A stretch of DNA of 64,000 nucleotides, taken from Sphingomonadaceae bacterium 3R27E2-A (GTDB taxonomy: Bacteria > Pseudomonadota > Alphaproteobacteria > Sphingomonadales > Sphingomonadaceae). Where the stretch lies: contig SCNT01000005.1 of assembly GCA_005503165.1 (NCBI GenBank), forward strand, positions 62,001 to 126,000. Reading direction: 5' to 3'. The notes beneath the pieces were generated by a model, which did no database searches, was not told where the DNA came from, and saw nothing but the letters and a program-made list of their open reading frames with translations. This document shows positions 1 to 64,000 of the stretch, piece by piece (the first letter of the stretch is position 1; each line of letters starts with the position of its first letter). The translations under genes were made by a program, and so were the position numbers.

Positions 1-1200
1 GGCGATTTCGTGGCGATGCCCACGCTCGAAGTGAGCGCGCCGGCCTCGGGCGACAGCGGCCCGTCGCGGGCAATGGCGCGCGGGGTCGATGGCAAGCTCC
101 GCGACGGTCTGCGCCGTTTCGACCTCGTGCAATTGCTCGCGGCGCGGCGCACCGACACGACTGGGCGCCCCCCGCGCGCCGACTACCGCCTCGACGCCTC
201 GATCGTACGCACGGTCGAGGGGCCCGTCGACGTCACGCTGGTGCTCAACCGCGTCGCCGACGATCGCGCGATCTGGTCGCAGCAGATTCGCCTCACCGAC
301 GAGGATATTCCCGAATTCACCGGGCTCGAACCGGCGATCGCGCAGATGGCGGGCGACTATGGCGTCATCGTGCGCGACCAGTTGCAGCGGCAACCCGACA
401 ATTATGCCACCGGCTTTCCCTGCCTCGCGCAGTTCAATCGCCTGCGCCAGATGCGCAATCCCGCCGCGGCGGCGCGCGTAGACCGGTGCCTGCGCGCGAC
501 GATCGCCGACATGCCGCAGGACCCGGTGCCGCTGAACGCGCTGTCGCTGCTCCGCTTCGGCGACTGGCAGCAGCGCCGCGCGACGGCGGAGGGCAAGGAA
601 GCCTATGCCGAGGCGCAGGAACTGGCGCGCCGCGCCTACAGTGTCGGGCCGAACAGCGCGGCTGGGTTGTTCGCAGTCTCGCGCGCCTATTTCTATGCAG
701 GCGACTGCCAGCGCGGGATCGGGCAGGGCGGCGCTGCGCTCGCACTCAACCCCTATGACGCCGACCTCACGGGCTTTTTCGGGCTGTTCAACACGGCTTG
801 CGGGCGCGCCGCCGAGGGCGAGGCGCTGCTGACGCGTTCGGTCAAGCTGGACGATTCGCACGCAGGGGTTCCTGCGGTGACGCTCGCCTTCCTCCATTCG
901 CAGCGCGGCGAGCAGGCCGAGGCACTGGCGCTGCTCGACCGCATGCCCTCGCCCAGCAACCTCGAGCCGCAATATCTGATGGTGCGCTCGGTCGTGCTGG
1001 CGCGGATGGGCGAGGTCGATCAGGCACGCACCCTCTGGCGGCGGCTGCTCGAATATACCGGCCAGCCCGCGAATGCGCCGCCCGAAACCGTGCTGCGGCA
1101 GTTCATGATCAACCCGGCGGTGATCGCGCGCGCCGCGGTAGCGCTCCGCACCTCGGGGGTTGTCGGCCCGCCCCCCGCGGCCGCCAGGCCCGCCGATTGA
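1..1200 (+). CDS. TPR-containing protein, 5' part cut by window edge
   Basis: The frame is open from the first base, so the start lies outside the window and about 399 residues are seen. The N-terminal visible part (DYRLDASIVRTVEG.. and ..RAIWSQQIRL) looks like the TolB-N-like beta-rich segment that often follows a winged-helix or cyclase domain. The rest is helical, Ala/Leu/Arg rich, with spaced Tyr/Ala/Gly positions typical of tetratricopeptide repeats (roughly residues 190-350). Such proteins act as sensors or scaffolds for protein contacts, but no enzymatic motif is visible. The gene stops 31 bases before a serine hydrolase gene on the same strand. The upstream domain, which would name the protein, cannot be seen. 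Confidence 0.6.
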   Translation, partial: GDFVAMPTLEVSAPASGDSGPSRAMARGVDGKLRDGLRRFDLVQLLAARRTDTTGRPPRADYRLDASIVRTVEGPVDVTLVLNRVADDRAIWSQQIRLTDEDIPEFTGLEPAIAQMAGDYGVIVRDQLQRQPDNYATGFPCLAQFNRLRQMRNPAAAARVDRCLRATIADMPQDPVPLNALSLLRFGDWQQRRATAEGKEAYAEAQELARRAYSVGPNSAAGLFAVSRAYFYAGDCQRGIGQGGAALALNPYDADLTGFFGLFNTACGRAAEGEALLTRSVKLDDSHAGVPAVTLAFLHSQRGEQAEALALLDRMPSPSNLEPQYLMVRSVVLARMGEVDQARTLWRRLLEYTGQPANAPPETVLRQFMINPAVIARAAVALRTSGVVGPPPAAARPAD

Positions 1201-1231
1201 CAGCGCGCGGCGCCGCGGACAGGGTCGCACC

Positions 1232-2434
1232 ATGCCGATCATTCTCGCCGCCCTCGCGCTCGCCGCGAGCCCAGTGCCGCCCGCGGCGGTCGCGGTGCGT
1301 TTTGACCGCGAAGGCGGGGTTCGGACCCTTGTCGCCCAGGGGCGGGCCGATCGCGCGGCGGACCGCCTGCTCACCCCCGACGATCCGGCGCGGATCGCCT
1401 CGGTCTCGAAACTGGTCGTTGCGCTCGGCGTGATGCGGCTGGTCGAGGCGGGCCGGCTCGACCTCGACCGCGACGTGTCCGATTATCTCGGCTGGCGGCT
1501 GCGCGCGCCGGCCTATCCCGGCAAACCGGTGACGCTGGCACAGCTGCTCGGCCATCGCGCCGGGCTGACCGACAATGTCGATTATGCGCTCCCGCTCGAC
1601 CGCGACTTGGAGGCCGTACTCAAGGACCCGCAAGCGTGGGACACGGCCCGCCCGCCCGGCGGCGATTTCGCCTATGCCAACTTGGGCTACCCCGTCGTCG
1701 CCGCGGCGATCGAGGCGGCGACCGGCGAGCGGTTCGACCAGGCAATGGCCCGGCTGGTGCTCCGGCCGCTGGGCCTCGACGCCTGTTTCAACTGGACCAC
1801 CTGCAGCGACGATGCGGTGTTCCGCGCCGTGGTGCTGTACGGCGCTGACGGCAGCGTCCAGCGCGACGATCTGAAAGGGCGGCGCCCCGCCTGTCCGGTG
1901 GTTCCTGCGGCCGATGGCAGCTGCGATCTCGCGACCTATCGCCTCGGTCGCCACGGCGCGGGGTTCAGCCCGCAAGGGGGCCTCCGCATCTCAGCAAACG
2001 GCCTCGCGCGCATCGGCGTGATGCTGCTGCGGCGCGGCGACGGATTTCTGAAACCCGAAAGCCTCGCACGATTGCAGGCGATGACGCCGGTGCGCCCCAC
2101 CAGCGGCGAGGGAACCGGCGGCTTTTTCTGCCACTATGGCGTCGCCATGCATTCGACCGGCGGCCGCGCGCTCGCCGACCCCGCGTGCCGCGACGACCTG
2201 TTCGGCGACGGGCGGCTGCGGCTCGGCCATTCGGGCGATGCCTATGGGCTGCGTTCGGGACTGTGGTTCGACCTTGAACGGGGCGAAGGCATTGCTTATT
2301 TCGTCACGCAGGTGCTGGAGGGGCAGAAAGGGAAGCGGTCGGCCTACAGCGCCGCAGAGGAGGCATTGGTCGATACCGCGCGCGCCGGGCACCCCGACGC
2401 CAGCCCTCTTGCCAGCCCCGCTGGTCCACACTAG
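1232..2434 (+). CDS. serine hydrolase, beta-lactamase/DD-peptidase fold
   Basis: The product of 400 residues carries the class C beta-lactamase/penicillin-binding signature: S-V-S-K at residues 57-60 (nucleophile Ser57 and Lys60), Y-A-N at 148-150, and an H-S-G segment near the C-terminus in place of the usual KTG. A short hydrophobic N-terminus (MPIILAALALAAS) suggests export, so ATG 1232 was chosen over an upstream in-frame GTG/ATG that would add an Arg/Pro-rich tail. Family members are periplasmic esterases, D-amino peptidases or true beta-lactamases. The sequence alone does not say which, and the HSG replacement argues against a classical beta-lactamase. Confidence 0.75.
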   Translation: MPIILAALALAASPVPPAAVAVRFDREGGVRTLVAQGRADRAADRLLTPDDPARIASVSKLVVALGVMRLVEAGRLDLDRDVSDYLGWRLRAPAYPGKPVTLAQLLGHRAGLTDNVDYALPLDRDLEAVLKDPQAWDTARPPGGDFAYANLGYPVVAAAIEAATGERFDQAMARLVLRPLGLDACFNWTTCSDDAVFRAVVLYGADGSVQRDDLKGRRPACPVVPAADGSCDLATYRLGRHGAGFSPQGGLRISANGLARIGVMLLRRGDGFLKPESLARLQAMTPVRPTSGEGTGGFFCHYGVAMHSTGGRALADPACRDDLFGDGRLRLGHSGDAYGLRSGLWFDLERGEGIAYFVTQVLEGQKGKRSAYSAAEEALVDTARAGHPDASPLASPAGPH

Positions 2435-2478
2435 GGCAAATTTCAACATTCACGGCTTAGTCAGAAAAGGAATAGCGC

Positions 2479-2715
2479 ATGAGCGATTCGGCCGAAAAGG
2501 TTAAGAAGATCGTCGTCGAACATCTGGGCGTCGAAGCCGACAAGGTCACCGAGGAGGCGAGCTTCATCGACGATCTGGGCGCCGACAGCCTCGACATCGT
2601 CGAACTGGTGATGGCGTTCGAGGAAGAATTCGGCGTCGAAATCCCCGACGATGCGGCGGAAAAGATCGCTACCGTCAAGGACGCGATCGACTATATCGAA
2701 GCGAACAAGGGCTGA
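2479..2715 (+). CDS. acpP: acyl carrier protein
   Basis: This is a 78-residue acidic helical protein with the canonical G-A-D-S-L-D motif; Ser37 is the 4'-phosphopantetheine attachment site. Length and sequence are those of the housekeeping type II fatty-acid synthase carrier. An AAAGGA ribosome site precedes the ATG. It is followed by a strong terminator-like hairpin and then fabF, the usual alphaproteobacterial order. It carries growing acyl chains between the cytosolic FAS enzymes. Confidence 0.97.
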
Positions 2716-2769
2716 TACGGCCTGTCCGGCGCAGCCGGACGCGGCGGCGACGCCGCCCACGCGTTTCCG

Positions 2770-2817
2770 GCTTCCCGGTCCCGAGCGCTCGTGCGCAGTG
2801 GCCGGGAAGCTTTTTTT
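2770..2817 (+). terminator. Rho-independent terminator between acpP and fabF
   Basis: Nine-base arms GCTTCCCGG (2770-2778) and CCGGGAAGC (2802-2810) pair perfectly and are followed by seven T residues (2811-2817). It lies 55 bases after the acpP stop and 65 before fabF, so acpP probably also gives a short abundant transcript, with read-through or a separate promoter feeding fabF. Confidence 0.85.
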
Positions 2818-2882
2818 ATGGGCACGCGCTCACGGGTTGATGCGGGTTTCTGCGGGGACGGAAACCGACGAAAGGAATGATT

Positions 2883-4145
2883 ATGCGCCGGGTTGTGGTG
2901 ACGGGACTGGGTTTGGTGACGCCGCTCGGCGGCGACGTCGAAACCACTTGGGCCAATCTGATCGCCGGGAAATCGGGCGCGGGCCCGATTACCCATTTCG
3001 ACGCGTCGGACCAGAAATGCACCATCGCCTGCGAGGTGAAGGGTCCGGATCATGAATATGGCTTCGACCCCGGCAAGCGCGTCGATCACAAGGTCCAGCG
3101 CCAGGTCGATCCTTTCATCATCTTCGGCATCGACGCCGCGGGCCAGGCGCTCGAAGACGCTGGCCTGACCGACCTCACCGAAGAACAGAAGGTGCGCGCC
3201 GGCTGCTCGATCGGCTCGGGCATCGGCGGCCTGCCGGGGATCGAGAGCGAAAGCCTGCTGCTCGCCGAAAAGGGCCCGGGCCGCGTCAGCCCGCACTTCG
3301 TCCACGGCCGCCTGATCAACCTGATCTCGGGCCAGGTCAGCATCAAATATGGCCTCAAGGGCCCCAACCACGCGGTCGTCACCGCCTGCTCGACCGGCGC
3401 GCATTCGATCGGCGACGCCGCGCGGATGATTCGCGACGACGATGCCGACATCATGCTCGCGGGGGGCGCCGAGGCGACGATCTGCCCGATCGGCATCGCC
3501 GGCTTCGCACAGGCCCGCGCGCTCAACATGACCTACAACGACCGCCCCGAGCAGGCGAGCCGTCCCTATGACAAGGACCGCGACGGCTTCGTGATGGGCG
3601 AGGGTGCGGGCGTCGTCGTGCTTGAGGAATATGAGCATGCCAAGGCGCGCGGCGCGAAAATCTATGCGGAGGTCGTCGGTTACGGCCTCTCGGGCGACGC
3701 CTATCACGTCACCGCGCCCGATCCCGAAATGGACGGTGCCTTCCGCTCGATGAGCGCGGCGTTGAAGAAGGCGGGCATGACCCCCGCCGACATCGACTAT
3801 ATCAACGCGCACGGCACCTCGACGATGGCCGACACGATTGAACTCGGCGCGGTGAAGCGGCTGTTCGGCGATGCGATGGCGAATGTATCGATGAGCTCGA
3901 CCAAGTCGGCGATCGGCCACCTGCTCGGCGGCGCGGGCGCGGTCGAGACGATCTTCTGCATCCTCGCGATCCGCGACCAGGTCGTCCCCCCGACGCTCAA
4001 CCTCGACAACCCCGACGAGGGGACCGAGGGCGCCGACCTCGTCCCCAAGGTCGCCAAGAAGCGCAAGGTGAAGGCCGCGCTCAACAACAGCTTCGGCTTC
4101 GGCGGCACTAACGCCAGCCTGATCGTCAAGGCGGTCGAGGACTGA
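2883..4145 (+). CDS. fabF: beta-ketoacyl-ACP synthase II
   Basis: The 420-residue product has the full KAS II catalytic triad: Cys169 in the TACSTG elbow, His310 in NAHGTST and His346 in KSAIGHLLGGAG, plus the C-terminal NNSFGFGGTN loop. It elongates acyl-ACP with malonyl-ACP in fatty-acid synthesis. ATG 2883 is preferred to ATG 2877 because AAGGA at 2872-2876 sits six bases before 2883 but abuts 2877, and because KAS II proteins usually begin M-R-R-V-V-V-T-G. It lies directly downstream of acpP. Confidence 0.96.
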   Translation: MRRVVVTGLGLVTPLGGDVETTWANLIAGKSGAGPITHFDASDQKCTIACEVKGPDHEYGFDPGKRVDHKVQRQVDPFIIFGIDAAGQALEDAGLTDLTEEQKVRAGCSIGSGIGGLPGIESESLLLAEKGPGRVSPHFVHGRLINLISGQVSIKYGLKGPNHAVVTACSTGAHSIGDAARMIRDDDADIMLAGGAEATICPIGIAGFAQARALNMTYNDRPEQASRPYDKDRDGFVMGEGAGVVVLEEYEHAKARGAKIYAEVVGYGLSGDAYHVTAPDPEMDGAFRSMSAALKKAGMTPADIDYINAHGTSTMADTIELGAVKRLFGDAMANVSMSSTKSAIGHLLGGAGAVETIFCILAIRDQVVPPTLNLDNPDEGTEGADLVPKVAKKRKVKAALNNSFGFGGTNASLIVKAVED

Positions 4146-4151
4146 CGCTCC

Positions 4152-4289
4152 AATCCTCCCTGTGGCGAAGCCATGGGGAGGTGGCAGCGCGCAGCGCTGA
4201 CGGAGGGGCGATAGCGCTGCGTCGCTGGCCCCTCACCACTTGCTTCGCAAGCGGTCCCCCTCCCCATGGGCCTCGCCACAGGGAGGATT
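4152..4289. repeat. intergenic inverted repeat after fabF
   Basis: Two arms of about 30 bases, starting AATCCTCCCTGTGGCGA at 4152 and ending with its reverse complement at 4289, enclose about 75 bases that themselves contain short hairpins. The arms differ by a few bases. This type of long inverted repeat (CCTCCC..GGGAGG outer ends) is common between genes in sphingomonads as I recall it. It could act as a bidirectional terminator for fabF. No coding sequence is seen between 4146 and 4442. Confidence 0.7.
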
Positions 4290-4442
4290 AAAATGCCTTT
4301 CCTACATTATCCCGCCATGCTTTACCCCTCGGCACGGCCCGCCGGGCAACCGGCGTTAAGTGCACAAAGGACACAATCCGGCAGGATGCATGCGGGGTTT
4401 TTGTGGCTTTAAGCAGGGTCATCCGACCGACGGGAGAATGAA

Positions 4443-5384
4443 GTGCATCCGTTCCGCTGGCTGACGATGGCGATTCTCGTCCTCCTCCTCACCGCCTGCT
4501 CGGGCGGCGCGCCGAAGGATGCCGAGGTCGTGATCCCCGAGGGTGCGAGCATCGCCAGGGCGGGCGAGATCCTCGAAAAGGCCGGCGTCGTCTCGGCCTC
4601 GAGCTTCCGCAACGAGGCGCGCTTCTTCGGCTCGTCCGACCCGATCAAACCCGGCGAATATAAGGTCGAGAAGGGGATGGACGCCGGCGACATTCTCGAA
4701 CTGCTGCAATCGGGCAAGACGATCCAACGCCTCGTGATGATCCCCGAGGGCATGCCCTCGATCATGGTCTGGGAACGGCTGATGGCCGAGAAACGGCTGA
4801 AGGGCGAAATCCCCGTGCCCGCCGAGGGCAGCATCCTGCCCGACTCCTACGCCTTTACCACCGGCGAAACCCGCGCCGCGGTGGTCAAGCGCATGCAGGC
4901 CGCGATGGACAAGGCCTTCGACGAGCTCTGGAAAAAGCGCACCGCGCGCACCGCGGTCAAGGATCGCAATGAGGCTATCACATTGGCGTCGATCGTCGAA
5001 AAGGAAACCGGCGTCGCCGCCGAGCGCCGCACCGTCGCGGGGGTCTATACCAACCGCCTCGGCGTCGGCATGAAGCTCCAGGCCGATCCGACGATCATCT
5101 ATCCGATCACCAGGGGCAAGCCGCTCGGCCGCCGCATCCTGCGCTCCGAGATCCAGGCGGTGAACGGCTACAACACCTACAGCATGGCGGGGCTGCCGCA
5201 GGGCCCGATCGCCAACCCCGGCAAGGCGTCGATCGCCGCGGTGCTCGACCCCGAGCCGAACGACTTCCTCTTCTTCGTCGCCAAGGGCGACGGCGGCCAC
5301 ATCTTCGCGCGCACGCTCTCCGAACATAATGCCAATGTCCAGCGCTGGTACCAGCTGCGCCGCGACCGCGGGGAGATGGAGTGA
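4443..5384 (+). CDS. mltG: endolytic murein transglycosylase MltG
   Basis: The 313-residue product starts at GTG 4443 and has a hydrophobic N-terminus ending in L-L-L-T-A-C-S (lipobox-like, Cys19), so it may be a lipoprotein. A LysM-like subdomain (about 25-95) is followed by the YceG/MltG catalytic domain with the signature ASIVEKETG at 182-190, which contains the catalytic glutamate, and the later N-T-Y and G-L-P-Q-G-P-I-A-N-P segments. MltG cuts nascent glycan strands in the periplasm and sets strand length. It follows fabF, as in many alphaproteobacteria. A lipobox is not typical of the E. coli protein, which has a plain transmembrane anchor. Confidence 0.92.
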   Translation: MHPFRWLTMAILVLLLTACSGGAPKDAEVVIPEGASIARAGEILEKAGVVSASSFRNEARFFGSSDPIKPGEYKVEKGMDAGDILELLQSGKTIQRLVMIPEGMPSIMVWERLMAEKRLKGEIPVPAEGSILPDSYAFTTGETRAAVVKRMQAAMDKAFDELWKKRTARTAVKDRNEAITLASIVEKETGVAAERRTVAGVYTNRLGVGMKLQADPTIIYPITRGKPLGRRILRSEIQAVNGYNTYSMAGLPQGPIANPGKASIAAVLDPEPNDFLFFVAKGDGGHIFARTLSEHNANVQRWYQLRRDRGEME

Positions 5385-5439
5385 AAGAGAATTCTTCCAT
5401 GCGCAGCTATAATATATAATAGAGGCCTAGGGGGGTGTT

Positions 5440-6285
5440 ATGTACCAGTTTGCCGATATTCTGAATGTCTTGGGATTTGCAGTCGGCGTAATCGGTCTGG
5501 GCTATTCTTTTTACGAAGCGAAAAAAAATAGGGGATTCAGGCTTGTCTATCAGTACGATGGATACGGAGTCATAAGAAATTCTCAATCTAATGTTCCTGA
5601 TGGATTTGAAGTTTCATTTCACGGAGTCCCCATCGATAATCTTATATTGTCTAAGGTGTTTATCTGGAACAAGGGAAGGGCGTCATTGCGTGCGACAGAC
5701 ATAGCTATGTCGGACCCTCTTAAAATCTCATTCGATGAAACCCCAGATATACTCCACGCCAAAGTTTCTCGGGCTACAAGGGACGCAAACGGCGTAAAGA
5801 TCAGTGTCGATAGCGGGAAAAAATTTGGACATGTGACTTTCGATTTTCTCGATCCTAAAGATGGGTTTGTAGTTGATCTATGGCATATAGGATCGAGCAT
5901 GAGGCCAGTTATTTCTGGAACTATAATTGGGCAGAAGTCTGGGATAATATCGTACGGAAAATTTTTTCCTCAGATTAGGCAAGAGATTATCCCCGACGAC
6001 AGGTTGGAGGTTGCTATAACTAAATTAGTCGGGGGATTCTTTGCGTCGTCGCGAAGCTTTTCTACACTTTCTATGATCTTTGGATTTTTCTTTCTGACGG
6101 TTTCAACCGTATCATACTTTCTGAGAGACATGGTGATTTCGGTGCTCGGCCTGAGGGAGTTGGTCGACAAGGGAGCTTTGCTAGCCGCACCTGCAATTGT
6201 GCTCATCGTGATGGGGGTCTTGGTCAGGTTTTCGATGACAAACTTCGCTCCAGAATCTCTATATGCGACTGAAATTCAAGAATAG
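5440..6285 (+). CDS. AT-rich orphan membrane protein, unknown function
   Basis: I do not recognise this 281-residue protein. It has one hydrophobic segment near the N-terminus (about residues 7-25), a polar middle of about 180 residues rich in beta-type sequence, and two hydrophobic segments near the C-terminus (about 207-230 and 245-265). The polar part probably sits on one side of the inner membrane. Codon use is strikingly AT-rich (AAA, ATA, TCT, AGG) compared with every neighbour, so the gene was probably gained recently as a single-gene insertion between mltG and the hydrolase. A GGGGGTG stretch just upstream of ATG 5440 may be the ribosome site, and TATAAT-like sequence lies at 5408-5420. 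Confidence 0.7.
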   Translation: MYQFADILNVLGFAVGVIGLGYSFYEAKKNRGFRLVYQYDGYGVIRNSQSNVPDGFEVSFHGVPIDNLILSKVFIWNKGRASLRATDIAMSDPLKISFDETPDILHAKVSRATRDANGVKISVDSGKKFGHVTFDFLDPKDGFVVDLWHIGSSMRPVISGTIIGQKSGIISYGKFFPQIRQEIIPDDRLEVAITKLVGGFFASSRSFSTLSMIFGFFFLTVSTVSYFLRDMVISVLGLRELVDKGALLAAPAIVLIVMGVLVRFSMTNFAPESLYATEIQE

Positions 6286-6303
6286 ATTCTGATCGGAGCG
6301 GCC

Positions 6304-7056
6304 ATGGCCACCGCAAAACTCTTCCTCCACGGCGTCCCCGACAGCCCGCTCATCTGGGGACCGTTGCTCGCCGCGCTCGATCTCGGCGACACGCCCGTCG
6401 CGGTCCCCGCGCTGCCGGGTTTTACAGGGCCGCTCCCCGCCGGCTTTCCCGCGACCAAAGAAGCTTATGCCGACTGGGCGGTCGGACAGGCCGAGGCGCT
6501 GTTCGCGCAGCACGGCCCCATCGACATTATCGGCCACGACTGGGGCGCGCTGATCGCGCAGCGCGTCGCGATGCTGCGCCCCGACCTCATCCGCAGCTGG
6601 GCGATCTCGAACGCGGTGATCGAACCCGACTATCGCGGCCACCGCCTCGCGCGCATCTGGAACACGCCGGTGCTCGGCGAGCTGTTCATGGCGCTGAGCA
6701 AATCCGCCAAGCTCGCCGCGGGGCTCGCCGCCGCGGGCATGCCCGCCGCCATCGCCCACGAAGAGGCCGCGCAATGGGCGAACAAGGACAAGCGCCGCGC
6801 GATCCTGAAGCTTTATCGCTCGGCCAGGGGGCTGAGCTTCGCGCACGACTGGGCGCTCGACATCGCCAAGCTCCCGGCGAAGGGCGCGCTGATCTGGGGC
6901 GAGGGCGATCCCTATGTCGACCTGTCGGTCGCGCAGCGCTACGCCGCCAACACCGGCACCCCGCTGACGGTCATCGAAAAGGCGGGCCATTGGGCCATCG
7001 CCGAGCGTCCCGAAGCGGTTGCCGCGGCGCTGAAAGCGCATTGGAACGTCGGCTAA
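6304..7056 (+). CDS. alpha/beta-fold hydrolase, haloalkane dehalogenase/epoxide hydrolase-like
   Basis: The 250-residue product has the oxyanion region F-L-H-G-V-P near the N-terminus, the nucleophile elbow G-H-D-W-G with Asp79 as nucleophile, and the C-terminal K-A-G-H-W catalytic histidine. An Asp nucleophile followed by Trp is typical of the haloalkane dehalogenase and epoxide hydrolase branch rather than of esterases, which use Ser. The cap domain is short. The substrate is unknown. GC content and codon use return to the chromosomal style after the AT-rich upstream gene. Confidence 0.75.
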   Translation: MATAKLFLHGVPDSPLIWGPLLAALDLGDTPVAVPALPGFTGPLPAGFPATKEAYADWAVGQAEALFAQHGPIDIIGHDWGALIAQRVAMLRPDLIRSWAISNAVIEPDYRGHRLARIWNTPVLGELFMALSKSAKLAAGLAAAGMPAAIAHEEAAQWANKDKRRAILKLYRSARGLSFAHDWALDIAKLPAKGALIWGEGDPYVDLSVAQRYAANTGTPLTVIEKAGHWAIAERPEAVAAALKAHWNVG

Positions 7057-7214
7057 AGTCCGGATAATAATATGTCATCGCCTTATACGATTATTGTCAT
7101 GCATTTTATCGATTGGCGATTTTCCTTAAGGTTCGCCATTTGGGGGGCGAGCGAGACAGAGTGTCCCATGGACGACGGCCATCCCCCTCCCGCTTGCCGC
7201 GCCCATCCCTGCTC

Positions 7215-7778
7215 GTGAAAGGCGATCCGGTCATCCCCCCTCCCGACCGGGTCTCTGGCGCCGCGCCCATCATCGTGACCGCGACGATGGGTGCGGCCGA
7301 CCAGCGCGTCTTCGACGCCCTCCGCACCGCGCATTTCCCGCCCGAGCGCAACCATCTCGCCGCGCACATCACGCTCTTCCACCAGCTTCCGCCCTCGGCG
7401 CTTGCCGAGCTGAAGGGCCTGATCCGCGCCATCGCCGCCGATACGCCGCCGCCCCCGGCGCGCCTGATCGCAGTCTATTCGTTGGGCAGCGGCACCGCCT
7501 TCCGCATCGACAGCCCGGAACTGCTCGAGATCCGTGCCCGCATCGCCGATCGTTTCGCCGGCATGCTCACCGCGCAGGATCGCGGCACGCCCAGACTCCA
7601 CATCACCGTCCAGAACAAGGTCACGACCTACGCCGCCCATGCCTTGCAGGCAGACCTCGCCCGCGACTTTCGGCCGCGTCCGCTAATGATCTCGGGACTC
7701 GCCGCGCATCACTACCGCGGCGGCCCGTGGGAAAACGCCTTCGCCCGCAATTTCGGCGGCCCACGCAGAGTATATTGA
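7215..7778 (+). CDS. 2'-5' RNA ligase / 2H phosphoesterase family protein
   Basis: Two H-x-T motifs, HITLF (near residue 55) and HITVQ (near residue 137), mark the 2H phosphoesterase fold shared by LigT-type RNA ligases and cyclic phosphodiesterases. The conserved F-P-P-E-R-N segment precedes the first motif. The product is 187 residues from GTG 7215. A longer frame from 7113 is open but its N-terminus is Arg/Pro-rich and looks non-coding, so the start is uncertain. It is the last chromosomal gene before the tRNA used by the integrated element. Confidence 0.7.
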   Translation: MKGDPVIPPPDRVSGAAPIIVTATMGAADQRVFDALRTAHFPPERNHLAAHITLFHQLPPSALAELKGLIRAIAADTPPPPARLIAVYSLGSGTAFRIDSPELLEIRARIADRFAGMLTAQDRGTPRLHITVQNKVTTYAAHALQADLARDFRPRPLMISGLAAHHYRGGPWENAFARNFGGPRRVY

Positions 7779-7833
7779 CCGGACCCCGCCGCCTGCCTAT
7801 AGGCGCTGCTCGCCCGCAGCGGCGGCCTTTCGG

Positions 7834-7910
7834 GGCGGAGTAGCTCAGCAGGTTAGAGCAGCGGAATCATAATCCGCGTGTCGGGGGTTCGAGTCCCTCC
7901 TCCGCTACCA
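7834..7910 (+). tRNA. tRNA-Met (CAU), elongator type
   Basis: A full cloverleaf is visible: acceptor arms 7834-7840 and 7900-7906 (first pair G-U), D arm GAGC, anticodon stem GCGGA/TCCGC around the loop A-T-C-A-T-A-A (anticodon CAT), T arm GGGGGTTCGAGTCCC and an encoded CCA at 7908-7910. CAU could also be Ile2 with a lysidine, but the stems match alphaproteobacterial elongator Met tRNA as I recall it. An integrase gene starts 190 bases downstream, so the 3' half probably doubles as the attachment site. Confidence 0.95.
7881..7910. other. putative attachment site (attL) in the tRNA 3' end
   Basis: Integrases of the P4 type usually recombine within the T arm and 3' end of a tRNA gene, leaving the tRNA intact at one end of the element. 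The tRNA here is complete and the integrase reads away from it immediately afterwards. A second copy of this 3' end was not found inside the window, so the other junction (attR) should lie beyond base 64000. The exact core is inferred. Confidence 0.55.
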
Positions 7911-8046
7911 TCCCGGATTGTCCACCGGTGGCCCACTGAGGCCACTGGCAGACATTTTTCGAGGAAAATCAAATATTTTTCGCGTCCCGTTGCGTACGCC
8001 GGCGTCCCGGTGCGACCCGCTGCGGCCACCCACGGCGATTTGGATT

Positions 8047-8098
8047 GGGGGTATTTTGGGGGTATTTTTCGGCTGTCCCCAAAACAGGCGATACCCCC
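8047..8098. repeat. GGGGGTAT repeats upstream of integrase (candidate arm sites)
   Basis: Two adjacent direct copies of GGGGGTATTTT (8047-8057 and 8058-8068) face an inverted ATACCCCC (8091-8098) that ends two bases before the integrase ATG. They could be arm-type sites for the integrase N-terminal domain, or an autoregulatory hairpin that covers the translation start, since no Shine-Dalgarno sequence is visible there. Confidence 0.5.
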
Positions 8099-8100
8099 AG

Positions 8101-9426
8101 ATGGCTTTGAAAGAACTTGAGGTCAAATACGCCACCAAGCGGCAGCGCCCCTACAAGCTGTCCGATGGAGAAGGCCTGCACCTGCTCGTCCAGCCGAACG
8201 GATCGAAGCTCTGGCGCCTGAAATACCGCTTCGACGGCAAGGAAAAACTGCTGAGCTTCGGCAAATATCCGACCGTCACGCTGGCGATCGCCCGCGAGAA
8301 GCGGACCGAAGCCAAGCGGCTGCTCGATCAGGGTGAGGACCCCGCCGAGGCCAGGAAGCGGGCGAAGAAGCAGAGGGCCGCGCTCAAGCTGTTCGAAGAG
8401 ATTGCGCGGGCCTGGCACGCCAATCGTATTGAAGGGCTGGACTCGGCCCATGCCCTGCGCGTCATCAACCGGATGGAGCGCGACGTCTTTCCGGTCATCG
8501 GGAAGCGTCCGATCACGGAAATCGACCCGCCCGAGATTCTCGAGATGATCCGCGCGGTCGAAGCGCGCGGCGCCCTCGATATCGCCCGTCGCCTCAAGCA
8601 GAACGTCAGCCAGATCTATCGCTTCGCGATCGCGAGCGGCTGGGCGACCATCGATCCGACGCTCGGCCTCAACGATGCGCTCAAGCCCAAGCCGCCCGTC
8701 AGGCACATGGCGCGCGTGCCGCTCGCGGAGTTTCCGAAGCTGGTGCGGGCGATCTTCGCCTATGACGGCGAGGACACGCCGCGCCGCCGCGAGATCACCC
8801 GTGACGCGCTGCTGTTCACCTTGCTCACATGGGTCCGAACCAGCGAAACCCGCTTCGCGGCCAGGGACGAGTTCGAGGATCTCTATGGACCGAACCCGCT
8901 ATGGCGTCTGTCGCCGGAGCGCATGAAGATGGAACGTGAGCATCTTGTTCCGCTGTCCCGCCAGGCCGCAATGATCGTTCAGCGCCGCTTGCAGGCGACG
9001 AACGATGCGTTCCTCTTTCCCGGAGCCAAGCCTGGAAAGCCTATTTCCGAGAACACCATGATCTATGCCTGCTACCGCATGGGCTATCTTGGCCGGCAGA
9101 CGGTGCATGGGTTTCGGGGGCTCGGCTCGACCTGGGCGAACGAAGCCGAACGCTACAAGCCCGACTGGATCGAGATGGCGCTCGCCCACGAGGATGAGGA
9201 CGAAGTGCGCGGCGCCTATAACAGCGCGCTCTATCTCACCCCGCGAAGGCGGATGCTGCAAGATTGGGCCGACGTGATCGACGCGGCAACCGCAGTGTCG
9301 GATGTCGAGAAGGATCCTATCGAGTTCTCACAGCTCACGGGCTGTTCTGCGCCCATCCAGCGCTTGCCGCCGAGCGACCGGAGACAGCCGTATTGGCAGC
9401 GCCCTCGTTGGGCGGCTTCGCGATAA
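8101..9426 (+). CDS. int: P4-type tyrosine integrase of the ICE
   Basis: The 441-residue protein has the N-terminal arm-binding DUF4102 domain (about 1-85, with DGEGLHLLV and FGKYPTVTLA), a central core-binding domain and the C-terminal catalytic domain. Catalytic residues are all visible: Arg246 in TWVRTSE, Lys276, His336 and Arg339 in HGFRG, His363, and nucleophile Tyr373 in V-R-G-A-Y-N-S-A-L-Y. It should catalyse integration at, and with an excisionase excision from, the adjacent tRNA-Met gene. The frame stays open upstream to 7918, but similarity to the family begins M-A-L-K-E-L-E-V. The tail after residue 400 is not conserved. Confidence 0.92.
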   Translation: MALKELEVKYATKRQRPYKLSDGEGLHLLVQPNGSKLWRLKYRFDGKEKLLSFGKYPTVTLAIAREKRTEAKRLLDQGEDPAEARKRAKKQRAALKLFEEIARAWHANRIEGLDSAHALRVINRMERDVFPVIGKRPITEIDPPEILEMIRAVEARGALDIARRLKQNVSQIYRFAIASGWATIDPTLGLNDALKPKPPVRHMARVPLAEFPKLVRAIFAYDGEDTPRRREITRDALLFTLLTWVRTSETRFAARDEFEDLYGPNPLWRLSPERMKMEREHLVPLSRQAAMIVQRRLQATNDAFLFPGAKPGKPISENTMIYACYRMGYLGRQTVHGFRGLGSTWANEAERYKPDWIEMALAHEDEDEVRGAYNSALYLTPRRRMLQDWADVIDAATAVSDVEKDPIEFSQLTGCSAPIQRLPPSDRRQPYWQRPRWAASR

Positions 9427-9645
9427 GCGTCACGGCTCGGAACCGCTGATTAAGAGCGCGGCTTTCCACCATAATTATTATAAACGTCAGTTACTTAGAT
9501 GCATCCGTGAATAGTGGGACTGAACAATAAGAAGCAGTATCGTATCATATCCTACCATGCCCTACGTCACAAATTCACCTACGTCGGAAGAGCGCCCTCA
9601 TGGCGGACATTCGTTCAATCAAGCAGGCAATCACGGTGAGCGGCA

Positions 9646-10353
9646 TCAACCATCGAGCTTGCCAATGCCCTGTACCCTAAGACACGATAACAATCCCCCC
9701 ACGCAAAAGTCCTCCATGGCCTTCAGGGTCACCGAGATGTTCCGTGAAGAAAGTCGCCCACCCGACATGTGATCGATCCGGCGATTGTCGGCGAATGTGT
9801 ACAGCGTACAGCTCAGAATAAACTGATAGGCCTGCAAGGCATCATCGCGCGATGACTTTGGTTTGATAGATATCATCGCCTCGACATATCGGCGAGATAT
9901 TTCATCAAATAGCGGTGCAACTATTTCGTCCATCCAGAGTTGCACGCCTGCTATCTGTGAGATGAGGCGACAATAATTCATCCACCCCGGCTCACCGGAT
10001 TCAAAACGGCTCAAGAGGGGGCCGTAAAATGCGCGGATGAGAAGTCGAGCCGATGCTTCCGGGCGATCTGGATCGAGGTCCAGCTCCGCAAGCCTTCGCA
10101 GCCGCTCTTCGTTCAACCACGCGCTGCGGCGTTCTATGACTTCCGTGAACAGCGCTTCCTTGGTTCCAAAATGATAATTCACAGCGGCGAGCCGTGTGGA
10201 CGCTGCATCCGTTATTTCTCGCACCGAAACGCCGAAATAGCCCCGGTCCGCGAACAGCGACTCGGCGGCGTCCAGGATCTGCTCGCGCAGATCCGGTCGT
10301 TCCGTTTGCGGCTTGGAGATTGCCTTTTTTGGCTTAATATCTGGTAATTTCAA
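9646..10353 (-). CDS. TetR/AcrR family repressor
   Basis: The 235-residue protein has a TetR helix-turn-helix at about residues 23-68 (R-E-Q-I-L-D-A-A-E-S-L-F, then AAVNYHFGTKEALF) and a C-terminal helical ligand domain similar to the CecR-type half. An unusual Lys-rich N-terminal extension of about 20 residues precedes the DNA-binding domain. It is divergent from the amidohydrolase operon. The shared 122-base gap carries a promoter overlapped by a palindrome, so it very likely represses that operon and responds to a pathway compound. Confidence 0.9.
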   Translation of the reverse strand: MKLPDIKPKKAISKPQTERPDLREQILDAAESLFADRGYFGVSVREITDAASTRLAAVNYHFGTKEALFTEVIERRSAWLNEERLRRLAELDLDPDRPEASARLLIRAFYGPLLSRFESGEPGWMNYCRLISQIAGVQLWMDEIVAPLFDEISRRYVEAMISIKPKSSRDDALQAYQFILSCTLYTFADNRRIDHMSGGRLSSRNISVTLKAMEDFCVGGLLSCLRVQGIGKLDG

Positions 10354-10381
10354 TCATCTTCTCCCCCAAAAGCGCCCCGAA

Positions 10382-10410
10382 TTGACATGTGAGTGGAACG
10401 TTCGTATCAC
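10382..10410 (+). promoter_or_regulatory. sigma-70-like promoter of the amidohydrolase operon
   Basis: TTGACA at 10382-10387 matches the -35 consensus exactly, and TATCAC at 10405-10410 is a fair -10 with a 17-base spacer. It lies about 65 bases before the GTG start of the amidohydrolase gene and is covered by a palindromic site. Confidence 0.6.
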
Positions 10411-10412
10411 TC
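10391..10412. promoter_or_regulatory. palindromic operator, probable TetR site
   Basis: A 22-base dyad has outer arms GAGTG (10391-10395) and CACTC (10408-10412) and inner arms ACG (10398-10400) and CGT (10403-10405). It fills the spacer and -10 of the promoter at 10382-10410. Position between the divergent TetR gene and the operon supports it as the repressor's operator; this is inference from layout and symmetry. Confidence 0.6.
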
Positions 10413-10475
10413 GATCAAGGACGCGCAGCCTACGCTGGCTTCCGTCACAAAAATAGATGGTAGGGGAACGAAACT

Positions 10476-11894
10476 GTGAGACCGATCCTGATCCGTAACG
10501 GCTATGTCATCACCGGCGATCCTGCGATCGGCGACGTGCCCAGTGGGGATGTTTTGATCGTGAACGGACGCATCGCTGAGATCGGTCAAAACCTTCACCA
10601 TGATGAGGCAGAGGAGATCGACGCGACCGGCACGATTGTAATGCCAGGCATGGTCGATACGCATCGGCATACTTGGCAGACTCAGCTACGCGCGATTTGC
10701 GCCGACATGAGCCTCATGCAGTATATGCGCTGCATCCGCTTCAACATCTCGCCCGTCTATACGCCAGAAGATGTCTATGTGGGCAATTATATCGGCGCCC
10801 TAGAAGCTCTGAACGCCGGGATCACGACGCTCTATGACTTCTCACATACGTCGCACAGTCCGGAACATGCCGATGAGGCCATCCGCGGCCTGCGGGACGC
10901 CCGGATTGCTGGCCTCTATGCCTACGGCTTCTATCCAGCACCGGTCGACCGGCCTTATTTTACGAGCGTCGACCAACGCATCGCCGATGCGGAACGGATA
11001 AGGACGCAGCATTTTTCGTCGGACGATCAGCGGCTGGGCATGGCGGTCGCGATCACCGAGGTCGGGATGTATCCGTTCGATTCGACGCGTAAGGAGATCA
11101 TGACAGGCCGCCGACTTGGCGTGCAGCAAACAATTCACACGAACTGTTTCTGGGGCTCCGCTTTTTGCAGCGGTATAGAGGAACTCGCGGCGGCCGGACT
11201 CCTTGGACCCGACCAGGTCCATGTGCATTGCAATTCCGTGACAGACAACGAACTTCGCCTGCTCGCCGATAATGGCGCCAAGGTTTCATGCACGCCCGAT
11301 ACGGAACTGCAGATGGGCATGGGCCACCCCTTGATCGGCCGCGCCCACGATGTCGGCATCAAGCCTACACTTGGGGCCGACGTTATCTCCTGCAACGGTG
11401 GCGACCTACTCACGCAGGCACGCCTCGGTCTTCAAGACGCGCGCGTCCTGGCCAACGATCCGGTCAATGCGCAAGGTCGGATGCCTGAGGATATCCCATT
11501 CAAGGTACGTGACGCGATCGCGTGGATGACGATCAACGGCGCGGAAGCGATGGGTCTTGATCATCGCACGGGATCGCTCACGCCGGGCAAGGATGGCGAT
11601 ATCGTTCTCATCGCGCCCAACGACTTCAACCTCATGCCGCTGAACGACATGGTGGGCGCGGTCGTGCTGCAGGCTAACGTTTCCAACATCGATACGGTGG
11701 TCCTGCGCGGCGAGGTCGTGAAGCGCCACGGTCGCTTGACTGGCGTCGACTTCAAGCAGTTGCTCCGCATGGCGGAGGGCTCGCGCGAGCGGATCATGGA
11801 GCAGGCCCTGCGTCGCGGTCCGCTCGTTCCGCCGCCCAACACCACGGCAATGGCAGAGATGGAGGAGACCGCGCGCCAGAACCTGGCCGCATAG
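10476..11894 (+). CDS. amidohydrolase-family metal-dependent hydrolase
   Basis: The 472-residue protein is a subtype III amidohydrolase: beta-sandwich N-terminus, D-T-H-R-H metal motif near residue 62, later H-x-H region (Q-V-H-V-H-C-N) and the metal Asp in L-G-A-D. The family includes cytosine/guanine deaminases, S-adenosylhomocysteine deaminase and the triazine hydrolases AtzA and TrzN, so it probably removes an amine, chloride or similar group from, or opens, an N-heterocycle. Start GTG 10476 has AGGGGA upstream. It is the first gene of the TetR-controlled operon and precedes a TonB receptor, so its substrate probably enters through that receptor. The substrate cannot be read from sequence. 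Confidence 0.85.
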   Translation: MRPILIRNGYVITGDPAIGDVPSGDVLIVNGRIAEIGQNLHHDEAEEIDATGTIVMPGMVDTHRHTWQTQLRAICADMSLMQYMRCIRFNISPVYTPEDVYVGNYIGALEALNAGITTLYDFSHTSHSPEHADEAIRGLRDARIAGLYAYGFYPAPVDRPYFTSVDQRIADAERIRTQHFSSDDQRLGMAVAITEVGMYPFDSTRKEIMTGRRLGVQQTIHTNCFWGSAFCSGIEELAAAGLLGPDQVHVHCNSVTDNELRLLADNGAKVSCTPDTELQMGMGHPLIGRAHDVGIKPTLGADVISCNGGDLLTQARLGLQDARVLANDPVNAQGRMPEDIPFKVRDAIAWMTINGAEAMGLDHRTGSLTPGKDGDIVLIAPNDFNLMPLNDMVGAVVLQANVSNIDTVVLRGEVVKRHGRLTGVDFKQLLRMAEGSRERIMEQALRRGPLVPPPNTTAMAEMEETARQNLAA

Positions 11895-11958
11895 CGGGGT
11901 AGGAAACCAAAGGCGCCGCATGAACCGCGTCGGCGTCCAACGAGGAGGGGATTACGAA

Positions 11959-14283
11959 ATGGATAAGCTTTGGCCGCGCGCCGCGCGGATCGGACTTCTT
12001 TTGCCTGCGGTCGTTGGCACAAGCGCTTACGCACAGACTGAGCCGGCTTCATCGGCTGCGAGCACTCCGCAGCCGGAGGCCGTATCGACGCCCGCCGCAC
12101 AGGATCAGGGCGCCGGTCTTCAGGACATCATCGTGACTGCGCAGAAGCGCAGCGAGTCGGTGCAGAAAATTCCTCTCGCGGTGACGGCCCTATCCGGCAA
12201 TGACCTCGCGAAGGCGGGCATCAACAGCATCGAGGGTCTGCAGGCCGCCGTCCCCAATCTCAACCTCGGCCAGCAGCTCGGCGTCGCGAGAATCTCGCTG
12301 CGCGGCATCGGCCTCGACAACCTCAGCACCGGCGCCGAGGGAAGTATCGCTTTCCACCTCAACAGCGCGTTCATTTCGCGCGGCGCCGCAGCGCTCAGCG
12401 CATTCTACGACGTCGATCGCGTGGAAGTTCTGCGCGGGCCACAGGGCACGCTCTATGGCCGCAACGCGACCGGCGGCTCAATCAACCTCATAACGCGCCA
12501 GCCCACCGACACGTTTTCGGGTTATGGCGATGTCACGGTCGGCAACTATGGTCGTTTGGCGTTCGACGGCGCCGTCAGCGGCCCGATTGTCTCTGATAAA
12601 GTGCTCGCGCGGATCGCTTTCTCGACGGACGACCGCAACGGCTATGGCCGAAACATCACGACCGGCACTAGGATCGACGACACCAATGCCCGTTCGATCC
12701 GTGGTACGCTGAAGCTTTTACCCGCCGACGATCTCACCATCACTCTGATCGCCGACTATCATCGAGAAAATGACAACGCGAACGGCTATCATTATTTCGG
12801 ACCCGCGGGCCAGACTGCCAGCGGCCAGACAATCACACCTTTCGGCATTCAGTTCGGCGGCGTCACCGCAAGCAATCCGCGCGATATCGCAAACGAAGCC
12901 GATCCGTTCAACCGGCGCACGATCTGGGGTGTCAGCAGCGAGATTGCATATCGATTCGGCGGCGTCACAGCCAAGTCGATCACGGCCTATCGCAGCACGA
13001 AATACATTACCGGATCGGACCTCGATTCCACCAGTTTTCGTCTCGCGCCGATCTTCCAGAACGAAGACGACAAACAGTTCAGCCAGGAGTTTCAGCTCTC
13101 GTCCGAATCCGACCGGTTCCGATGGCTGCTGGGGGCATTTTATTTCCACGAAAATGACGCCGGCGCGATCATCATTCCCTACAATGATATTGGCTTCGGC
13201 GGTCCCGGCGTCATCCGCCAGGGCTATTATGCCGGCGGGCGTCTCGAGACTGATGCCGGCGCCATCTTCGGGCAAGCGACCTACAATCTGACCCCGGAGA
13301 TTCACCTCGTCGTCGGTGGCCGTTACAGCATCGAGCGAAAAGGCATTTCCGAACAGCTTCAGTTCGACCTCGCGCGACCCTATTCGCCCGCCAATCCCGT
13401 CGCGCCGCTCGCCCAGTGCGGAGCCGATATCCCATCGGTCCCGACCTGCCAACCGCACAAGACCTTCCGATCCTTCACGCCGAAAGTGGCGCTCGAGTAT
13501 CAAATCACGCCCGACGCTTTGCTCTACGCCTCGGTTTCGCGAGGCTTCAAAAGCGGCACCTACAATGTCGGCGGCGTGCAGCCGCCCGTGAAGCCGGAGA
13601 AGGTCACGGCCTATGAAGGGGGCCTGAAATCGGAATTCCTCGATCGGCGGCTCCGCATAAATCTTGCCGGCTTTTATTATGATTACAAGGATCTCCAGGT
13701 CGGCAAGGTGGTCAACGCGTCACTCGCGCTGGAGAATGCGGCGACAGCGACGATCTACGGTGCCGAGCTCGAGTTGCGCGCGCGCCCCACGCCCGACTTA
13801 GAACTGGGTCTGACCGGCTCCTATCTCAACGCCAAGTTCGACAGTTTCATCAGTATCGATCCCGCGCGACCCGGAGGTGACGGGCGCACCGTCGACCCGG
13901 CGACCGGCGCACCGGCTTTCAACAACGCCGGCAACCGCCTGCCGCAAGCCCCCAAATGGACGGTCGACGCCATGGCACAATATACCGTGCGCTCGGACCA
14001 TGGATCCTTTGCCCTTCGCGGAGAGGTCTTGTGGGTCGATAAGGTCTATTTCAGTGCCTTCAACGTTCCGCAGGTGTCGCAGCCGGCAAAGACCAAGCTC
14101 AATGCCTCGCTGATCTACACCGATCCGGGCGATCGCTGGAGCGTGACCGTCTACGGCAAGAATCTCGCCAACAAGACGTACATCTCAAACGCCTTTGTCA
14201 GCTCCAGCATCGTGGGATTTGGCGTCAACGGCTTCCTCGAGGAGCCGCGAACCTATGGCGTGACCATCGGGTATAAGTTCTAG
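11959..14283 (+). CDS. TonB-dependent outer-membrane receptor (module 1)
   Basis: The 774-residue protein has a signal peptide ending near A-Y-A-Q, a Ser/Pro/Thr-rich linker, a TonB-box and plug start (D-I-I-V-T-A-Q-K-R) and a 22-strand-type barrel ending in aromatic Y-K-F. ATG 11959 follows AGGAGGGG by eight bases. It belongs to the large sphingomonad receptor group for aromatics, terpenoids and other organics, not to classical siderophore receptors. It should carry the module 1 substrate across the outer membrane using proton-motive force via TonB-ExbBD. Confidence 0.93.
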   Translation: MDKLWPRAARIGLLLPAVVGTSAYAQTEPASSAASTPQPEAVSTPAAQDQGAGLQDIIVTAQKRSESVQKIPLAVTALSGNDLAKAGINSIEGLQAAVPNLNLGQQLGVARISLRGIGLDNLSTGAEGSIAFHLNSAFISRGAAALSAFYDVDRVEVLRGPQGTLYGRNATGGSINLITRQPTDTFSGYGDVTVGNYGRLAFDGAVSGPIVSDKVLARIAFSTDDRNGYGRNITTGTRIDDTNARSIRGTLKLLPADDLTITLIADYHRENDNANGYHYFGPAGQTASGQTITPFGIQFGGVTASNPRDIANEADPFNRRTIWGVSSEIAYRFGGVTAKSITAYRSTKYITGSDLDSTSFRLAPIFQNEDDKQFSQEFQLSSESDRFRWLLGAFYFHENDAGAIIIPYNDIGFGGPGVIRQGYYAGGRLETDAGAIFGQATYNLTPEIHLVVGGRYSIERKGISEQLQFDLARPYSPANPVAPLAQCGADIPSVPTCQPHKTFRSFTPKVALEYQITPDALLYASVSRGFKSGTYNVGGVQPPVKPEKVTAYEGGLKSEFLDRRLRINLAGFYYDYKDLQVGKVVNASLALENAATATIYGAELELRARPTPDLELGLTGSYLNAKFDSFISIDPARPGGDGRTVDPATGAPAFNNAGNRLPQAPKWTVDAMAQYTVRSDHGSFALRGEVLWVDKVYFSAFNVPQVSQPAKTKLNASLIYTDPGDRWSVTVYGKNLANKTYISNAFVSSSIVGFGVNGFLEEPRTYGVTIGYKF

Positions 14284-14299
14284 CCGGGAATATATTCTC

Positions 14300-15091
14300 A
14301 TGATCACGATTCCCACCGCCGAGTCCATCATCGACATTTCGATGCCCATCGAGAATGATATCGTATCGGATCCGGCGGCCTTTCGTCCACGGGTCCGATA
14401 TTTCGGGCACGATGATACACGAGAACAGATGCTGGCCTTCTTCCCCGGAATGACGGCCAGCGACCTGCCCGATGGCGAGGCCTGGGCGATCGAGCATGTC
14501 GAGCTGATCACGCACAACGGCACGCATCTCGACGCACCTTACCATTTTCATTCGACGATGGATGGGGGCAAGCGGGCGATCACGATCGACGAGGTTCCGC
14601 TCCACTGGTGCTGCCAACCAGGCGTCAAGCTCGATTTCCGGCATTTCCCCGATGGCTATGTGGTGACCGCCGAGGATGTTCGGGCTGAACTCGATCGGAT
14701 CGGCGTCAAGCTCAGCCCGCTGACCATCGTGGTCATCAACACGCGGGCCGGTTCGGCCTACGGCACGGATGACTATGTCAACGCGGGGTGTGGAATGGGC
14801 CGCGAAGCCACGCTTCACCTGCTTGAGCGCGGTGTCCGGGTGACAGGGACCGATGCATGGTCATGGGACGCGCCGTTCACTTACACGGCGCAGAAATATG
14901 CCGAAACCGGGAATGCCGACCTGATCTGGGAGGGGCACAAAGCGGGTCGGGAAATCGGCTATTGCCATCTGGAGAAGCTGCATAATCTCGAAGCGCTTCC
15001 ATCCTCCGGATTCACCGTGATGTGTTTCCCGACCAAGATCAAAGGCGCTTCGGCAGGCTGGACCCGCGCGGTCGCCGTCCTCGACGATTGA
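14300..15091 (+). CDS. cyclase family protein (kynurenine formamidase-like hydrolase)
   Basis: The 263-residue protein contains the family signature H-N-G-T-H-L-D-A-P-Y-H-F near residue 75, whose His and Asp bind the catalytic metal in kynurenine formamidase and isatin hydrolase. Family members hydrolyse amide bonds in cyclic or aromatic amides. It sits 16 bases after the TonB receptor gene and 13 before the beta-keto acid cleavage enzyme, so it is probably the second hydrolytic step of the module. The substrate is unknown. Confidence 0.83.
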   Translation: MITIPTAESIIDISMPIENDIVSDPAAFRPRVRYFGHDDTREQMLAFFPGMTASDLPDGEAWAIEHVELITHNGTHLDAPYHFHSTMDGGKRAITIDEVPLHWCCQPGVKLDFRHFPDGYVVTAEDVRAELDRIGVKLSPLTIVVINTRAGSAYGTDDYVNAGCGMGREATLHLLERGVRVTGTDAWSWDAPFTYTAQKYAETGNADLIWEGHKAGREIGYCHLEKLHNLEALPSSGFTVMCFPTKIKGASAGWTRAVAVLDD

Positions 15092-15104
15092 ATGGAGTCT
15101 GGCC

Positions 15105-16034
15105 ATGAGCAACAAGGTCATCATCAGCTGCGCGGTGACGGGATCGGCGCACACGCCGACGATGTCGGACGCGCTCCCGGTCACGCCCGAGGAGATCGCC
15201 GAGCAGTCGATCGCCGCCGCCGAAGCGGGCGCGGCGATCCTGCATCTCCATGCCCGCATCCCCGAGGACGGTAGGCCGACCGGCGATCCCGAGGTCTATG
15301 CCCGCTTCCTGCCCGTGATCCGGCAGCGCACCGACGCCGTCATCAACATCACGACGGGCGGTGCGGCCACCATGCCGGTCGCCGAGCGCCTCGCCGCCTC
15401 TGCGCGTTTCAAGCCCGAGCTTTGCTCGCTCAACATGGGCTCGCTCAATTTCGCCTTCTTCCCCGCCGCGAAGCGCATCGCCGACTGGAAATACGCGTGG
15501 GAGAAGGACTATGTCACCGGCTCCGACGACTATATCTTCCGCAACACCTTCCGCGATATCGAGACGATCCTCACGACGATGGCGGAGGCGGGTACCAAAT
15601 TTGAGCATGAATGCTATGACGTCGGCCATCTCTACAATCTCGCCCATTTCGTCGATCGCGGCCTGGTGAAGCCACCCTTCTTCGTCCAGATGATCTTCGG
15701 CATATTGGGCGGCATCGGTGCCGATCTCGAAAATCTTCATTATATGAAGGAAACCGCCGATCGCCTCTTCGGACGCGGCAATTACCGCTGGTCGGTGCTC
15801 GCCGCGGGTAGGCACCAGATGCCCTTTCTGACGCAGGCGGCGTTGCTCGGCGGCTATGTCCGCGTCGGGCTCGAGGACAGCCTTTTCATCGAACGCGGCG
15901 TCCTTGCGGCTTCGAATGCCCAGCAGGTCGAGAAGATCAAGCGCATCCTCGCCGAAATGGGTCACGAACCCGCGAGCCCCGCCGAAGCGAGGGAAATCCT
16001 CGGTCTCAAGGGCAGTGACCGCGTCGCCTTCTGA
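15105..16034 (+). CDS. beta-keto acid cleavage enzyme (DUF849/BKACE)
   Basis: The 309-residue TIM-barrel protein has BKACE hallmarks: N-terminal I-I-S-C-A-V-T-G, the zinc-binding H-L-H-A-R motif near residue 46, and I-N-I-T-T-G-G. Known members condense a beta-keto acid with acetyl-CoA to give acetoacetate and a new acyl-CoA, as in lysine fermentation (Kce) and carnitine degradation. As last gene of the TetR operon it probably takes the ring-opened product into central metabolism. Substrate specificity cannot be set from sequence alone. Confidence 0.88.
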   Translation: MSNKVIISCAVTGSAHTPTMSDALPVTPEEIAEQSIAAAEAGAAILHLHARIPEDGRPTGDPEVYARFLPVIRQRTDAVINITTGGAATMPVAERLAASARFKPELCSLNMGSLNFAFFPAAKRIADWKYAWEKDYVTGSDDYIFRNTFRDIETILTTMAEAGTKFEHECYDVGHLYNLAHFVDRGLVKPPFFVQMIFGILGGIGADLENLHYMKETADRLFGRGNYRWSVLAAGRHQMPFLTQAALLGGYVRVGLEDSLFIERGVLAASNAQQVEKIKRILAEMGHEPASPAEAREILGLKGSDRVAF

Positions 16035-16057
16035 GCCGTGCACAGGAAGCAAGCGAA

Positions 16058-16127
16058 TGAGGGCTTCGGTCATCGACCGATTCGGCCGTCCAGACACGGC
16101 CCTTTGGCGTGCCTGAGAATCCGTATC
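16058..16127. repeat. 70-bp structured direct repeat, left copy
   Basis: This 70-base segment recurs at 33587-33656 in the same orientation with nine mismatches (61/70). It folds into two consecutive hairpins: TCGGTC-ATC-GACCGA, identical in both copies, and GGCCGT-CCAGAC-ACGGCC, in which the second copy changes one G-C pair to A-T on both arms. It lies just after module 1 and before module 2. It could be the end of a lost insertion sequence or a mobile structured repeat. The rest of 16035-16577 holds no gene I can support apart from the regulatory element at 16488. Confidence 0.75.
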
Positions 16128-16487
16128 GCCAGATGAATTCGTACCTCATCTTCATGATCCAACAACGGCACAATGCACAGCCCGTATACGCGGATGTCGA
16201 CGGGGCTGCTTTCAAGGCGCGCTGTCGCCGCTCACGGCGACAGAGATGGTGCATTCACGGTCACCCGAATAGCTGATTTCCTTTGCTACTCGGCAAGGGA
16301 AAACCGTTGGCACCGCCGATTACACCGATACACCGTTTGGAAAAGCTGGATTGGAACGCCTCGCGCGCGCGCATCCGTCCCGCTGGGCGCGCTCAGCGTG
16401 ACTATTCCAATGAAGTGTATGGGGTCATTTGCTCCGCCACGAGACGTCGCCGGTGCAGGCTCAACAATCCTCAATCAATGAGTGGAA

Positions 16488-16520
16488 GGAATAGTTCGCC
16501 AACAAATTGAATTGGACGAT
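16488..16520 (+). promoter_or_regulatory. conserved promoter element, copy 1 (upstream of TonB receptor 2)
   Basis: A 32-base core with GAATAGTTC at one end and TTGAATTGGACGA at the other recurs without gaps at 22532 and 28649, and in weaker form at 31994. Identity continues about 11 bases upstream (ATGAG..). It lies 58 bases before the receptor ATG. Shared location before transcription units suggests a regulator binding site, with the cluster's LysR protein the obvious candidate. Confidence 0.55.
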
Positions 16521-16577
16521 GAGCCCCAAGGCGCGGCAAATGGCGCCAAATCAAAAAATGCCGTGGGGAGGACAGTC

Positions 16578-19187
16578 ATGGTCACAGCCTTTAGGACAAA
16601 TTTGCTTTGTGCCACCGCGCTATCGATCGCGTGTGCGCTTGCAGTGCCGGCACATGCCCAGGACGCTGCATCGCAGGGCGAAAAGCCCGAGGCGCAGGAA
16701 GGTGGCCTTGAGACAATCGTCGTCACGGCGCAGAAGCGCGAACAGAATTTGCAGGATGTTCCGGCCGCCGTTTCCGCCATAGGCGGCGAGACGCTGCGCA
16801 CGCGCGGCATCACGGAGACCTCAGACTTGATGGGCGCGATCCCCAGCCTGCAAGTCACCACTCCCTATGGTCGCACCCAACCGAATTTCTCGCTGCGCGG
16901 GATTTCAGTGGCGAACGAATTTTCCGCCTCCACTGCGTCGCCGGTTGGCGTCTATGTCGATGAAGTCTATCAGAGCTTCCGGGCGAGCCATGGCCTGCAA
17001 CTCTATGACATCGACCGGGTCGAGGTACTGCGCGGACCGCAAGGAACACTCTACGGTCGCAACACCACGGGTGGCGCGATCAGCTTCTTCACGCGCAAGC
17101 CGGATCTGGGAGAGGCCAATGGCTATCTGACCGCCGGCTATGCCAATTACGACACTTTCACGGTGCAGGGCGCCGCTGAAGCGACGCTGGTTCCCGACAT
17201 CTTGGGCGTCCGCGTCGCCGGTACTTTTGCAAAAGGGGATGGTTGGCAGCGCAATGTACTGCCTGGGAATGAGCGCGACCTAGGGACCACCGATACGATC
17301 GGCGGTCGCATCTCGATCCGCTTCCGGCCCGATCCCGATCTCGACATCAATTTGAAGCTCTATGCCGCGAAGGACGATCCATGGGGCACCGCGCCCTATG
17401 CAGGTGGTCAACTCGCGGGCGGGCAGGATGCGCTCGGCTATTCGCGTTACGATCCGCAACCTTTCCTAGGCGGGCGGTTGCTGCGTGACAATGAGGTCGC
17501 AGTTGATCGGGTAGGTAAGAACATCAGCAAGTCGAAAGGGATAGCCCTCAACATCAAATGGGATGTCAGCGACCAATTCTCCGTCACCTCGATTACCGGC
17601 TACGACACCGGCGACTATATCAACAATCCTGATGATTGCGATGGCGGCCCAGCCGATCTCTGCTCGATCGGCCTCACGTCGACGAGCAAGAATTTCAACC
17701 AGGATCTGCGTTTCAGCTATTCGAACGACCGCCTCGATATCATTGCCGGCCTTTATTATGGCAGGGACAAGGTCAAGACGGTCAACTACCCGGACTTTTT
17801 CGGGGCGCTGAGGCCGCTGCTGCTTGGCGCCGGTCTTCCGGGCAGCTACAATAACGCCGCAATCGGAACGCCCGACGCGATCCGCTATATCCCAGCCTTT
17901 GCCGCCAATCCGGCGTTGGGGCCTGGCGATGCCGGATTCTGCGACGCGATCGAGATCAATCCCAACGGCTTCCTTGATGCACGCTCGCTGATTGCACTCC
18001 AGACCGACATCGCGATCAATAATACGGGCAATGGCGGCATGGGGGGTAGCTTTTCGGCGGGCTGCGCCGGGGCAGGCGCGCCTCCGTTCACCCCGATCCT
18101 CGGCGAACAGCGTTTTGACGTGTCGCGCCCCTCGAAGGCGATCTACGGCGACGTAACCTGGAAAACGACCGAGCGGCTGACCGTGGCGGTGGGTGCACGC
18201 TACACCCAGGATAAGGTCAATTACCTTAACGGCAGCACTTTCCTCTATGCGCTCGACGGTACGACGCCGGTTGTCAACCTGATCCCCTACAGCAATCCAT
18301 ACAACCCCAATCTCGCGCCGCTTGAGCAGCGCGAAAAGGCAAACAGGCTAACCGGCCGTATCAATGTCAGCTATGAGTTCGCCGATGATATCATGGGCTA
18401 TCTCCAGTACAGTCGCGGTTACCGCAGCGGCAGCTTCAACGGGCTTGCCTATCAGGGCGTCAATCAAGTCTATTATATCCAGCCTGAAAAGGTGAATGCA
18501 TATGAGGCGGGGCTCAAAACCCGGCTGTTCGATCGCCGCGTCCAACTTAACCTCGCGGGCTTCTACTACGAGTATTCGAATCACCAAGTAACGCAGGTGG
18601 TTGGCGCTACAACCTTCACGCGCAGCGCCAATGGTCGCCTGTTCGGTGGCGAGGCCGAACTCGCCTGGCAGGTGGCCGATACGTTGCGTTTCGATGCTTC
18701 GCTGGGCTATCTCAACAGCAAGTACAAAGGCAATGTGATCGATCCGGCAAACCCGGCAAGCCCGACATTGAACGTCAACGGCAATCCCTTCCCGAACGCG
18801 CCGGAGGTTACGTTCCAGGCCGGATTCGACTGGGATATGATCGATGACGGCACCAACAAGCTGACCTTGCGCGGTGATGCGTCCTACATGGGCAAGTACT
18901 ATTTTGATCCGTTCAAGAATTATGGGCAGACACCGTGCGATACACCCCCAGCGGGATCGAACATAACGCTCGCGGGTAAGGCGATTACATGCGCAAATCC
19001 GGGCTACTGGCTCGCCAATGCGCGATTAACCTATGCGCACGACAATATGTCGGTTAGCTTGTGGGCGAAGAATCTGTTCGACAAATATTACTACACCTAC
19101 GGCCTCAACATCAACGTGTTCGGCTACGATTATCTGAACCGCGGCATGCCGCGCACTTATGGCGTCGAAGCGACAGTCAAGTTCTGA
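16578..19187 (+). CDS. TonB-dependent outer-membrane receptor (module 2, first)
   Basis: The 869-residue product begins with a signal peptide (cleavage near A-H-A-Q-D) and the plug motif T-I-V-V-T-A-Q-K-R. It has plug-domain V-L-R-G-P-Q-G-T-L-Y-G-R-N and a long barrel ending A-T-V-K-F. ATG 16578 follows GGGGAGGA; the frame is open further upstream only because it runs through the regulatory leader. It contains extra Asn/Gly-rich loops (about residues 420-520), giving it about 90 residues more than the first receptor. It probably imports the module 2 substrate. Confidence 0.93.
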   Translation: MVTAFRTNLLCATALSIACALAVPAHAQDAASQGEKPEAQEGGLETIVVTAQKREQNLQDVPAAVSAIGGETLRTRGITETSDLMGAIPSLQVTTPYGRTQPNFSLRGISVANEFSASTASPVGVYVDEVYQSFRASHGLQLYDIDRVEVLRGPQGTLYGRNTTGGAISFFTRKPDLGEANGYLTAGYANYDTFTVQGAAEATLVPDILGVRVAGTFAKGDGWQRNVLPGNERDLGTTDTIGGRISIRFRPDPDLDINLKLYAAKDDPWGTAPYAGGQLAGGQDALGYSRYDPQPFLGGRLLRDNEVAVDRVGKNISKSKGIALNIKWDVSDQFSVTSITGYDTGDYINNPDDCDGGPADLCSIGLTSTSKNFNQDLRFSYSNDRLDIIAGLYYGRDKVKTVNYPDFFGALRPLLLGAGLPGSYNNAAIGTPDAIRYIPAFAANPALGPGDAGFCDAIEINPNGFLDARSLIALQTDIAINNTGNGGMGGSFSAGCAGAGAPPFTPILGEQRFDVSRPSKAIYGDVTWKTTERLTVAVGARYTQDKVNYLNGSTFLYALDGTTPVVNLIPYSNPYNPNLAPLEQREKANRLTGRINVSYEFADDIMGYLQYSRGYRSGSFNGLAYQGVNQVYYIQPEKVNAYEAGLKTRLFDRRVQLNLAGFYYEYSNHQVTQVVGATTFTRSANGRLFGGEAELAWQVADTLRFDASLGYLNSKYKGNVIDPANPASPTLNVNGNPFPNAPEVTFQAGFDWDMIDDGTNKLTLRGDASYMGKYYFDPFKNYGQTPCDTPPAGSNITLAGKAITCANPGYWLANARLTYAHDNMSVSLWAKNLFDKYYYTYGLNINVFGYDYLNRGMPRTYGVEATVKF

Positions 19188-19272
19188 TCGCTGCTGCGAC
19201 GGGGGCGGCGGGCATCCTCTCCCGCCCGCTGCCCCCGATTTTTCGACCTGACTTTCAGACCGAGGAGCATCC

Positions 19273-19416
19273 ATGATGCGTTCCACCGGCAACGGTCCCT
19301 CATTCATCGGCACGGCGTACAGAATCGAGCGCGCTGCGATCACTGAGATCGGCGCAGCTGAAAGCACCGCCCAGGCGAGCAGCGCCGAGCGGCCGGCGCG
19401 CCTCCGGACGATTTAA
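19273..19416 (+). CDS. small ORF coupled to aldehyde dehydrogenase gene
   Basis: A 47-codon frame starts at ATG 19273, with GAGGAG seven bases upstream, and ends two bases before the GTG start of the aldehyde dehydrogenase gene. The predicted peptide is not recognised and has no signal or membrane segment. The good ribosome site and close stop-start spacing suggest translational coupling, so it could be a leader peptide, or a remnant of a deleted gene. Support is layout only. Confidence 0.35.
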   Translation: MMRSTGNGPSFIGTAYRIERAAITEIGAAESTAQASSAERPARLRTI

Positions 19417-19417
19417 C

Positions 19418-20842
19418 GTGGATGCGTCTTGGAACAGAACTGAGCTGGAACGAATTTTCGCGACCCAACGCGAAGGGACGCGTGAGCAGGTTTCGCGCAG
19501 CTACGAAGAACGCATGGACCTGCTCGGGCGCCTTGGCCGGATATTTGAGCAGCACAGAGACGAATTGGTCGATGCCGTTGCCGCCGATTTCGGCATTCGA
19601 TCCCGCTACGAGACTATCCTGCTCGACCTGATGCTTGGCATATCGGAAATTAAATTTGCGCGCCGCAATCTGAAGACGTGGCTGAGGCCGCGGCGGGTGA
19701 AGACTGACATCTTCGGCCTTCCCGGTTCATCGCGCCTGGTCCCCCAGCCCCTAGGTGTGGTGGGCGTTCTCGGCACGTGGAACTATCCGCTCGGCACCAT
19801 ATTCGTTGGCGCGGCCGGTGCATTGGCGGCCGGCAACCGCGTGATCGCAAAGCCGAGCGAAGTTTCCGCCAACGCCGCCGAAGCCAGCGAGCGGCTTGTG
19901 CGCCGGTATTTCGCCGAAGAGGAATTCGCGATTGTCCAGGGCGGGCCCGACATGGCACAGGCGATGACGGCCCTACCTTTCGACCATATTCTCTTCACCG
20001 GTTCACCCGCGGTTGGCCGCAAAGTCTATGAAGCGGCGGCTGCCAACCTTACACCTGTTACTCTGGAACTTGGCGGCAAATGCCCTGCCATCGTGGGCAA
20101 GGGTGCATCGCTTGCACAAGTCTGTGAAAGCTTAGTGTTCGGCAAGCTGCTCAACGCCGGCCAGACCTGCATCGCCGCTGACTATGCCTTCGTCCATGTC
20201 GATCAGATGGAAAGCTTCGTCGCCGCACTCCGCGCTCAGGTTGCCAAATGCTACCCCAACGCGGCAAGCAACCCCGATTTCACCAGTATCATCAATGACC
20301 GACAGTTCGCGCGGCTCCAAGGTTTGCTCGATGATGCCGAAGCCAAGGGCGCGACGGTGCTCAACCTCTCGGACAACGGCGATGGAACGCTTCCTGAACG
20401 GCATCGGATCGTGCCGTTGGCGGTTCTCGACGTTACCGATGACATGGCGATGATGCAGGAGGAGATTTTCGGACCGATCCTGCCGATCATGCCATATCGC
20501 TCCGAAGACGATCTCATTCGCTACGTAAACCGGCATGAGCGCCCGCTGGCGCTCTATTATTTTGGCGACGAAAGTGAGGAACGGCGCAAGATCATTTCCG
20601 AAACGCACGCTGGCGGCGTGACTCTCAACGGCACGGTCATGCACGTCTTCCAGCGCCGGCTGCCTTTCGGTGGCATCGGACAGAGCGGCATCGGTGCCTA
20701 TACCGGCGTCGCCAGTTTCGAGCGCTTCACTCATTACAAGCCGGTGTTCTCTCAGCCGAAACTCAGCCTGCTTGGTCAACTTCTGCCACCCTATTCGAGC
20801 AAGACCGAAGGACTACTCAACATCTTCGAAAAGATCCTCTGA
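19418..20842 (+). CDS. aldehyde dehydrogenase, coniferyl-aldehyde dehydrogenase type
   Basis: The 474-residue protein has the catalytic Cys251 in N-A-G-Q-T-C, general base Glu217 in T-L-E-L-G-G-K, and the GTWNYP and FTGSPAVG cofactor segments. Its N-terminus and the P-R-R-V-K-T region place it with the class 3/CalB-like group that acts on fatty and aryl aldehydes with NAD(P). The first codon is GTG 19418. It lies before the GMC oxidoreductase gene, so it should oxidise the aldehyde made by that enzyme to the acid that the ligase activates. Confidence 0.9.
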   Translation: MDASWNRTELERIFATQREGTREQVSRSYEERMDLLGRLGRIFEQHRDELVDAVAADFGIRSRYETILLDLMLGISEIKFARRNLKTWLRPRRVKTDIFGLPGSSRLVPQPLGVVGVLGTWNYPLGTIFVGAAGALAAGNRVIAKPSEVSANAAEASERLVRRYFAEEEFAIVQGGPDMAQAMTALPFDHILFTGSPAVGRKVYEAAAANLTPVTLELGGKCPAIVGKGASLAQVCESLVFGKLLNAGQTCIAADYAFVHVDQMESFVAALRAQVAKCYPNAASNPDFTSIINDRQFARLQGLLDDAEAKGATVLNLSDNGDGTLPERHRIVPLAVLDVTDDMAMMQEEIFGPILPIMPYRSEDDLIRYVNRHERPLALYYFGDESEERRKIISETHAGGVTLNGTVMHVFQRRLPFGGIGQSGIGAYTGVASFERFTHYKPVFSQPKLSLLGQLLPPYSSKTEGLLNIFEKIL

Positions 20843-20918
20843 CGTGGCTGCGGCGGTTGATGCTGGCATGTTGCATGACGCCGGGTCGCCAGCATGGGTC
20901 GAATGACAAGGGAAGCAA

Positions 20919-22553
20919 ATGGCTGACTATGTAATTATTGGAGGTGGGTCGTCGGGCGGCGTTATCGCCAGCCGGTTGTCCGAGGACCCCGATGTCACCG
21001 TTTGCCTGCTCGAGGCAGGCGGCCCAGGCACCTCGCCGCTTGTGTCCACGCCCGGCGCTTTTGCGGCGCTGATCCAAGACTATCGGATCAATACGCTCAA
21101 CTGGCGGTTCAACACCGACCCTTCAAAGGCGCTCAACGACCGCCGCCTCTACAATCCGCGCGGGAAGATGCTGGGTGGATCGAGCGGTATGAACGGGATG
21201 GTCTATATCCGCGGCGACCGGTCGGATTTCGACCACTGGGCCGAACTCGGCAACGACGGCTGGGGTTACAACGATGTCCTGTCCTATTTCCGCAAGGCTG
21301 AGAATAATGAGCGCGGTGAGGATGAGTTTCACGGCTCGTCGGGACCGCTTCACGTATCCAACGGCAAGCGCGAATTCGATGTCTATGATGCTTTCATCGA
21401 GGCGGCGACTGGACTGGACCATCAAGCCAATCCGGACTTCAATGGGGCCAGCCAGGAAGGTGTCGGCATCTATCAGTTTACCGTGAAGGACGGGAAGCGC
21501 GCCAGCGTGAAGGCGTGTTACCTTGATCCGGTGATGGGCAGGCGCGGCAACCTCCGCGTCGAAGTACATGCCCGCGTCCATCGTATCAGGTTTGAGGGCA
21601 ACCGCGCGGTGGCAGTCGAGTATTCCCAGGACGGGCAGTTGAAGACGATCCCGTGCGAAAAGGAAGTCATTGTCAGCGGCGGCGCCTATAATTCGCCCCA
21701 ACTGTTGATGCTTTCCGGTATCGGACCGCGTGATGAGTTGGAGAAGCATGGAATCGAAGTGATTCATGATATTCCCGGTGTCGGCCAGAATCTTCACGAC
21801 CATCCTGACCTGATGCTGATCTACCAGTCGAAGAAGCGGCTCGGGATCGCACTCAATGTCGTTGGCGCGATCAAGACCGTGCGAGACCTATTCCAGTATC
21901 TCACGCAAAGGAAAAGCTGGCTGGCATCGCCGCCCACGGCTGCAGGCGGTTTCTTGCGATCCGCGCCGGGGCAGAACCGGGCGGATTGCCAGGTCCATGT
22001 CGTGCCGCTCGCCTATCGCGACCATGCGCGCGACTACAAGCTGATGACGAAATGGGGCTATACGATCATTCTCAATATTGGGCGCCCAAAGAGCCGCGGC
22101 TGGGTTGCCTTACATGACTCAAACCCCGAATCCGATCCCAAGATGGACCTCAATCTCTTGAGTCATCCCGACGACCTCAAGACGTTGCGCAATGCCTTCC
22201 GTGTCGTGCAGGAGATCCTGCATTCGGATCGCATGAAGGCGATGATGAAACGGCCTCTCTATCCTGACCGCTACCTTGAAACTGATGAAGAGATCGACGC
22301 CTATATCCGGGCAGAAGCCAATCATGCTTATCATCCGGTGGGAACATGCAAGATGGGCACCGACGAGATGGCGGTGGTCGACAACCGCCTGCGCGTTCAC
22401 GGCCTCGCAAATATCCGCGTGGCCGATGCCTCGATCATGCCATCAGTCGTCAACGGCAACACCAATGCAACCTGCATCATGATCGGCGAGAAAGCCGCCG
22501 ACATGATCCGGCACGATAATATGAGCAGCAAGAATAGCATCGCAGAATATTGA
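20919..22553 (+). CDS. GMC-family FAD-dependent alcohol dehydrogenase
   Basis: The 544-residue protein starts with the FAD dinucleotide motif G-G-G-S-S-G-G (residues 8-14), has the GMC signature G-G-S-S-G-M-N-G-M near residue 87 and the C-terminal catalytic His in A-Y-H-P-V-G-T-C with a later Asn in N-G-N-T-N-A. Such enzymes oxidise primary alcohols and pass electrons to quinone or cytochrome; polyethylene glycol dehydrogenase is one. AAGGGA precedes the start. The last ten codons and the stop overlap the conserved promoter-like element of the next gene. Confidence 0.92.
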   Translation: MADYVIIGGGSSGGVIASRLSEDPDVTVCLLEAGGPGTSPLVSTPGAFAALIQDYRINTLNWRFNTDPSKALNDRRLYNPRGKMLGGSSGMNGMVYIRGDRSDFDHWAELGNDGWGYNDVLSYFRKAENNERGEDEFHGSSGPLHVSNGKREFDVYDAFIEAATGLDHQANPDFNGASQEGVGIYQFTVKDGKRASVKACYLDPVMGRRGNLRVEVHARVHRIRFEGNRAVAVEYSQDGQLKTIPCEKEVIVSGGAYNSPQLLMLSGIGPRDELEKHGIEVIHDIPGVGQNLHDHPDLMLIYQSKKRLGIALNVVGAIKTVRDLFQYLTQRKSWLASPPTAAGGFLRSAPGQNRADCQVHVVPLAYRDHARDYKLMTKWGYTIILNIGRPKSRGWVALHDSNPESDPKMDLNLLSHPDDLKTLRNAFRVVQEILHSDRMKAMMKRPLYPDRYLETDEEIDAYIRAEANHAYHPVGTCKMGTDEMAVVDNRLRVHGLANIRVADASIMPSVVNGNTNATCIMIGEKAADMIRHDNMSSKNSIAEY

Positions 22554-22563
22554 ATTGGACGAT
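22532..22563 (+). promoter_or_regulatory. conserved promoter element, copy 2 (upstream of acyl-CoA ligase)
   Basis: The core GAATAG..TTGAATTGGACGAT is spaced as in the copies at 16489 and 28649. It overlaps the end of the GMC oxidoreductase gene and lies 120 bases before the ligase ATG. Upstream, ATGAGCAGCA at 22521-22530 also matches the third copy, so the similar block is about 43 bases. Confidence 0.5.
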
Positions 22564-22682
22564 TGGATCAATGCTGCAGACACAGATGCTTACGAAAAGA
22601 AGTCCGGAGAGGCCTATCGCATGTCAGTTTATTATGTGTCGACTGCGCCATTGTGGGCGAGCGCCTTAGAGGAGCGCGGCTG

Positions 22683-24227
22683 ATGGACGTCCGTACGCAA
22701 ATACGTCGCGCCGCACGTTATTTCGCCCAGCAAGAGGCTCTCGTTCACGGCCACAGGCGGTTGACTTTCTCGGAAGCCTGGTTGCGCGGCGTGAAGCTCG
22801 CAAATGCTCTTGCGGAGTGCGGCCTTCAACCGGGTGACCGGATTGCTACGCTGGAGAAGAACTCCATCGAGGCCGCCGACATCATACTGGCGGCTGCCAT
22901 TGGAAACTATACGCGTGTTCCTCTCTATGCGCGCAACCGATGTGAAGCGCACGCCCATATGATCGCGAGTACCGGATCTCGGTTGGCGCTGGTCGATGAG
23001 GCATTGGCTTCGGAGTTGGCGGGGCTGGATGCCCAAGCTCCGACGCTTGAGCGGATCATTATCCGCGATCACAACTATGAGAATTGGTTGGCGACAGCCT
23101 CGGACCGGGATCCCGATCCCGTCGTCGCGCCGGAGGACTATTGTGTCATCCGCCACACCGGCGGCACGACGGGCAAACCCAAGGGCGTTGCCTATCGGCA
23201 CCGTTCATGGATGACGATCTCCGCCGCATTTTTCAGCATCGGCCCCCAAGTGGCTCCAGGGGATGCCATTCTGCATGTCGGCCCGTTGTCCCATGCATCG
23301 GGCTTCCTGTTCGTGCCGGCCTGGTATTGCGGCGCCCGCAACGTGATGATGGACGGCTTCGATCCAGCGTCCTTTCTTGACACTCTCGAGCAGGAACGGA
23401 TCAGCCATGCCTTTGTAGCCCCCACCATGCTCAATGCCATAGTGCATCACGACGGGGCATATGGCCGCCACTTTCCGAATTTGAAGTTTCTGCTGAGTGC
23501 TTCAGCGCCGATCTCCGAGCCGACGCTTCGCAAGTCGTGCCAGATATTCGGGAATCATGTTCTTCATTCGGGCTATGGACAGACCGAAATCCTGCCCATC
23601 GCGTCTATGGGGCCCAACGAGTGGTTCGGCGAATTTGAAGGTTCTGCCCCAATTCGGGCGGTCGGACGTCCCATGAGCGGCGCCGATATCGAAATCCGTA
23701 ACGAGGACGGAAAGGTGCTGGGACCAAACGAGCCCGGCGAGATCGTCGCACGGTTCGAAAATGGCCAGATGGAGGAATTCTGGAACGATCCGGAGGAAAC
23801 CGCCCGGCGCATGGAAGATGGCTGGGTCAAAACCGGCGATGTCGGCATGATCGACACAAACGGATTTTTGTATCTGCTCGATCGCAACAACGACATGATC
23901 GTGTCAGGCGGCTTCAATATCTATCCCACCGAAATCGAAAACGTAATTGCCGACCATCCCGGTGTACTCGAGGTCGCGGTCTTTGGCGTGCCCCATGAAA
24001 AATGGGGTGAAACGCCGCTTGCAATGGTGCGTGTCAAGCCCGGAGCACAAATCACGGAGACCGAGATAATAGATTTGGTGCGCCAGCGTCTGGGCTCCGC
24101 AAAAAAGCCAAGCAAGGTCGTTTTTACCGCCGAGCCACTGCCGTTGAGCAATGTCGGAAAGGTGCTTCGTTCAAAGCTTCGAGAGCCCTATTGGGCGGGC
24201 CAGGACCGGCGCATTTCGGGGGCATGA
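22683..24227 (+). CDS. AMP-forming acyl-CoA ligase
   Basis: The 514-residue protein has the adenylate-forming motifs in order: P-loop H-T-G-G-T-T-G-K-P-K-G (about 158-168), S-G-Y-G-Q-T-E, K-T-G-D-V-G, D-R-N-N-D-M-I-V-S-G-G-F-N-I-Y-P-T-E hinge, and the C-terminal catalytic Lys in V-G-K-V-L-R. It activates a carboxylic acid to its CoA thioester with ATP. ATG 22683 has GAGGAG nine bases upstream; the longer frame from 22563 looks non-coding. It follows the alcohol and aldehyde dehydrogenases and precedes beta-oxidation genes, which fixes its place in the pathway. Confidence 0.9.
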   Translation: MDVRTQIRRAARYFAQQEALVHGHRRLTFSEAWLRGVKLANALAECGLQPGDRIATLEKNSIEAADIILAAAIGNYTRVPLYARNRCEAHAHMIASTGSRLALVDEALASELAGLDAQAPTLERIIIRDHNYENWLATASDRDPDPVVAPEDYCVIRHTGGTTGKPKGVAYRHRSWMTISAAFFSIGPQVAPGDAILHVGPLSHASGFLFVPAWYCGARNVMMDGFDPASFLDTLEQERISHAFVAPTMLNAIVHHDGAYGRHFPNLKFLLSASAPISEPTLRKSCQIFGNHVLHSGYGQTEILPIASMGPNEWFGEFEGSAPIRAVGRPMSGADIEIRNEDGKVLGPNEPGEIVARFENGQMEEFWNDPEETARRMEDGWVKTGDVGMIDTNGFLYLLDRNNDMIVSGGFNIYPTEIENVIADHPGVLEVAVFGVPHEKWGETPLAMVRVKPGAQITETEIIDLVRQRLGSAKKPSKVVFTAEPLPLSNVGKVLRSKLREPYWAGQDRRISGA

Positions 24228-24293
24228 CCGACGCAGCCATCCTAGCCACATCCTCTATTCCGGTGACCGCCTGCCGGCGCGCGGGAGACTGCA

Positions 24294-25088
24294 ATGGATT
24301 ATGAATACATCCTGGTTGAGCAACGCGGCCCAGCGCTTTGGGTGACCCTCAACCGGCCGGCAGCGTTGAACAGTCTGTCGTTGGCTTTGGCCGAGGAACT
24401 AGCCGCAGCGATCGAGGCAGCGGAAGCAGATGCGACGGTGCGCGCTTGCATTCTTACCGGCGCCGGACGGGCGTTTTGCGCTGGCGCGGATCTGCTCGCA
24501 ATTGGCGATGGAACAGGCGGACAAACTCTCGCCGAACGCTTAAATCTGTTTCTGCCGCGGCTCGGTCAGGCTTTTAACAGGATCGAGACGTCGCGCCTTC
24601 CGATAATTGCGGCGGTCAACGGCCTTACGCTCGCCGGCGGCTTGGAACTGGTGTTGTGCTGTGATCTCGTCATTGCCGCGCACCCGGCCAGATTTGGCGA
24701 CGCCCATGCAAATTACGGCCTGTTGCCCGGCGGTGGAGGGTCGGTTCGACTCCCTAGGAAGATCGGCGAAGCGCGTGCGAAACATCTGATGATGACCGGC
24801 GGGACCATCTCGGCTGCCGAGATGAAGGAAGCCGGACTCGTGACCCAACTGGTTGCTCCCGAGGATCTCATTGCGGCAGCGCAAGCGCTGGTAGAATCTC
24901 TTGCAGAAAAGAGCCGGCCAGGGCTCGCCTACATGAAGCAGCTAGTCCGCGCTGCGCAGGATAGCTCGCTCGAAGTCGGGCTGCGTCAGGAACTCGAAGC
25001 CATGGCTGCTTACGCCTTGTCCAACGACATTGTCGAAGGACTGGCGGCATTCCGGGAGAAGCGGAAGCCCGATTTTTCCGACCGGTGA
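24294..25088 (+). CDS. enoyl-CoA hydratase/isomerase family protein
   Basis: The 264-residue crotonase has the oxyanion-hole segments A-F-C-A-G-A-D-L (near residue 62) and A-G-G-L-E-L. The segment before the G-L-L-P-G-G-G loop reads D-A-H-A-N rather than the Pro-Glu of classical hydratases. This variation also occurs in other crotonase subgroups, so it may hydrate, isomerise or cleave its CoA ester. Genes on either side act on CoA thioesters, supporting the beta-oxidation hydration step. Confidence 0.88.
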   Translation: MDYEYILVEQRGPALWVTLNRPAALNSLSLALAEELAAAIEAAEADATVRACILTGAGRAFCAGADLLAIGDGTGGQTLAERLNLFLPRLGQAFNRIETSRLPIIAAVNGLTLAGGLELVLCCDLVIAAHPARFGDAHANYGLLPGGGGSVRLPRKIGEARAKHLMMTGGTISAAEMKEAGLVTQLVAPEDLIAAAQALVESLAEKSRPGLAYMKQLVRAAQDSSLEVGLRQELEAMAAYALSNDIVEGLAAFREKRKPDFSDR

Positions 25089-25131
25089 GACCTGATCGGA
25101 TGCGGAACACATTGGAAGAATGGATCAACGA

Positions 25132-26370
25132 ATGACCGACATATTCGTCATGGGGGTTGGGATGACCCCGTTCGGAAAACAGTTCGACAAGAGCCTGAAA
25201 ATGCTCTGCGCCGAAGCTTCGTCGCAGGCCTTTTCCGACGCAGGATGCACCGCCGGCGATGTCGAAGCCATCTTCTTCGGCAATTGCGTCCAGGGGCATA
25301 TGGAGGGCCAGGACATGATCCGCGGCGAAATCGTGGCGCGAGCGATGGGCATCTCAAGCGTTCCCGTGGTGAATGTCGAAAACGCATGTGCGACGGCTTC
25401 CACGGCCTTGCACATGGCCGCCGCCTATGTTCGATCGGGGGCAGCGGATGTCGTACTCGCGCTCGGCGCGGAGAAGATGTACTCGCCCGACAAGGCGCTC
25501 ATGTTCAGTGCATTCGATGGCGCTTGGGACGTGCATGAAACCGAGTCGGGCCGCGCGCAGCTGCTGGCCATGGGCAATGGCGTCGATGTTCCGGAAGGAA
25601 CGACATCGAGTCAGCCTTACAGCGTTTTCATGGATGTATACGCCGCGATGGCACGCGCGCACATGAAGACCTACGGCTCGACGCAAGCGCAAATCGCGGC
25701 CGTCTCGGCGAAAAATCACATGCATTCGACGCGCAATCTGCTTGCCCAGTATCGCCTCCCATATACCGTCGAAAGTGTACTCGCTGCGCCTCCGATCGTT
25801 TACCCGTTCACACTGCCGATGTGCTCTCCGATCAGCGACGGCGCCGCCGCTGCGATCATCTGCAGCGAAGCCGGTCGGCGCAAACTGTCGGCAGCCCCGG
25901 ACAGGGCGCTAAGAATCCTGGCGTCTGTGCTGCAAACCGGCGCCGCGCGCGATCCCTTTGATTATGACCACCATGTCAGCCGCCTTGCGGCGAACCGGGC
26001 CTATGCGATGGCCGGCGTGGGGCCAGAAGATATTGGCGTCGCGGAGGTGCATGACGCCACGGCGGTTGGCGAGATCATTGAAATCGAGGCGCTCGGCCTG
26101 ACGCCGCCTGGCGAGGGCGGACTCGCGGCAGAGCGCGGTGAGACGGCGCTGGGTGGGCGTATTCCGGTAAACACGTCGGGCGGGCTTGAATGCAAGGGAC
26201 ATCCGATCGGCGCCACCGGGCTCGGCCAAATCTACGAGCTTGCGCTGCAATTGCGCGGCGAGGCGGAAGATCGACAGGTTCCGAATGCCCGGTTCGCGAT
26301 CGCGCAGAACGGCGGAGGTGTCATCGGGGTGGAAGAGGCGGTGGTCGCCGTCACGATCCTGGGCCGGTAG
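25132..26370 (+). CDS. SCP2-type thiolase
   Basis: The 412-residue protein has nucleophile Cys86 in V-E-N-A-C-A-T-A-S and the catalytic His in E-C-K-G-H-P-I-G-A-T-G near the C-terminus. This is the SCP-x pattern rather than that of acetoacetyl-CoA thiolases. SCP-x thiolases cleave bulky or methyl-branched 3-ketoacyl-CoAs such as sterol side chains. ATG 25132 gives the usual M-T-D-I-F-V-M-G-V-G-M-T-P-F start; ATG 25120 would add four residues. Confidence 0.9.
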   Translation: MTDIFVMGVGMTPFGKQFDKSLKMLCAEASSQAFSDAGCTAGDVEAIFFGNCVQGHMEGQDMIRGEIVARAMGISSVPVVNVENACATASTALHMAAAYVRSGAADVVLALGAEKMYSPDKALMFSAFDGAWDVHETESGRAQLLAMGNGVDVPEGTTSSQPYSVFMDVYAAMARAHMKTYGSTQAQIAAVSAKNHMHSTRNLLAQYRLPYTVESVLAAPPIVYPFTLPMCSPISDGAAAAIICSEAGRRKLSAAPDRALRILASVLQTGAARDPFDYDHHVSRLAANRAYAMAGVGPEDIGVAEVHDATAVGEIIEIEALGLTPPGEGGLAAERGETALGGRIPVNTSGGLECKGHPIGATGLGQIYELALQLRGEAEDRQVPNARFAIAQNGGGVIGVEEAVVAVTILGR

Positions 26371-26407
26371 TTGTCAGAGCGCGCCTAGGGAAACACGGGG
26401 TCACGAT

Positions 26408-27553
26408 ATGAACTTTGAGCTGTCCGATGAACAACGCATGGCGGTGGAAACCGTCCGCCGCTTTCTCGACAACAAGCTTGAGCCGGAAATCCGCCGGCAT
26501 GGGGAGCGGTTCATCCCCAAACCGCTCATGAAGGAATGGACTCAAGCACTGACCGGCTATGGCCATATTACCGCACCGCATCAGGAGCAATGGGGCGGGC
26601 TTGATATGGGATGGCTCACTCATCTGCTCATTTTCGAGGAGATCGCCTATTCCTCGCTCGATGTGGCCATACCCGGCTTCATCAACGCGGTTGGCGCAGA
26701 ACTCATCCGCCGCTTCGCCCCGGAGACGATCAAGCAACGCTATCTTGCCGACCTCGTCGCGGCCGAGAAGTTCGTTTCGCTCGGCATCTCGGAGCCCGAT
26801 GTCGGCTCGGACGTCGCCGCCATCAAGACACGCGCCGTACGAGACGGCGATTTCTGGGTCATCAATGGCGAAAAGACCTGGATCACCAACGGAGCCTACT
26901 CGGACATCTTCATCTGTACGTGCAAGACTGGCGAAAATGAAGTCACTCACATCCTGGTCGATCGTGACGAGAGTGAGTATGAGGTGCGCGATATCCAGAA
27001 GATGGCGCTCAACGGCCAATCGACTGCACAGATATTCCTGACCGAATGCCGCGTACCGGTGGCAAACACGATCGGCCGGGTCGGCGATGGATTGCGCAAT
27101 ACGTTGCAAGTGTTCGAGATTGCCCGCTGCCATATGGCGATGTGGAGTATCGGCATCGCACGGCGAGCAATGGATGAGGCGATCGCGTACGCTCGCGATC
27201 GCGCGCAGCATGGCAAGAAGATCGCCGGCCATCAGCTGATCGCCGACAAGATCGCCATCATGGCGACCAAGATCGACGCAGCCCGTCTGTTGACGCACCG
27301 GGCAATATCCCTCGTCCAGGCGGGCACGCGCGCAGAGACGGAATGCTCGATGGCCAAGTGGTACGCCACCGAAATGGCGATCGAAGCGACGCGCGATGCG
27401 CTTCAGATCCATGGCGGCAACGGCGTCACCCGCGAATTCATCGTCGAGCGGCTGGTGCGTGAGGCGATCATTTGCCCCATCCCCGATGGCACGACGGAGA
27501 TTCAAAAGCTTGTTGTTTCGCGCGCCCTGACCGGCATTCAAGCCTTTCGGTAA
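26408..27553 (+). CDS. acyl-CoA dehydrogenase
   Basis: The 381-residue flavoprotein starts M-N-F-E-L-S-D-E-Q-R, has the FAD/substrate motif (S-E-P-D-V-G-S-D then W-I-T-N-G) and the C-terminal H-G-G-N-G-V-T-R-E with Glu-containing R-L-V-R-E. It makes the 2,3-enoyl-CoA and passes electrons to ETF. The real start is ATG 26408; the frame upstream to 26186 overlaps the thiolase gene and is not coding. It is the first oxidation step of the encoded beta-oxidation. Confidence 0.92.
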   Translation: MNFELSDEQRMAVETVRRFLDNKLEPEIRRHGERFIPKPLMKEWTQALTGYGHITAPHQEQWGGLDMGWLTHLLIFEEIAYSSLDVAIPGFINAVGAELIRRFAPETIKQRYLADLVAAEKFVSLGISEPDVGSDVAAIKTRAVRDGDFWVINGEKTWITNGAYSDIFICTCKTGENEVTHILVDRDESEYEVRDIQKMALNGQSTAQIFLTECRVPVANTIGRVGDGLRNTLQVFEIARCHMAMWSIGIARRAMDEAIAYARDRAQHGKKIAGHQLIADKIAIMATKIDAARLLTHRAISLVQAGTRAETECSMAKWYATEMAIEATRDALQIHGGNGVTREFIVERLVREAIICPIPDGTTEIQKLVVSRALTGIQAFR

Positions 27554-27658
27554 GGCTCAGACGAAAACGACAGCGTCGACGGAAATGGAGCCGCGTGCCT
27601 GACTCGCACAGGATCAAATGCGCAGATGCGTCGCTCAGGTAAAAGAGGCAGACAAGCG

Positions 27659-28561
27659 ATGGACGAAGAGCTTCGTTTCGATGGCAGGGTAGTGGTTGTG
27701 ACCGGAGCCGGAGGCGGACTTGGGCGCCAGTACGCGCTGATGTTTGGCGGGCGCGGAGCCAAGGTGGTGGTGAATGATCTGGGTGGCGACGAGAAAGGGA
27801 GCGGCAGCTGCTCCACAGCCGCTGACAATGTGGTCGACGAAATTCGAGCCACGGGCGGTCAGGCGGTGGCAAATTATGCGTCGGTCGAGGAGGGCGCGCT
27901 GATCATCCAAGCCGCGCTTGACAACTTCGGAACCGTTGACGTCGTCATCAACAATGCCGGCATCCTGCGCGATGTGAGCTTCCACAAAATGACCGACGAA
28001 GACTGGACACTGCTTCAGCGGGTCCATCTGAATGGGACGCGGGCAGTGACGCAGGCAGCATGGCCGATACTGCGCGACAAGGGCTATGGCCGCATCGTCA
28101 TGACCACGTCTGCAGCCGCAATCTACGGCAACTTCGGTCAGGCCAACTATGCCGCAGCCAAGCTCGGAATATTGGGGCTTGCGAACGCGCTGGCGGAGGA
28201 GGGGCGGTCCAGAAACATCCAGGTTAATACGATCGCCCCAATCGCCGCATCGCGTATGACCGCGACCGCCTTTCCACAAGAGTTTCTCGCCAATCTCAGA
28301 GCGGAAGCGATCAGTCCATTGGTCGGTTGGCTTGCGCACGAGAATTGCAGCGAAACCAAAGGGCTTTTTGAAGTTGGAGCCGGCTATATCGCCAAGCTTA
28401 GGTGGGAGCGCGCGCTTGGGCACGCCTTCGGAGCGGACAGGGCGTTCACGCTCGATGATGTCGCCCGGCACTGGGGTAGAATTGTCGACTTCACGGATGC
28501 CGAGCACCCGCTCGGGCTGAATGACAGCCTTGAGGCGGTAGAACGGGCGCTGAGAGCGTAA
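27659..28561 (+). CDS. SDR 3-hydroxyacyl-CoA dehydrogenase, HSD17B4-like
   Basis: The 300-residue protein has the Rossmann motif T-G-A-G-G-G-L-G (15-22), N-N-A-G (98-101), catalytic Ser151, Tyr164 and Lys168. The N-terminal run G-R-Q-Y-A-L-M-F-G-G-R-G-A-K-V-V-V-N-D-L matches the dehydrogenase domain of peroxisomal multifunctional enzyme 2. That enzyme oxidises (3R)-hydroxyacyl-CoA of branched and bile-acid chains. Beside an SCP2-type thiolase and a racemase-like CoA transferase, it points to a branched-chain beta-oxidation. No hydratase-2 or SCP2 domain is fused. Confidence 0.88.
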   Translation: MDEELRFDGRVVVVTGAGGGLGRQYALMFGGRGAKVVVNDLGGDEKGSGSCSTAADNVVDEIRATGGQAVANYASVEEGALIIQAALDNFGTVDVVINNAGILRDVSFHKMTDEDWTLLQRVHLNGTRAVTQAAWPILRDKGYGRIVMTTSAAAIYGNFGQANYAAAKLGILGLANALAEEGRSRNIQVNTIAPIAASRMTATAFPQEFLANLRAEAISPLVGWLAHENCSETKGLFEVGAGYIAKLRWERALGHAFGADRAFTLDDVARHWGRIVDFTDAEHPLGLNDSLEAVERALRA

Positions 28562-28648
28562 TCAACCCAATGAATTACCATGATATTTTTGAGCGGCCGT
28601 CGGGCTGCCGATGGCGTCGTGCCGCCGCCAGATATCGATGAGCAGCAG

Positions 28649-28680
28649 GAATAGTTCTGCAGCGAATTGAATTGGACGAC
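28649..28680 (+). promoter_or_regulatory. conserved promoter element, copy 3 (upstream of TonB receptor 3)
   Basis: The block GAATAGTTC..AATTGAATTGGACGA matches copy 1 at 27 of 32 bases and lies 63 bases before the receptor ATG. ATGAGCAGCA just upstream (28638-28647) is shared with copy 2, and the next 30 bases also resemble the copy 1 leader. Confidence 0.55.
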
Positions 28681-28743
28681 GGCCCTCAAATGCCGCCAAA
28701 CGGCATGAACTACACAATATCTCCTGGGAAGAGAGGATCAGCC

Positions 28744-30906
28744 ATGAGAGGATGTCTATTGGCGTCTGCCGCGTTGTTGTGCTCGGGAACAGCATTTGCC
28801 CAGGAAGCAACGCCCCAGGCGAACGACCAAACCGGGAGCGCCACGGAAGCGCTGGCTGAGGACATTGTCGTTACCGCCACCAAAAAGGGCTATGGCGAAA
28901 GCGTGCAGAAAGTACCGATGGCGGTCACGGCTTTTGGTGAAGCGCAGTTGGATGCCAAGTTCGTCCAGAATCTTCAAAGTCTGAGCTACGACGTTCCCAA
29001 CGTCCAGCTCGAGGATGTGGGTACGGCACCGGGCTATGCCAATTTCACTATCCGGGGCCTCGGCATCAACAGCACGATCCCATCGATCGACCCCACCGTA
29101 GGCGTTTTCACTGACGGTATTTACCTCGGCATCAACGCTGGTGTCGTGCTGGACAACTTCGACCTTGAGGGGATCGAAGTTCTGCGTGGACCGCAAGGCT
29201 TGCTTTTCGGTCGCAACGTTACCGGCGGTGCCGTGGTTGTGCGGACCACACGGCCCAGCTTCGATTTTGGAGCCAAAGCCAAGCTATCCATTGAAACGGG
29301 ACTGAAGAAGACCGTAAGCGGCACGGTTACCGGACCTATCGTCGATGACGTTTTGGCTGCCAAATTGGCCGTCTACTACAGCGACGACAATGGCTGGTTT
29401 CGCAACCGCTTCGACAATCGCAGCTTCGGTAAATCACATGACCTTATCATTCGCCCGGCACTTTCGCTCAAGGGTGGCGACCGCTTCCGAATGGATCTCC
29501 GCTATGAGCATGGCGATGTCGAAAGCGATGGAGCCCCTGTCCAGAGTCACGCGCTGTTTCCCCGCGACAGCTTCAGGTTTTCGATCAATTTCCCAGGTTT
29601 CTATGATGCCAAATGGGACCAGGCGATCGTGGAAACCAACATCGATGTCGGTCTGGGCGGAGGCGTCTTCACCAACATCGCTGGCTATCGGAAATTCCGA
29701 TCCTCCGCGGGCGCTGATATCGATGGAACACCACAGTCCTTCTTTCATGCCTTTTTCGAAATCGACCAGGATCAGCTCAGCGACGAACTTCGTTATGCCG
29801 GAAGGTTCGGTGACGTCGAATTGACAACCGGTCTATACTATTTTTCCCAGGATCTTCGTTACGCCGAGCTGCGGAATCTTTTGGGCGGTGCTCGGATCGT
29901 TTCCGGTGGGGGTACGCAAGACCAGACAACATGGGGCATTTTTGCTTCGACCGACTGGCATTTCACCGATACGCTGACCTTGAATCTCGGCGCGCGGTAT
30001 AGCTGGGAACGCAAAGCCGTTCGGGTCTCGGCCTTGCGCGCAAATGGTTGCAATCTAGACACGCTGATCTGTGCAACCAATTTCGCCGACGCGGCAAAAT
30101 GGCGAGGGTTTACGCCGAAAATCGGCCTTCAGTGGAAGCCGGATGACGACACGCAGATTTATGGCCTTTACACGCGCGGGTTCCGCAGCGGCGGATATAA
30201 TTTGCGCAACACCGATCCCGCTGTGCCGCCGGGGCCATTCAATCAAGAGACCCAGGACAGTTTCGAACTCGGCGCCAAGAAGCAATTCGGGCGCCACCGG
30301 ATCAACCTGGCGGCCTTCTACAATCGCATGAAGGACCTGCAGCGCGAGATCAACCTGCCCGGACCGCTTGGCGTCAGCCAGGTCATACGGAACACCGCCG
30401 ACGCCACAATCAAAGGCGTCGAGGCCGAGGGGCAGTTTTTTCTTTTGTCCAACCTCGTGATTTCGGGTCAGCTCGGCTACGTGAATGGCCAGTATCGCAA
30501 CGTCCAGTTCGACCTCAGCGGTGATGGCGTCATCAACGATGTGGATCGTGCGCTCAAATTGCCAAGGCTGTCGCCATGGACCTATGGCGTGGGGCTGACT
30601 TATGATCAGCAGCTTGGCGAATTGGGGACAGCAACGGCGCGTGTCAGCTTCACGCATCGCGACAAGGCGGCATTCACCGACAACAACGTCGGCTTCCTTC
30701 AGGGCGCCGATATGCTCGATGCGAGCCTCACATTGGCGACCGACAACAAGCACTGGCGCTTCTCCATCTATGGCCGAAACCTCCTGAATGAGGTGACGAT
30801 TGGCGGCGATACACCTTTGCCGGCGGCCTTCGGGGGCACGGGTGCAAGCCTTTCACCGCTAAACAGGGGGCGCGTCATCGGCGGAGAAGTGGCGATTAGC
30901 TTCTAG
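28744..30906 (+). CDS. TonB-dependent outer-membrane receptor (module 2, second)
   Basis: The 720-residue protein has a signal peptide (cleavage near A-F-A-Q-E), plug start D-I-V-V-T-A-T-K-K and V-L-R-G-P-Q-G-L-L-F-G-R-N, and a barrel ending V-A-I-S-F. ATG 28744 follows GAGAGGA. It is shorter than the receptor at 16578 but shares its upstream element, so the two are probably co-regulated. Two receptors in one cluster suggest either two substrates or uptake of related compounds. Confidence 0.93.
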   Translation: MRGCLLASAALLCSGTAFAQEATPQANDQTGSATEALAEDIVVTATKKGYGESVQKVPMAVTAFGEAQLDAKFVQNLQSLSYDVPNVQLEDVGTAPGYANFTIRGLGINSTIPSIDPTVGVFTDGIYLGINAGVVLDNFDLEGIEVLRGPQGLLFGRNVTGGAVVVRTTRPSFDFGAKAKLSIETGLKKTVSGTVTGPIVDDVLAAKLAVYYSDDNGWFRNRFDNRSFGKSHDLIIRPALSLKGGDRFRMDLRYEHGDVESDGAPVQSHALFPRDSFRFSINFPGFYDAKWDQAIVETNIDVGLGGGVFTNIAGYRKFRSSAGADIDGTPQSFFHAFFEIDQDQLSDELRYAGRFGDVELTTGLYYFSQDLRYAELRNLLGGARIVSGGGTQDQTTWGIFASTDWHFTDTLTLNLGARYSWERKAVRVSALRANGCNLDTLICATNFADAAKWRGFTPKIGLQWKPDDDTQIYGLYTRGFRSGGYNLRNTDPAVPPGPFNQETQDSFELGAKKQFGRHRINLAAFYNRMKDLQREINLPGPLGVSQVIRNTADATIKGVEAEGQFFLLSNLVISGQLGYVNGQYRNVQFDLSGDGVINDVDRALKLPRLSPWTYGVGLTYDQQLGELGTATARVSFTHRDKAAFTDNNVGFLQGADMLDASLTLATDNKHWRFSIYGRNLLNEVTIGGDTPLPAAFGGTGASLSPLNRGRVIGGEVAISF

Positions 30907-30964
30907 GCCATTTTCGAGGCGAGTGGAATCACCCGCCAACTCGGAAAATGCCCAAGATCAATTT

Positions 30965-31020
30965 GCTAGAGCATTTCCTGCCGGAAAGCCGGTTCCCACT
31001 TCTGCGCGAAATGCTCTAGC
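30965..31020. repeat. palindromic intergenic repeat
   Basis: Twelve-base perfect arms GCTAGAGCATTT (30965-30976) and AAATGCTCTAGC (31009-31020) enclose a 32-base loop with CCGGAAAGCCGG. This form of repeat (TAGAGCAT..ATGCTCTA) is scattered between genes in many alphaproteobacteria. It lies between the convergent TonB receptor and lysR genes and may act as a transcription end. Confidence 0.7.
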
Positions 31021-31070
31021 TGATCGCGACGGATGCAGCGGATTTCCGATCGCACCCCGCCCCCTTGCCG

Positions 31071-31985
31071 TTAATCCGATGGTGCGGTGCGCCATGCCTG
31101 ACGAACAAGGCTGACGAGCGCACGGCCAGCCGGTTTTACCTGCCAGCGGCTACGCACAGCATAACAAAGCGTCAATGGATCGAATAAACCGATTCCCTCC
31201 AAGGCCACGAAATTGGCGCGAAACCATGAGTTCTCGGTGAACTGTTTTGCAACCATCCCGATAGCATCGGATGTGGCAACGATCCGTCGAACCAATTGAA
31301 AATAGTCTGTCATGTGGATCCAGTCAGCGGGACGCTTACCGCTTTTTTCGTACATCTGCTGAATGATCGATGTGTAGGGTTCGGAAGATGAGGGCACTAC
31401 GAATTCGAACTGGACCAGCGGCTCCTTGCTGGTCGGGTTTATCCCCAGAATGGGATGATTGTTCCGCACAAAAGGCAGTATTTCGATCGAGGCGACCCGC
31501 TCGCACTTGAATTCCGGCCAGCGTGCAAAGGCCGCTTCAAGTCCAAAGGCGACATCGATATCGCCGCGCGACAGGAGTCGCACGCCCCTTTCGCTGTTGC
31601 CCGAAACGACTTCGACGCGCACTGCCGGATGGCGCCGCAGCAAAGAAACCAGAGGTTGGGTGAGCAACCAGTCGATTGACCCTGGGAACAGTCCGATTCG
31701 AAGCGGGCCCGCATAGGCGTCGGCGCGGCGGGCTGTATCTCCGAGTAGTTCAGCTGCGTCGGCAAGCAAGCGCGCTGCGCGATCGATAAATTCGCGTCCC
31801 TCCTCTGTCGGCATCGCGCCCCGTGAGGTCCGATGGAAAAGGGAATAGCCAAGATACCGTTCGAGTTCAGCGACACTCTTGGTCACCGCCGACTGCGTGA
31901 CACCAACCGCATCCGCTGCCCTGGAGAAGGAACGAAGCTGACCAACCGCGACGGCATGCTTGAGGCGAGAATCGAGCATGGACAT
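31071..31985 (-). CDS. LysR-family transcriptional regulator
   Basis: The 304-residue protein has the winged helix at about residues 5-65 (F-S-R-A-A-D-A-V-G-V-T-Q-S-A-V-T-K) and a periplasmic-binding-like effector domain (about 95-300). The Met at 31985 is chosen because LysR proteins begin a few residues before the helix (M-S-M-L-D-S-R); the frame upstream is non-coding. It is divergent from the CoA transferase gene. Its own promoter carries a weaker copy of the element found before three cluster units, which makes it the likely regulator of module 2. Confidence 0.9.
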   Translation of the reverse strand: MSMLDSRLKHAVAVGQLRSFSRAADAVGVTQSAVTKSVAELERYLGYSLFHRTSRGAMPTEEGREFIDRAARLLADAAELLGDTARRADAYAGPLRIGLFPGSIDWLLTQPLVSLLRRHPAVRVEVVSGNSERGVRLLSRGDIDVAFGLEAAFARWPEFKCERVASIEILPFVRNNHPILGINPTSKEPLVQFEFVVPSSSEPYTSIIQQMYEKSGKRPADWIHMTDYFQLVRRIVATSDAIGMVAKQFTENSWFRANFVALEGIGLFDPLTLCYAVRSRWQVKPAGRALVSLVRQAWRTAPSD

Positions 31986-31993
31986 GCCCCACA

Positions 31994-32025
31994 GGAATAA
32001 TTGCTCCAGAGAATGAATTAGGCGA
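31994..32025. promoter_or_regulatory. LysR-box-like site at lysR promoter (element copy 4)
   Basis: GGAATAATT..TGAATTAGGCGA keeps both ends of the shared cluster element at the same spacing (about 20 of 32 bases match copy 3). It contains the interrupted dyad TAATT (31998-32002) / AATTA (32016-32020). It starts nine bases before the lysR start codon, in the gap divergent to the CoA transferase, the usual place for LysR autoregulation. Confidence 0.45.
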
Positions 32026-32152
32026 ATCAAGGTCATTTTGCCAATCTTACTTTCGACACTGCCGCCCAGCACGACTGCAACCCGTCTCGAAATCTGGAGC
32101 GGCGAAACGGCCTGGATCAAAGCGCCAAGGTCTCAGACGCAGGTATGCCTGA

Positions 32153-33298
32153 ATGACGAAAACTGGTCCGCTTGCAGGCCTCAAAATACTCGAAATTGCG
32201 GGCATCGGCCCGGCGCCGTTTTGCGGAATGCTGTTGGCCGACCTTGGCGCCGATGTCGTCGTCATTGAACGCGTAAGCCCTAACTCCGAAAATATCGATC
32301 TTGGCAGCGGCGCCATTGTGAACCGCGGGAAACGTGTAATTGCCTTGGATCTGAAGTCCCCCGAAGGCGTCGCGCATGTCCTGGATCTCGTCCAAAGGGG
32401 CGATGTACTGATCGAAGGCATGCGGCCTGGGGTGATGGAGAGGCTCGGCCTTGGTCCCGAGGTTTGCCTAGCGCGTAACCCCCGCCTTGTATTCGGTCGC
32501 ATGACGGGTTGGGGGCAGCAGGGACCTCTCGCCCAAGCGGCCGGCCATGACATCAACTATATCGCGCTGTCAGGAGCCCTTTGGTATGCTGGGCATCCTG
32601 GTGAACCGCCAATGGCGCCGCCAAGCCTGGTAGGCGATATTGGGGGTGGAGCGCTTTATTTGGCCATCGGCGTCCTCGCAGCGGCAATGCACGCCCGGGA
32701 TACCGGGAATGGGCAAGTGGTTGACGCCGCGATCGTCGATGGGAGCGCTCACATGATGAACTTGCTCCTGAGCCTGAAGGCCGCCGGCCAGGTTGCCAGC
32801 ATACGCGGCTGCAGCATCCTTGACGGCCCTCACTGGTACTCGACCTATCGGTGCGCCGACGGGAATTTCATCTCAGTCGGATCACTCGAGCCCAAGTTCT
32901 ATGCGCTGCTTTGCAAAAAGCTGGGGTTGGCCGGCGATAGCAGTTTTGACGACGGCTATGATCGTGATGCCTGGCCCGAGCTCAAGCAGCGTTTTAGCGA
33001 GATATTCGCCATGCGGACACGGGAAGAATGGCGCGCACTGCTGGAAGGCAGCGATGCCTGCTTTGCCCCCGTGCTTGATCCGGACGAAGCGGCGCGCCAT
33101 CCTCATATGGCAGCGCGAGGCGTCTATCGGGAGATCGACAATATCCTTCAGGCAATGCCGGCGCCACGTTTTTCGGGCTCGTCACTACCGATCCCCGGAC
33201 CGATCCCGCTGCATCATGAAGATCCGAGTACAATTCGGCGGGGCTGGAGCAAACCGGACCGCTGCGGGATTACCGCCAGAACCGACTGTTGCGAGTAG
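32153..33298 (+). CDS. class III CoA transferase / alpha-methylacyl-CoA racemase-like
   Basis: The 381-residue CaiB/BaiF protein has N-terminal L-K-I-L-E-I-A-G-I-G-P-A-P-F and the G-W-G-Q-x-G-P-L-A-x-x-A-G-H-D-I-N-Y segment whose His and Asp serve as acid-base pair in racemases and whose Asp is the acyl carrier in transferases. The short length and GHDINY pattern favour alpha-methylacyl-CoA racemase. Beside SCP2-type thiolase and HSD17B4-like SDR, a racemase would fix the methyl stereochemistry before acyl-CoA dehydrogenation. Transferase activity remains possible. Confidence 0.85.
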   Translation: MTKTGPLAGLKILEIAGIGPAPFCGMLLADLGADVVVIERVSPNSENIDLGSGAIVNRGKRVIALDLKSPEGVAHVLDLVQRGDVLIEGMRPGVMERLGLGPEVCLARNPRLVFGRMTGWGQQGPLAQAAGHDINYIALSGALWYAGHPGEPPMAPPSLVGDIGGGALYLAIGVLAAAMHARDTGNGQVVDAAIVDGSAHMMNLLLSLKAAGQVASIRGCSILDGPHWYSTYRCADGNFISVGSLEPKFYALLCKKLGLAGDSSFDDGYDRDAWPELKQRFSEIFAMRTREEWRALLEGSDACFAPVLDPDEAARHPHMAARGVYREIDNILQAMPAPRFSGSSLPIPGPIPLHHEDPSTIRRGWSKPDRCGITARTDCCE

Positions 33299-33586
33299 TC
33301 GGTTGGCATGGTGGGCGGCCAGCGGCCCGACACGAACGGTGATTTCATAACTATGAACCAATGCGACGCTCCGCTTCGCTGCATTCAAATCAAAGGAGAC
33401 AACGACACACAGGCACGTCAAACTATCCGATGATTCCTGTACGCCACGCCGGAACGGCGATTGCGGACGTGTCCACGGGACGTTGTTCGCATCGTGATTC
33501 GCTCGGCGCTTGAAATCAATGCTCGCCCCGGATGTGACGACGCCGATGGGATTTCCACTGCGGCGGCCACGGCCAATGTCCTGGCG

Positions 33587-33656
33587 TGAGGGCTTCGGTC
33601 ATCGACCGATTCGACCGTCCGAATGCGGTCTTTTGGCGCGCCTGAGAATCCGCATC
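33587..33656. repeat. 70-bp structured direct repeat, right copy
   Basis: This is the partner of the copy at 16058-16127, same orientation and length. The second hairpin reads GACCGT-CCGAAT-GCGGTC, so the pair that is G-C in the left copy is A-T here, a compensatory change. It closes module 2 on the right. Confidence 0.75.
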
Positions 33657-33759
33657 AGAGTTGAGTGCGCGTTGTTCGGGAATCTCATTTAAATATTTGT
33701 AAAAACGTAATAATATAGATAATAACTCCAACCTGTATCCAGTGTGGAGTAATGGTCGC

Positions 33760-33779
33760 AGGGCGTGAACTTACGCCCT
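33760..33779. promoter_or_regulatory. dyad over the start region of the XRE gene
   Basis: Seven-base perfect arms AGGGCGT (33760-33766) and ACGCCCT (33773-33779) end one base before the ATG of the XRE regulator. The site may be an autoregulatory operator or an RNA hairpin that hides the ribosome site. No clear Shine-Dalgarno sequence is present outside it. Confidence 0.4.
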
Positions 33780-33780
33780 T

Positions 33781-34107
33781 ATGGATGCGTCGAAGTCCTT
33801 CAGTTTGAATCTCAGGAAATTGCGGCTTGCGATGCGCATCACGCAAGAAGCGCTCGCCCATGATGCGGGCACGAGCAGCTCTTATCTGAGTGCGATCGAA
33901 AATGGCCGGTCGAGCCCGACGCTGAAAGCAATGGAGCGGCTCGCGAAGGCACTCGGCGTCAATGCCGTCTATCTCTTGTCCGGCCGGATATCGATCTCGA
34001 TCGTTTCGGACGACGAACTGGAAATCGGCGCGATACTGGCGCGCCCGGCGGTGACGCTCCGGCGCCATCCGCACAAGCCGACGGGGCGGCCGAGCAAGAC
34101 CAAGTAA
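33781..34107 (+). CDS. XRE-family regulator of the ICE
   Basis: The 108-residue protein has a Cro/C1 helix-turn-helix at about residues 9-63 (L-R-K-L-R-L, then S-S-Y-L-S-A-I-E-N-G-R-S-S-P-T) and a basic C-terminal tail. The tail P-x-K-P-T-G-R-P-S-K-T-K is AT-hook-like. It is the first gene of the ICE control block and precedes luxR, so it probably represses excision or transfer genes, as small XRE proteins do in related ICEs. Its own start lies against a dyad. Confidence 0.82.
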   Translation: MDASKSFSLNLRKLRLAMRITQEALAHDAGTSSSYLSAIENGRSSPTLKAMERLAKALGVNAVYLLSGRISISIVSDDELEIGAILARPAVTLRRHPHKPTGRPSKTK

Positions 34108-34193
34108 ATCATCGGGGGCTGCACGCGCGTGGGCTGGAACCACGCGCCCGATAGACGCGCCCGCAACGCGCGCGTCGAAAGGAGTGCCCCTCG

Positions 34194-34940
34194 GTGCCGT
34201 TTCGCGACCTCGATGCCTATATTAAGCAGGCCAGGCGCGCGAACAGTGATCGCGAGCTGTTCAGTTGCAGCGAGGCCGCCGCACGCCAGCTCGGCCTCCC
34301 ATGGCTCGCGATCGTCCAGAGCATGGCCTTCTTTCAGCCCGGTGGGCGATATTTCCGCATGGACAATTTCCAGAGCTGGGGCGACGTTTTCGTCGCCGAA
34401 GGCTATTACCGCGACGATCCCGCCTTGCTCGCGGCGCGCTCGACAAGCCGGGCGTTCGGCTGGCACGAAATGGAGCGACTGCTGGGCGGCTTCACGCGGC
34501 GGCAGGCGCGCATCGTGCGCGAAGCCGCGCGTCATGGCCTGCGCAACGGCCTCACCGTTCCGATTGGCGTCGCCGGCGAGCCGCCCGGATGCTGTACGTT
34601 CGCAACGCGCGACGGGCAATTGCCGCCATCGCATATCTGCCGGATCGCGACGCTGATGGCGAGCGAGGCTTTTACCGAGGCGCGGCGCTTGCACGGCTTT
34701 CCGGCGCGCCGCCTGGAATTGCCCCATCTCAGCCCAAAGCGGCTCGAATGCTTTCGCTTGGCGGCGATGGGCAAGAGCGACGTCGAGATCGGGATCATGA
34801 TGCACATCGCGCCAACGACCGTGCGCACCTACATGCGCGACCTGCGCGAGCATTTCGGCATCTATTCCCGCGCGCAGCTCCCGGCGATCGCGCTCGCCTG
34901 CGGGATCGTCTGCATCGAGGAGATCGTCCCGCGCTTCTGA
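34194..34940 (+). CDS. traR: LuxR-family quorum-sensing regulator
   Basis: The 248-residue protein has the autoinducer-binding domain with conserved positions visible (Trp62, Tyr72, Asp75, Pro76, Trp90) and a C-terminal LuxR helix-turn-helix (about 178-235, L-S-P-K-R-L-E-C-F then T-T-V-R-T-Y-M). It should bind an acyl-homoserine lactone made by the adjacent synthase. The first codon is GTG 34194 with AAAGGAG upstream. Position in the ICE next to transfer genes suggests control of conjugation, as TraR does in ICEMlSym; symbol assigned by analogy. Confidence 0.87.
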   Translation: MPFRDLDAYIKQARRANSDRELFSCSEAAARQLGLPWLAIVQSMAFFQPGGRYFRMDNFQSWGDVFVAEGYYRDDPALLAARSTSRAFGWHEMERLLGGFTRRQARIVREAARHGLRNGLTVPIGVAGEPPGCCTFATRDGQLPPSHICRIATLMASEAFTEARRLHGFPARRLELPHLSPKRLECFRLAAMGKSDVEIGIMMHIAPTTVRTYMRDLREHFGIYSRAQLPAIALACGIVCIEEIVPRF

Positions 34941-35004
34941 GTAGGATCGCCGCATCCTCAATATTGACGACTGTTTGAACTCCGCATCTCTGCTCCTTTT
35001 GCGA

Positions 35005-35021
35005 CCGTTCACGTTGAACGG
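35005..35021. promoter_or_regulatory. 17-bp dyad before luxI (lux-box-like or RBS hairpin)
   Basis: Perfect arms CCGTTCA (35005-35011) and TGAACGG (35015-35021) are separated by CGT. The right arm overlaps the ribosome site GGGAG (35020-35024), which is eight bases before the luxI ATG. It could be the operator for the adjacent LuxR protein or a translation-limiting hairpin. Confidence 0.5.
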
Positions 35022-35032
35022 GAGCTACTGCT

Positions 35033-35647
35033 ATGATCCATATTGTCCAAGGGTGCTCGCTTACCGATGCGCGCGCCGCCTCGATGTTCGAGGACCGCAA
35101 GACCCTGTTCGTCGATCTGCTGGGCTGGGATGTTCCGGTCGTCGGCGGCCGCTATGAAATCGACAGCTATGACGGCGACAAGGCGGTCTATCTGATCGCC
35201 ACCGACGATGGCTGCATTCACCAGGGGTCGATGCGGCTGCTATCGACAGAGGGCGCGCATCTGCTCGCCGATCGTTTCGCGTCGCTCTGCGAGTGCGATG
35301 CGCCCCGGGGGGAGCAGGTTCGCGAGATTACGCGACTTTGCCTGCCGCAACGATTGGGCGCCCCCGGACGCCTGCGTGTCCGCAACCGGCTCATCTCGGC
35401 GATGGTCGATCATGCGCTCGGCAGCGGAATCACCATGCTAACCGGCGTCGTGACCGCTGCTTTTCGCGAGGAGGTTTTGGCGATGGGCTGGCGCGCAGCG
35501 CCGCTCGGCCCCGCGCGCCGCATCGATGGCGCGTTCCTTGGAGCGTTCCGCATCGAGATCTGCGCCGGTACGCCTGCGCTGCTGGCGTCGAACGGCATCT
35601 ATGTGCCGGGTGCGATCACTCCCGATGCGGCGGCAAGAGCCGCGTGA
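35033..35647 (+). CDS. traI: acyl-homoserine-lactone synthase
   Basis: The 204-residue LuxI-type protein keeps the catalytic set at canonical spacing: Arg22, Phe26, Trp32, Glu42, Asp44, Asp47 and Arg68 (S-M-R-L-L). It makes the signal sensed by the LuxR protein encoded 92 bases upstream. The stop lies just upstream of the downstream dioxygenase start, so the two are probably co-translated. Which acyl chain is used cannot be predicted. Symbol is by analogy with ICE-borne traR/traI. Confidence 0.88.
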   Translation: MIHIVQGCSLTDARAASMFEDRKTLFVDLLGWDVPVVGGRYEIDSYDGDKAVYLIATDDGCIHQGSMRLLSTEGAHLLADRFASLCECDAPRGEQVREITRLCLPQRLGAPGRLRVRNRLISAMVDHALGSGITMLTGVVTAAFREEVLAMGWRAAPLGPARRIDGAFLGAFRIEICAGTPALLASNGIYVPGAITPDAAARAA

Positions 35648-35658
35648 AGGGAATGGCG

Positions 35659-36534
35659 ATGCACGACCCCGCCCGCCTAGCCGCGATGCTGCTCGCCGAC
35701 GGTTATGTCATTGTCGATAACGCCGTGCCGACCGAGCTAATCACCGCGCTCGAAGCCGAACTCGCACCGCGCTTCGTCGCCACGCCCTTTTGCGAAGGCG
35801 GATTCTACGGAGCCCGCACCAAGCGCTTTGGCGCGTTGTTGCGGCGTTCACGGCATATCGCCGGCCTTGTGCTGCACCCGATCATCTGCGGTATCGCCGA
35901 AACGGTGCTCGGGGAATGGTGCGATCGTATCGTTCTCAACCTCACCCAGGCGATCGAAATCCATCCCGGCGCGCTCGCGCAGGTGCCGCACCGCGACCAG
36001 GATCTCTGGGGCGGCGTCAAGACCGGGATGCACTATCAGATCAACGTCATCTGGCCGATCGATCCGTTCACGCTGGAGAGTGGCGCGACGCTGGTCTGGC
36101 CGGGCAGCCATCACGATGCGGCATCGCAACCGGGCGATGCACGTCCGGTCGCCGCCGAAATGCCACCCGGCTCCGCGCTGCTGTTCCTCGGATCGATCCT
36201 GCATGGTGCCGGCGCTAACCAGTCCGATCATGTGCGCCGCGCGGTCATCACCTCCTATTGCCTCGGATGGCTGCGGACGTTCGAGAATCAGTATCTCGTC
36301 TACCCGCCCGCCATCGCTCGAGCGTTCGATCCCGATCTGGCCGCGCTCATCGGCTATGCCCAGCATCGCCCCAATCTCGGTAATGTCGAAGGCCAGTGCC
36401 CATCGGTGCTGCTTTACCGCGACGATATTGACGGCCTCCCGGCGATCGACGCGCTGCTTCCCGGTCAGGCGGACATGTTGGACGCCTACGTCGCGGATCA
36501 GGAAGCGGCGCGTGCGGGCCTGATCGGCGGGTAA
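35659..36534 (+). CDS. phytanoyl-CoA dioxygenase (PhyH)-family protein
   Basis: The 291-residue protein has the 2-oxoglutarate/Fe(II) facial triad: H111-R-D113 and His182 in L-H-G-A-G, with Arg193/194 for 2-oxoglutarate. AAGGGA at 35647-35652 is six bases before ATG 35659, which is preferred to ATG 35653. It follows luxI by 11 bases. A luxR-luxI-phyH arrangement recurs in sphingomonads as I recall, so the enzyme may modify the AHL, its acyl precursor or a co-regulated metabolite. That link is inferred from gene order. Confidence 0.85.
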   Translation: MHDPARLAAMLLADGYVIVDNAVPTELITALEAELAPRFVATPFCEGGFYGARTKRFGALLRRSRHIAGLVLHPIICGIAETVLGEWCDRIVLNLTQAIEIHPGALAQVPHRDQDLWGGVKTGMHYQINVIWPIDPFTLESGATLVWPGSHHDAASQPGDARPVAAEMPPGSALLFLGSILHGAGANQSDHVRRAVITSYCLGWLRTFENQYLVYPPAIARAFDPDLAALIGYAQHRPNLGNVEGQCPSVLLYRDDIDGLPAIDALLPGQADMLDAYVADQEAARAGLIGG

Positions 36535-36564
36535 CGCGGGTTCGTCGGACTAGACGCTGCATCC

Positions 36565-36873
36565 ATGACACACGATCCGAACGACAAAGCAGGCGGCGGC
36601 GCACGAACACCGACCGAGGTGGCGCCGCCCGCTGTGAACGGTGGAGCTGTATCTTCGACCGCGGAGCGCGCCCGGCGGGCACGCGAACATTGCCCGTTCC
36701 TGACAACCAAGCAGGCCGCGTTCCATCTCGGCCTCGCAGCGGACACGCTCAAGAAGATGCGCCGCGAGCGGCGCGGTCCGTGCTGCCGGAAACACGGCAC
36801 CGTCTGGCGCTACCATATCGACGATATCGAGGCCTGGTCGCGCGCGAACATGCGGGATGGCGGAAATGGCTAG
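36565..36873 (+). CDS. helix-turn-helix protein, excisionase-like
   Basis: The 102-residue protein has a disordered N-terminal third and a MerR/AlpA-type winged helix at about residues 45-95 (L-T-T-K-Q-A-A-F-H-L-G-L then W-R-Y-H-I-D-D-I-E-A-W). Proteins of this HTH_17 type serve as recombination directionality factors or transfer activators in ICEs. It overlaps the following S26 peptidase gene by 17 bases, so it belongs to the transfer operon. Whether it is the excisionase for the distant integrase is not shown. Confidence 0.75.
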   Translation: MTHDPNDKAGGGARTPTEVAPPAVNGGAVSSTAERARRAREHCPFLTTKQAAFHLGLAADTLKKMRRERRGPCCRKHGTVWRYHIDDIEAWSRANMRDGGNG

Positions 36874-37387
36874 GCTGTTACCCTCCCGTCTGCCGGTTCG
36901 GGCCTCCGTGCTGATCAGTGTTGGCGTCGCCGCGCTGACGGCGACGATCGCGCTGCCCCCGACGCCGCGGCTGGTCTGGAACGTGTCGGCCAGCGCGCCG
37001 ATCGGCCTCTATGCCGTTGGCGGCCGTCACGACATCGCGGCTGGCGACATGGTGCTGGCCCGCGTGCCCGACCGCTGGCGCCGGCTCGCCGCCGAGCGGC
37101 GCTACATTCCGATCAACGTCCCTTTGGTGAAGCGCGTCGCGGCCGTGCCCGGCGACCGCGTTTGCGCCCGTGGTCGCGATATCTCCGTAAATGGCCGCCC
37201 AGTCACTGATCGCCGCGAAGCTGACGGCCGCGGGCGGCCGATGCCGCGGTGGAGCGGATGTGTGACACTGAGAACCGGTGCGCTGTTCCTCCTGATGGAC
37301 AGCCCGGATTCGTTCGACGGGCGTTATTTCGGACCGACATCGCGCGGCGACGTCATCGGCGAGGCGCGGCTGTTGTGGCTGGGCTGA
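36857..37387 (+). CDS. traF: S26 signal-peptidase-like TraF
   Basis: The 176-residue protein has one N-terminal membrane segment (about 16-36), the Ser motif S-A-S-A-P-I-G-L-Y and the Lys motif V-K-R-V-A-A-V-P-G-D with a later D-S-P-D-S-F-D-G-R-Y-F-G. This is the TraF branch of signal peptidases that matures and cyclises the TrbC pilin in IncP systems, and a trbC gene is present at 56251. ATG 36866 is an alternative start. Confidence 0.86.
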   Translation: MAEMARLLPSRLPVRASVLISVGVAALTATIALPPTPRLVWNVSASAPIGLYAVGGRHDIAAGDMVLARVPDRWRRLAAERRYIPINVPLVKRVAAVPGDRVCARGRDISVNGRPVTDRREADGRGRPMPRWSGCVTLRTGALFLLMDSPDSFDGRYFGPTSRGDVIGEARLLWLG

Positions 37388-38016
37388 GGGTCGCCATCAC
37401 CGCCTTGGCGCTGCTAGCGGCGGCGCCGGCTGGCGCGCAGTCGGTCGTTCACTGGCGGCCTTATATCGAGGCAGCCTCGGCGCGTTTCGGCGTGCCGGTA
37501 GAATGGATCGAGCGCGTCATGCGCGCCGAGAGCGGCGGACGCACGATGCTGGACGGTCGCCCGATCACCAGCCACGCCGGCGCGATGGGGCTGATGCAGC
37601 TCATGCCCGGCACCTGGTCCGAAATGCGCGCGCGGCTCGGGCTCGGGTCCGATCCACATAGCCCGCGCGACAACATATTGGCGGGGACGCTCTATCTTCG
37701 CCTGATGTATGACCGCTTCGGCTATCCCGGTCTGTTCGCAGCCTATAATGCGGGACCGGCACGCTATGCCGAGCACGTGCGGACCGGCCGCGCGCTGCCC
37801 GGCGAGACCCGCGCCTATCTCGCGAGCGTCGCCGGAGTGCCCGTCAATTCCCAGTCGGCTGTCGCGGCCGCCAGTGCAACGCCGCGTACCGCCAATGCCA
37901 TCTTCTTCGCGATCGGCGACCGGCCCCCTGCCGGCCGGAGCGAAGCCGGCGCGGCCACGCTGTTCGTCGTGCTACGCGCAGGGCCGCCCGAGACGGCTGC
38001 GCCAGGCCGTCCGTAG
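37375..38016 (+). CDS. SLT-type lytic transglycosylase of the transfer system
   Basis: The 213-residue protein starts at GTG 37375, overlapping the traF end by 13 bases, and has a signal peptide ending A-G-A-Q-S. The SLT domain shows the catalytic Glu in V-M-R-A-E-S-G-G, then G-A-M-G-L-M-Q-L-M-P-G-T-W and A-A-Y-N-A-G-P. It would open peptidoglycan locally for the Trb pilus channel. A low-complexity tail of about 60 residues follows the domain. Confidence 0.88.
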   Translation: MAGLRVAITALALLAAAPAGAQSVVHWRPYIEAASARFGVPVEWIERVMRAESGGRTMLDGRPITSHAGAMGLMQLMPGTWSEMRARLGLGSDPHSPRDNILAGTLYLRLMYDRFGYPGLFAAYNAGPARYAEHVRTGRALPGETRAYLASVAGVPVNSQSAVAAASATPRTANAIFFAIGDRPPAGRSEAGAATLFVVLRAGPPETAAPGRP

Positions 38017-38070
38017 TGAGCACCGATCCGGGCTTCATGCGGATTCGTGTTTCTGCTATGTTCCGAGGCT

Positions 38071-38526
38071 ATGGAGTTGGTCGTCATGCTGCTCGGTCTG
38101 ATCCTTTCCGCCACCGGCATCGTCCTCTTCGCCTGGGCGATGTTCCGGCTCGCCGTCTTCGCGCTCCCGGTCGGGCTGGGTGCGGCCACCTTTCTGTGGG
38201 CGGCGGGTGGCGAGCTGGGGCTGTTGCTCGGCCTGCTTCTCGGCCTCGTCGTCGGCGTCGCGGCCTTGCTGATCGGACGCATGCTCATCGCGTCACGGTT
38301 GCCGGTTCCAGTTCGCGGGGCGGTCGCTTTTCTCTTCGCTGTGCCCGCCGGGATCGCCGGCCACAGCGTCGTCTCCGGCCTGATGCATCTCGGCGGCGCG
38401 CGGCCGACCGCGACCGGCATCGCCGCGGCGGTCGGCGCGATCATCATCGCCAGTGCCGCCATGATGAGCCTGTTGCCCGCGATGACCGCTCGCACCGGTT
38501 CGCACGGATCCCCGCTGCACGGTTGA
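38071..38526 (+). CDS. small multi-pass membrane protein, unknown function
   Basis: I do not recognise this 151-residue protein. It is almost entirely hydrophobic, with about four or five membrane segments (near residues 3-25, 30-55, 57-70, 80-105, 110-135) rich in Gly, Ala and Leu. ATG 38071 follows CGAGG closely; GTG 38047 is an alternative. It sits after the transglycosylase gene and before a strong terminator, so it may be the last gene of the traF transcript. Confidence 0.6.
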   Translation: MELVVMLLGLILSATGIVLFAWAMFRLAVFALPVGLGAATFLWAAGGELGLLLGLLLGLVVGVAALLIGRMLIASRLPVPVRGAVAFLFAVPAGIAGHSVVSGLMHLGGARPTATGIAAAVGAIIIASAAMMSLLPAMTARTGSHGSPLHG

Positions 38527-39042
38527 TCCGCGGCGGGTCAGTCGGCCGAGTGCTCGCCTCCGCGTCACCGTCGCGTAAGGCGACCATGGCGAGAGTGCGT
38601 CAAGACGGCAGGGTCTGACCTGACGCATCCGGGTTTTTGGGCGCCTCGCGCCTGCGGCGCGACCGCCGCTCTATTCCGCTAGGCTCACATCCGTTCGCCA
38701 AGCTCCACCGGGCCACGCTTCGCGCGTCCCGGCCAAAGGTGATGATCGGACTGGCGGGATGCCGGAGCCTTGCTCCGGCCTGTCGTCGCCGCGCCTGACC
38801 GGCGCGGCGGCGTTTTTCGTTGGGCCTTCCCCTCGTCGCACGGGTGGACGGCGCTCCCTTCTGGGCCCGGCCCGGCGTCCCGCAAGCCGGCCCTCGACTG
38901 CGCTCGGGCTCGGCTCCTCCATTGCATTGCGGCCCTGCGGGTGCGGACCGCCTTCTGGCCGCGCCCGGCAGGTCGCAGTTCGCCGCCCACCCCCGCTCCG
39001 GGGGAGGCCCTGGGGTTTTTGGGGCGGTGCAGGAGGATAGCC
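38527..39042. other. gap between traF block and ardC, no gene seen
   Basis: The frames open here have biased, low-complexity translations and no ribosome sites. The stretch holds a weak hairpin (TGCGTCA 38596-38602 with TGACGCA 38621-38627, then TTTTT at 38634) and a stronger terminator at 38761-38817. The 220 bases before ardC probably carry its promoter, but no clear -35/-10 pair was seen. Confidence 0.5.
38761..38817 (+). terminator. double-hairpin terminator upstream of ardC
   Basis: A first hairpin GCCGGAGC-CTT-GCTCCGGC (38761-38779) is followed by CGCCGCGCC-TGACC-GGCGCGGCG (38787-38809) and TTTTT at 38813-38817. Both stems are perfect. It should end transcription from the traF block before ardC. 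Confidence 0.75.
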
Positions 39043-40020
39043 ATGCGCCAGAGCGGCAAGCATCGCGCGCGCGGAGAAGCTGGCAGGAGCCAGCCCCCGG
39101 CAGAGCGCGCCAATCTTTACGACGAGGTGACGAACCGGATCGTTGCCGAACTTGAGGCGGGCCGCGTTCCTTGGGTCCAGCCTTGGGGCCGCCCCAATGG
39201 TCAAGGCTTCTCCGCCGCCCCCGGCCTTCCGCGCAATGCGCTCACCAGCCGCAATTACAGCGGCGTCAACGTGCTCATTCTCTGGGGCGCGGTTATCGAG
39301 TGCGGTTATCCTTCGCAATCGTGGCTGACCTTCCGCCAAGCCCTTGAAGCAGGCGGCAACGTCCGCAAGGGCGAGCGCGGGACCACCGTTGTCTATGCCG
39401 ACCGCTTCACCCCCGAGGCCGAGAAGGAACGCGCACGCCTGACCGGCGACGAGGCCCGCGCCGTGCCCTTCCTCAAACGCTTCACCGTGTTCAACGTCGC
39501 GCAATGCGAAGGCTTGCGCCCCGGCCTTGCCGCCGGCCCCGCGCCGCTCCCCGAACGCCAGATCGTGCCCGTCGCCGAAGCGGTTATTGCCGCATCGGGC
39601 GTCGATTTCCGCATCGGCGGCAACCGTGCCTTCTATGTACCCGCGCATGATTATGTGCAGGTTCCGCCGCAACCCGCGTTCTTCGAGCAGATCAACTATT
39701 ATCGCACCGCGCTGCACGAACTGACCCATTCGACCGGCCACGCCTCGCGCCTCGACCGCAAGATTCTCAACCCGTTCGGCAGCAAGGACTACGCCCGCGA
39801 GGAACTGGTCGCCGAAATGGGTAGCGCCTTCCTCTGCGCCGCGCTTGGCATCGAACCGACCGTGCGCCATGCCGATTATCTGGCATCATGGCTGGAGGTC
39901 TTGCGCGAGGACAATCGCGCCATCTTCTGCGCCGCGAGCGCGGCGAGCAAGGCCGCCGACTGGATAATGGCGCGCCATACCGAGGCCAGCGAAAGCGACG
40001 AGCGGAGGGCGGCGGCATGA
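39043..40020 (+). CDS. ardC: ArdC-family antirestriction protein
   Basis: The 325-residue protein has the N-terminal ssDNA-binding ArdC domain (about 22-160, with Y-D-E-V-T-N-R-I-V-A-E-L and W-x-Q-P-W) and a C-terminal zincin-like domain with H-E-L-T-H at 225-229. ArdC proteins protect incoming single-stranded DNA from restriction after conjugation. AGGAGG lies six bases before ATG 39043. It overlaps the DUF2958 gene by an ATGA, so both are co-translated. Confidence 0.92.
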   Translation: MRQSGKHRARGEAGRSQPPAERANLYDEVTNRIVAELEAGRVPWVQPWGRPNGQGFSAAPGLPRNALTSRNYSGVNVLILWGAVIECGYPSQSWLTFRQALEAGGNVRKGERGTTVVYADRFTPEAEKERARLTGDEARAVPFLKRFTVFNVAQCEGLRPGLAAGPAPLPERQIVPVAEAVIAASGVDFRIGGNRAFYVPAHDYVQVPPQPAFFEQINYYRTALHELTHSTGHASRLDRKILNPFGSKDYAREELVAEMGSAFLCAALGIEPTVRHADYLASWLEVLREDNRAIFCAASAASKAADWIMARHTEASESDERRAAA

Positions 40021-40439
40021 TCCTGCTGACCCCCGAACTGCGCTTCGCGCTGCGCGCGAACGACTTGGCCCGCTGCGCCGCCGCGCGCGATGGCGCGCCA
40101 GAACCCGATCCCGTTCCGCTGGTCAAATTCTTCAATCCCTTGGGCGCGGCAACATGGCTCGCGACCGAGCTTTACGATGATGACGACACGCTGTTCGGCC
40201 TTGCCGACTTGGGGTTCGGCTTTCCCGAACTCGGCACATTCAGCCTGTCCGAAATGGCGAGCGTCCGCTTGCCCTTCGGCCTGTTCATCGAGCGCGACGA
40301 GCATTTCGAACCGTTCGCCCCGCTCTCGACATGGGCCGAGACCGCGCGGCGGGCGGGCGCGATCATCTTCGCTGAAACCGAACTTCGCCGCGCGGCCGAC
40401 AGCCGCAACGGCAAGGAGCTTCCGCCCCGAGGCGGGTGA
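40017..40439 (+). CDS. DUF2958 protein
   Basis: The 140-residue acidic protein begins M-I-L-L-T-P-E-L-R and has V-K-F-F-N-P-x-G-A-A-T-W and the L-G-F-G-F-P-E-L-G segment typical of DUF2958, a family found next to ArdC and ParB-like genes on plasmids and ICEs. Its function is unknown. The ATGA overlap with ardC and the following parB-like gene make it part of an early-transfer operon. Confidence 0.82.
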   Translation: MILLTPELRFALRANDLARCAAARDGAPEPDPVPLVKFFNPLGAATWLATELYDDDDTLFGLADLGFGFPELGTFSLSEMASVRLPFGLFIERDEHFEPFAPLSTWAETARRAGAIIFAETELRRAADSRNGKELPPRGG

Positions 40440-40524
40440 CGCGCGGCGCGTTTCGCCGCATCGAGTGCCGGTCCCGCCCATCCAGCAAGACAAACGGGAC
40501 CGGCGCTCCAGAAGGAGCAGACCA

Positions 40525-42333
40525 ATGAAACTCGACTTTATCGACCTTGGCAAGCTGTCCGTCAGCAAGGCCAATATGCGCTACGCGAAGAAGGCGCCGG
40601 ACGTGTCCGACATCCTTCCGACCGTCCGCGCGCGCGGCGTTCTCGTGCCGCTGATCGTGCGACCGAATTGCGGTCCCGATGCGTTCGAGATCGTCGCGGG
40701 CGCGCGGCGCTTCACCGCCGCGCAGATCGTCGCGGGCGAAACCGGCAGCGCCGACCCCTTGCCGTGCGCCATTCTCGAGAACGGCGACGATGCCGCCGCC
40801 ATCGAGGCGTCGCTGATCGAGAATATCGCGCGGCTCGCGCCCGACGAGGTGACACGCTGGGAAACCTTCACCCGGCTGGTCAAGGAAGGCCGCGACGAAG
40901 CGGATATTTCCGCGACGTTCGGCATCCCCGAGCTTGGCGTCAAACGCATCCTCGCGCTCGGCAATCTCTTGCCGCGCATCCGCGACCTCTACCGCAAGGA
41001 AGAGATCAACGCGGCGACCGTCCGGCACCTGACCTTGGCGAGCACGAGCCAGCAAAAGGCATGGCTGGCGCTGTTCAGCGACCCCGACGCCTATTGCCCG
41101 ACCGGCCATCAGTTGAAGGACTGGCTGTTCGGCGGCGCGTCGATCAAGGTCGAACATGCCCTGTTCGACGTCGAGAGGCTCAAGCTCGCGATCATCGCCG
41201 ACCTGTTCGGCGAGGATCGCTTTTTCGCCGACGCCGACGCCTTCTGGCGCGAGCAGGACGCGGCCATCGAGGATCGCCGCGAAGCCTATCTCGACGAGGG
41301 ATGGAGCGATGTCGTGATCGTCCCGCGCGGCGAATACTTCCATCGCTACGAGTTTGTGAAGGCTCCCAAGCGCAAGGGGGCGCGCGTCTATATCGACGTG
41401 CGCGCGAGCGGCGAGGTGGACTTTTACGAGGGCTATGTCACGTCGAAGGAGGCCAAGCGGCTCGAACGCGGCGAGCCGATCGACACCGCTCCCAAGGTGC
41501 CGCGCCCCGAGGTGACGAGCACGATGCAGACCTATATCGACCTGCATCGCCACGCGGCCGTGCGCGCCGCGCTGACCCGTCACCCCAAGGTCGCGCTGCG
41601 CTTGATGGTGGCGCACGCCATCGTCGGTTCGCCGCTTTGGACCATCAAGCCCGAGCCGCAGACCGCGCGCAACGATTTGGTTGCCGAAAGCGTCGAAACC
41701 TGCCGCGCGGAAACCGACTTCGATACGAAGCGCCGCGCCGTATTGGACCTTCTCGGCTTCTCGCCCGAGGAACCGACCGTGGCCGGCGGCAACGGCGACG
41801 ACTTCGGACTTGTCGGCGTGTTCCTCCGCTTGCTCGACGTGCCCGACCGCGCCGTCATGGACGTGGTGGTGATCGTCATGGGCGAAACGCTCGCCAGCGG
41901 CAGCGCCGCCGTCGAGGCGGTGGGCGGCGAGATCGGCGTCGATATGGCCCGCTACTGGCAGGCCGACGACGCCTTTTTCGAGTGTGTCCGCGACAAGGAG
42001 GTGCTGACCCGCATCGTCGCCGAGGTGGCGGGCGAACCTGTCGCCGCCGCCAATGCGAAGGAACCGGGCAAGGTCTTGAAGCGCATCGTCCGCGACCATC
42101 TGGACGGCACGAACGGACGGCCCAAGGTCGAGGGTTGGGTGCCGAAATGGATGGCGTTCCCGCCCGCTGCCTATACGGCGCGCGGCGGCGTCGGCACCGT
42201 CGCGGCTCATGCCAAGGTGCTCGCGGCGCGCCCCGACCGCGAGCCGGAACCGACCGGCCCCGGCGCGGTGATTGCGCTTCCGGCCCCTGCCAAGGCCGAG
42301 CCGCAGGAACAGCCCGAGCGCGAAGCCGCATGA
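40525..42333 (+). CDS. ParB/RepB/Spo0J-like partition protein
   Basis: The 602-residue protein has an N-terminal ParB-like nuclease/CTPase domain (about 1-100, with G-V-L-V-P-L-I-V-R-P and the G-A-R-R motif) and the ParB helix-turn-helix (about 110-190). A long C-terminal region of about 400 residues is not recognised and is much longer than in chromosomal ParB. No ParA gene is nearby. In ICEs such proteins are thought to aid maintenance of the excised form. AAGGAG precedes ATG 40525. Confidence 0.84.
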   Translation: MKLDFIDLGKLSVSKANMRYAKKAPDVSDILPTVRARGVLVPLIVRPNCGPDAFEIVAGARRFTAAQIVAGETGSADPLPCAILENGDDAAAIEASLIENIARLAPDEVTRWETFTRLVKEGRDEADISATFGIPELGVKRILALGNLLPRIRDLYRKEEINAATVRHLTLASTSQQKAWLALFSDPDAYCPTGHQLKDWLFGGASIKVEHALFDVERLKLAIIADLFGEDRFFADADAFWREQDAAIEDRREAYLDEGWSDVVIVPRGEYFHRYEFVKAPKRKGARVYIDVRASGEVDFYEGYVTSKEAKRLERGEPIDTAPKVPRPEVTSTMQTYIDLHRHAAVRAALTRHPKVALRLMVAHAIVGSPLWTIKPEPQTARNDLVAESVETCRAETDFDTKRRAVLDLLGFSPEEPTVAGGNGDDFGLVGVFLRLLDVPDRAVMDVVVIVMGETLASGSAAVEAVGGEIGVDMARYWQADDAFFECVRDKEVLTRIVAEVAGEPVAAANAKEPGKVLKRIVRDHLDGTNGRPKVEGWVPKWMAFPPAAYTARGGVGTVAAHAKVLAARPDREPEPTGPGAVIALPAPAKAEPQEQPEREAA

Positions 42334-42443
42334 AACTGGACGGGCGGCGGCGCACCCGCCGCCCGTTCCGCCCCCCATAAAATCGCCGCGCCGCTCGGCC
42401 GCAAGCGGCCCTCGCAGCGCGGATTTCAGACAGGAGACTTGTC

Positions 42444-42911
42444 ATGGCCGACCGTGTTTCGGCATCCATCACCATCGGCGGGACGCTCCCCGCCAGCCAG
42501 CTTCCCGCCTTCGCCGAGGCCATCGCGAACGAAGGGCTGTCCACCGAATGGGACGGCGAACCCTTCGCGCTCGGCGATCTGCCCGAGGGCGAGCCCTTGG
42601 CGCTCATGGCGCACGAGGTCGCCTGGGGGCGGTTCGAGGGACTCGAAGCCTTCTGCATCGCGCATGGGCTTTTCTTCGCGCGCTGGTCGGGCGCCTATGC
42701 CTGCCAGTGGGGTGCGGAACGCACCGTGTTCACCGGCAGCGGCGAACCGCAAAGCTACGCTGCCGACGAGGACGACTATATCCTCATGGGGCGCTGCACC
42801 GCCGAGCGATTGGGCAGCTATGCGGCGATCATCGCGCATTTCGATGCGGCCGACTTCGCGGTGCCCCCGCTTGTCATCACGCCCGAACGGGAGGAGGCGA
42901 GCAATGGCTGA
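42444..42911 (+). CDS. ICE hypothetical protein, unrecognised
   Basis: The 155-residue acidic protein has no signal peptide or membrane segment. AGGAGA precedes the ATG by eight bases. The frame was chosen because the neighbouring downstream gene overlaps it by eight bases (ATGGCTGA), a typical coupled arrangement, and because the translation is well mixed, unlike alternative frames. It contains S-x-E-W-D-G-E-P and W-G-x-F-E-G-L-E-x-F-C, which do not match a family I know. It lies in the parB-DUF736 interval. Confidence 0.65.
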   Translation: MADRVSASITIGGTLPASQLPAFAEAIANEGLSTEWDGEPFALGDLPEGEPLALMAHEVAWGRFEGLEAFCIAHGLFFARWSGAYACQWGAERTVFTGSGEPQSYAADEDDYILMGRCTAERLGSYAAIIAHFDAADFAVPPLVITPEREEASNG

Positions 42912-43407
42912 CATCTGGATTCAGGGCAGCTTCGCCTTTCGCTGCACCGCCGCCGAGTGCGCGCTGATCGAGGAAGTCGCAAACGCTGGCTACGCGCTGG
43001 CGAATGACGACGCGCCCGATCCGCCGAGCGCGGCGCTGCTCGCAGCCTTTCCGCCGGACGATGCGAACGTGCCGTGGAGCGGGTTTCGCGAGGCGTTCAA
43101 CGATCCCGAATTTCCCACCATCGGAGCCGATTTCATCGCGGAAACCTGCCCCGACGACCCAGCCGTGCGGATCGTGTGTTTCGCCAGCATGGACGATTTC
43201 GACGCCTATGCTATCGCCGTGGTCGTCCAGCGATGTTGCGCCGAAACGTTGTCCAAGGGGCCGATAGGCTTTGATTGGGCGATGACCTGTTCCAAGCCCC
43301 GCATCGGTGAATTCGGCAGCGGCTGGTGCGCGATTTTCGCAGACCGCATCGAGATCGAGGCGACCAACGAGCCGCTGGCGCGCGCGCTCGCGGGCGACGG
43401 CAACTAG
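42904..43407 (+). CDS. ICE hypothetical protein, unrecognised
   Basis: The 167-residue acidic soluble protein begins M-A-D-I-W-I-Q-G-S-F-A-F and has several Cys and Trp. It overlaps the previous gene by eight bases, so the two are translationally coupled. The S-F-A-F-x-C-T-A-A-E-C-A-L-I-E-E start resembles the beginning of its upstream neighbour only loosely. The same frame reads upstream through that gene as a shadow, so the Met at 42904 is taken as start. No function is proposed. Confidence 0.65.
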   Translation: MADIWIQGSFAFRCTAAECALIEEVANAGYALANDDAPDPPSAALLAAFPPDDANVPWSGFREAFNDPEFPTIGADFIAETCPDDPAVRIVCFASMDDFDAYAIAVVVQRCCAETLSKGPIGFDWAMTCSKPRIGEFGSGWCAIFADRIEIEATNEPLARALAGDGN

Positions 43408-43460
43408 CCCAAATCGCGCCGCACCGCGCGCTCGCGTGCCGAAAACCCCCGCCGCCTGAC

Positions 43461-43688
43461 CTACCGGGCGGTGCGGCGGATCACCGTCCGGGTGCTTCCG
43501 CATAGCGTGCATTCGTCCTTCTGCCGCTCGAATCCGCGCGTGCCGCCGAGCGCGCGGGTGACGACATTGGCCTGTGCGGTAACCCACAGGTTGAGCCGGT
43601 CAGTCACGCAGGCATCGCACACCGCCGCGCCGTCCAGCCGCACGATCAGCCGTTCGATCTGCCCCGCAATCGTCGTTCCTTCGTTCAT
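43461..43688 (-). CDS. small four-cysteine (zinc-ribbon-like) protein
   Basis: This 75-residue minus-strand gene has C-D-A-C and C-T-L-C-G pairs about 40 residues apart, a spacing that fits a zinc ribbon, with I-E-R-L-I-V-R-L-D-G before the first pair. Met at 43688 is chosen over an upstream in-frame start. It is the only minus-strand gene among plus-strand transfer genes. Small zinc ribbons often bind nucleic acids or proteins; nothing more can be said. Confidence 0.55.
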   Translation of the reverse strand: MNEGTTIAGQIERLIVRLDGAAVCDACVTDRLNLWVTAQANVVTRALGGTRGFERQKDECTLCGSTRTVIRRTAR

Positions 43689-44049
43689 CGCCGTGAGGCT
43701 ATAGCCGCCGCTTCGTGGCCGCGAAAGCAATCATGGCTTCCCGGAAGGACGCCGGACTGGGCTTCCTGTCCGCGCGCGCATCTCGTCCTTTCGTGTCTCA
43801 CCACCCCGTCGCCGGCTCCTTGGGCGCATGACCTGGGACGGCCGCGCGCCCCGCGAAACCATCGCGCGGAACTGATTTCCCCGCGCCGCTTTGGCGGCGC
43901 TCCTCGCGGCCGCTTCGCTCCAAATCAGCCCCGCGCTTCCGGTCCTCCGCTTCGCTTCGGCCTGCGGTTCGCAGCGCGCTCAAGGGCCGTCCCTTCGGTC
44001 CGCCCATCGCCCGGCATCGGGTCGGGCGACTGTGTGAAGGAGACGAGAA
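43689..44049. other. gap before DUF736 gene, no gene seen
   Basis: This stretch is very GC-rich with many short hairpins and CGCTTCGC-type runs. No reading frame with a plausible product was found. It probably holds the promoters of the divergent zinc-ribbon gene and of the DUF736 gene, whose AAGGAG ribosome site lies at its right end. Confidence 0.45.
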
Positions 44050-44370
44050 ATGCCCGCAATCGGTCATGTCCAGCGCCAGAACGACGGTTCGTTCCGGGGC
44101 GCCTTGAAGACGCTTTCGGTCAATGCCGAGATCGCCATCATCCCCAATCGCGGTAAGACCGGGGACCAGCCCGACTACCGCGTGCTGTCGAACGGCGTCG
44201 AACTGGGCGGCGGCTGGATCCGCACCGGCGAGGTGAGCCAGCGCGAATATGTCCGCCTCGCCATGTCAGCCCCCGAACTTGGCGGCCGCACCCTCTACGC
44301 CAATCTCGGCCGCGCCGCCGGGCAGGACGACGACGACGCGTTCGCTGTCATCTGGAACCCCGGCGACTGA
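44050..44370 (+). CDS. DUF736 protein
   Basis: The 106-residue protein has the family pattern M-P-x-I-G-x-V-x-R-x-x-D-G-S-F-x-G and the central N-K-G-like turn, G-W-x-R-x-G-E, ending in A-V-I-W-N-P. DUF736 proteins are a marker of alphaproteobacterial ICEs and conjugative plasmids and usually lie near the relaxase gene, as here. Their function is unknown; some annotators call them transfer-region OB-like proteins. Confidence 0.85.
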   Translation: MPAIGHVQRQNDGSFRGALKTLSVNAEIAIIPNRGKTGDQPDYRVLSNGVELGGGWIRTGEVSQREYVRLAMSAPELGGRTLYANLGRAAGQDDDDAFAVIWNPGD

Positions 44371-44702
44371 GCCGGATCGCTCCCGCGCCGGTCACCCGGC
44401 GCGGGGCTTTCCTCATGCCTTGAGGGCTCGGCGTGGGCCTTTTCCTGCACCGGAACGCGCTTGCGGGCCTGCAGAGAGGAAGAAATCCGCTCAGCAAGCA
44501 CCGAGTATCCGGCGGCGAACGGACCGCCTCAACCATCGACGGTTCCCCCAATTTTCACGCCACCTGCGTTCCGCTTCGCTCCACTCCGGCGACGAGAAAA
44601 TCGGCTCCCCCGTCGCCCGCTTCGCGGCCGCTGCGCGGTGGTTGACCCGACCCGCTCCCCGCCGGGCGATGGCTCATCTTTCGCTTGTATCAGGAGGATG
44701 AG
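44371..44702. other. gap after DUF736 gene
   Basis: Apart from the terminator at 44382-44412 I see nothing supported here. Frames on both strands read through low-complexity Arg/Pro/Ser sequence. The right end holds the AGGAGG ribosome site (44691-44696) of the small gene at 44703. Confidence 0.45.
44382..44412 (+). terminator. hairpin terminator after DUF736 gene
   Basis: Ten-base perfect arms CCCGCGCCGG (44382-44391) and CCGGCGCGGG (44396-44405) with a TCAC loop are followed by a weak T-rich run (CTTTCC). The position just after a stop codon supports a terminator, although the T tract is poor. Confidence 0.6.
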
Positions 44703-44864
44703 ATGTCGGTTGAACAACAGATCGAGGAGCTTCGCGCGGAGCTTTCATGGTGCGATGACGCGGCAGAACGGCGGCAGATCGAAGCCGAATTAAGGGCCGC
44801 TGAGAAGAGGCTGAAGCGGTGCAATCGGGCGCTGCGTCAGGCCGAACAGGCAGGCTGGCAATAA
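44703..44864 (+). CDS. small coiled-coil protein
   Basis: A 53-residue gene starts at ATG 44703 with AGGAGG six bases upstream. The product is highly charged, Glu/Arg/Ala-rich and almost certainly all helix; Leu, Ile and Ala recur with heptad-like spacing (I-E-E-L-R-A-E-L.. I-E-A-E-L-R-A-A-E-K-R-L). It lies between the DUF736 gene and the candidate oriT/relaxase. It could be an accessory relaxosome protein, but this is position only. Confidence 0.6.
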   Translation: MSVEQQIEELRAELSWCDDAAERRQIEAELRAAEKRLKRCNRALRQAEQAGWQ

Positions 44865-45210
44865 GGCGATGCGCTGTTGAAGGGGCAGGTTCGCGGGAGT
44901 GGTGCCGCATGGCGCCGCTCCCCTTTTCTAATCGGGAAGGCGGGAAGGCAAAGCGGGCGTCTGGGGCGGCAGGTGGCAGTCGGGCTTGACGGCAAGATAG
45001 AGGCAAAATCTCGCGATTTTGTAAGTGTTTGTCTGCACATCGTTTTTTGAAGGCTTTTGCGAGACTCGCCCTTTGAGTGCGAGACAGGGTTGCCAGGAAT
45101 GGCGGTTTTCTGGGCTTTTCCGATCCCAATCGCGAGACTCCTTGCGCTCTGGCGAGGACGCGCCATTCTTATCGGCGGGGAGCGTCATTCCGGTATGGAA
45201 GGACGCCGCT
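44865..45210. other. candidate oriT region upstream of relaxase
   Basis: No gene is seen in these 346 bases. They contain a perfect hairpin CAAAATC-TCGC-GATTTTG (45004-45021) in an AT-richer stretch and three direct copies of GCGAGAC (45059-45065, 45079-45085, 45132-45138), with the inverse TCTCGC inside the hairpin loop. Relaxases of this type act on an origin next to their gene with an inverted repeat and nearby accessory sites. I did not find the IncP nic consensus (ATCCTG) here. Confidence 0.5.
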
Positions 45211-47175
45211 ATGCGCGATGATGAGTTCGAACCGCACCTGGGCCGGATGCGCTGCCGGGGCAAGGAGCAGCGCTACCTGAGCCGCGTCGTGAAAGCGGCA
45301 AAGCGCGCAGGGCTAAAAACCGGCAGGCGTGGCCGCTTCGACGGCAGCCGGATCGGACGTGGCGCGAGCGTTGCACGGGTGCTCAGATCGCGCGACCGAT
45401 TGGGCGCGTTCCGGTCGCGCCGCGTGATCGTCAAGATACGGCCTGTTGGACTTGGCGGGAAAGGTATGGGCGGCGCGAAGGCGCACTTGCGTTATATCCA
45501 GCGCGATGGCGTGACCCGCGAGGGCGAGCCCGGCGCGCTCTATTCGGCCGACGAGGATGTCGCCGACGGCAAGGTGTTCCTCGAACGCTGCGACGGCGAC
45601 CGCCGCCAGTTTCGATTCATCGTGTCGGCCGAGGACGCCGACCAATATCCGGACTTGAAGCCCTTTGTGCGCAGGCTGATGACGCAGATGGAGCAGGATC
45701 TCGGCACGAGGCTGGATTGGGTGGCAGTCGACCATTTCAATACCGGCCATCCGCACACGCATATCGTTGTGCGCGGCGTGAATGACCGGGGCGAAAATCT
45801 GCTGATCGCGCGCGAATATATTTCGCACGGGGCCAGGCAACGCGCGATCGAGATCGCCAACCTCGACCTCGGGCCGCGCACCGACCTTGAAATCGAGGAG
45901 CGGCTTCGCAGCGATACTGGCGTGGAGCGGCTGACCGCGATCGACCGACGGCTGATCCGCGACATGGATAGTATGCGCCTGGTCAGCGCGAGCGACAGCG
46001 ACCCGTTTCACCAATCGGTTCGCGTCGGCCGCTTGCAGAAACTTGGGCGCATGGGACTCGCCTCGCATATCGGCAGCGACACCTGGCGGCTCGAGCCCGA
46101 CCTCGCGAACACACTGCGCCGGATCGGGGAGCGTGGCGATATCATCCGTACCATGCAGCGCGAGCTGACCGCGCGGAAGCTCGACTGTGCCGCGGCCGAT
46201 CGCGTCATCTATGATCCGACGGCGCAGGAAGCCGCGCCGATTATCGGCCGCGTTATCATGCGGGGATTGGCGGACGAGCATGAAGACCGCCATTATCTGC
46301 TAATCGACGGCATCGACGGGCGCACGCACTATGCCGAGATCGGCGAGGGCGAGATGGTCGATCCGACCCCCGAAAACGCCATCGTCCGGATCGTGCCGCG
46401 TGAGGGCGGCGTTCGCCCGGTCGATCGCACGATTGTCGAAGTCGCCGCCGCGAACGACGGACGCTACACGATCGACGCGCATTTGCAGCAGGACCCGAGC
46501 GCCAGTGAAGGCTTCGCCGAAACCCATGTCCGCCGGCTGGAGGCGATGCGGAAGATCGCCCGCAATGTCGAACGCGATCCCGATGGAAGCTGGATCGTCA
46601 CGCCCGATCATCTTGACAAGGTGGTTCGGTTCGAGGCGCGCCAACTCCACGACCGGCCCGTCGCCATCGAGGCGCTGTCGACCGTCCCGCTCGACAATCT
46701 GCCAGCGGCCGAGGCCGCGACCTGGCTCGATCGTGAGCTGGTTGCCGCCAGCCCAGCGCCGGTGCGCGATGCCGGGTTCGGCCGCGAGGTTCGTTCAGCG
46801 CAGGCGATGCGACGGCAATGGCTGATCACCGAACAGCTTGCAGACGAACAGGATGGGCAGACGGTCTATCGGCGAGGGATGCTCGCCGCGCTCCAGCGGC
46901 GAGAATTGCTGCGTGTCGCCCGCCAGCTCTCCGACAAGTTAGGCGTTCCGTTCGCCGAGGCCAGAGAGGGGGAGGCTGTTCAAGGCAGGCTCGTGCGCGC
47001 AGTCGAGATGACGAGTGGTCGCCATGCGCTCATCGAACGGTCGCGCGATTTCACGCTGGTGCCGTGGCGCTCTGTTCTCGATCGCCATGTCGGCAAATCG
47101 GTCTCGGGCATCATGCGCGACGGCGGGATCAACTGGACACTCGGGCGGCAGCGCAGCGGGCCGAGCGTCTCCTGA
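45211..47175 (+). CDS. rlxS: VirD2-type relaxase with DUF3363
   Basis: The 654-residue protein has the relaxase three-histidine motif T-G-H-P-H-T-H-I-V-V (His180, 182, 184) and an upstream A-H-L-R-Y-I-Q-R-D-G segment whose Tyr95 is a likely nicking residue. The C-terminal 400 residues match the DUF3363 tail of ICE relaxases. It nicks oriT and leads the strand through TraG and the Trb channel. ATG 45211 follows GGAAGGA; the open frame from 45025 runs through the candidate oriT. Symbol by analogy with ICEMlSym. Confidence 0.9.
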   Translation: MRDDEFEPHLGRMRCRGKEQRYLSRVVKAAKRAGLKTGRRGRFDGSRIGRGASVARVLRSRDRLGAFRSRRVIVKIRPVGLGGKGMGGAKAHLRYIQRDGVTREGEPGALYSADEDVADGKVFLERCDGDRRQFRFIVSAEDADQYPDLKPFVRRLMTQMEQDLGTRLDWVAVDHFNTGHPHTHIVVRGVNDRGENLLIAREYISHGARQRAIEIANLDLGPRTDLEIEERLRSDTGVERLTAIDRRLIRDMDSMRLVSASDSDPFHQSVRVGRLQKLGRMGLASHIGSDTWRLEPDLANTLRRIGERGDIIRTMQRELTARKLDCAAADRVIYDPTAQEAAPIIGRVIMRGLADEHEDRHYLLIDGIDGRTHYAEIGEGEMVDPTPENAIVRIVPREGGVRPVDRTIVEVAAANDGRYTIDAHLQQDPSASEGFAETHVRRLEAMRKIARNVERDPDGSWIVTPDHLDKVVRFEARQLHDRPVAIEALSTVPLDNLPAAEAATWLDRELVAASPAPVRDAGFGREVRSAQAMRRQWLITEQLADEQDGQTVYRRGMLAALQRRELLRVARQLSDKLGVPFAEAREGEAVQGRLVRAVEMTSGRHALIERSRDFTLVPWRSVLDRHVGKSVSGIMRDGGINWTLGRQRSGPSVS

Positions 47176-47197
47176 TCCGGAGGATTCGGGCTTCCTA

Positions 47198-47233
47198 TTT
47201 TCATGAAATTATGTTTTCATGGATTCATGAAAA
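47198..47233. promoter_or_regulatory. paired CATG palindromes before small DNA-binding-like gene
   Basis: A perfect palindrome TTTCATGAAA (47199-47208) is followed five bases later by the dyad TTTTCATG-GATT-CATGAAAA (47214-47233). The second covers the start codon at 47227. The arrangement looks like a double operator with autoregulation by the encoded small protein. Confidence 0.55.
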
Positions 47234-47427
47234 ATATCGCAGCGCAAACCGATGTCGGCGACGAGCATCTTCAGGTGCAGATTCCTGCCGTTACGAAACG
47301 CGATCTCGGTCAACGGTCGCTCGATTCCCGCGAGCCGATCCGGATGATCGTACTGCGGGCACTTGAAGCCTATGGCGTGAGCGTCCCCGCAGACGCGATA
47401 TCGGATCGCCGGAAGGGCAGGCGATGA
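47227..47427 (+). CDS. small basic protein, probable ribbon-helix-helix-like regulator
   Basis: The 66-residue protein has a short beta-type stretch L-Q-V-Q-I-P followed by two helices (K-R-D-L-G-Q-R-S, then R-M-I-V-L-R-A-L-E-A-Y-G) and a basic tail R-R-K-G-R-R. This resembles RHH or similar small DNA-binding proteins of transfer regions. It overlaps the MazG-like gene start by four bases (ATGA), so it heads that operon. ATG 47203 is an alternative start. Its start region is embedded in palindromes, which suggests autoregulation. Confidence 0.6.
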   Translation: MKNIAAQTDVGDEHLQVQIPAVTKRDLGQRSLDSREPIRMIVLRALEAYGVSVPADAISDRRKGRR

Positions 47428-48602
47428 GCGAGGATTTCGAAGCTCTCACTGTTGCGGATTATGCGAAGCAGGCCGCGCGGACTGATCAACGCAGCGGTGG
47501 CCGCGCACTGGGCTTCTCGATGCTTGGCCTTTTCGGCGAAGTCGGCAGCTTGCTCAGTGAGGCCAAGAAAAAGCAGCGCGACGATGCCTCCTACCTGGGT
47601 TACGCTCACGCCGTCGCGGAAGAGCTTGGTGACGTCCTTTGGTATCTGGCGGCGATCGCACGGCGCAGCCGCATGGCGCTCAGCGACATCGCTGCCGCCG
47701 CGGCGACAAACGGCGGACAATGGCAGACGGGCGGCAACGAAACGCTCAGTTTCCATGCGCTGCAGCCGCAGCACATTCCGCTTGCCAAGGCACCGATGCC
47801 GCAGTTCGAGCATAGCCTGCTCGCGCTGGCAGGCGACGTTGGGCTGCTCATCAACGATTTCCAGGCGGGCGGTCTTGCGAAGGACCGCGAAGCACTCGCG
47901 GGCCGGCTGGTCGCGGTCATGCGCCGGTTGATCCAGGCGGCAAACGAATCCGGTGTTACCATCGAGGCTGCCGCCGTGAAGAATCTTCACAAGATCTTCG
48001 ATCGCTGGCCGCGCGAGCGCATCTATCCGGCGCCGACCGATGCGGCGCTCGACCCAGAAGAGCAATTGCCGCGGCGGATGGCGATCGACGTCTATGAACG
48101 CACCGTTCGCGGGCAGACATTCGTGTATCAACGCTCAAGCGGTGTGTATGTCGGCGACCGGCTCACCGACAACGCGCTCGAACCCGACGACTATCGCTTC
48201 CACGATGTCTTTCACTACGCTTATGTCGCGGTGCTTGGCTGGTCGCCAGTGCTGCGTGCGCTGCTCCGTCTCAAGCGCAAGAGCGATCCGAAACTCGACG
48301 ACGCCGAAGACGGTGCTCGGGCGATTCTCATCGAAGAGGGCATAACTTCCTGGATTTTCGGACAAGCGCAGCAACTCCGGTACTTTGAAAACGTGAAGCG
48401 CGGTGGCCTTCCGCTGGACATGCTGAAGCATGTCCGCCAGTTCGTCGCCGGCTACGAATCAGAACGCTGTCCGCTGTGGCTTTGGGAGGAAGCGATCCTC
48501 CAGGGCTATACGGCTTTCCGCTTCCTTCAGGAGCATCGGCGCGGCCGCGTCCTGATCGACTTCGCCAATCGCCGCCTGCGTATCAAGGAATTGCCGTCAT
48601 GA
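47424..48602 (+). CDS. MazG-like nucleotide pyrophosphohydrolase
   Basis: The 392-residue protein has an N-terminal MazG-type all-alpha NTP-PPase domain (about 25-85): G-E-V-G-S-L-L-S-E (38-46) and E-E-L-G-D-V-L-W-Y (66-74) give the metal-binding ExxE/ExxD layout, though one usual Glu is Ser. The C-terminal half (about 210-385) contains F-H-D-V-F-H-Y-A and E-D-G-A-R-A-x-x-x-E-E-G-I, a separate conserved domain found with MazG modules, probably also metal dependent. It should hydrolyse non-canonical or excess (d)NTPs. It is coupled to the UDG-like gene by an ATGA overlap. Confidence 0.78.
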   Translation: MSEDFEALTVADYAKQAARTDQRSGGRALGFSMLGLFGEVGSLLSEAKKKQRDDASYLGYAHAVAEELGDVLWYLAAIARRSRMALSDIAAAAATNGGQWQTGGNETLSFHALQPQHIPLAKAPMPQFEHSLLALAGDVGLLINDFQAGGLAKDREALAGRLVAVMRRLIQAANESGVTIEAAAVKNLHKIFDRWPRERIYPAPTDAALDPEEQLPRRMAIDVYERTVRGQTFVYQRSSGVYVGDRLTDNALEPDDYRFHDVFHYAYVAVLGWSPVLRALLRLKRKSDPKLDDAEDGARAILIEEGITSWIFGQAQQLRYFENVKRGGLPLDMLKHVRQFVAGYESERCPLWLWEEAILQGYTAFRFLQEHRRGRVLIDFANRRLRIKELPS

Positions 48603-49303
48603 CCCCGAAATCCTTTGTGTCCACCCTGGCGGCGACCGAACTTCCCTCAGTGTTCAATCCCTGGCGCGATCGCTGCACGGTCCATGACCGCAGCGACGCC
48701 GCCGCCCGGCGCCGCGACAATCTCGAAATGCTGCTCACCGCGGCGCTTGATCATCGCGTCGAAACGATCTGGATCGCGCGTGATCTCGGCTATCGCGGGG
48801 GGCGGCGTACGGGCGTACCGCTGACCGACGAAATTCACCTCGGACATGCCGGTACGCTGATGGGCGGCATCGCATTCGAACGTGCGACGCAGGGACCCGC
48901 CGTGGCGGAGCGCACCGCGGCGATCGTCTGGCGTGTGCTAGAGCGGATCGGTCAGCCTGTCATGCTCTGGAACGTTTTCCCGTTCCATCCCCATGAAGCG
49001 GATGATCCGATGTCGAACCGATGCCACACGCGAAGCGAGCGCGAGGCGACCTGGCCGATATTGCAAGCCCTCGTGTCAATGATCCGGCCCCGCCAGATCG
49101 TCGCGATCGGGCGCGATGCTCACCTGGCGCTGGACGGTCTCGACATTCCGACCACCGCGGTCCGCCATCCGAGCTACGGCGGGCAGCGCGAGTTCATCGA
49201 GGGCATGTTCAGCCTGTACGGTGTCGCGGATGACAACGATGAGCCGCTAGAACTGCCGTTGGGCGCGCCTCACGCCGCAGCAAGGAGATGTGCGCTCGCC
49301 TGA
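48599..49303 (+). CDS. uracil-DNA glycosylase superfamily protein
   Basis: The 234-residue protein has a motif 1-like stretch A-R-D-L-G-Y-R-G-G-R-R-T-G-V-P-L-T-D-E (60-78), a central W-N-V-F-P-F-H-P (124-131) and R-H-P-S-Y-G-G (189-195), where H-P-S matches the UDG motif 2 loop. The canonical catalytic Asp/Asn of family 1 is not obvious. It could excise a modified base or bind one. It is coupled to the MazG-like gene upstream and runs convergently into the TS-like gene (34-base overlap). Confidence 0.75.
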   Translation: MTPKSFVSTLAATELPSVFNPWRDRCTVHDRSDAAARRRDNLEMLLTAALDHRVETIWIARDLGYRGGRRTGVPLTDEIHLGHAGTLMGGIAFERATQGPAVAERTAAIVWRVLERIGQPVMLWNVFPFHPHEADDPMSNRCHTRSEREATWPILQALVSMIRPRQIVAIGRDAHLALDGLDIPTTAVRHPSYGGQREFIEGMFSLYGVADDNDEPLELPLGAPHAAARRCALA

Positions 49304-50049
49304 TCGCAGCGCTCAAAGAGTTGCTTAAGATCGCCGCGGTTCCAGTTGGCGGTGTCGACCGTGGCGTTGGTCGAGACGATCGTGAGCGGACCCAGCGCGA
49401 CCCCGCCTTCCTTGGCGATGAATTCGAGCAGACGGCCGAGGCCGATCAGATTGCCGAGCAGTTTTTCGATATAGTAGTGATTGCGGTAGAGCGCGGTCAT
49501 GCCGAGGCGACGATCGTCGCCCTTGCCGATCAGCTTGAGACTGGCAAAGCTCAGGCACTGACCGCCGTAGGGCGAGTCATTCACGTCGCGGGCGGGGTCG
49601 AAGATCAGCAGTTCGAATTTGTTGAGCGCTCGGACGTTCGGGTTGCGCAGGCGCTCGACGATGCCCCAGATTTGATTGATTGGCTGGCCGTCGGCGCGGG
49701 GCAATTCCATCATCCGTTCGAAATAATAGCCCGACCAAGCGCCCGACCTCCGGACCTTCGGCAGCACGTTGTCGCGAAACCGGTCGAAGAATTGCGGCGC
49801 GCCGTAGCGCCTGTACAGCGCTGCCGGAAAAATCGTGTTGGCGACCGTCTCGATGGGCTTCTTGCCATGGCCCGAAAGGAAGGCATCGACTTCCGCCACG
49901 ACGGGATCGGCGAGTGTTGCGCGCGCAGTCGGCTCGGCCACGGAGATGACGACATTCTGCGCCTGGTGTCCGGTGGCGAGGTCGACGAGCCGGACCGCCT
50001 CGCGCCAGCCAGCAACGCAGTCAGGCTGCGGCGGTATGGGAAGATACAT
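49270..50049 (-). CDS. thymidylate-synthase-like protein
   Basis: The 259-residue protein follows the TS fold: I-N-Q-I-W-G-I-V-E-R-L-R-N-P-N-V-R-A-L-N (125-143) resembles the TS segment before its active site, Y-G-G-Q-C-L-S-F (161-168) places Cys165 as the likely nucleophile, and M-T-A-L-Y-R-N (184-190) with G-N-L-I-G-L (199-204) replaces L-Y-Q-R-S and P-F-N-I-A. The RS phosphate ligands and the H-x-Y near the end of TS are not kept, so the substrate or activity may differ from dUMP methylation. It is the last gene of a five-gene minus operon and overlaps the cysteine protease gene by 29 bases. Confidence 0.65.
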   Translation of the reverse strand: MYLPIPPQPDCVAGWREAVRLVDLATGHQAQNVVISVAEPTARATLADPVVAEVDAFLSGHGKKPIETVANTIFPAALYRRYGAPQFFDRFRDNVLPKVRRSGAWSGYYFERMMELPRADGQPINQIWGIVERLRNPNVRALNKFELLIFDPARDVNDSPYGGQCLSFASLKLIGKGDDRRLGMTALYRNHYYIEKLLGNLIGLGRLLEFIAKEGGVALGPLTIVSTNATVDTANWNRGDLKQLFERCDQASAHLLAAA

Positions 50050-50701
50050 CGACTTCCTCCGTCAAATTTGCCGTGGCGAAAAGGCGCGGCGCTAGAAAGC
50101 GCTCAGTAAGCCAGGCGTGGCCTTCCAAGCCCCAACCTGGTCCCCAGCTGTTGCGGATGAGAATGGCCGGGATGCCGTCCACGGTTCCATGCCCGACCGC
50201 GACGACCGCGTGCCGTTGCGCTGGCTCGGGGAGTTCGTCGTTCGCCGGATCGACGACGCCATCACCGCGCGGCTGGAAGAAAGACCGTGACAGCATCGTC
50301 AGCATGAGCACCGGCGTGTCACGGTCCAGCGCGGCAAGGATGGATGACAGGTCGGTTCCATCCCTCTGTCCGTTGCGGCCATAGAGCGGGCCAACGGTCG
50401 CCGGCGGCGTCCACAGTCGATGATCGGCTGGAACCGCAGCCAGATACGGCCAGCCTTTCTCGTCGGGTTGGCCATCGAGCCGTAGCGCGTCCAGCATTGT
50501 GGATAGCAGTGCGCCGCTCGTCGGCGGTCTGCCCGCCCGTTTCTGCGCGGCATGAAAGGCGAATTCACACGACAGCGGTGCCCAGCCGTCGCGAAGCCCG
50601 GCGTGGGTGTCGCTCGCGGCGAATGCGAGGCATGTCGGCCGCGCGCCTTGATCGCGCGCAGGTCCGAACAGCGGCCGAAGGTCACGGACGATATCGATCA
50701 T
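50021..50701 (-). CDS. papain-like (C1) cysteine protease
   Basis: The 226-residue protein has all four papain elements in order: Gln18 and Cys24 in D-Q-G-A-R-P-T-C-L-A-F-A, His164 in Q-R-H-A-V-V-A-V-G, and Asn184 in I-R-N-S-W-G-P-G-W-G. There is no signal peptide or pro-domain, so it is a cytosolic, already mature form, unlike lysosomal papains. It starts six bases after the stop of a gene encoding a metallopeptidase with a chagasin-like inhibitor domain, which suggests that it is held inactive by its neighbour. Its target is unknown. Confidence 0.88.
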   Translation of the reverse strand: MIDIVRDLRPLFGPARDQGARPTCLAFAASDTHAGLRDGWAPLSCEFAFHAAQKRAGRPPTSGALLSTMLDALRLDGQPDEKGWPYLAAVPADHRLWTPPATVGPLYGRNGQRDGTDLSSILAALDRDTPVLMLTMLSRSFFQPRGDGVVDPANDELPEPAQRHAVVAVGHGTVDGIPAILIRNSWGPGWGLEGHAWLTERFLAPRLFATANLTEEVDVSSHTAAA

Positions 50702-50707
50702 GGGGCG

Positions 50708-51718
50708 TCAGGCGGCCTCGAGCAGGTGCCGCCGTTCGGCGCGCGACAGGCCCGTCTGTTCCGGGCCGGTGAGGTCGAAATCGAGCGTCAGGCTGGTGAG
50801 GGCCGGCGCAGGCTGCCACGGCCGCCGCTCGTCGAGCGACATGCGGCCGCGCCGCGGCGCATCGGGCGCCGCGGTGACACGGCGGACAACGGGACCACCG
50901 ATGCCATCGCCGTCGATTGCCTCACGCTCGTCGCGAACGACGGCGAAGCCGCTGGCGATCAGTTGGTCGAGATCCCAGAGATACCCACCGCCGCTATGTT
51001 CTTCGAGCCGCAGCACGAAAAGATCATTGCGACTGCCATCGATCCGCGAGCCGGCATCGCGCTCGGTCAGCAGCCAGACGTCGCCGCGATAGTTGTCGGG
51101 CCGATAGTCCTTGAGGAGATCGACCTTCAGGCTGCGCGGCTGCGTCCGGAGCAGGTCGGTCATCACCGATGGCGAAATCAGATTGTAGCGAACCAGGGTG
51201 CGGCACGTCGCCTCATAGCTGGCGCCGATCCGCAGCGAGAGCTGATAGACGACATTGGGGCGCCGGAAATGATCGATCTGCCATCCTTGTCGCGCGCTGT
51301 GCGCGAGCATCAGCCATTTCGGCATCATGAAGGCGATCGCAAAGGCGTCGGCTTCGGTTTCCTCGAAGTTGTTTCCCGGTTCGGGCGACATCGGCATCCG
51401 GCGCAGGATGCTCTCATCGTCGAGGCTCGGCTCGTGTCGCATCGAAAAATGCCCGAGTTCGTGCGCGGCCGTGAAGCGCTGGATGCTCATCGGTCGTTCC
51501 GTCGTGACGAGAACGCCAGGAGCAGGTGCGCTGAGATAGGCGCCGAGCAGGCCTTTCAGGGGACGAAGCAGCAAGGGTAGACCCACGGCATGGATCGCGC
51601 CGAAGACATCGACGCTGCCGCCTTGGGTCTCGATCAGTGCGCGCGTATCGAGTTCGCGATGCAGGCGGCCCGCTGCCATCGTACCAGCGCGAACCGCGCT
51701 CGCATAATCCGACGCCAT
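50708..51718 (-). CDS. ImmA/IrrE metallopeptidase fused to chagasin-like inhibitor domain
   Basis: The 336-residue protein has an N-terminal ImmA/IrrE zincin (about 1-150) with H-E-L-G-H at 86-90 and E-A-D-A-F-A (122-127) as third ligand. The C-terminal domain (about 208-316) shows the three contact loops of I42 (chagasin) inhibitors in order: G-G-G-Y-L-W (243-248, like T-T-G-Y-x-W), G-I-G-G (272-275) and R-R-P-W (298-301). I42 proteins block papain-family proteases, and a papain-like gene lies six bases downstream. The upstream XRE gene fits the usual ImmR-ImmA pair. The fusion is, to my knowledge, unusual. Confidence 0.8.
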   Translation of the reverse strand: MASDYASAVRAGTMAAGRLHRELDTRALIETQGGSVDVFGAIHAVGLPLLLRPLKGLLGAYLSAPAPGVLVTTERPMSIQRFTAAHELGHFSMRHEPSLDDESILRRMPMSPEPGNNFEETEADAFAIAFMMPKWLMLAHSARQGWQIDHFRRPNVVYQLSLRIGASYEATCRTLVRYNLISPSVMTDLLRTQPRSLKVDLLKDYRPDNYRGDVWLLTERDAGSRIDGSRNDLFVLRLEEHSGGGYLWDLDQLIASGFAVVRDEREAIDGDGIGGPVVRRVTAAPDAPRRGRMSLDERRPWQPAPALTSLTLDFDLTGPEQTGLSRAERRHLLEAA

Positions 51719-51721
51719 CGA

Positions 51722-52096
51722 TCAGCTCCGTTCGCCGCCAGACCGCGAGCGGAGATATTCGGCAAACCGGCTCAGCTCGGCCCGGTCCTCAGTCGACAAG
51801 GCCGCAACGCGTCGCGCCAGATGGGCGACATCGGCGGGAAGGCTCGCGGAGGCCTCGTCTTCGCCGGTAAAATAGGCCACCGACTGGCGGTAAAGACGGG
51901 CAAGCCGCGTCAGTTCGATCGCTTCAACGCGGCGCTGGCCATTCTCGATATCGGTAAGCGCGGTCCGGGGAATCTTGAGATAGGCAGCAACTTCTTCCTG
52001 CTTGAGGCCGAGATATTTCCGTGCTTCGCGCAGACGGTCGCCCAAGCGCCGCCGCTCCTGCTCGTCGCCTTCCTGGCGGAGTGCGAGATTGGTCAT
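51722..52096 (-). CDS. XRE-family repressor, partner of the ImmA-like protease
   Basis: The 124-residue protein has a Cro/C1 helix-turn-helix at about 20-75 (L-R-E-A-R-K-Y-L-G-L-K-Q-E-E-V then T-A-L-T-D-I-E-N-G-Q-R) followed by a helical tail (about 85-118). It starts on an ATGA overlap with the ACP-like gene and ends three bases before the ImmA-type gene. ImmA-like proteases typically cut such repressors, so this is the likely switch of the operon. A palindrome at 52455-52473 in front of the operon is a candidate operator. Confidence 0.85.
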   Translation of the reverse strand: MTNLALRQEGDEQERRRLGDRLREARKYLGLKQEEVAAYLKIPRTALTDIENGQRRVEAIELTRLARLYRQSVAYFTGEDEASASLPADVAHLARRVAALSTEDRAELSRFAEYLRSRSGGERS

Positions 52097-52431
52097 GGCT
52101 TCGACCCTTTCTTCTTAACCCAGACGCGTTCGATCTTAGGGAGGAGGTCGTCAATCGCCTTCTCGATCGAATTGTAGCCGCCGGTGCGGACGATGCTGTC
52201 GCGAAGCTCGATGTCGAGGACCTGCTCCACCGCGCAAAGCGTGTCGACCACGGACAAGGAGTCGAGTGGCACGGGCGCCTGGATGATCTTCGGGTTTTCC
52301 GGAGGTAGGGCAATTCCGCGCACCTGTGCCTCAGCCCTGGCCACTTGCAGCAGTTCGTCGACCAACGCCCTAATGGCGTCGGCTTTGGGAAACGCGGTTG
52401 CCGCGGGCTTCGGAGGAGCGATTGTCGCCAT
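52093..52431 (-). CDS. acyl-carrier-protein-like small protein
   Basis: The 112-residue protein (from Met at 52431; an upstream Met would add seven residues) has an N-terminal helix and then an ACP-like region: P-L-D-S-L-S-V-V-D (55-63) resembles the D-S-L phosphopantetheine site, followed by A-V-E-Q-V-L-D-I-E-L (67-76) and a final helix after G-G-Y-N-S-I-E-K-A-I. The Ser58 would carry the prosthetic group if it is a true carrier. It heads an operon with XRE, protease-inhibitor, protease and TS-like genes, a surprising place for an ACP. It could be a sensor or scaffold that only mimics the fold. Confidence 0.6.
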   Translation of the reverse strand: MATIAPPKPAATAFPKADAIRALVDELLQVARAEAQVRGIALPPENPKIIQAPVPLDSLSVVDTLCAVEQVLDIELRDSIVRTGGYNSIEKAIDDLLPKIERVWVKKKGSKP

Positions 52432-52773
52432 GCATGCCTCGCACGATTTCACTACATTAAATGCGATATAATGTCTGATAATCCGACACGCAAGCCCGAA
52501 TTTGCAGCTCGGATTTTTGCAGGGTGTAGCGGGTCATCGGCGGTGCGGTGTGGTGGTCAGTGCCACCTCGAGGGACAACGGCAGGGCAGAATCATCAACT
52601 CGGGTCATAGCTCGATCAAAAGAACAGAGCTGGAATATTGAGTCAGTCGCCGACGAGTGATCTCCTTCGGTCACCCACCAGCCCCCAGCGGCTCCGTTCA
52701 TTTCGGGCGGCCCATAGCCGAGTCTTGAAGCCGCGCCCCGACCGCATCCGGCGGTATGGGCGGGAGCTTCAAC
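52432..52773. other. divergent gap between accessory operon and traG
   Basis: These bases hold no supported gene. The left part is AT-richer and contains the palindrome CATTAAAT-GCG-ATATAATG (52455-52473, seven of eight arm bases pair), which is a probable operator or promoter for the minus-strand operon. The right part is GC-rich and leads into traG. Confidence 0.5.
52455..52473. promoter_or_regulatory. palindrome in the accessory operon promoter
   Basis: CATTAAAT (52455-52462) and ATATAATG (52466-52473) form a near-perfect dyad 24 bases before the ACP-like start codon. It could be the site of the operon's XRE repressor. The assignment rests on position and symmetry. Confidence 0.45.
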
Positions 52774-54801
52774 GTGACCCCGACCAAATTGCTCATCGGC
52801 CAGATCCTTGTCGTGTTCGCAATCGTGATCGCGGGCCTCTGGGCGGCGACCCAATGGGCGGCGGCGATGCTCGCCTACCAGCCCGAACTTGGTCCGGCCT
52901 GGTTCATGGCTGGAAGCACGCCGGTCTATCGTCCCTGGGCGCTCTTCCCCTGGTGGTATCACTACGATGCCTATGCGCCGCATGTTTTCGACAAGGCCGG
53001 CGCGCTCGCCGGCGCGAGCGGTTTCATCGGCTGCGGCGCGGCGATCGCAGGCTCGCTCTGGCGCGCGCGGCAGTCGCGCCAGGTCACCACTTATGGTTCC
53101 GCGCGCTGGGCCAAGCCGAACGAGATCGAGCGGGCAGGCCTTCATGGTGACGCCGGCGTGTTCCTGGGCCGCTCGCGTGGCCGTTATCTGCGCCATAACG
53201 GCCCCGAACATATCATGGCGTTCGCGCCGACCCGTTCGGGCAAGGGCGTCGGGCTGGTCATACCGACGTTGCTCGGCTGGACCGGCAGCACCGTCGTTCA
53301 CGACATCAAGGGTGAAAACTGGCAGCTCACCGCCGGTTGGCGCGCGCGCTTCTCCCACGTCCTGCTGTTCAACCCGACCGATCCCGCTTCCGCCAAATAC
53401 AACCCGCTGCTCGAAGTCCGGCGCGGCGAGCATGAGGTCCGCGACGTCCAGAACATCGCCGACATCCTGGTCGATCCCGAAGGCGCGCTCGAACGGCGCA
53501 ACCATTGGGAGAAAACCAGCCACAGCCTGCTGGTCGGCGCGATCCTCCACGTTCTTTATGCCGAGCCGGAAAAGACGCTCGCGCGGGTAGCCACATTCCT
53601 GTCGGACCCCCAGCAGCCGTTCGTCACCACGCTCCGGCGGATGATGACCACCAATCATCTCGGCACGAAGGATGCGCCGATCGTGCATCCGGTCGTGGCG
53701 TCGGCGGCGCGCGAGGTGCTCAACAAGTCCGAGAACGAGCGCAGCGGCGTCCTCTCCACCGCCATGTCATTTCTCGGCCTCTATCGCGACCCGACCGTCG
53801 CCGAGGTCACGTCGCGCTGCGACTGGCGGATCGCGGATCTCGTCGAGGCGGGCCACCCCGTCTCGCTCTACCTCGTCATTCCGCCATCGGACATCAGCCG
53901 AACCAAGCCGCTGGTACGCTTGGTGCTCAACCAGATTGGTCGCCGCCTTACCGAGAAGCTGGATGCCGATCCTGCCAAGGCGGGCAAGCACAAGCTCCTG
54001 ATGATGCTGGACGAGTTTCCGGCATTGGGGCGCCTCGACTTCTTCGAGACCAGCCTTGCGTTTCTTGCAGGCTATGGGGTTCGCGCCTTCCTGATCGCGC
54101 AGTCGCTCAATCAAATCGAGAAGGCATATGGCGAGCACAACTCCATTCTCGATAACTGCCATGTCCGTATTGCCTTCGCGACCAATGACGAACGCACGGC
54201 GCGGCGGATCTCGGACGCGCTCGGCATCGCCACCGAGCAGCGCGCGATGCGCAACTACGCCGGCCACAGGCTCGCGCTGTGGTTGGCCCATGTCATGGTC
54301 AGCCGGCAGGAGACGGCGCGGCCGCTCCTGACCACCGGCGAGGTGATGCAGCTCCCGCCCAAGGACGAACTGGTGCTCGTTTCCGGCATGGCGCCGATCC
54401 GCGCGAAGAAGCTGCGCTATTACGAGGATCGCAATTTCCGCGAGCGGATCGCGCCGCCGCCCCAGCTCGCGCCCGGAGACTATCCCGATCGCCCGCAGGG
54501 CCGCCCCGACGATTGGAGCGGGCTGGTCCGCGCGCCTGACAGCCGGCTTGGCAAGGCCGACGACGACGCGAAAGCCGATGAGGACGGCGGCTTGCAACAG
54601 CAGCGCCATCCCGGACTCGGCGAGGAACAGACCAAAAAGCCCGAACCGCCCAGGCAGCTCGATCTTCTCGGCCTCGACCGCGACGACACCGATCCCGTCG
54701 CCGAAAAGCACGCGATGGACCGCGCCGGCACCACCGGCACGCTGATCCGCGCCCATACCATCAACCAGGGTCGCGACAGCGACACACTGCCGAGCTTCTG
54801 A
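52774..54801 (+). CDS. traG: TraG/VirD4 coupling protein
   Basis: The roughly 675-residue protein has two N-terminal membrane segments, Walker A A-P-T-R-S-G-K-G-V-G-L near residue 155, Walker B L-L-M-M-L-D-E-F-P near residue 410 and a disordered acidic C-terminus. It links the relaxosome to the Trb channel and powers DNA export. GTG 52774 has GGGAG seven bases upstream and gives M-T-P-T-K-L-L-I-G; ATG 52756 is the alternative start. The coding style is that of the following trb genes. Confidence 0.93.
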   Translation: MTPTKLLIGQILVVFAIVIAGLWAATQWAAAMLAYQPELGPAWFMAGSTPVYRPWALFPWWYHYDAYAPHVFDKAGALAGASGFIGCGAAIAGSLWRARQSRQVTTYGSARWAKPNEIERAGLHGDAGVFLGRSRGRYLRHNGPEHIMAFAPTRSGKGVGLVIPTLLGWTGSTVVHDIKGENWQLTAGWRARFSHVLLFNPTDPASAKYNPLLEVRRGEHEVRDVQNIADILVDPEGALERRNHWEKTSHSLLVGAILHVLYAEPEKTLARVATFLSDPQQPFVTTLRRMMTTNHLGTKDAPIVHPVVASAAREVLNKSENERSGVLSTAMSFLGLYRDPTVAEVTSRCDWRIADLVEAGHPVSLYLVIPPSDISRTKPLVRLVLNQIGRRLTEKLDADPAKAGKHKLLMMLDEFPALGRLDFFETSLAFLAGYGVRAFLIAQSLNQIEKAYGEHNSILDNCHVRIAFATNDERTARRISDALGIATEQRAMRNYAGHRLALWLAHVMVSRQETARPLLTTGEVMQLPPKDELVLVSGMAPIRAKKLRYYEDRNFRERIAPPPQLAPGDYPDRPQGRPDDWSGLVRAPDSRLGKADDDAKADEDGGLQQQRHPGLGEEQTKKPEPPRQLDLLGLDRDDTDPVAEKHAMDRAGTTGTLIRAHTINQGRDSDTLPSF

Positions 54802-54803
54802 CG

Positions 54804-55229
54804 ATGGCGGCGATCAAACCCAACCGCGTCCGCTACCAGCTCTTCCTGCCCGAAGATCTGAGCCACCGCTTCGAGGCGCTGGCGAGCCAGCCCGGCGCGT
54901 CCAAATCGGCGATCCTCACCGACGCGCTCACCGCCTGGCTCAACCGGCAGGCGGCGAGCGGGCTGGAGAACAAGTTCAGCCAGCGGCTCGATCGCATGTC
55001 GCTCGCGCTGGGGCGTGTCGAGCGTGACGGGCATGTGCTGCTCGAGAGCCTGGCGCTGTTCATCCGCTATGAACTGATGGTGCAGGCCCCTTTGGCCGAA
55101 GCCGACGAAGCGGCGCGTGCGATCGGCCGAGACCGCTTCGAGGCGTTCATTGCCCGCGTCGGCGAAGCGCTCGCCAGCGGCCAGCGCACGCTTGCTGCCT
55201 CCGCGAAAGACAATGGAGGTGGGCGATGA
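54804..55229 (+). CDS. CopG/ribbon-helix-helix protein of the trb operon
   Basis: The 141-residue protein has an RHH-type N-terminus (R-V-R-Y-Q-L-F-L-P-E-D-L-S-H-R-F-E-A-L-A, residues 8-27) followed by a long helical region. Its start is two bases after the traG stop and it overlaps trbB by an ATGA. Such genes sit between traG and trbB in this class and may regulate the operon or assist at oriT. Confidence 0.8.
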   Translation: MAAIKPNRVRYQLFLPEDLSHRFEALASQPGASKSAILTDALTAWLNRQAASGLENKFSQRLDRMSLALGRVERDGHVLLESLALFIRYELMVQAPLAEADEAARAIGRDRFEAFIARVGEALASGQRTLAASAKDNGGGR

Positions 55230-56248
55230 GCGACACGCTTTTCGGCTCCGATAATTCCGCAGGGCGTCGGCGCGCGATGCTGCGCACCGCGATGGGGACG
55301 ACTATCGCGGCGGCGCTGGCCGATCCGATGGTCATCGAGATCATGGTCAACCCGGACGGCGTGTTGCGCCTCGATCGACTTGGCGAAGGCCGGATCGATA
55401 CCGGCACCAAATATGAGCCCGCGCAAGTCGAGCGGATCATTCGTCTGGTAGCATCCCACGCGCGCACCGAGGTTCATGGCAATGCGCCGATCGTTTCGGC
55501 CGAGCTGCCGCCGCACGGCGAAGGCGCGGGCGAGCGGTTCGAGGGTATCCTGCCGCCGGTCAGCCTCGCGCCATGCTTCTCGATCCGCAAGCCCGCGGCG
55601 CGCATCTACACTTTGCTCGACTATGTGCGGGACGGCATCATGCTCGCCGACACGGCGCGACTGCTGTCGATGGCCGTGGTCGAGCGCAAGAACATCCTGG
55701 TCGCGGGCGGCACCAGTTCGGGCAAGACGACGCTTGCCAACGCGCTGCTCGCCGAGATGGCGCACCTCGATGAACGCGTCATCATCATTGAAGACACGCG
55801 TGAGTTGCAATGCGCCGCGCCCGACGTGGTGGGGCTGCGCACGCGTACGATCGGCACTGCCGGAGCCGGCGGCGTCACGATGGCTGATCTTGTCCGCTCG
55901 ACATTGCGGCTCCGCCCCGATCGCATCGTCGTTGGCGAGGTGCGCGGGCGCGAAGCGCTCGACATGCTCAAAGCCTGGAACACCGGGCATCCGGGCGGCA
56001 TCGCAACCGTCCACGCCAATTCGGCAGTGTCGGCCCTCTACCGGCTCGAGCAGCTCGTGCAGGAAAGCGTCGTCACCGTTCCGCGCCGGCTGATCGCCGA
56101 ATCCATCGACATGATCGTGTTCATCGCCGGGCGCGGCCTCGCGCGCCGCGTCGACACGATCGCGCGCGTCGCCGGCCTCGATCCCGACGGCGGCTACGCC
56201 GTCCTCGACCTTACTCCCGACCACGCCCTCGAACCCCAAGGAGAATGA
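55226..56248 (+). CDS. trbB: TrbB, VirB11-like secretion ATPase
   Basis: The 340-residue hexameric ATPase has Walker A G-G-T-S-S-G-K-T-T near residue 155, an Asp box E-D-T-R-E-L-Q, Walker B region R-P-D-R-I-V-V-G-E-V-R-G and the G-H-P-G-G-I-A-T-x-H-A-N-S His box. It drives pilus assembly at the inner membrane. Its start and stop are coupled to its neighbours. Confidence 0.95.
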   Translation: MSDTLFGSDNSAGRRRAMLRTAMGTTIAAALADPMVIEIMVNPDGVLRLDRLGEGRIDTGTKYEPAQVERIIRLVASHARTEVHGNAPIVSAELPPHGEGAGERFEGILPPVSLAPCFSIRKPAARIYTLLDYVRDGIMLADTARLLSMAVVERKNILVAGGTSSGKTTLANALLAEMAHLDERVIIIEDTRELQCAAPDVVGLRTRTIGTAGAGGVTMADLVRSTLRLRPDRIVVGEVRGREALDMLKAWNTGHPGGIATVHANSAVSALYRLEQLVQESVVTVPRRLIAESIDMIVFIAGRGLARRVDTIARVAGLDPDGGYAVLDLTPDHALEPQGE

Positions 56249-56250
56249 CC

Positions 56251-56598
56251 ATGCGCTTGTCCCGTATTCCTGCCCGTATTCCTGATCGTCGGAGCATCTT
56301 CCTCACCGGAGCCGCCATCGGCCTCGGGCTTGCGCTCGCCGCCACCGCGCAGGCCGCCGGCTCGGGCATGCCGTGGGAGGAACCGCTCCAGCAGGTGCTG
56401 GAGTCGGTCCAGGGTCCGGTCGCCAAGATCGTCGCGGTGATCATCATCATCGTCACCGGTTTGACGCTGGCGTTCGGCGAGACAGCAGGCGGGTTCCGCC
56501 GCCTCATCCAGATCATCTTCGGCCTGTCGATTGCGTTCGCGGCGTCGAGCTTCTTCCTCAGCTTCTTCAGCTTCGGCGGTGGAGCGCTCATCTCGTGA
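56251..56598 (+). CDS. trbC: TrbC, VirB2-like pilin precursor
   Basis: The 115-residue precursor has a long leader ending A-Q-A-A-G-S-G and two membrane helices (about 55-75 and 85-110). ATG 56251 is seven bases after AAGGAG, better spaced than ATG 56245. In IncP systems the pilin is trimmed and cyclised by TraF; a TraF-like gene lies at 36857. Confidence 0.92.
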   Translation: MRLSRIPARIPDRRSIFLTGAAIGLGLALAATAQAAGSGMPWEEPLQQVLESVQGPVAKIVAVIIIIVTGLTLAFGETAGGFRRLIQIIFGLSIAFAASSFFLSFFSFGGGALIS

Positions 56599-56867
56599 TC
56601 GCCTCCGGCAGTCATATCGAGGGTTTCGAGGCGCCGATGCACCGCGCGCTCGCCGAGCCGATCCTGCTCGGCGGGGCGCCGAGGGCGATCGCGATCGTCA
56701 ATGGTACGATCGCGGCCGCGCTCGGGCTCGGTCTCCAGCAGTGGATCGCCGGGCTGGCCATGTGGGCGTTCGGGCACACCCTCGCGGTGTTCGCCGCCAA
56801 ACGCGATCCCGACTTCGCCCCGGTCCTGGTTCGCCACCTTCGCCAGAAGGGGCATCTGTCATGCTGA
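56595..56867 (+). CDS. trbD: TrbD, VirB3-like protein
   Basis: The 90-residue protein starts at GTG 56595, overlapping the trbC stop by four bases, and has one broad hydrophobic region (about 33-62). The start G-F-E-A-P-M-H-R-A-L-A-E-P-I-L-L-G-G-A-P-R is characteristic of TrbD. It anchors the TrbE ATPase and overlaps its gene by seven bases. Confidence 0.92.
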   Translation: MIASGSHIEGFEAPMHRALAEPILLGGAPRAIAIVNGTIAAALGLGLQQWIAGLAMWAFGHTLAVFAAKRDPDFAPVLVRHLRQKGHLSC

Positions 56868-59329
56868 ATCTGCGCGAATACCGTCAGAAGGCCGCCCGGC
56901 TCGCCGATCACCTTCCATGGGCGGCGCTTGTCGCGCCCGGCGTGGTGCTCAACAAGGACGGCAGCTTTTCGCGCGTCCTCAGGTTCCGCGGCCCCGATCT
57001 AGAATCCGCCACCGAAGCCGAGCTTGTCGCCGCCTGCGCGCGGGCGAACAATGTCCTGAAGCGCTTCGGCTCGGGCTGGGCACTCCATTTCGAGGCCGAG
57101 CGGCGCGAAGCGCTGGGTTATCCCGACAGCAGCTTTCCCGATGCGGCGTCGTGGCTGGTCGATGAGGAACGGCGCGCGGCGTTCGAAAGCGCGGGCGCGC
57201 ATTTCGAGAGCCGCTATTATCTGACGCTCACCTTCCTGCCTCCGCCCGATCAGGCGGACACGGCGGGCCGAGCGCTGGTCGAGCGCAGCGACGACGCGAA
57301 GGGCCGCGACTGGCGACAAGCGCTTGCCGGCTTCATCGCCGAGACGGATCGCGCGCTTGACCTGTTCAGAGGCTTCATGCCCGAGGTGCGCGCGCTCGGC
57401 GACAGCGAAATGCTGACCTTTCTCCACGGTGCGATCTCCGCGCGCCGCCATGTCGTCGCCGTGCCCGAAACGCCCATCTATCTGGACGGGCTGCTGGCCG
57501 ACACGCCGCTGACCGGCGGGCTGGAGCCGATGCTGGGCGACCAGCATCTGCGGACGCTGACCATTCTCGGATTTCCGAACGCGAGCCGTCCCGGCATCCT
57601 CGACGGACTCAACCATGAGGATTTTGGCTATCGCTGGGTGACGCGCTTCATTGCGCTCGACAAGACCGACGCAACCAAAGCGCTCACTCGCCTGCGGCGG
57701 CAGTGGTTCAACAAGCGCAAGTCGATCACCGCGCTGCTGCGCGAAGTCATCTACAACCAGCCGGTCCAGCTTCTCGACAGCGATGCCGACAACAAGGTGG
57801 TCGATGCCGACCTGGCCTTGCAGGCGCTCGGCGGCGATCATGTCGCGTTCGGCTATCTGACGACGACGATCACCGTTGCCGATATCGACCGCGCCCGCGT
57901 CGAGGAAAAGGTCCGCGCGGTCGAGCGCATCGTCAACGGGCTCGGCTTCACCTGCATCCGCGAGGGCATGAATGTGGTCGAGGCGTGGCTGTCGAGCCTG
58001 CCGGGCCATGTCTATGCGAACGTCCGGCAACCGATCGTCCACACCCTGAATCTCGCGCATCTCATGCCGCTGTCCTCGGTATGGGCAGGACCGGCGCGTA
58101 ATCCGCATCTCGACGGTCCGCCGCTGCTTTATGCGGAAACCAGCGGCTCGACGCCGTTCCGTCTCAGCACGCATGTCGGCGACGTCGGTCATATGCTGAT
58201 CGTCGGACCCACCGGGGCCGGAAAGTCGGTGCTGCTCGCAATGCTCGCGCTTCAGTTCCGGCGATATCCAGACTCCCAGGTCTATGTCTTCGACAAGGGA
58301 TTTTCGGCGCGCGCGGCCGTGCTGGCGATGGGCGGCGCGCATCACGCGCTCGGGCTTGGCGGCGAGAGCGGTCATGCCGATGACGAGGGCGGGCGAACGA
58401 TCGCCTTCCAGCCGCTGCGCCACATCGATCGCTCCAACGAACGAGCCTGGGCGGCCGAATGGATCGGCGCGCTGCTCGCCCATGAGAAAGTACTGGTCAC
58501 ACCCGAGATCAAGGAGGCCGTCTGGTCGGCGCTCACCAATCTCGCGACTGCCCCGATCGAGGAACGCACGCTCACCGGCCTGTCGCTGCTGCTGCAATCG
58601 GCACCGCTGCGATCGGCGCTCACGCCCTATACGCTCGAAGGACCGTTCGGCCGCCTGCTCGACGCCGCCGAAGACGATCTAGCGATCGCCGACGTGCAGT
58701 GCTTCGAGACTGAAGCGCTGATGGGGCAGGCGGGCGTCGTTGCGCCCGTGCTGACCTACCTGTTCCACCGGCTCGAAGAGCGCTTCACCGGGCGGCCGAC
58801 GCTTCTCGTACTGGATGAAGCCTGGGTGTTCCTCGACCACCCGCTGTTCGCCGCGCGCATTCGTGAGTGGCTGAAGGTGCTGCGCAAGAAGAACGTCAGC
58901 GTCGTGTTCGCGACACAGAGCCTAGCCGATATCGCCGACAGCACGATCGCGCCGGCCATCATCGAAAGCTGTCCGCAGCGCATCTTGCTGCCCAATGATC
59001 GGGCGATCGAGCCGCAGGGCCAGACGGCCTACGTCCGCTTCGGTCTCAACGCGCGCCAGATCGAACTGGTCAGCCGCGCGACGCCCAAGCGGCAATATTA
59101 TCTGCAATCAGCGCGCGGCAACCGGCTGTTCGAGCTTGGGCTAGGCCCGATCGCGCTGGCGTTGTGCGGCGCGTCCGATCCCGACAGCCAGAAGCGCATA
59201 GACGCGGTGCTGGCCGAAAAGGGCCAGGCCGACTTCGCCGCGACCTTTCTCTCCCAAGCCGGCCTCGATTGGGCGGCCGACCTGCTTGGGCGTCACCCTG
59301 CCGCCCGCCCCCCAGAAGACAAGGAGTAA
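56861..59329 (+). CDS. trbE: TrbE, VirB4-like ATPase
   Basis: The 822-residue protein has Walker A G-P-T-G-A-G-K-S-V near residue 450 and Walker B T-L-L-V-L-D-E-A-W-V-F near residue 650. It is the largest ATPase of the channel. ATG 56861 overlaps trbD, and the frame upstream of it is a shadow. Confidence 0.96.
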   Translation: MLNLREYRQKAARLADHLPWAALVAPGVVLNKDGSFSRVLRFRGPDLESATEAELVAACARANNVLKRFGSGWALHFEAERREALGYPDSSFPDAASWLVDEERRAAFESAGAHFESRYYLTLTFLPPPDQADTAGRALVERSDDAKGRDWRQALAGFIAETDRALDLFRGFMPEVRALGDSEMLTFLHGAISARRHVVAVPETPIYLDGLLADTPLTGGLEPMLGDQHLRTLTILGFPNASRPGILDGLNHEDFGYRWVTRFIALDKTDATKALTRLRRQWFNKRKSITALLREVIYNQPVQLLDSDADNKVVDADLALQALGGDHVAFGYLTTTITVADIDRARVEEKVRAVERIVNGLGFTCIREGMNVVEAWLSSLPGHVYANVRQPIVHTLNLAHLMPLSSVWAGPARNPHLDGPPLLYAETSGSTPFRLSTHVGDVGHMLIVGPTGAGKSVLLAMLALQFRRYPDSQVYVFDKGFSARAAVLAMGGAHHALGLGGESGHADDEGGRTIAFQPLRHIDRSNERAWAAEWIGALLAHEKVLVTPEIKEAVWSALTNLATAPIEERTLTGLSLLLQSAPLRSALTPYTLEGPFGRLLDAAEDDLAIADVQCFETEALMGQAGVVAPVLTYLFHRLEERFTGRPTLLVLDEAWVFLDHPLFAARIREWLKVLRKKNVSVVFATQSLADIADSTIAPAIIESCPQRILLPNDRAIEPQGQTAYVRFGLNARQIELVSRATPKRQYYLQSARGNRLFELGLGPIALALCGASDPDSQKRIDAVLAEKGQADFAATFLSQAGLDWAADLLGRHPAARPPEDKE

Positions 59330-59335
59330 TTTCCC

Positions 59336-60088
59336 GTGCCCCGTATCCCTATCCGCAAATATGCGTGCCTCTCTGCTCTCGCGCTCGGCGCCGTCGGCTC
59401 GCTCGGTATCGGCATCGCGTTGACCTCGACGCCCGTCGCGGCCCAGCTCAGCGTGTTCGATCCATCGAACTATTCGCAAAACCTGCTCACCGCCGCGCGC
59501 ACGCTCGCCCAGATCAATAACCAGATCCAGAGCCTCCAGAACGAAGCGCAAATGCTGATCAACCAGGGCAAAAACCTCACCAGGATCGATTTCCCGCAAC
59601 TTCAGGAGCTTCGCCAGCGCCTCCAGCAGATCGACCAGCTCATGGGCCAGGCGCAGGGCGTCGACTTCCGCATCGATCAGCTCGACGAGCGCTTCCGCCA
59701 GCTCTACCCGCAGGAGTTCGATCAGGTGTTCCGCCGCGATCAGCGTGTGGCTCGCGCACGCGATCAACTCGATACCGCAATGTCCGCGTTTCGCCAGACG
59801 ATGGGGGTCCAGAACCGCATCGTCGACAACGTACGGAGCGACACGCAGGCGCTCGCCGACATCGTCGCGCGCAGCCAGGGCGCGGAAGGCTCGCTTCAGG
59901 CGCAGCAGGCCACGAACCAGCTTCTCGCGCTCACCGCCAAGCAGCAGCTCCAGCTTCAGCAAATGATGGCGGCGCAGTTCCGGGCGGAATCGGTCGAGCA
60001 GGCGCAGCGGGGCCAGATCGCGCGCGAGGCACGCGAGTCAACGCGCCGCTTCCTCGGCGACGGCAAGGCTTACACGCCACGCCAATGA
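59336..60088 (+). CDS. trbJ: TrbJ, VirB5-like protein
   Basis: The 250-residue secreted protein starts at GTG 59336, with a signal peptide ending P-V-A-A-Q, and then is almost all Gln-rich coiled helix. It is a minor pilus or tip protein in this system class. The 135 bases to trbL hold no ORF, so trbK (entry exclusion), which often lies here, is absent. Confidence 0.92.
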   Translation: MPRIPIRKYACLSALALGAVGSLGIGIALTSTPVAAQLSVFDPSNYSQNLLTAARTLAQINNQIQSLQNEAQMLINQGKNLTRIDFPQLQELRQRLQQIDQLMGQAQGVDFRIDQLDERFRQLYPQEFDQVFRRDQRVARARDQLDTAMSAFRQTMGVQNRIVDNVRSDTQALADIVARSQGAEGSLQAQQATNQLLALTAKQQLQLQQMMAAQFRAESVEQAQRGQIAREARESTRRFLGDGKAYTPRQ

Positions 60089-60223
60089 GCTGAGGCAGGC
60101 GAGGACCGCGCCCCCAGCTCCCCCCGGTCCGAACCTGTCTCGTCGCGGGGGCCGTAGGGCTTGCCCCTCTCATGGCCGCCGGTCCCCGCGACACCTTTCA
60201 ACTTCAAGCAGGAACCCGCCCAT

Positions 60224-61531
60224 ATGGATGACCTGAATGTCATCGATCAGTTCATGGAGGCCTTCGCCTCCTACATCGACAGCGGGTTCGGCCTGTTGGG
60301 CGGTGACGTCGGTTTCCTGACCACGATCCTGATCGGCATCGACATCACTCTCGCCGGGCTGTTCTGGGCGCTCGGCGGCGAAGACGACGTCATCGCCAAG
60401 TTCCTCAAGAAGATCCTCTATGTCGGCGTCTTCGCCCTGATCCTCAACAGCTTCTCGACACTGTCCGATATCATCTTTCGCAGCTTCGCCGGCCTCGGCC
60501 TCACCGCAGGGGGCAGCGCGATTACGGCTGACGATTTATTGCGACCCGGCAAGCTGGCCGGGACCGGCTTCGAGGCAGCATGGCCGCTCCTCGAGCAGGC
60601 GAAGGAGTTGGTTGGCCCGATCGCCTTCTTCGACAATTTCATCGAGATCGCCGTGCTGGTGATCGCCTGGGTCGTCGTCATCGCCGCCTTTTTCATCCTC
60701 GCGATCCAGCTTTTCATCACAATCCTCGAATTCAAGCTCACTTCGCTCGCCGGCTTCGTGCTCGTGCCCTTTGCGCTGTGGAACCGCACGTCGTTCCTCG
60801 CCGAACGGGTGCTCGGGAACGTCGTCAGTTCGGGCATCAAGGTCATGGTGCTCGCGGTCATCGTCGGCATCGGCTCTAACTATTTCGCCGACTTCACCAG
60901 TGCGATCACCGGCGACGAGGTGTCGATCGAACAGGCCGTGTCGCTGATGCTCGCGAGCCTCGCGATCTTTGGCCTCTCCATCTTCGGCCCGGGAATCGCA
61001 TCCGGCCTCGTCGCCGGCGCGCCGCAGCTCGGCGCCGGATCGGTGATCGCCACTACCGCGCTTGCCGGCGGAGGTCTTGCGATGGCAGGCGCTGGCGCCG
61101 TCGGCGCGGCACGCGGTCTCGCGGGGGCCGGTCTCGGCGCGATCCGCGCCGGTACATCGATGGGGTCTGCCGCATCCACCGCCTACAAGCTCGGGCAGGA
61201 AACCTCGGGCTCGACCAGCGTCGGCGCGGGCCTCGGCGGCGTTGCGACCGCCATGCGCGGCGCGGCTGCCAACCGGATGAGCGGCGGTCTCGGCGTTAGC
61301 GCTGCCGCCGATCGTGGGCAGCGCGCCGCATGGGAAGCAGGAAGCACCCGTGCCGGCGGCGGCGCCCCCGCAGCCGCGCCGACAGGCGCAGCTGAAGGAA
61401 CACCCGCCTGGGCGCAGAAGCTTCATGCCAGCCAGAATGCTCGCCACCGCCGTCAGATGGCGATCCACGCAATCCAGGGCGGCGACCGCGGCGGCGCTGG
61501 CGCCACTCCAGACATCAAGGAAAGGGACTGA
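60224..61531 (+). CDS. trbL: TrbL, VirB6-like polytopic channel protein
   Basis: The 435-residue protein has about six membrane segments in the first 290 residues and a soluble Gly/Ala-rich tail with repeats (G-A-G-x-G). It is the inner-membrane channel component. ATG 60224 lies nine bases after AGGAA. The tail ends in a basic, disordered stretch. Confidence 0.93.
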   Translation: MDDLNVIDQFMEAFASYIDSGFGLLGGDVGFLTTILIGIDITLAGLFWALGGEDDVIAKFLKKILYVGVFALILNSFSTLSDIIFRSFAGLGLTAGGSAITADDLLRPGKLAGTGFEAAWPLLEQAKELVGPIAFFDNFIEIAVLVIAWVVVIAAFFILAIQLFITILEFKLTSLAGFVLVPFALWNRTSFLAERVLGNVVSSGIKVMVLAVIVGIGSNYFADFTSAITGDEVSIEQAVSLMLASLAIFGLSIFGPGIASGLVAGAPQLGAGSVIATTALAGGGLAMAGAGAVGAARGLAGAGLGAIRAGTSMGSAASTAYKLGQETSGSTSVGAGLGGVATAMRGAAANRMSGGLGVSAAADRGQRAAWEAGSTRAGGGAPAAAPTGAAEGTPAWAQKLHASQNARHRRQMAIHAIQGGDRGGAGATPDIKERD

Positions 61532-61534
61532 GCG

Positions 61535-62377
61535 ATGAAATTTCGACGCGCATTGCAGCGCTATGGGCGAACGCCCGAACCCGAGACACCCTACCAACGA
61601 GCGGGCCAGCTTTGGGATGAGCGTATCGGCTCGGCTCGCGCACAGGCGAAGAACTGGCGGCTGATGGCCTTCGGCGGCCTGTTCCTGACCACTGGTCTGT
61701 CGGGCGCGCTGGTCTGGCAATCGATGCAAAGCCGCGTCGTGCCCTATGTGGTCGAGGTCGATGCACTCGGGCAAGCACAGGCCGTCGCGCCTGCCGCCAA
61801 GGACTATCGGCCGACCGATCCGCAGATCGCATGGTTCCTCGGCCGGTTCATCACCGGCGTTCGAGCGCGCTCGCTCGATCCGGTATTGATGCGTGAAAAC
61901 TGGCTATCAGCCTATGATTTCGCGACCGAACGTGCGTCACTGTTCCTCGGCGAATATGCCCGCACCTCCAATCCGTTCGCCGATGTCGGGCGCAAGACGG
62001 TTTCGGTGCAGGTGACGAGCATCGTCCGCGCGTCAGATACGAGCTTCCAGGTCAAATGGACCGAGCAGCAATATGAGCGGGGAAGCCTCGCCAGCACGTC
62101 ACGCTGGACGGCGATGCTCACGGTGAAGATCAAGCCGCCGCGCTCGGCCGATGTGCTCCGAAAAAACCCGCTCGGTCTCTATGTTGACGCGATCGACTGG
62201 AGCCGCGAACTGGAAACGCCGCAGGACCGGCCACCTTCGCCGCAACCATCGGCCGTGCCCGATCCCGCACAATCACTCCCGGTCGCGCCGCCCGCCGACA
62301 TTCCGCTGGGCTCGCCGCTCGATCCGACCCTTGCTCAACCCGCAGCCGCACCATCCCCCGAAAGGACCGACCAATGA
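61535..62377 (+). CDS. trbF: TrbF, VirB8-like protein
   Basis: The 280-residue bitopic protein has a membrane helix at about 43-60 and a periplasmic VirB8 domain (about 80-220). The start M-K-F-R-R-A-L-Q-R-Y and N-P-L-G-L-Y-V-D are typical of TrbF. A Pro-rich tail follows. It starts three bases after trbL. Confidence 0.94.
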   Translation: MKFRRALQRYGRTPEPETPYQRAGQLWDERIGSARAQAKNWRLMAFGGLFLTTGLSGALVWQSMQSRVVPYVVEVDALGQAQAVAPAAKDYRPTDPQIAWFLGRFITGVRARSLDPVLMRENWLSAYDFATERASLFLGEYARTSNPFADVGRKTVSVQVTSIVRASDTSFQVKWTEQQYERGSLASTSRWTAMLTVKIKPPRSADVLRKNPLGLYVDAIDWSRELETPQDRPPSPQPSAVPDPAQSLPVAPPADIPLGSPLDPTLAQPAAAPSPERTDQ

Positions 62378-63225
62378 TCCGTGCCCTCATCCTGGCGGCG
62401 AGCGCGATGGCGCTTGCCATGCCCGCCGCTGCGCAGAGCCGCGAACCCGCGTCACCGACCGCGCGCGTCACTGCCGCCAACCGGGCGGCACTGCGCGAGC
62501 CGTCGAGCGCGGGATATATATATGCCGTCCAGGTCTATCCCTGGGCGGAAGGCGTGCTCTACCGGCTCTATGCCGCGCCCGAGCGCATCACCGACATTGC
62601 CTTGCAGCCGGGCGAAACGATTGTGTCCGTCGCCGCCGGCGACACCGTGCGCTGGACTGTCGGCGATACCACCAGCGGCATCGGCGAAAGCAAGCGCGTG
62701 CACATCCTCGTCAAGCCGTTTTCGGCGGGCCTACGCACAAACCTTGTCATTGCTACCGATCGCCGGACCTACCATCTCCAGCTCGAAAGCACGCCCGCGA
62801 CCGCGATGGCGGCGATCTCCTGGACCTATCCACATGACGAGCTGATCGCGCTCCGGCGTCAGCGGGATGCAGCCGTGGCGGCGACGCCGATCGCGTCGGG
62901 CCTCTCGGTCGAAAGCCTCAACTTCAACTATGCGATCTCGGGCGACAAGCCGGCCTGGCGGCCGCTGCGCGCGTTCGACGATGGGCGGCAGACCTACATC
63001 GAGTTCTCGCCCGCGATCGCCGTGGGTGAGGCGCCCCCGCTGTTCGTGATTGGCGAGGATGGCGAGGCCCAGCTCGTCAACTATCGCGTCGCCGGCCGCT
63101 ATTATGTGGTCGACCGCCTGTTCGGTGTCGCCGAGCTGCGCCTTGGCGGCAAGAAACAGCAGATTGTCCGTATCACCGCCGCCCAGCCGAAGAGCCGGCA
63201 GCGCAAGGCCGGGAGGGGCGCGTGA
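62374..63225 (+). CDS. trbG: TrbG, VirB9-like protein
   Basis: The 283-residue exported protein has a signal peptide ending P-A-A-A-Q and the VirB9/TrbG beta-domains, with N-F-N-Y and T-Y-I-E-F motifs in the C-terminal half. With TrbI it forms the outer-membrane core. It overlaps trbF by four bases (ATGA). Confidence 0.94.
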   Translation: MIRALILAASAMALAMPAAAQSREPASPTARVTAANRAALREPSSAGYIYAVQVYPWAEGVLYRLYAAPERITDIALQPGETIVSVAAGDTVRWTVGDTTSGIGESKRVHILVKPFSAGLRTNLVIATDRRTYHLQLESTPATAMAAISWTYPHDELIALRRQRDAAVAATPIASGLSVESLNFNYAISGDKPAWRPLRAFDDGRQTYIEFSPAIAVGEAPPLFVIGEDGEAQLVNYRVAGRYYVVDRLFGVAELRLGGKKQQIVRITAAQPKSRQRKAGRGA

Positions 63226-64000
63226 CCGATCCAACCGCTTCTTCCGCGCCGATCGCGGCGCCCAAAGCCGACCCCGAAACGCTCGTTCTGCGCGCGGCGC
63301 CGGGCCGCGTCACCCGTTTTCGCCGCGGTGCGATCGTCGCCATCGCTGCCGCCGGCTCGACCGCGATCATCGGCGTCGCCTGGCTGGCGCTCAAGCCCGC
63401 GACCCTGAGCCTGATCGCACCAAGCGATGAAAAGCTGGTTGGCGCGAAGGCGCCGCCTGATGCGCTCGCGGGCGCGCCGACGAGCTATGGCGACGTGCCG
63501 AAGCTCGGGCCACCGCTTCCCGGTGATCTCGGGCGGCCGATCCTCGAGCGCCAGCGGCAGCTTGGCGGGATGGTTCCCCCTGACCCCGCTGCCGATGCGG
63601 TGAGCCGGGCCGCGCAGGAAGCCGAAGCCGAGCGCCAGCGCATCGCCGCTGAGCAGAAGGCCGCACGCGAGTCTGGCGTCATGCTGCAATTGGCGGGCGG
63701 CGGTCGCGCCGCCGCCCCTGCACCGGTGACTACCGATGCAAGTGTTCCGCCAGCATCGGCCGAGACTGCCAAGCCGCTCCTCGACCCTGACCGAGATCCT
63801 AACGCCCAGGGGCGCAAGAACGAATTGGTCGGCCGCGCCAATCGCGACGACGACATCAATCCGCACGCGCTGGCGCAGTCCGTATCGCCTTGGATCTTGC
63901 AGGCCGGCAGCATCATTGCCGCGAGCCTCATAACCGGGCTCAACTCGGATCTTCCCGGGCTCGTCACCGCGCAGATCACGGAGAACGTCTATGACAGTGT
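63222..64000 (+). CDS. trbI: TrbI, VirB10-like protein, 3' end outside window
   Basis: The gene starts at GTG 63222 on a GTGA overlap with trbG and is open to the last base (259 codons seen). The visible part has a cytosolic tail, one membrane helix at about 36-56, a Pro/Ala linker and the start of the VirB10 domain (W-I-L-Q-A-G-S-I-I-A-A-S-L-I-T-G). It links inner and outer membrane parts of the channel. Confidence 0.93.
   Translation, partial: MTDPTASSAPIAAPKADPETLVLRAAPGRVTRFRRGAIVAIAAAGSTAIIGVAWLALKPATLSLIAPSDEKLVGAKAPPDALAGAPTSYGDVPKLGPPLPGDLGRPILERQRQLGGMVPPDPAADAVSRAAQEAEAERQRIAAEQKAARESGVMLQLAGGGRAAAPAPVTTDASVPPASAETAKPLLDPDRDPNAQGRKNELVGRANRDDDINPHALAQSVSPWILQAGSIIAASLITGLNSDLPGLVTAQITENVYDS

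What the first reader, a model, noticed from the sequence alone, without database searches (positions are those of the whole stretch)
50021..51718. Papain-like protease encoded next to a metallopeptidase fused to its likely inhibitor
The ImmA/IrrE-type protein has a C-terminal domain with all three I42 (chagasin) contact loops in order (GGGYLW, GIGG, RRPW), and a complete C1 protease (Q18, C24, H164, N184) starts six bases downstream. Established: ImmA-type proteases cut XRE repressors, and I42 domains block papain-type active sites. Inference: cutting or sensing by the zincin couples repressor loss to release of a cytosolic C1 protease, like a toxin with a built-in antitoxin, possibly for defence or for ICE switching.
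Basis: partly seen in the sequence, partly recalled or inferred. Interest (0 to 1): 0.88.

Follow-up and report, generated by a model that had tools for sequence, protein, structure and literature searches.

The report
Protease and fused-inhibitor operon in bacteria
A mobile gene cluster found in many bacteria and one archaeon encodes a papain-like protease right next to its probable inhibitor, which is fused to a repressor-cutting protease, inside an operon that appears to make unusual nucleotides and is probably switched on by DNA damage or viruses.

Summary
The M78 (ImmA/IrrE-type) protein carries a C-terminal I42 (chagasin) domain: a model of residues 205-336 matches EhICP2 (Z 14.4) and chagasin (Z 12.1); the first unrelated fold scores 6.8. 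An intact papain-type protease without a prodomain starts six bases downstream. Both belong to a compact operon: carrier protein, XRE repressor, M78-I42, C1 and a thymidylate-synthase-like enzyme. MazG_C, UDG, dCTP-deaminase-like, 5-hmdU-kinase-like and phosphopantetheinyl transferase genes are recurrent neighbours. The pair occurs across several phyla and on a haloarchaeal plasmid. In the host genome I detected two I42 domains and two C1 proteases, paired in two copies of this operon, and the exact operator palindrome only upstream of those two copies. Of 76 non-redundant loci 67 have both, 7 neither, 2 only I42, none only C1. I conclude that I42 most likely inhibits the neighbouring C1, under CapH/CapP-like control. 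That M78 activation releases C1, and that the system defends against phage, is inference. Docking could not be tested. ICE switching is not supported as the general role. My searches of the held literature found no description.

The parts
52472..52488 (.). Operator-like palindrome TGTCTGATAATCCGACA, upstream of the operon
   Evidence: 1 mismatch to TGTCGGANNNTCCGACA; the scan with up to 3 mismatches is itself not above chance (6 matches, 3.36 expected), this one site stands out. The form TGTCKGANNNTCMGACA occurs at only two places in the 4.5-Mb genome, before the two operon copies, 0 in the reversed control. Similar sites (up to 1 mismatch) upstream in 26 of 83 loci with the carrier gene, 0.0023 expected per region; up to 3 mismatches 48 of 83, 0.025 expected
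52093..52452 (-). Acyl-carrier-like protein with the phosphopantetheine-type DSL serine (Ser65)
   Evidence: profile vs PDB: best 0.0043 (unnamed protein), acyl carrier protein 8yg0 0.0049; Ser in 62 of 62; phosphopantetheinyl transferase genes near part of the loci
51722..52096 (-). XRE repressor of the ImmR/DdrO/CapH kind
   Evidence: best PDB match ICEBs1 regulator 7t8i E 2.4e-10, also DdrO and 7t5u; PADLOC capH E 2.3e-12
50708..51718 (-). M78 (ImmA/IrrE) metallopeptidase fused to an I42 inhibitor domain
51449..51463 (-). HELGH zinc motif (residues 86-90)
   Evidence: H, E, H kept in 76 of 76
50774..51082 (-). I42 domain (about residues 213-315)
50975..50992 (-). I42 loop 1, GGGYLW (243-248)
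50894..50905 (-). I42 loop 2, GIGG (272-275)
50816..50827 (-). I42 loop 3, RRPW (298-301)
50021..50701 (-). C1 papain-type protease, no prodomain; Q18, C24, H164, N184
   Evidence: Pfam E 1.9e-9; model aligned to mature chymopapain, Z 23.1; catalytic residues in 67 of 67 apart from one gap at N184
49270..50049 (-). Thymidylate-synthase-like enzyme, Cys165 and Asn200
   Evidence: TIGR03283 E 4.3e-10 but below its cut-off; PDB thymidylate synthase E 0.019 with the Cys aligned to the Cys of the PCH motif; Cys in 72 of 73, one gap
48476..49303 (+). UDG-superfamily protein, convergent neighbour
   Evidence: Pfam E 5.1e-6; in 33 of 67 non-redundant C1+I42 loci
47424..48602 (+). MazG plus MazG_C protein, convergent neighbour
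   Evidence: Pfam MazG_C E 2.7e-78; in 50 of 67

Best explanation
This is a self-regulated, mobile operon. The XRE protein represses it through the palindrome at 52472-52488 (inferred from position and genome-wide uniqueness). The M78 domain cuts the XRE protein when the cell meets DNA damage or phage, as ImmA/ImmR, IrrE/DdrO and CapP/CapH do (by homology). The I42 domain fused to M78 binds the active-site cleft of the cytosolic C1 protease made from the next gene and keeps it off; C1 has no prodomain, so I42 is the only visible brake (fold and linkage shown, binding inferred). Activation of M78, by movement or self-cleavage, then both lifts repression and frees C1 (inference, about 0.45). The TS-like enzyme, the phosphopantetheinylated carrier protein and the MazG_C/UDG/5-hmdU-kinase-like neighbours make or police a modified pyrimidine nucleotide; C1 acts as a proteolytic effector or activator of that pathway, most likely in anti-phage or stress defence (inference, about 0.45).
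For: I42 fold and C1 fold in mature form. Host genome: 2 I42 and 2 C1 detected, each pair in one operon copy. In 99 genomes (host included) all 14 with the fusion have a C1 beside it; 1 of 85 without the fusion has any C1; the I42 family model finds 13 of the 14 fusions and no other I42. In 76 non-redundant loci: 67 have both, 7 neither, 2 I42 only, 0 C1 only. M78 stop to first aligned C1 residue: -4 to +64 bases in 67 of 67. Key I42 residues G245, W248 and G274 depart only in C1-less loci. XRE and M78 resemble ImmR/DdrO/CapH and CapP/IrrE. Exact operator only at the two operon copies. Nucleotide-modification neighbours; the TS-like domain is fused to an AcpS-type domain in L100 and L104. ssDNA activation of PprI, and of CapP as reported there, read in passages of PMC10904395.
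Against: No contact between I42 loops and C1 was tested; the joined chain had pTM 0.61. L104/L106 keep a recognisable I42 domain, yet no C1 was found in the DNA held; L090 has a cut-short I42 and no C1. Loop 3 also varies where C1 is present (W301 is R in L025, F in L079, L094, L098, L099, H in L203), so the RPG of L104/L106 is weak evidence of decay. Ten of the 14 copies are 99-100% identical, so independent events are few. C1 distances track XRE and TS as much as I42. PPTase genes also occur in 8 of 14 loci with no detected carrier gene. The defence role rests on neighbours that were not counted against a background. TS-fold match to the PDB is weak (E 0.019).
Confidence: 0.6

Rival explanations
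1. C1 is a biosynthetic or maturation enzyme, not a toxin: a papain-fold hydrolase or acyltransferase that works on the carrier protein or its cargo, held off by I42 until the operon is induced.
For: C1 nearly always lies with a carrier protein and TS-like enzyme, often a PPTase; C1 distances track TS (partial r 0.31).
Against: The full Q/C/H/N set and a mature-papain model fit a peptidase; XRE-M78-TS loci without C1 exist (L020, L200, L205, L207), so the TS step does not need it.
Confidence: 0.3
2. The I42 domain is mainly a sensor: C1 bound to I42 holds M78 inactive, and loss of C1 (a phage inhibitor, substrate trapping) frees M78 to cut the repressor, so C1 reports to the switch.
For: I42 takes the place of the GAF-like domain through which PprI binds ssDNA (PMC10904395, passages); I42 and C1 distances track XRE more than the M78 domain does.
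Against: C1 catalytic residues are invariant, which a mere ligand would not need; distance correlations are weak evidence.
Confidence: 0.2
3. A plain toxin-antitoxin (addiction) pair that keeps the mobile element in the population.
For: Frequent plasmid or ICE location; inhibitor upstream of protease in one apparent transcript; no prodomain.
Against: Five conserved genes plus nucleotide enzymes are more than an addiction module needs.
Confidence: 0.15
4. A switch for excision or transfer of the ICE.
For: XRE resembles the ICEBs1 regulator; a TraG-type gene starts 268 bases beyond the operator on the other side (type by clustering).
Against: Exact operator found only before the two operon copies in the genome; the operon sits on plasmids typed non-mobilizable; a TraG-type neighbour within the flanks in only 6 of 68 non-redundant loci.
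Confidence: 0.05

Closest known systems
CapH/CapP (CBASS-associated), IrrE/DdrO, ImmA/ImmR
   Same: XRE repressor beside an M78 protease in one apparent transcript; PADLOC capP E 2.4e-12 and capH E 2.3e-12; PDB CapP 9.3e-7, IrrE 1.3e-6; upstream operator.
   Different: M78 carries an I42 inhibitor domain at its C terminus; the cargo is a C1 protease plus carrier/TS-like enzymes, not CBASS.
I42 inhibitors (chagasin, EhICP2/amoebiasin-2, P. aeruginosa ICP)
   Same: Fold and the three contact loops.
   Different: Those structures are stand-alone inhibitors (chain lengths 105-132); here the domain is fused to a metalloprotease and encoded next to its likely target, with no signal sequence seen by eye.
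Staphopain-staphostatin and SpeB-Spi operons (recalled, no call)
   Same: Bacterial papain-type protease encoded with its inhibitor.
   Different: Secreted zymogens with another inhibitor fold; no repressor-cutting protease.
Thymidine hypermodification gene sets (5-hmdU DNA kinase and MazG_C families of Pfam; their phage role is recalled)
   Same: MazG_C, HMUDK_hel, DCD, TMP kinase and TS-like genes nearby.
   Different: Carried by bacteria and plasmids; the TS-like protein has no match at E 0.01 in 50,697 phage records; adds carrier protein, C1 and M78-I42.

Membership tests
I42 (chagasin) inhibitors | I42 fold | tested here: met
   Model Z 14.4 to 3m86, 12.1 to 2nnr; first non-I42 row 6.8
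I42 (chagasin) inhibitors | Three contact loops in order | tested here: met
   Aligned in register with EhICP2. Of 76 loci G245 is kept in 70, W248 in 71, G274 in 69, every exception being C1-less; R299 in 64 and W301 in 62, exceptions also in C1-containing loci
I42 (chagasin) inhibitors | Inhibits a C1 protease | not testable with these tools
   needs enzyme assay; genomic linkage only
C1 papain family | Q, C, H, N catalytic set and papain fold | tested here: met
C1 papain family | N-terminal propeptide of typical secreted or lysosomal members | tested here: not met
   ORF begins at the mature-domain start: model residue 342 (C1 residue 3) aligns to mature residue 2 of chymopapain. A usual but not a defining feature of the family
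CapH/CapP-type switch | XRE gene directly before the M78 gene | tested here: met
   XRE gene in 77 of 78 loci, directly upstream by the coordinates; the exception is cut off by the contig end
CapH/CapP-type switch | Intact HExxH | tested here: met
   76 of 76
CapH/CapP-type switch | ssDNA-triggered repressor cleavage | not testable with these tools
   assay needed
IrrE/PprI | C-terminal GAF-like domain | tested here: not met
   the C-terminal region is I42 instead
Thymidylate synthase superfamily | Catalytic Cys and Asn | tested here: met
   Cys aligned in 72 of 73, Asn in 71 of 73, the rest gaps
Thymidylate synthase superfamily | Clear fold or sequence match | tested here: inconclusive
   PDB E 0.019; TIGR03283 39.4 bits, below its 174.55 cut-off; not folded
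Acyl carrier proteins | Serine attachment site | tested here: met
   Ser 62 of 62
Acyl carrier proteins | Phosphopantetheinylation | not testable with these tools
   PPTase genes near 33 of 76 loci: 25 of 62 with a detected carrier gene and 8 of 14 without
Toxin-antitoxin system | Toxicity of C1 relieved by I42 | not testable with these tools
   none
ICE regulator (ImmR/ImmA) | Operator at transfer or excision genes | tested here: inconclusive
   Exact operator only before the two operon copies, but a TraG-type gene lies divergently 268 bases away in the window, so an effect on it is not excluded

The most novel reading that the evidence does not exclude
An undescribed, widely mobile prokaryotic immune-type system. 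Repressor proteolysis triggered by DNA damage or phage is coupled, within one polypeptide, to release of a second, cytosolic papain-type protease from a fused inhibitor, and drives an inducible nucleotide or DNA modification pathway that uses a thymidylate-synthase-like enzyme and a carrier protein.
Probability: 0.35. Interest if true: 0.92.

Novelty: new variant of a known kind. Interest (0 to 1): 0.8.

Why it matters
It would be a case where the protease that cuts a repressor also carries the brake of a second protease, so that one signal could switch transcription and proteolysis together. It would put a papain-type protease under a chagasin-type inhibitor into bacterial cytosolic regulation. 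It also links a carrier protein and a thymidylate-synthase-like enzyme to repressor-cutting control, which makes a testable route to a new nucleotide chemistry. The pair can be expressed and assayed directly.

Tried and rejected
Rejected: chance match of loop motifs (fold and profile exclude it). ICE switching as the general role. Phage origin: the TS-like protein has no hit at E 0.01 in 50,697 phage records. Of the 80 viral-contig loci kept by a capped C1 scan, none had another core hit except an XRE hit in two. Of the 67 loci of a capped viral-contig M78 scan, only L205 and L207 had a TS-like, I42 or C1 hit; both are XRE-M78-TS trios without I42 or C1.

Led nowhere: docking of I42 into C1 (one chain obtained by reading the stop as Trp; pLDDT 89.4 but pTM 0.61, and no coordinates or error map are returned). 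The 50 rows shown by the fold search of that chain are C1 structures, so it says nothing about M78 or I42; the I42 domain was therefore folded alone. Distance correlations in 62 loci: partial r of C1 with XRE 0.35, TS 0.31, I42 0.29, M78 domain 0.06, suggestive only. The class-wide TS search found 7 of 385 genomes, host included. Loop decay in C1-less loci as evidence was weakened on recount: loop 3 varies in C1-containing loci too.

Rows left out of the 76-locus table: L001-L014 (copies from relatives, 71-100% identical, all with the five genes), L015-L019 (M78 hits without TS or C1), L030 and L031 (C1 only, no M78), L110-L189 (viral C1 loci), L190-L196 (short copies from the host and relatives), L204 (no M78 hit), and 65 of 67 viral M78 loci (no TS). 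The remaining 98 loci were thinned at 88% identity to 76. Two of the seven loci with neither I42 nor C1 (L101, L109) also lack a TS-like gene. L066, a broken near-copy of the window's operon, has C1 but no I42 hit in its best M78 frame and was removed by the thinning. The genome scan was capped: 233 relatives, the best 80 kept, 78 loci. Five of the 67 loci with both were left out of the distance test (L025, L046, L049, L060, L088). Neighbour counts join MazG_C and HMUDK_hel in one cluster; one search separates them. Flanks end at contig ends in part of the loci, so neighbour counts are lower bounds. The operator count (45 of 83) missed the window's own site by one base; with a wider region gives 48 of 83.

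Literature: one search used 'irre' as a word start and so caught 'irreversible'; (ImmA with chagasin, whole words) found 0 papers; two searches found 0. Searches listed 1, 6, 501 (10 shown) and 2 papers; no title or abstract start named this operon, and I opened none of them. One search was read as a listing only; of PMC10904395 I read passages. The paper I most wanted, a survey of DNA base modification systems (10.1093/nar/gkt573, recalled), is not held, so prior mention there cannot be excluded.
Full report
What is there. On the minus strand, 52452 to 49270, five genes lie head to tail with overlaps or very short gaps: a carrier-like protein with the DSL serine, an XRE repressor, the M78-I42 fusion, a C1 protease and a thymidylate-synthase-like (TS-like) protein. 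A UDG-family gene and a MazG/MazG_C gene face them on the plus strand. The window lies in a conjugative element: a DUF3363/relaxase-type gene, a TraG-type gene at 52756 (by clustering), and trb-type genes beyond that I named by eye.

The fusion. M78 and I42 are each supported by Pfam, the I42 match being just under the cut-off and just over it. With 10 homologues the profile finds amoebiasin-2 (7.5e-11), CapP (9.3e-7), IrrE (1.3e-6), the ICP of 2wgn (7.9e-5) and chagasin (0.016). Residues 205-336 folded alone (pLDDT 85.5, pTM 0.75) give EhICP2 at Z 14.4 and chagasin at 12.1; the first unrelated chain is 6.8, and Foldseek's top 14 rows are all I42. All three loops line up.

The protease. C1 has Q18, C24, H164 and N184; the first three are kept in 67 of 67 non-redundant homologues and the last in 66, with one gap. 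The model aligns to mature chymopapain from about its first residue (Z 23.1, rmsd 2.4, 201 residues): there is no prodomain. I saw no signal sequence by eye and ran no program for it. A protease with no prodomain in the cytosol needs some other brake, and I42 is the obvious one.

Linkage. Plasmid searches found 20 records for the fusion and 19 for C1; 16 records are in both lists, with the two adjacent by coordinates. The other 4 fusion hits are partial M78 matches and the other 3 C1 hits are unrelated larger proteins. Nine plasmid neighbourhoods that I read, from Sphingobium to the archaeon Haloarcula marina, show the five genes in order, with the TS-like gene split in one Rhizobium plasmid. 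The capped genome scan gave 78 loci: XRE in 77, I42 in 74, TS-like in 74, C1 in 72, carrier protein in 68. By record titles, many of them metagenome bins, the taxa include alpha-, beta-, gamma- and deltaproteobacteria, Acidobacteria, Planctomycetes, Nitrospinia, Actinobacteria and a Balneolia bacterium. In 76 non-redundant loci, 67 have I42 and C1, 7 neither, 2 only I42, none only C1 (Fisher p 1.6e-8, not corrected for relatedness, and the scan query itself held I42). A fairer test uses separate family models on whole genomes: in the host 2 I42 and 2 C1 were detected, paired. Of 99 genomes, host included, 14 carry the fusion and all 14 have C1 beside it; of the other 85 only one has a C1, in a 699-residue frame. 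The I42 model found 13 of the 14 fusions and no I42 elsewhere. Ten of the 14 copies are 99-100% identical, which shows recent spread and few independent events.

Natural variants. Nine non-redundant loci have no C1. Seven of them have no I42 hit, including the XRE-M78-TS loci L020, L200, L205 and L207; L090 is cut off inside I42; L104 (with its near copy L106) keeps the domain. In L104 and L106 loop 3 reads RPG and in L108 it is missing. I had taken this as decay of the inhibitor, but loop 3 also varies where C1 is present (W301 is R in L025, F in L079, L094, L098 and L099, H in L203). The steadier sign is that G245, W248 and G274 depart only in C1-less loci.

Control. The repressor is closest to the ICEBs1 regulator (7t8i, 2.4e-10; ImmR by recall) and also matches DdrO and 7t5u; PADLOC names capH and capP. 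A palindrome, TGTCKGA-N3-TCMGACA, lies upstream of the carrier gene at 52472-52488. Upstream of the carrier gene it is found with up to 1 mismatch in 26 of 83 loci against 0.0023 expected per region, and with up to 3 in 48 of 83 against 0.025 (close copies are counted). In the 4.5-Mb host genome the exact form is found at two places only, before the two operon copies; the reversed control gives none. So the repressor most likely serves this operon alone.

Setting. In the 67 loci with I42 and C1: MazG_C 50, UDG 33, HMUDK_hel (5-hmdU DNA kinase family) 27, dCTP-deaminase-like 15, PPTase 12 (Sfp-type) and 17 (AcpS-type), metallophosphoesterase 10, TMP kinase 5 (identities; lower bounds because of contig ends). 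In several divergent loci without a detected carrier gene the AcpS-type gene lies between TS and XRE, and L098 shows a carrier-like frame upstream. In L100 and L104 the TS-like and AcpS-type domains are in one frame (residues 23-287 and 317-428 in L100), a fusion that ties the two activities together. Among the 99 genomes MazG_C occurs in 20, including all 14 with the fusion. The TS-like Cys and Asn are kept wherever aligned, but the match to true TS is weak, so its reaction is inferred. Of 10 neighbours tested, PADLOC strongly matched a Shedu protein and a kinase, weakly a caspase and a metallophosphoesterase, and had no hit for six; I did not measure this against a background.

How it most likely works. 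Shown: the domains, their conservation, their near-exclusive pairing and the dedicated operator. By homology: the M78 domain cuts the XRE protein, as IrrE and CapP cut theirs with ssDNA (PMC10904395, passages). Inferred: I42 blocks C1 (about 0.85), M78 activation releases it (about 0.45), and the whole serves phage or stress defence through a modified nucleotide (about 0.45). The main rivals are that C1 is a processing enzyme of the carrier pathway, and that I42 is a sensor through which C1 controls M78.

Novelty. My searches of the held open library found no paper that joins these elements (mostly read as listings); the library is partial, and one relevant survey could not be opened. Each piece belongs to a known family; the coupling of a repressor-cutting protease to an inhibitor of a second protease, in an operon with a carrier protein and a TS-like enzyme, is what appears new.

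Noticed in passing
G000:C3:30051-34500 (L197): A second copy of the whole operon, 85% identical in the fusion, with its own operator and MazG_C gene.
   Followed up: partly
L100:2400-3782 and L104:433-1812: TS-like domain and AcpS-type phosphopantetheinyl transferase domain in one reading frame.
   Followed up: partly
L021 (Haloarcula marina plasmid), 5333-8416: The full five-gene operon in an archaeon, beside PPTase, 5-hmdU-kinase-like and TMP kinase genes and a restriction endonuclease.
   Followed up: partly
L200, L205, L207, L020: Simpler XRE-M78-TS loci without I42 or C1; MazG_C or HMUDK_hel nearby.
   Followed up: partly
L025:7667-8501: TS-like gene split into two frames in a Rhizobium plasmid that keeps the rest of the operon.
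   Followed up: no
L066 (Hankyongella) and L049 (Sphingomonas citricola): Copies with frame breaks in the fusion and C1, or with C1 and TS hits in one frame; assembly errors or decay.
   Followed up: no
L104 and L106, after the M78 gene: A 203-residue frame of unknown kind and, next to it, a frame that looks dCTP-deaminase-like sit where C1 would be expected.
   Followed up: no
carrier proteins, window residues 91-92: A Gly-Gly pair before the last helix, kept in 61 and 62 of 62; reason unknown.
   Followed up: no
XRE distances track I42 and C1 but hardly the M78 domain that should cut it (partial r 0.01); may be an effect of short sequences.
   Followed up: no
window 28672-36534: TonB-dependent receptor, LysR regulator, CoA-transferase III and phytanoyl-CoA dioxygenase genes: a probable catabolic region next to the element.
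   Followed up: no
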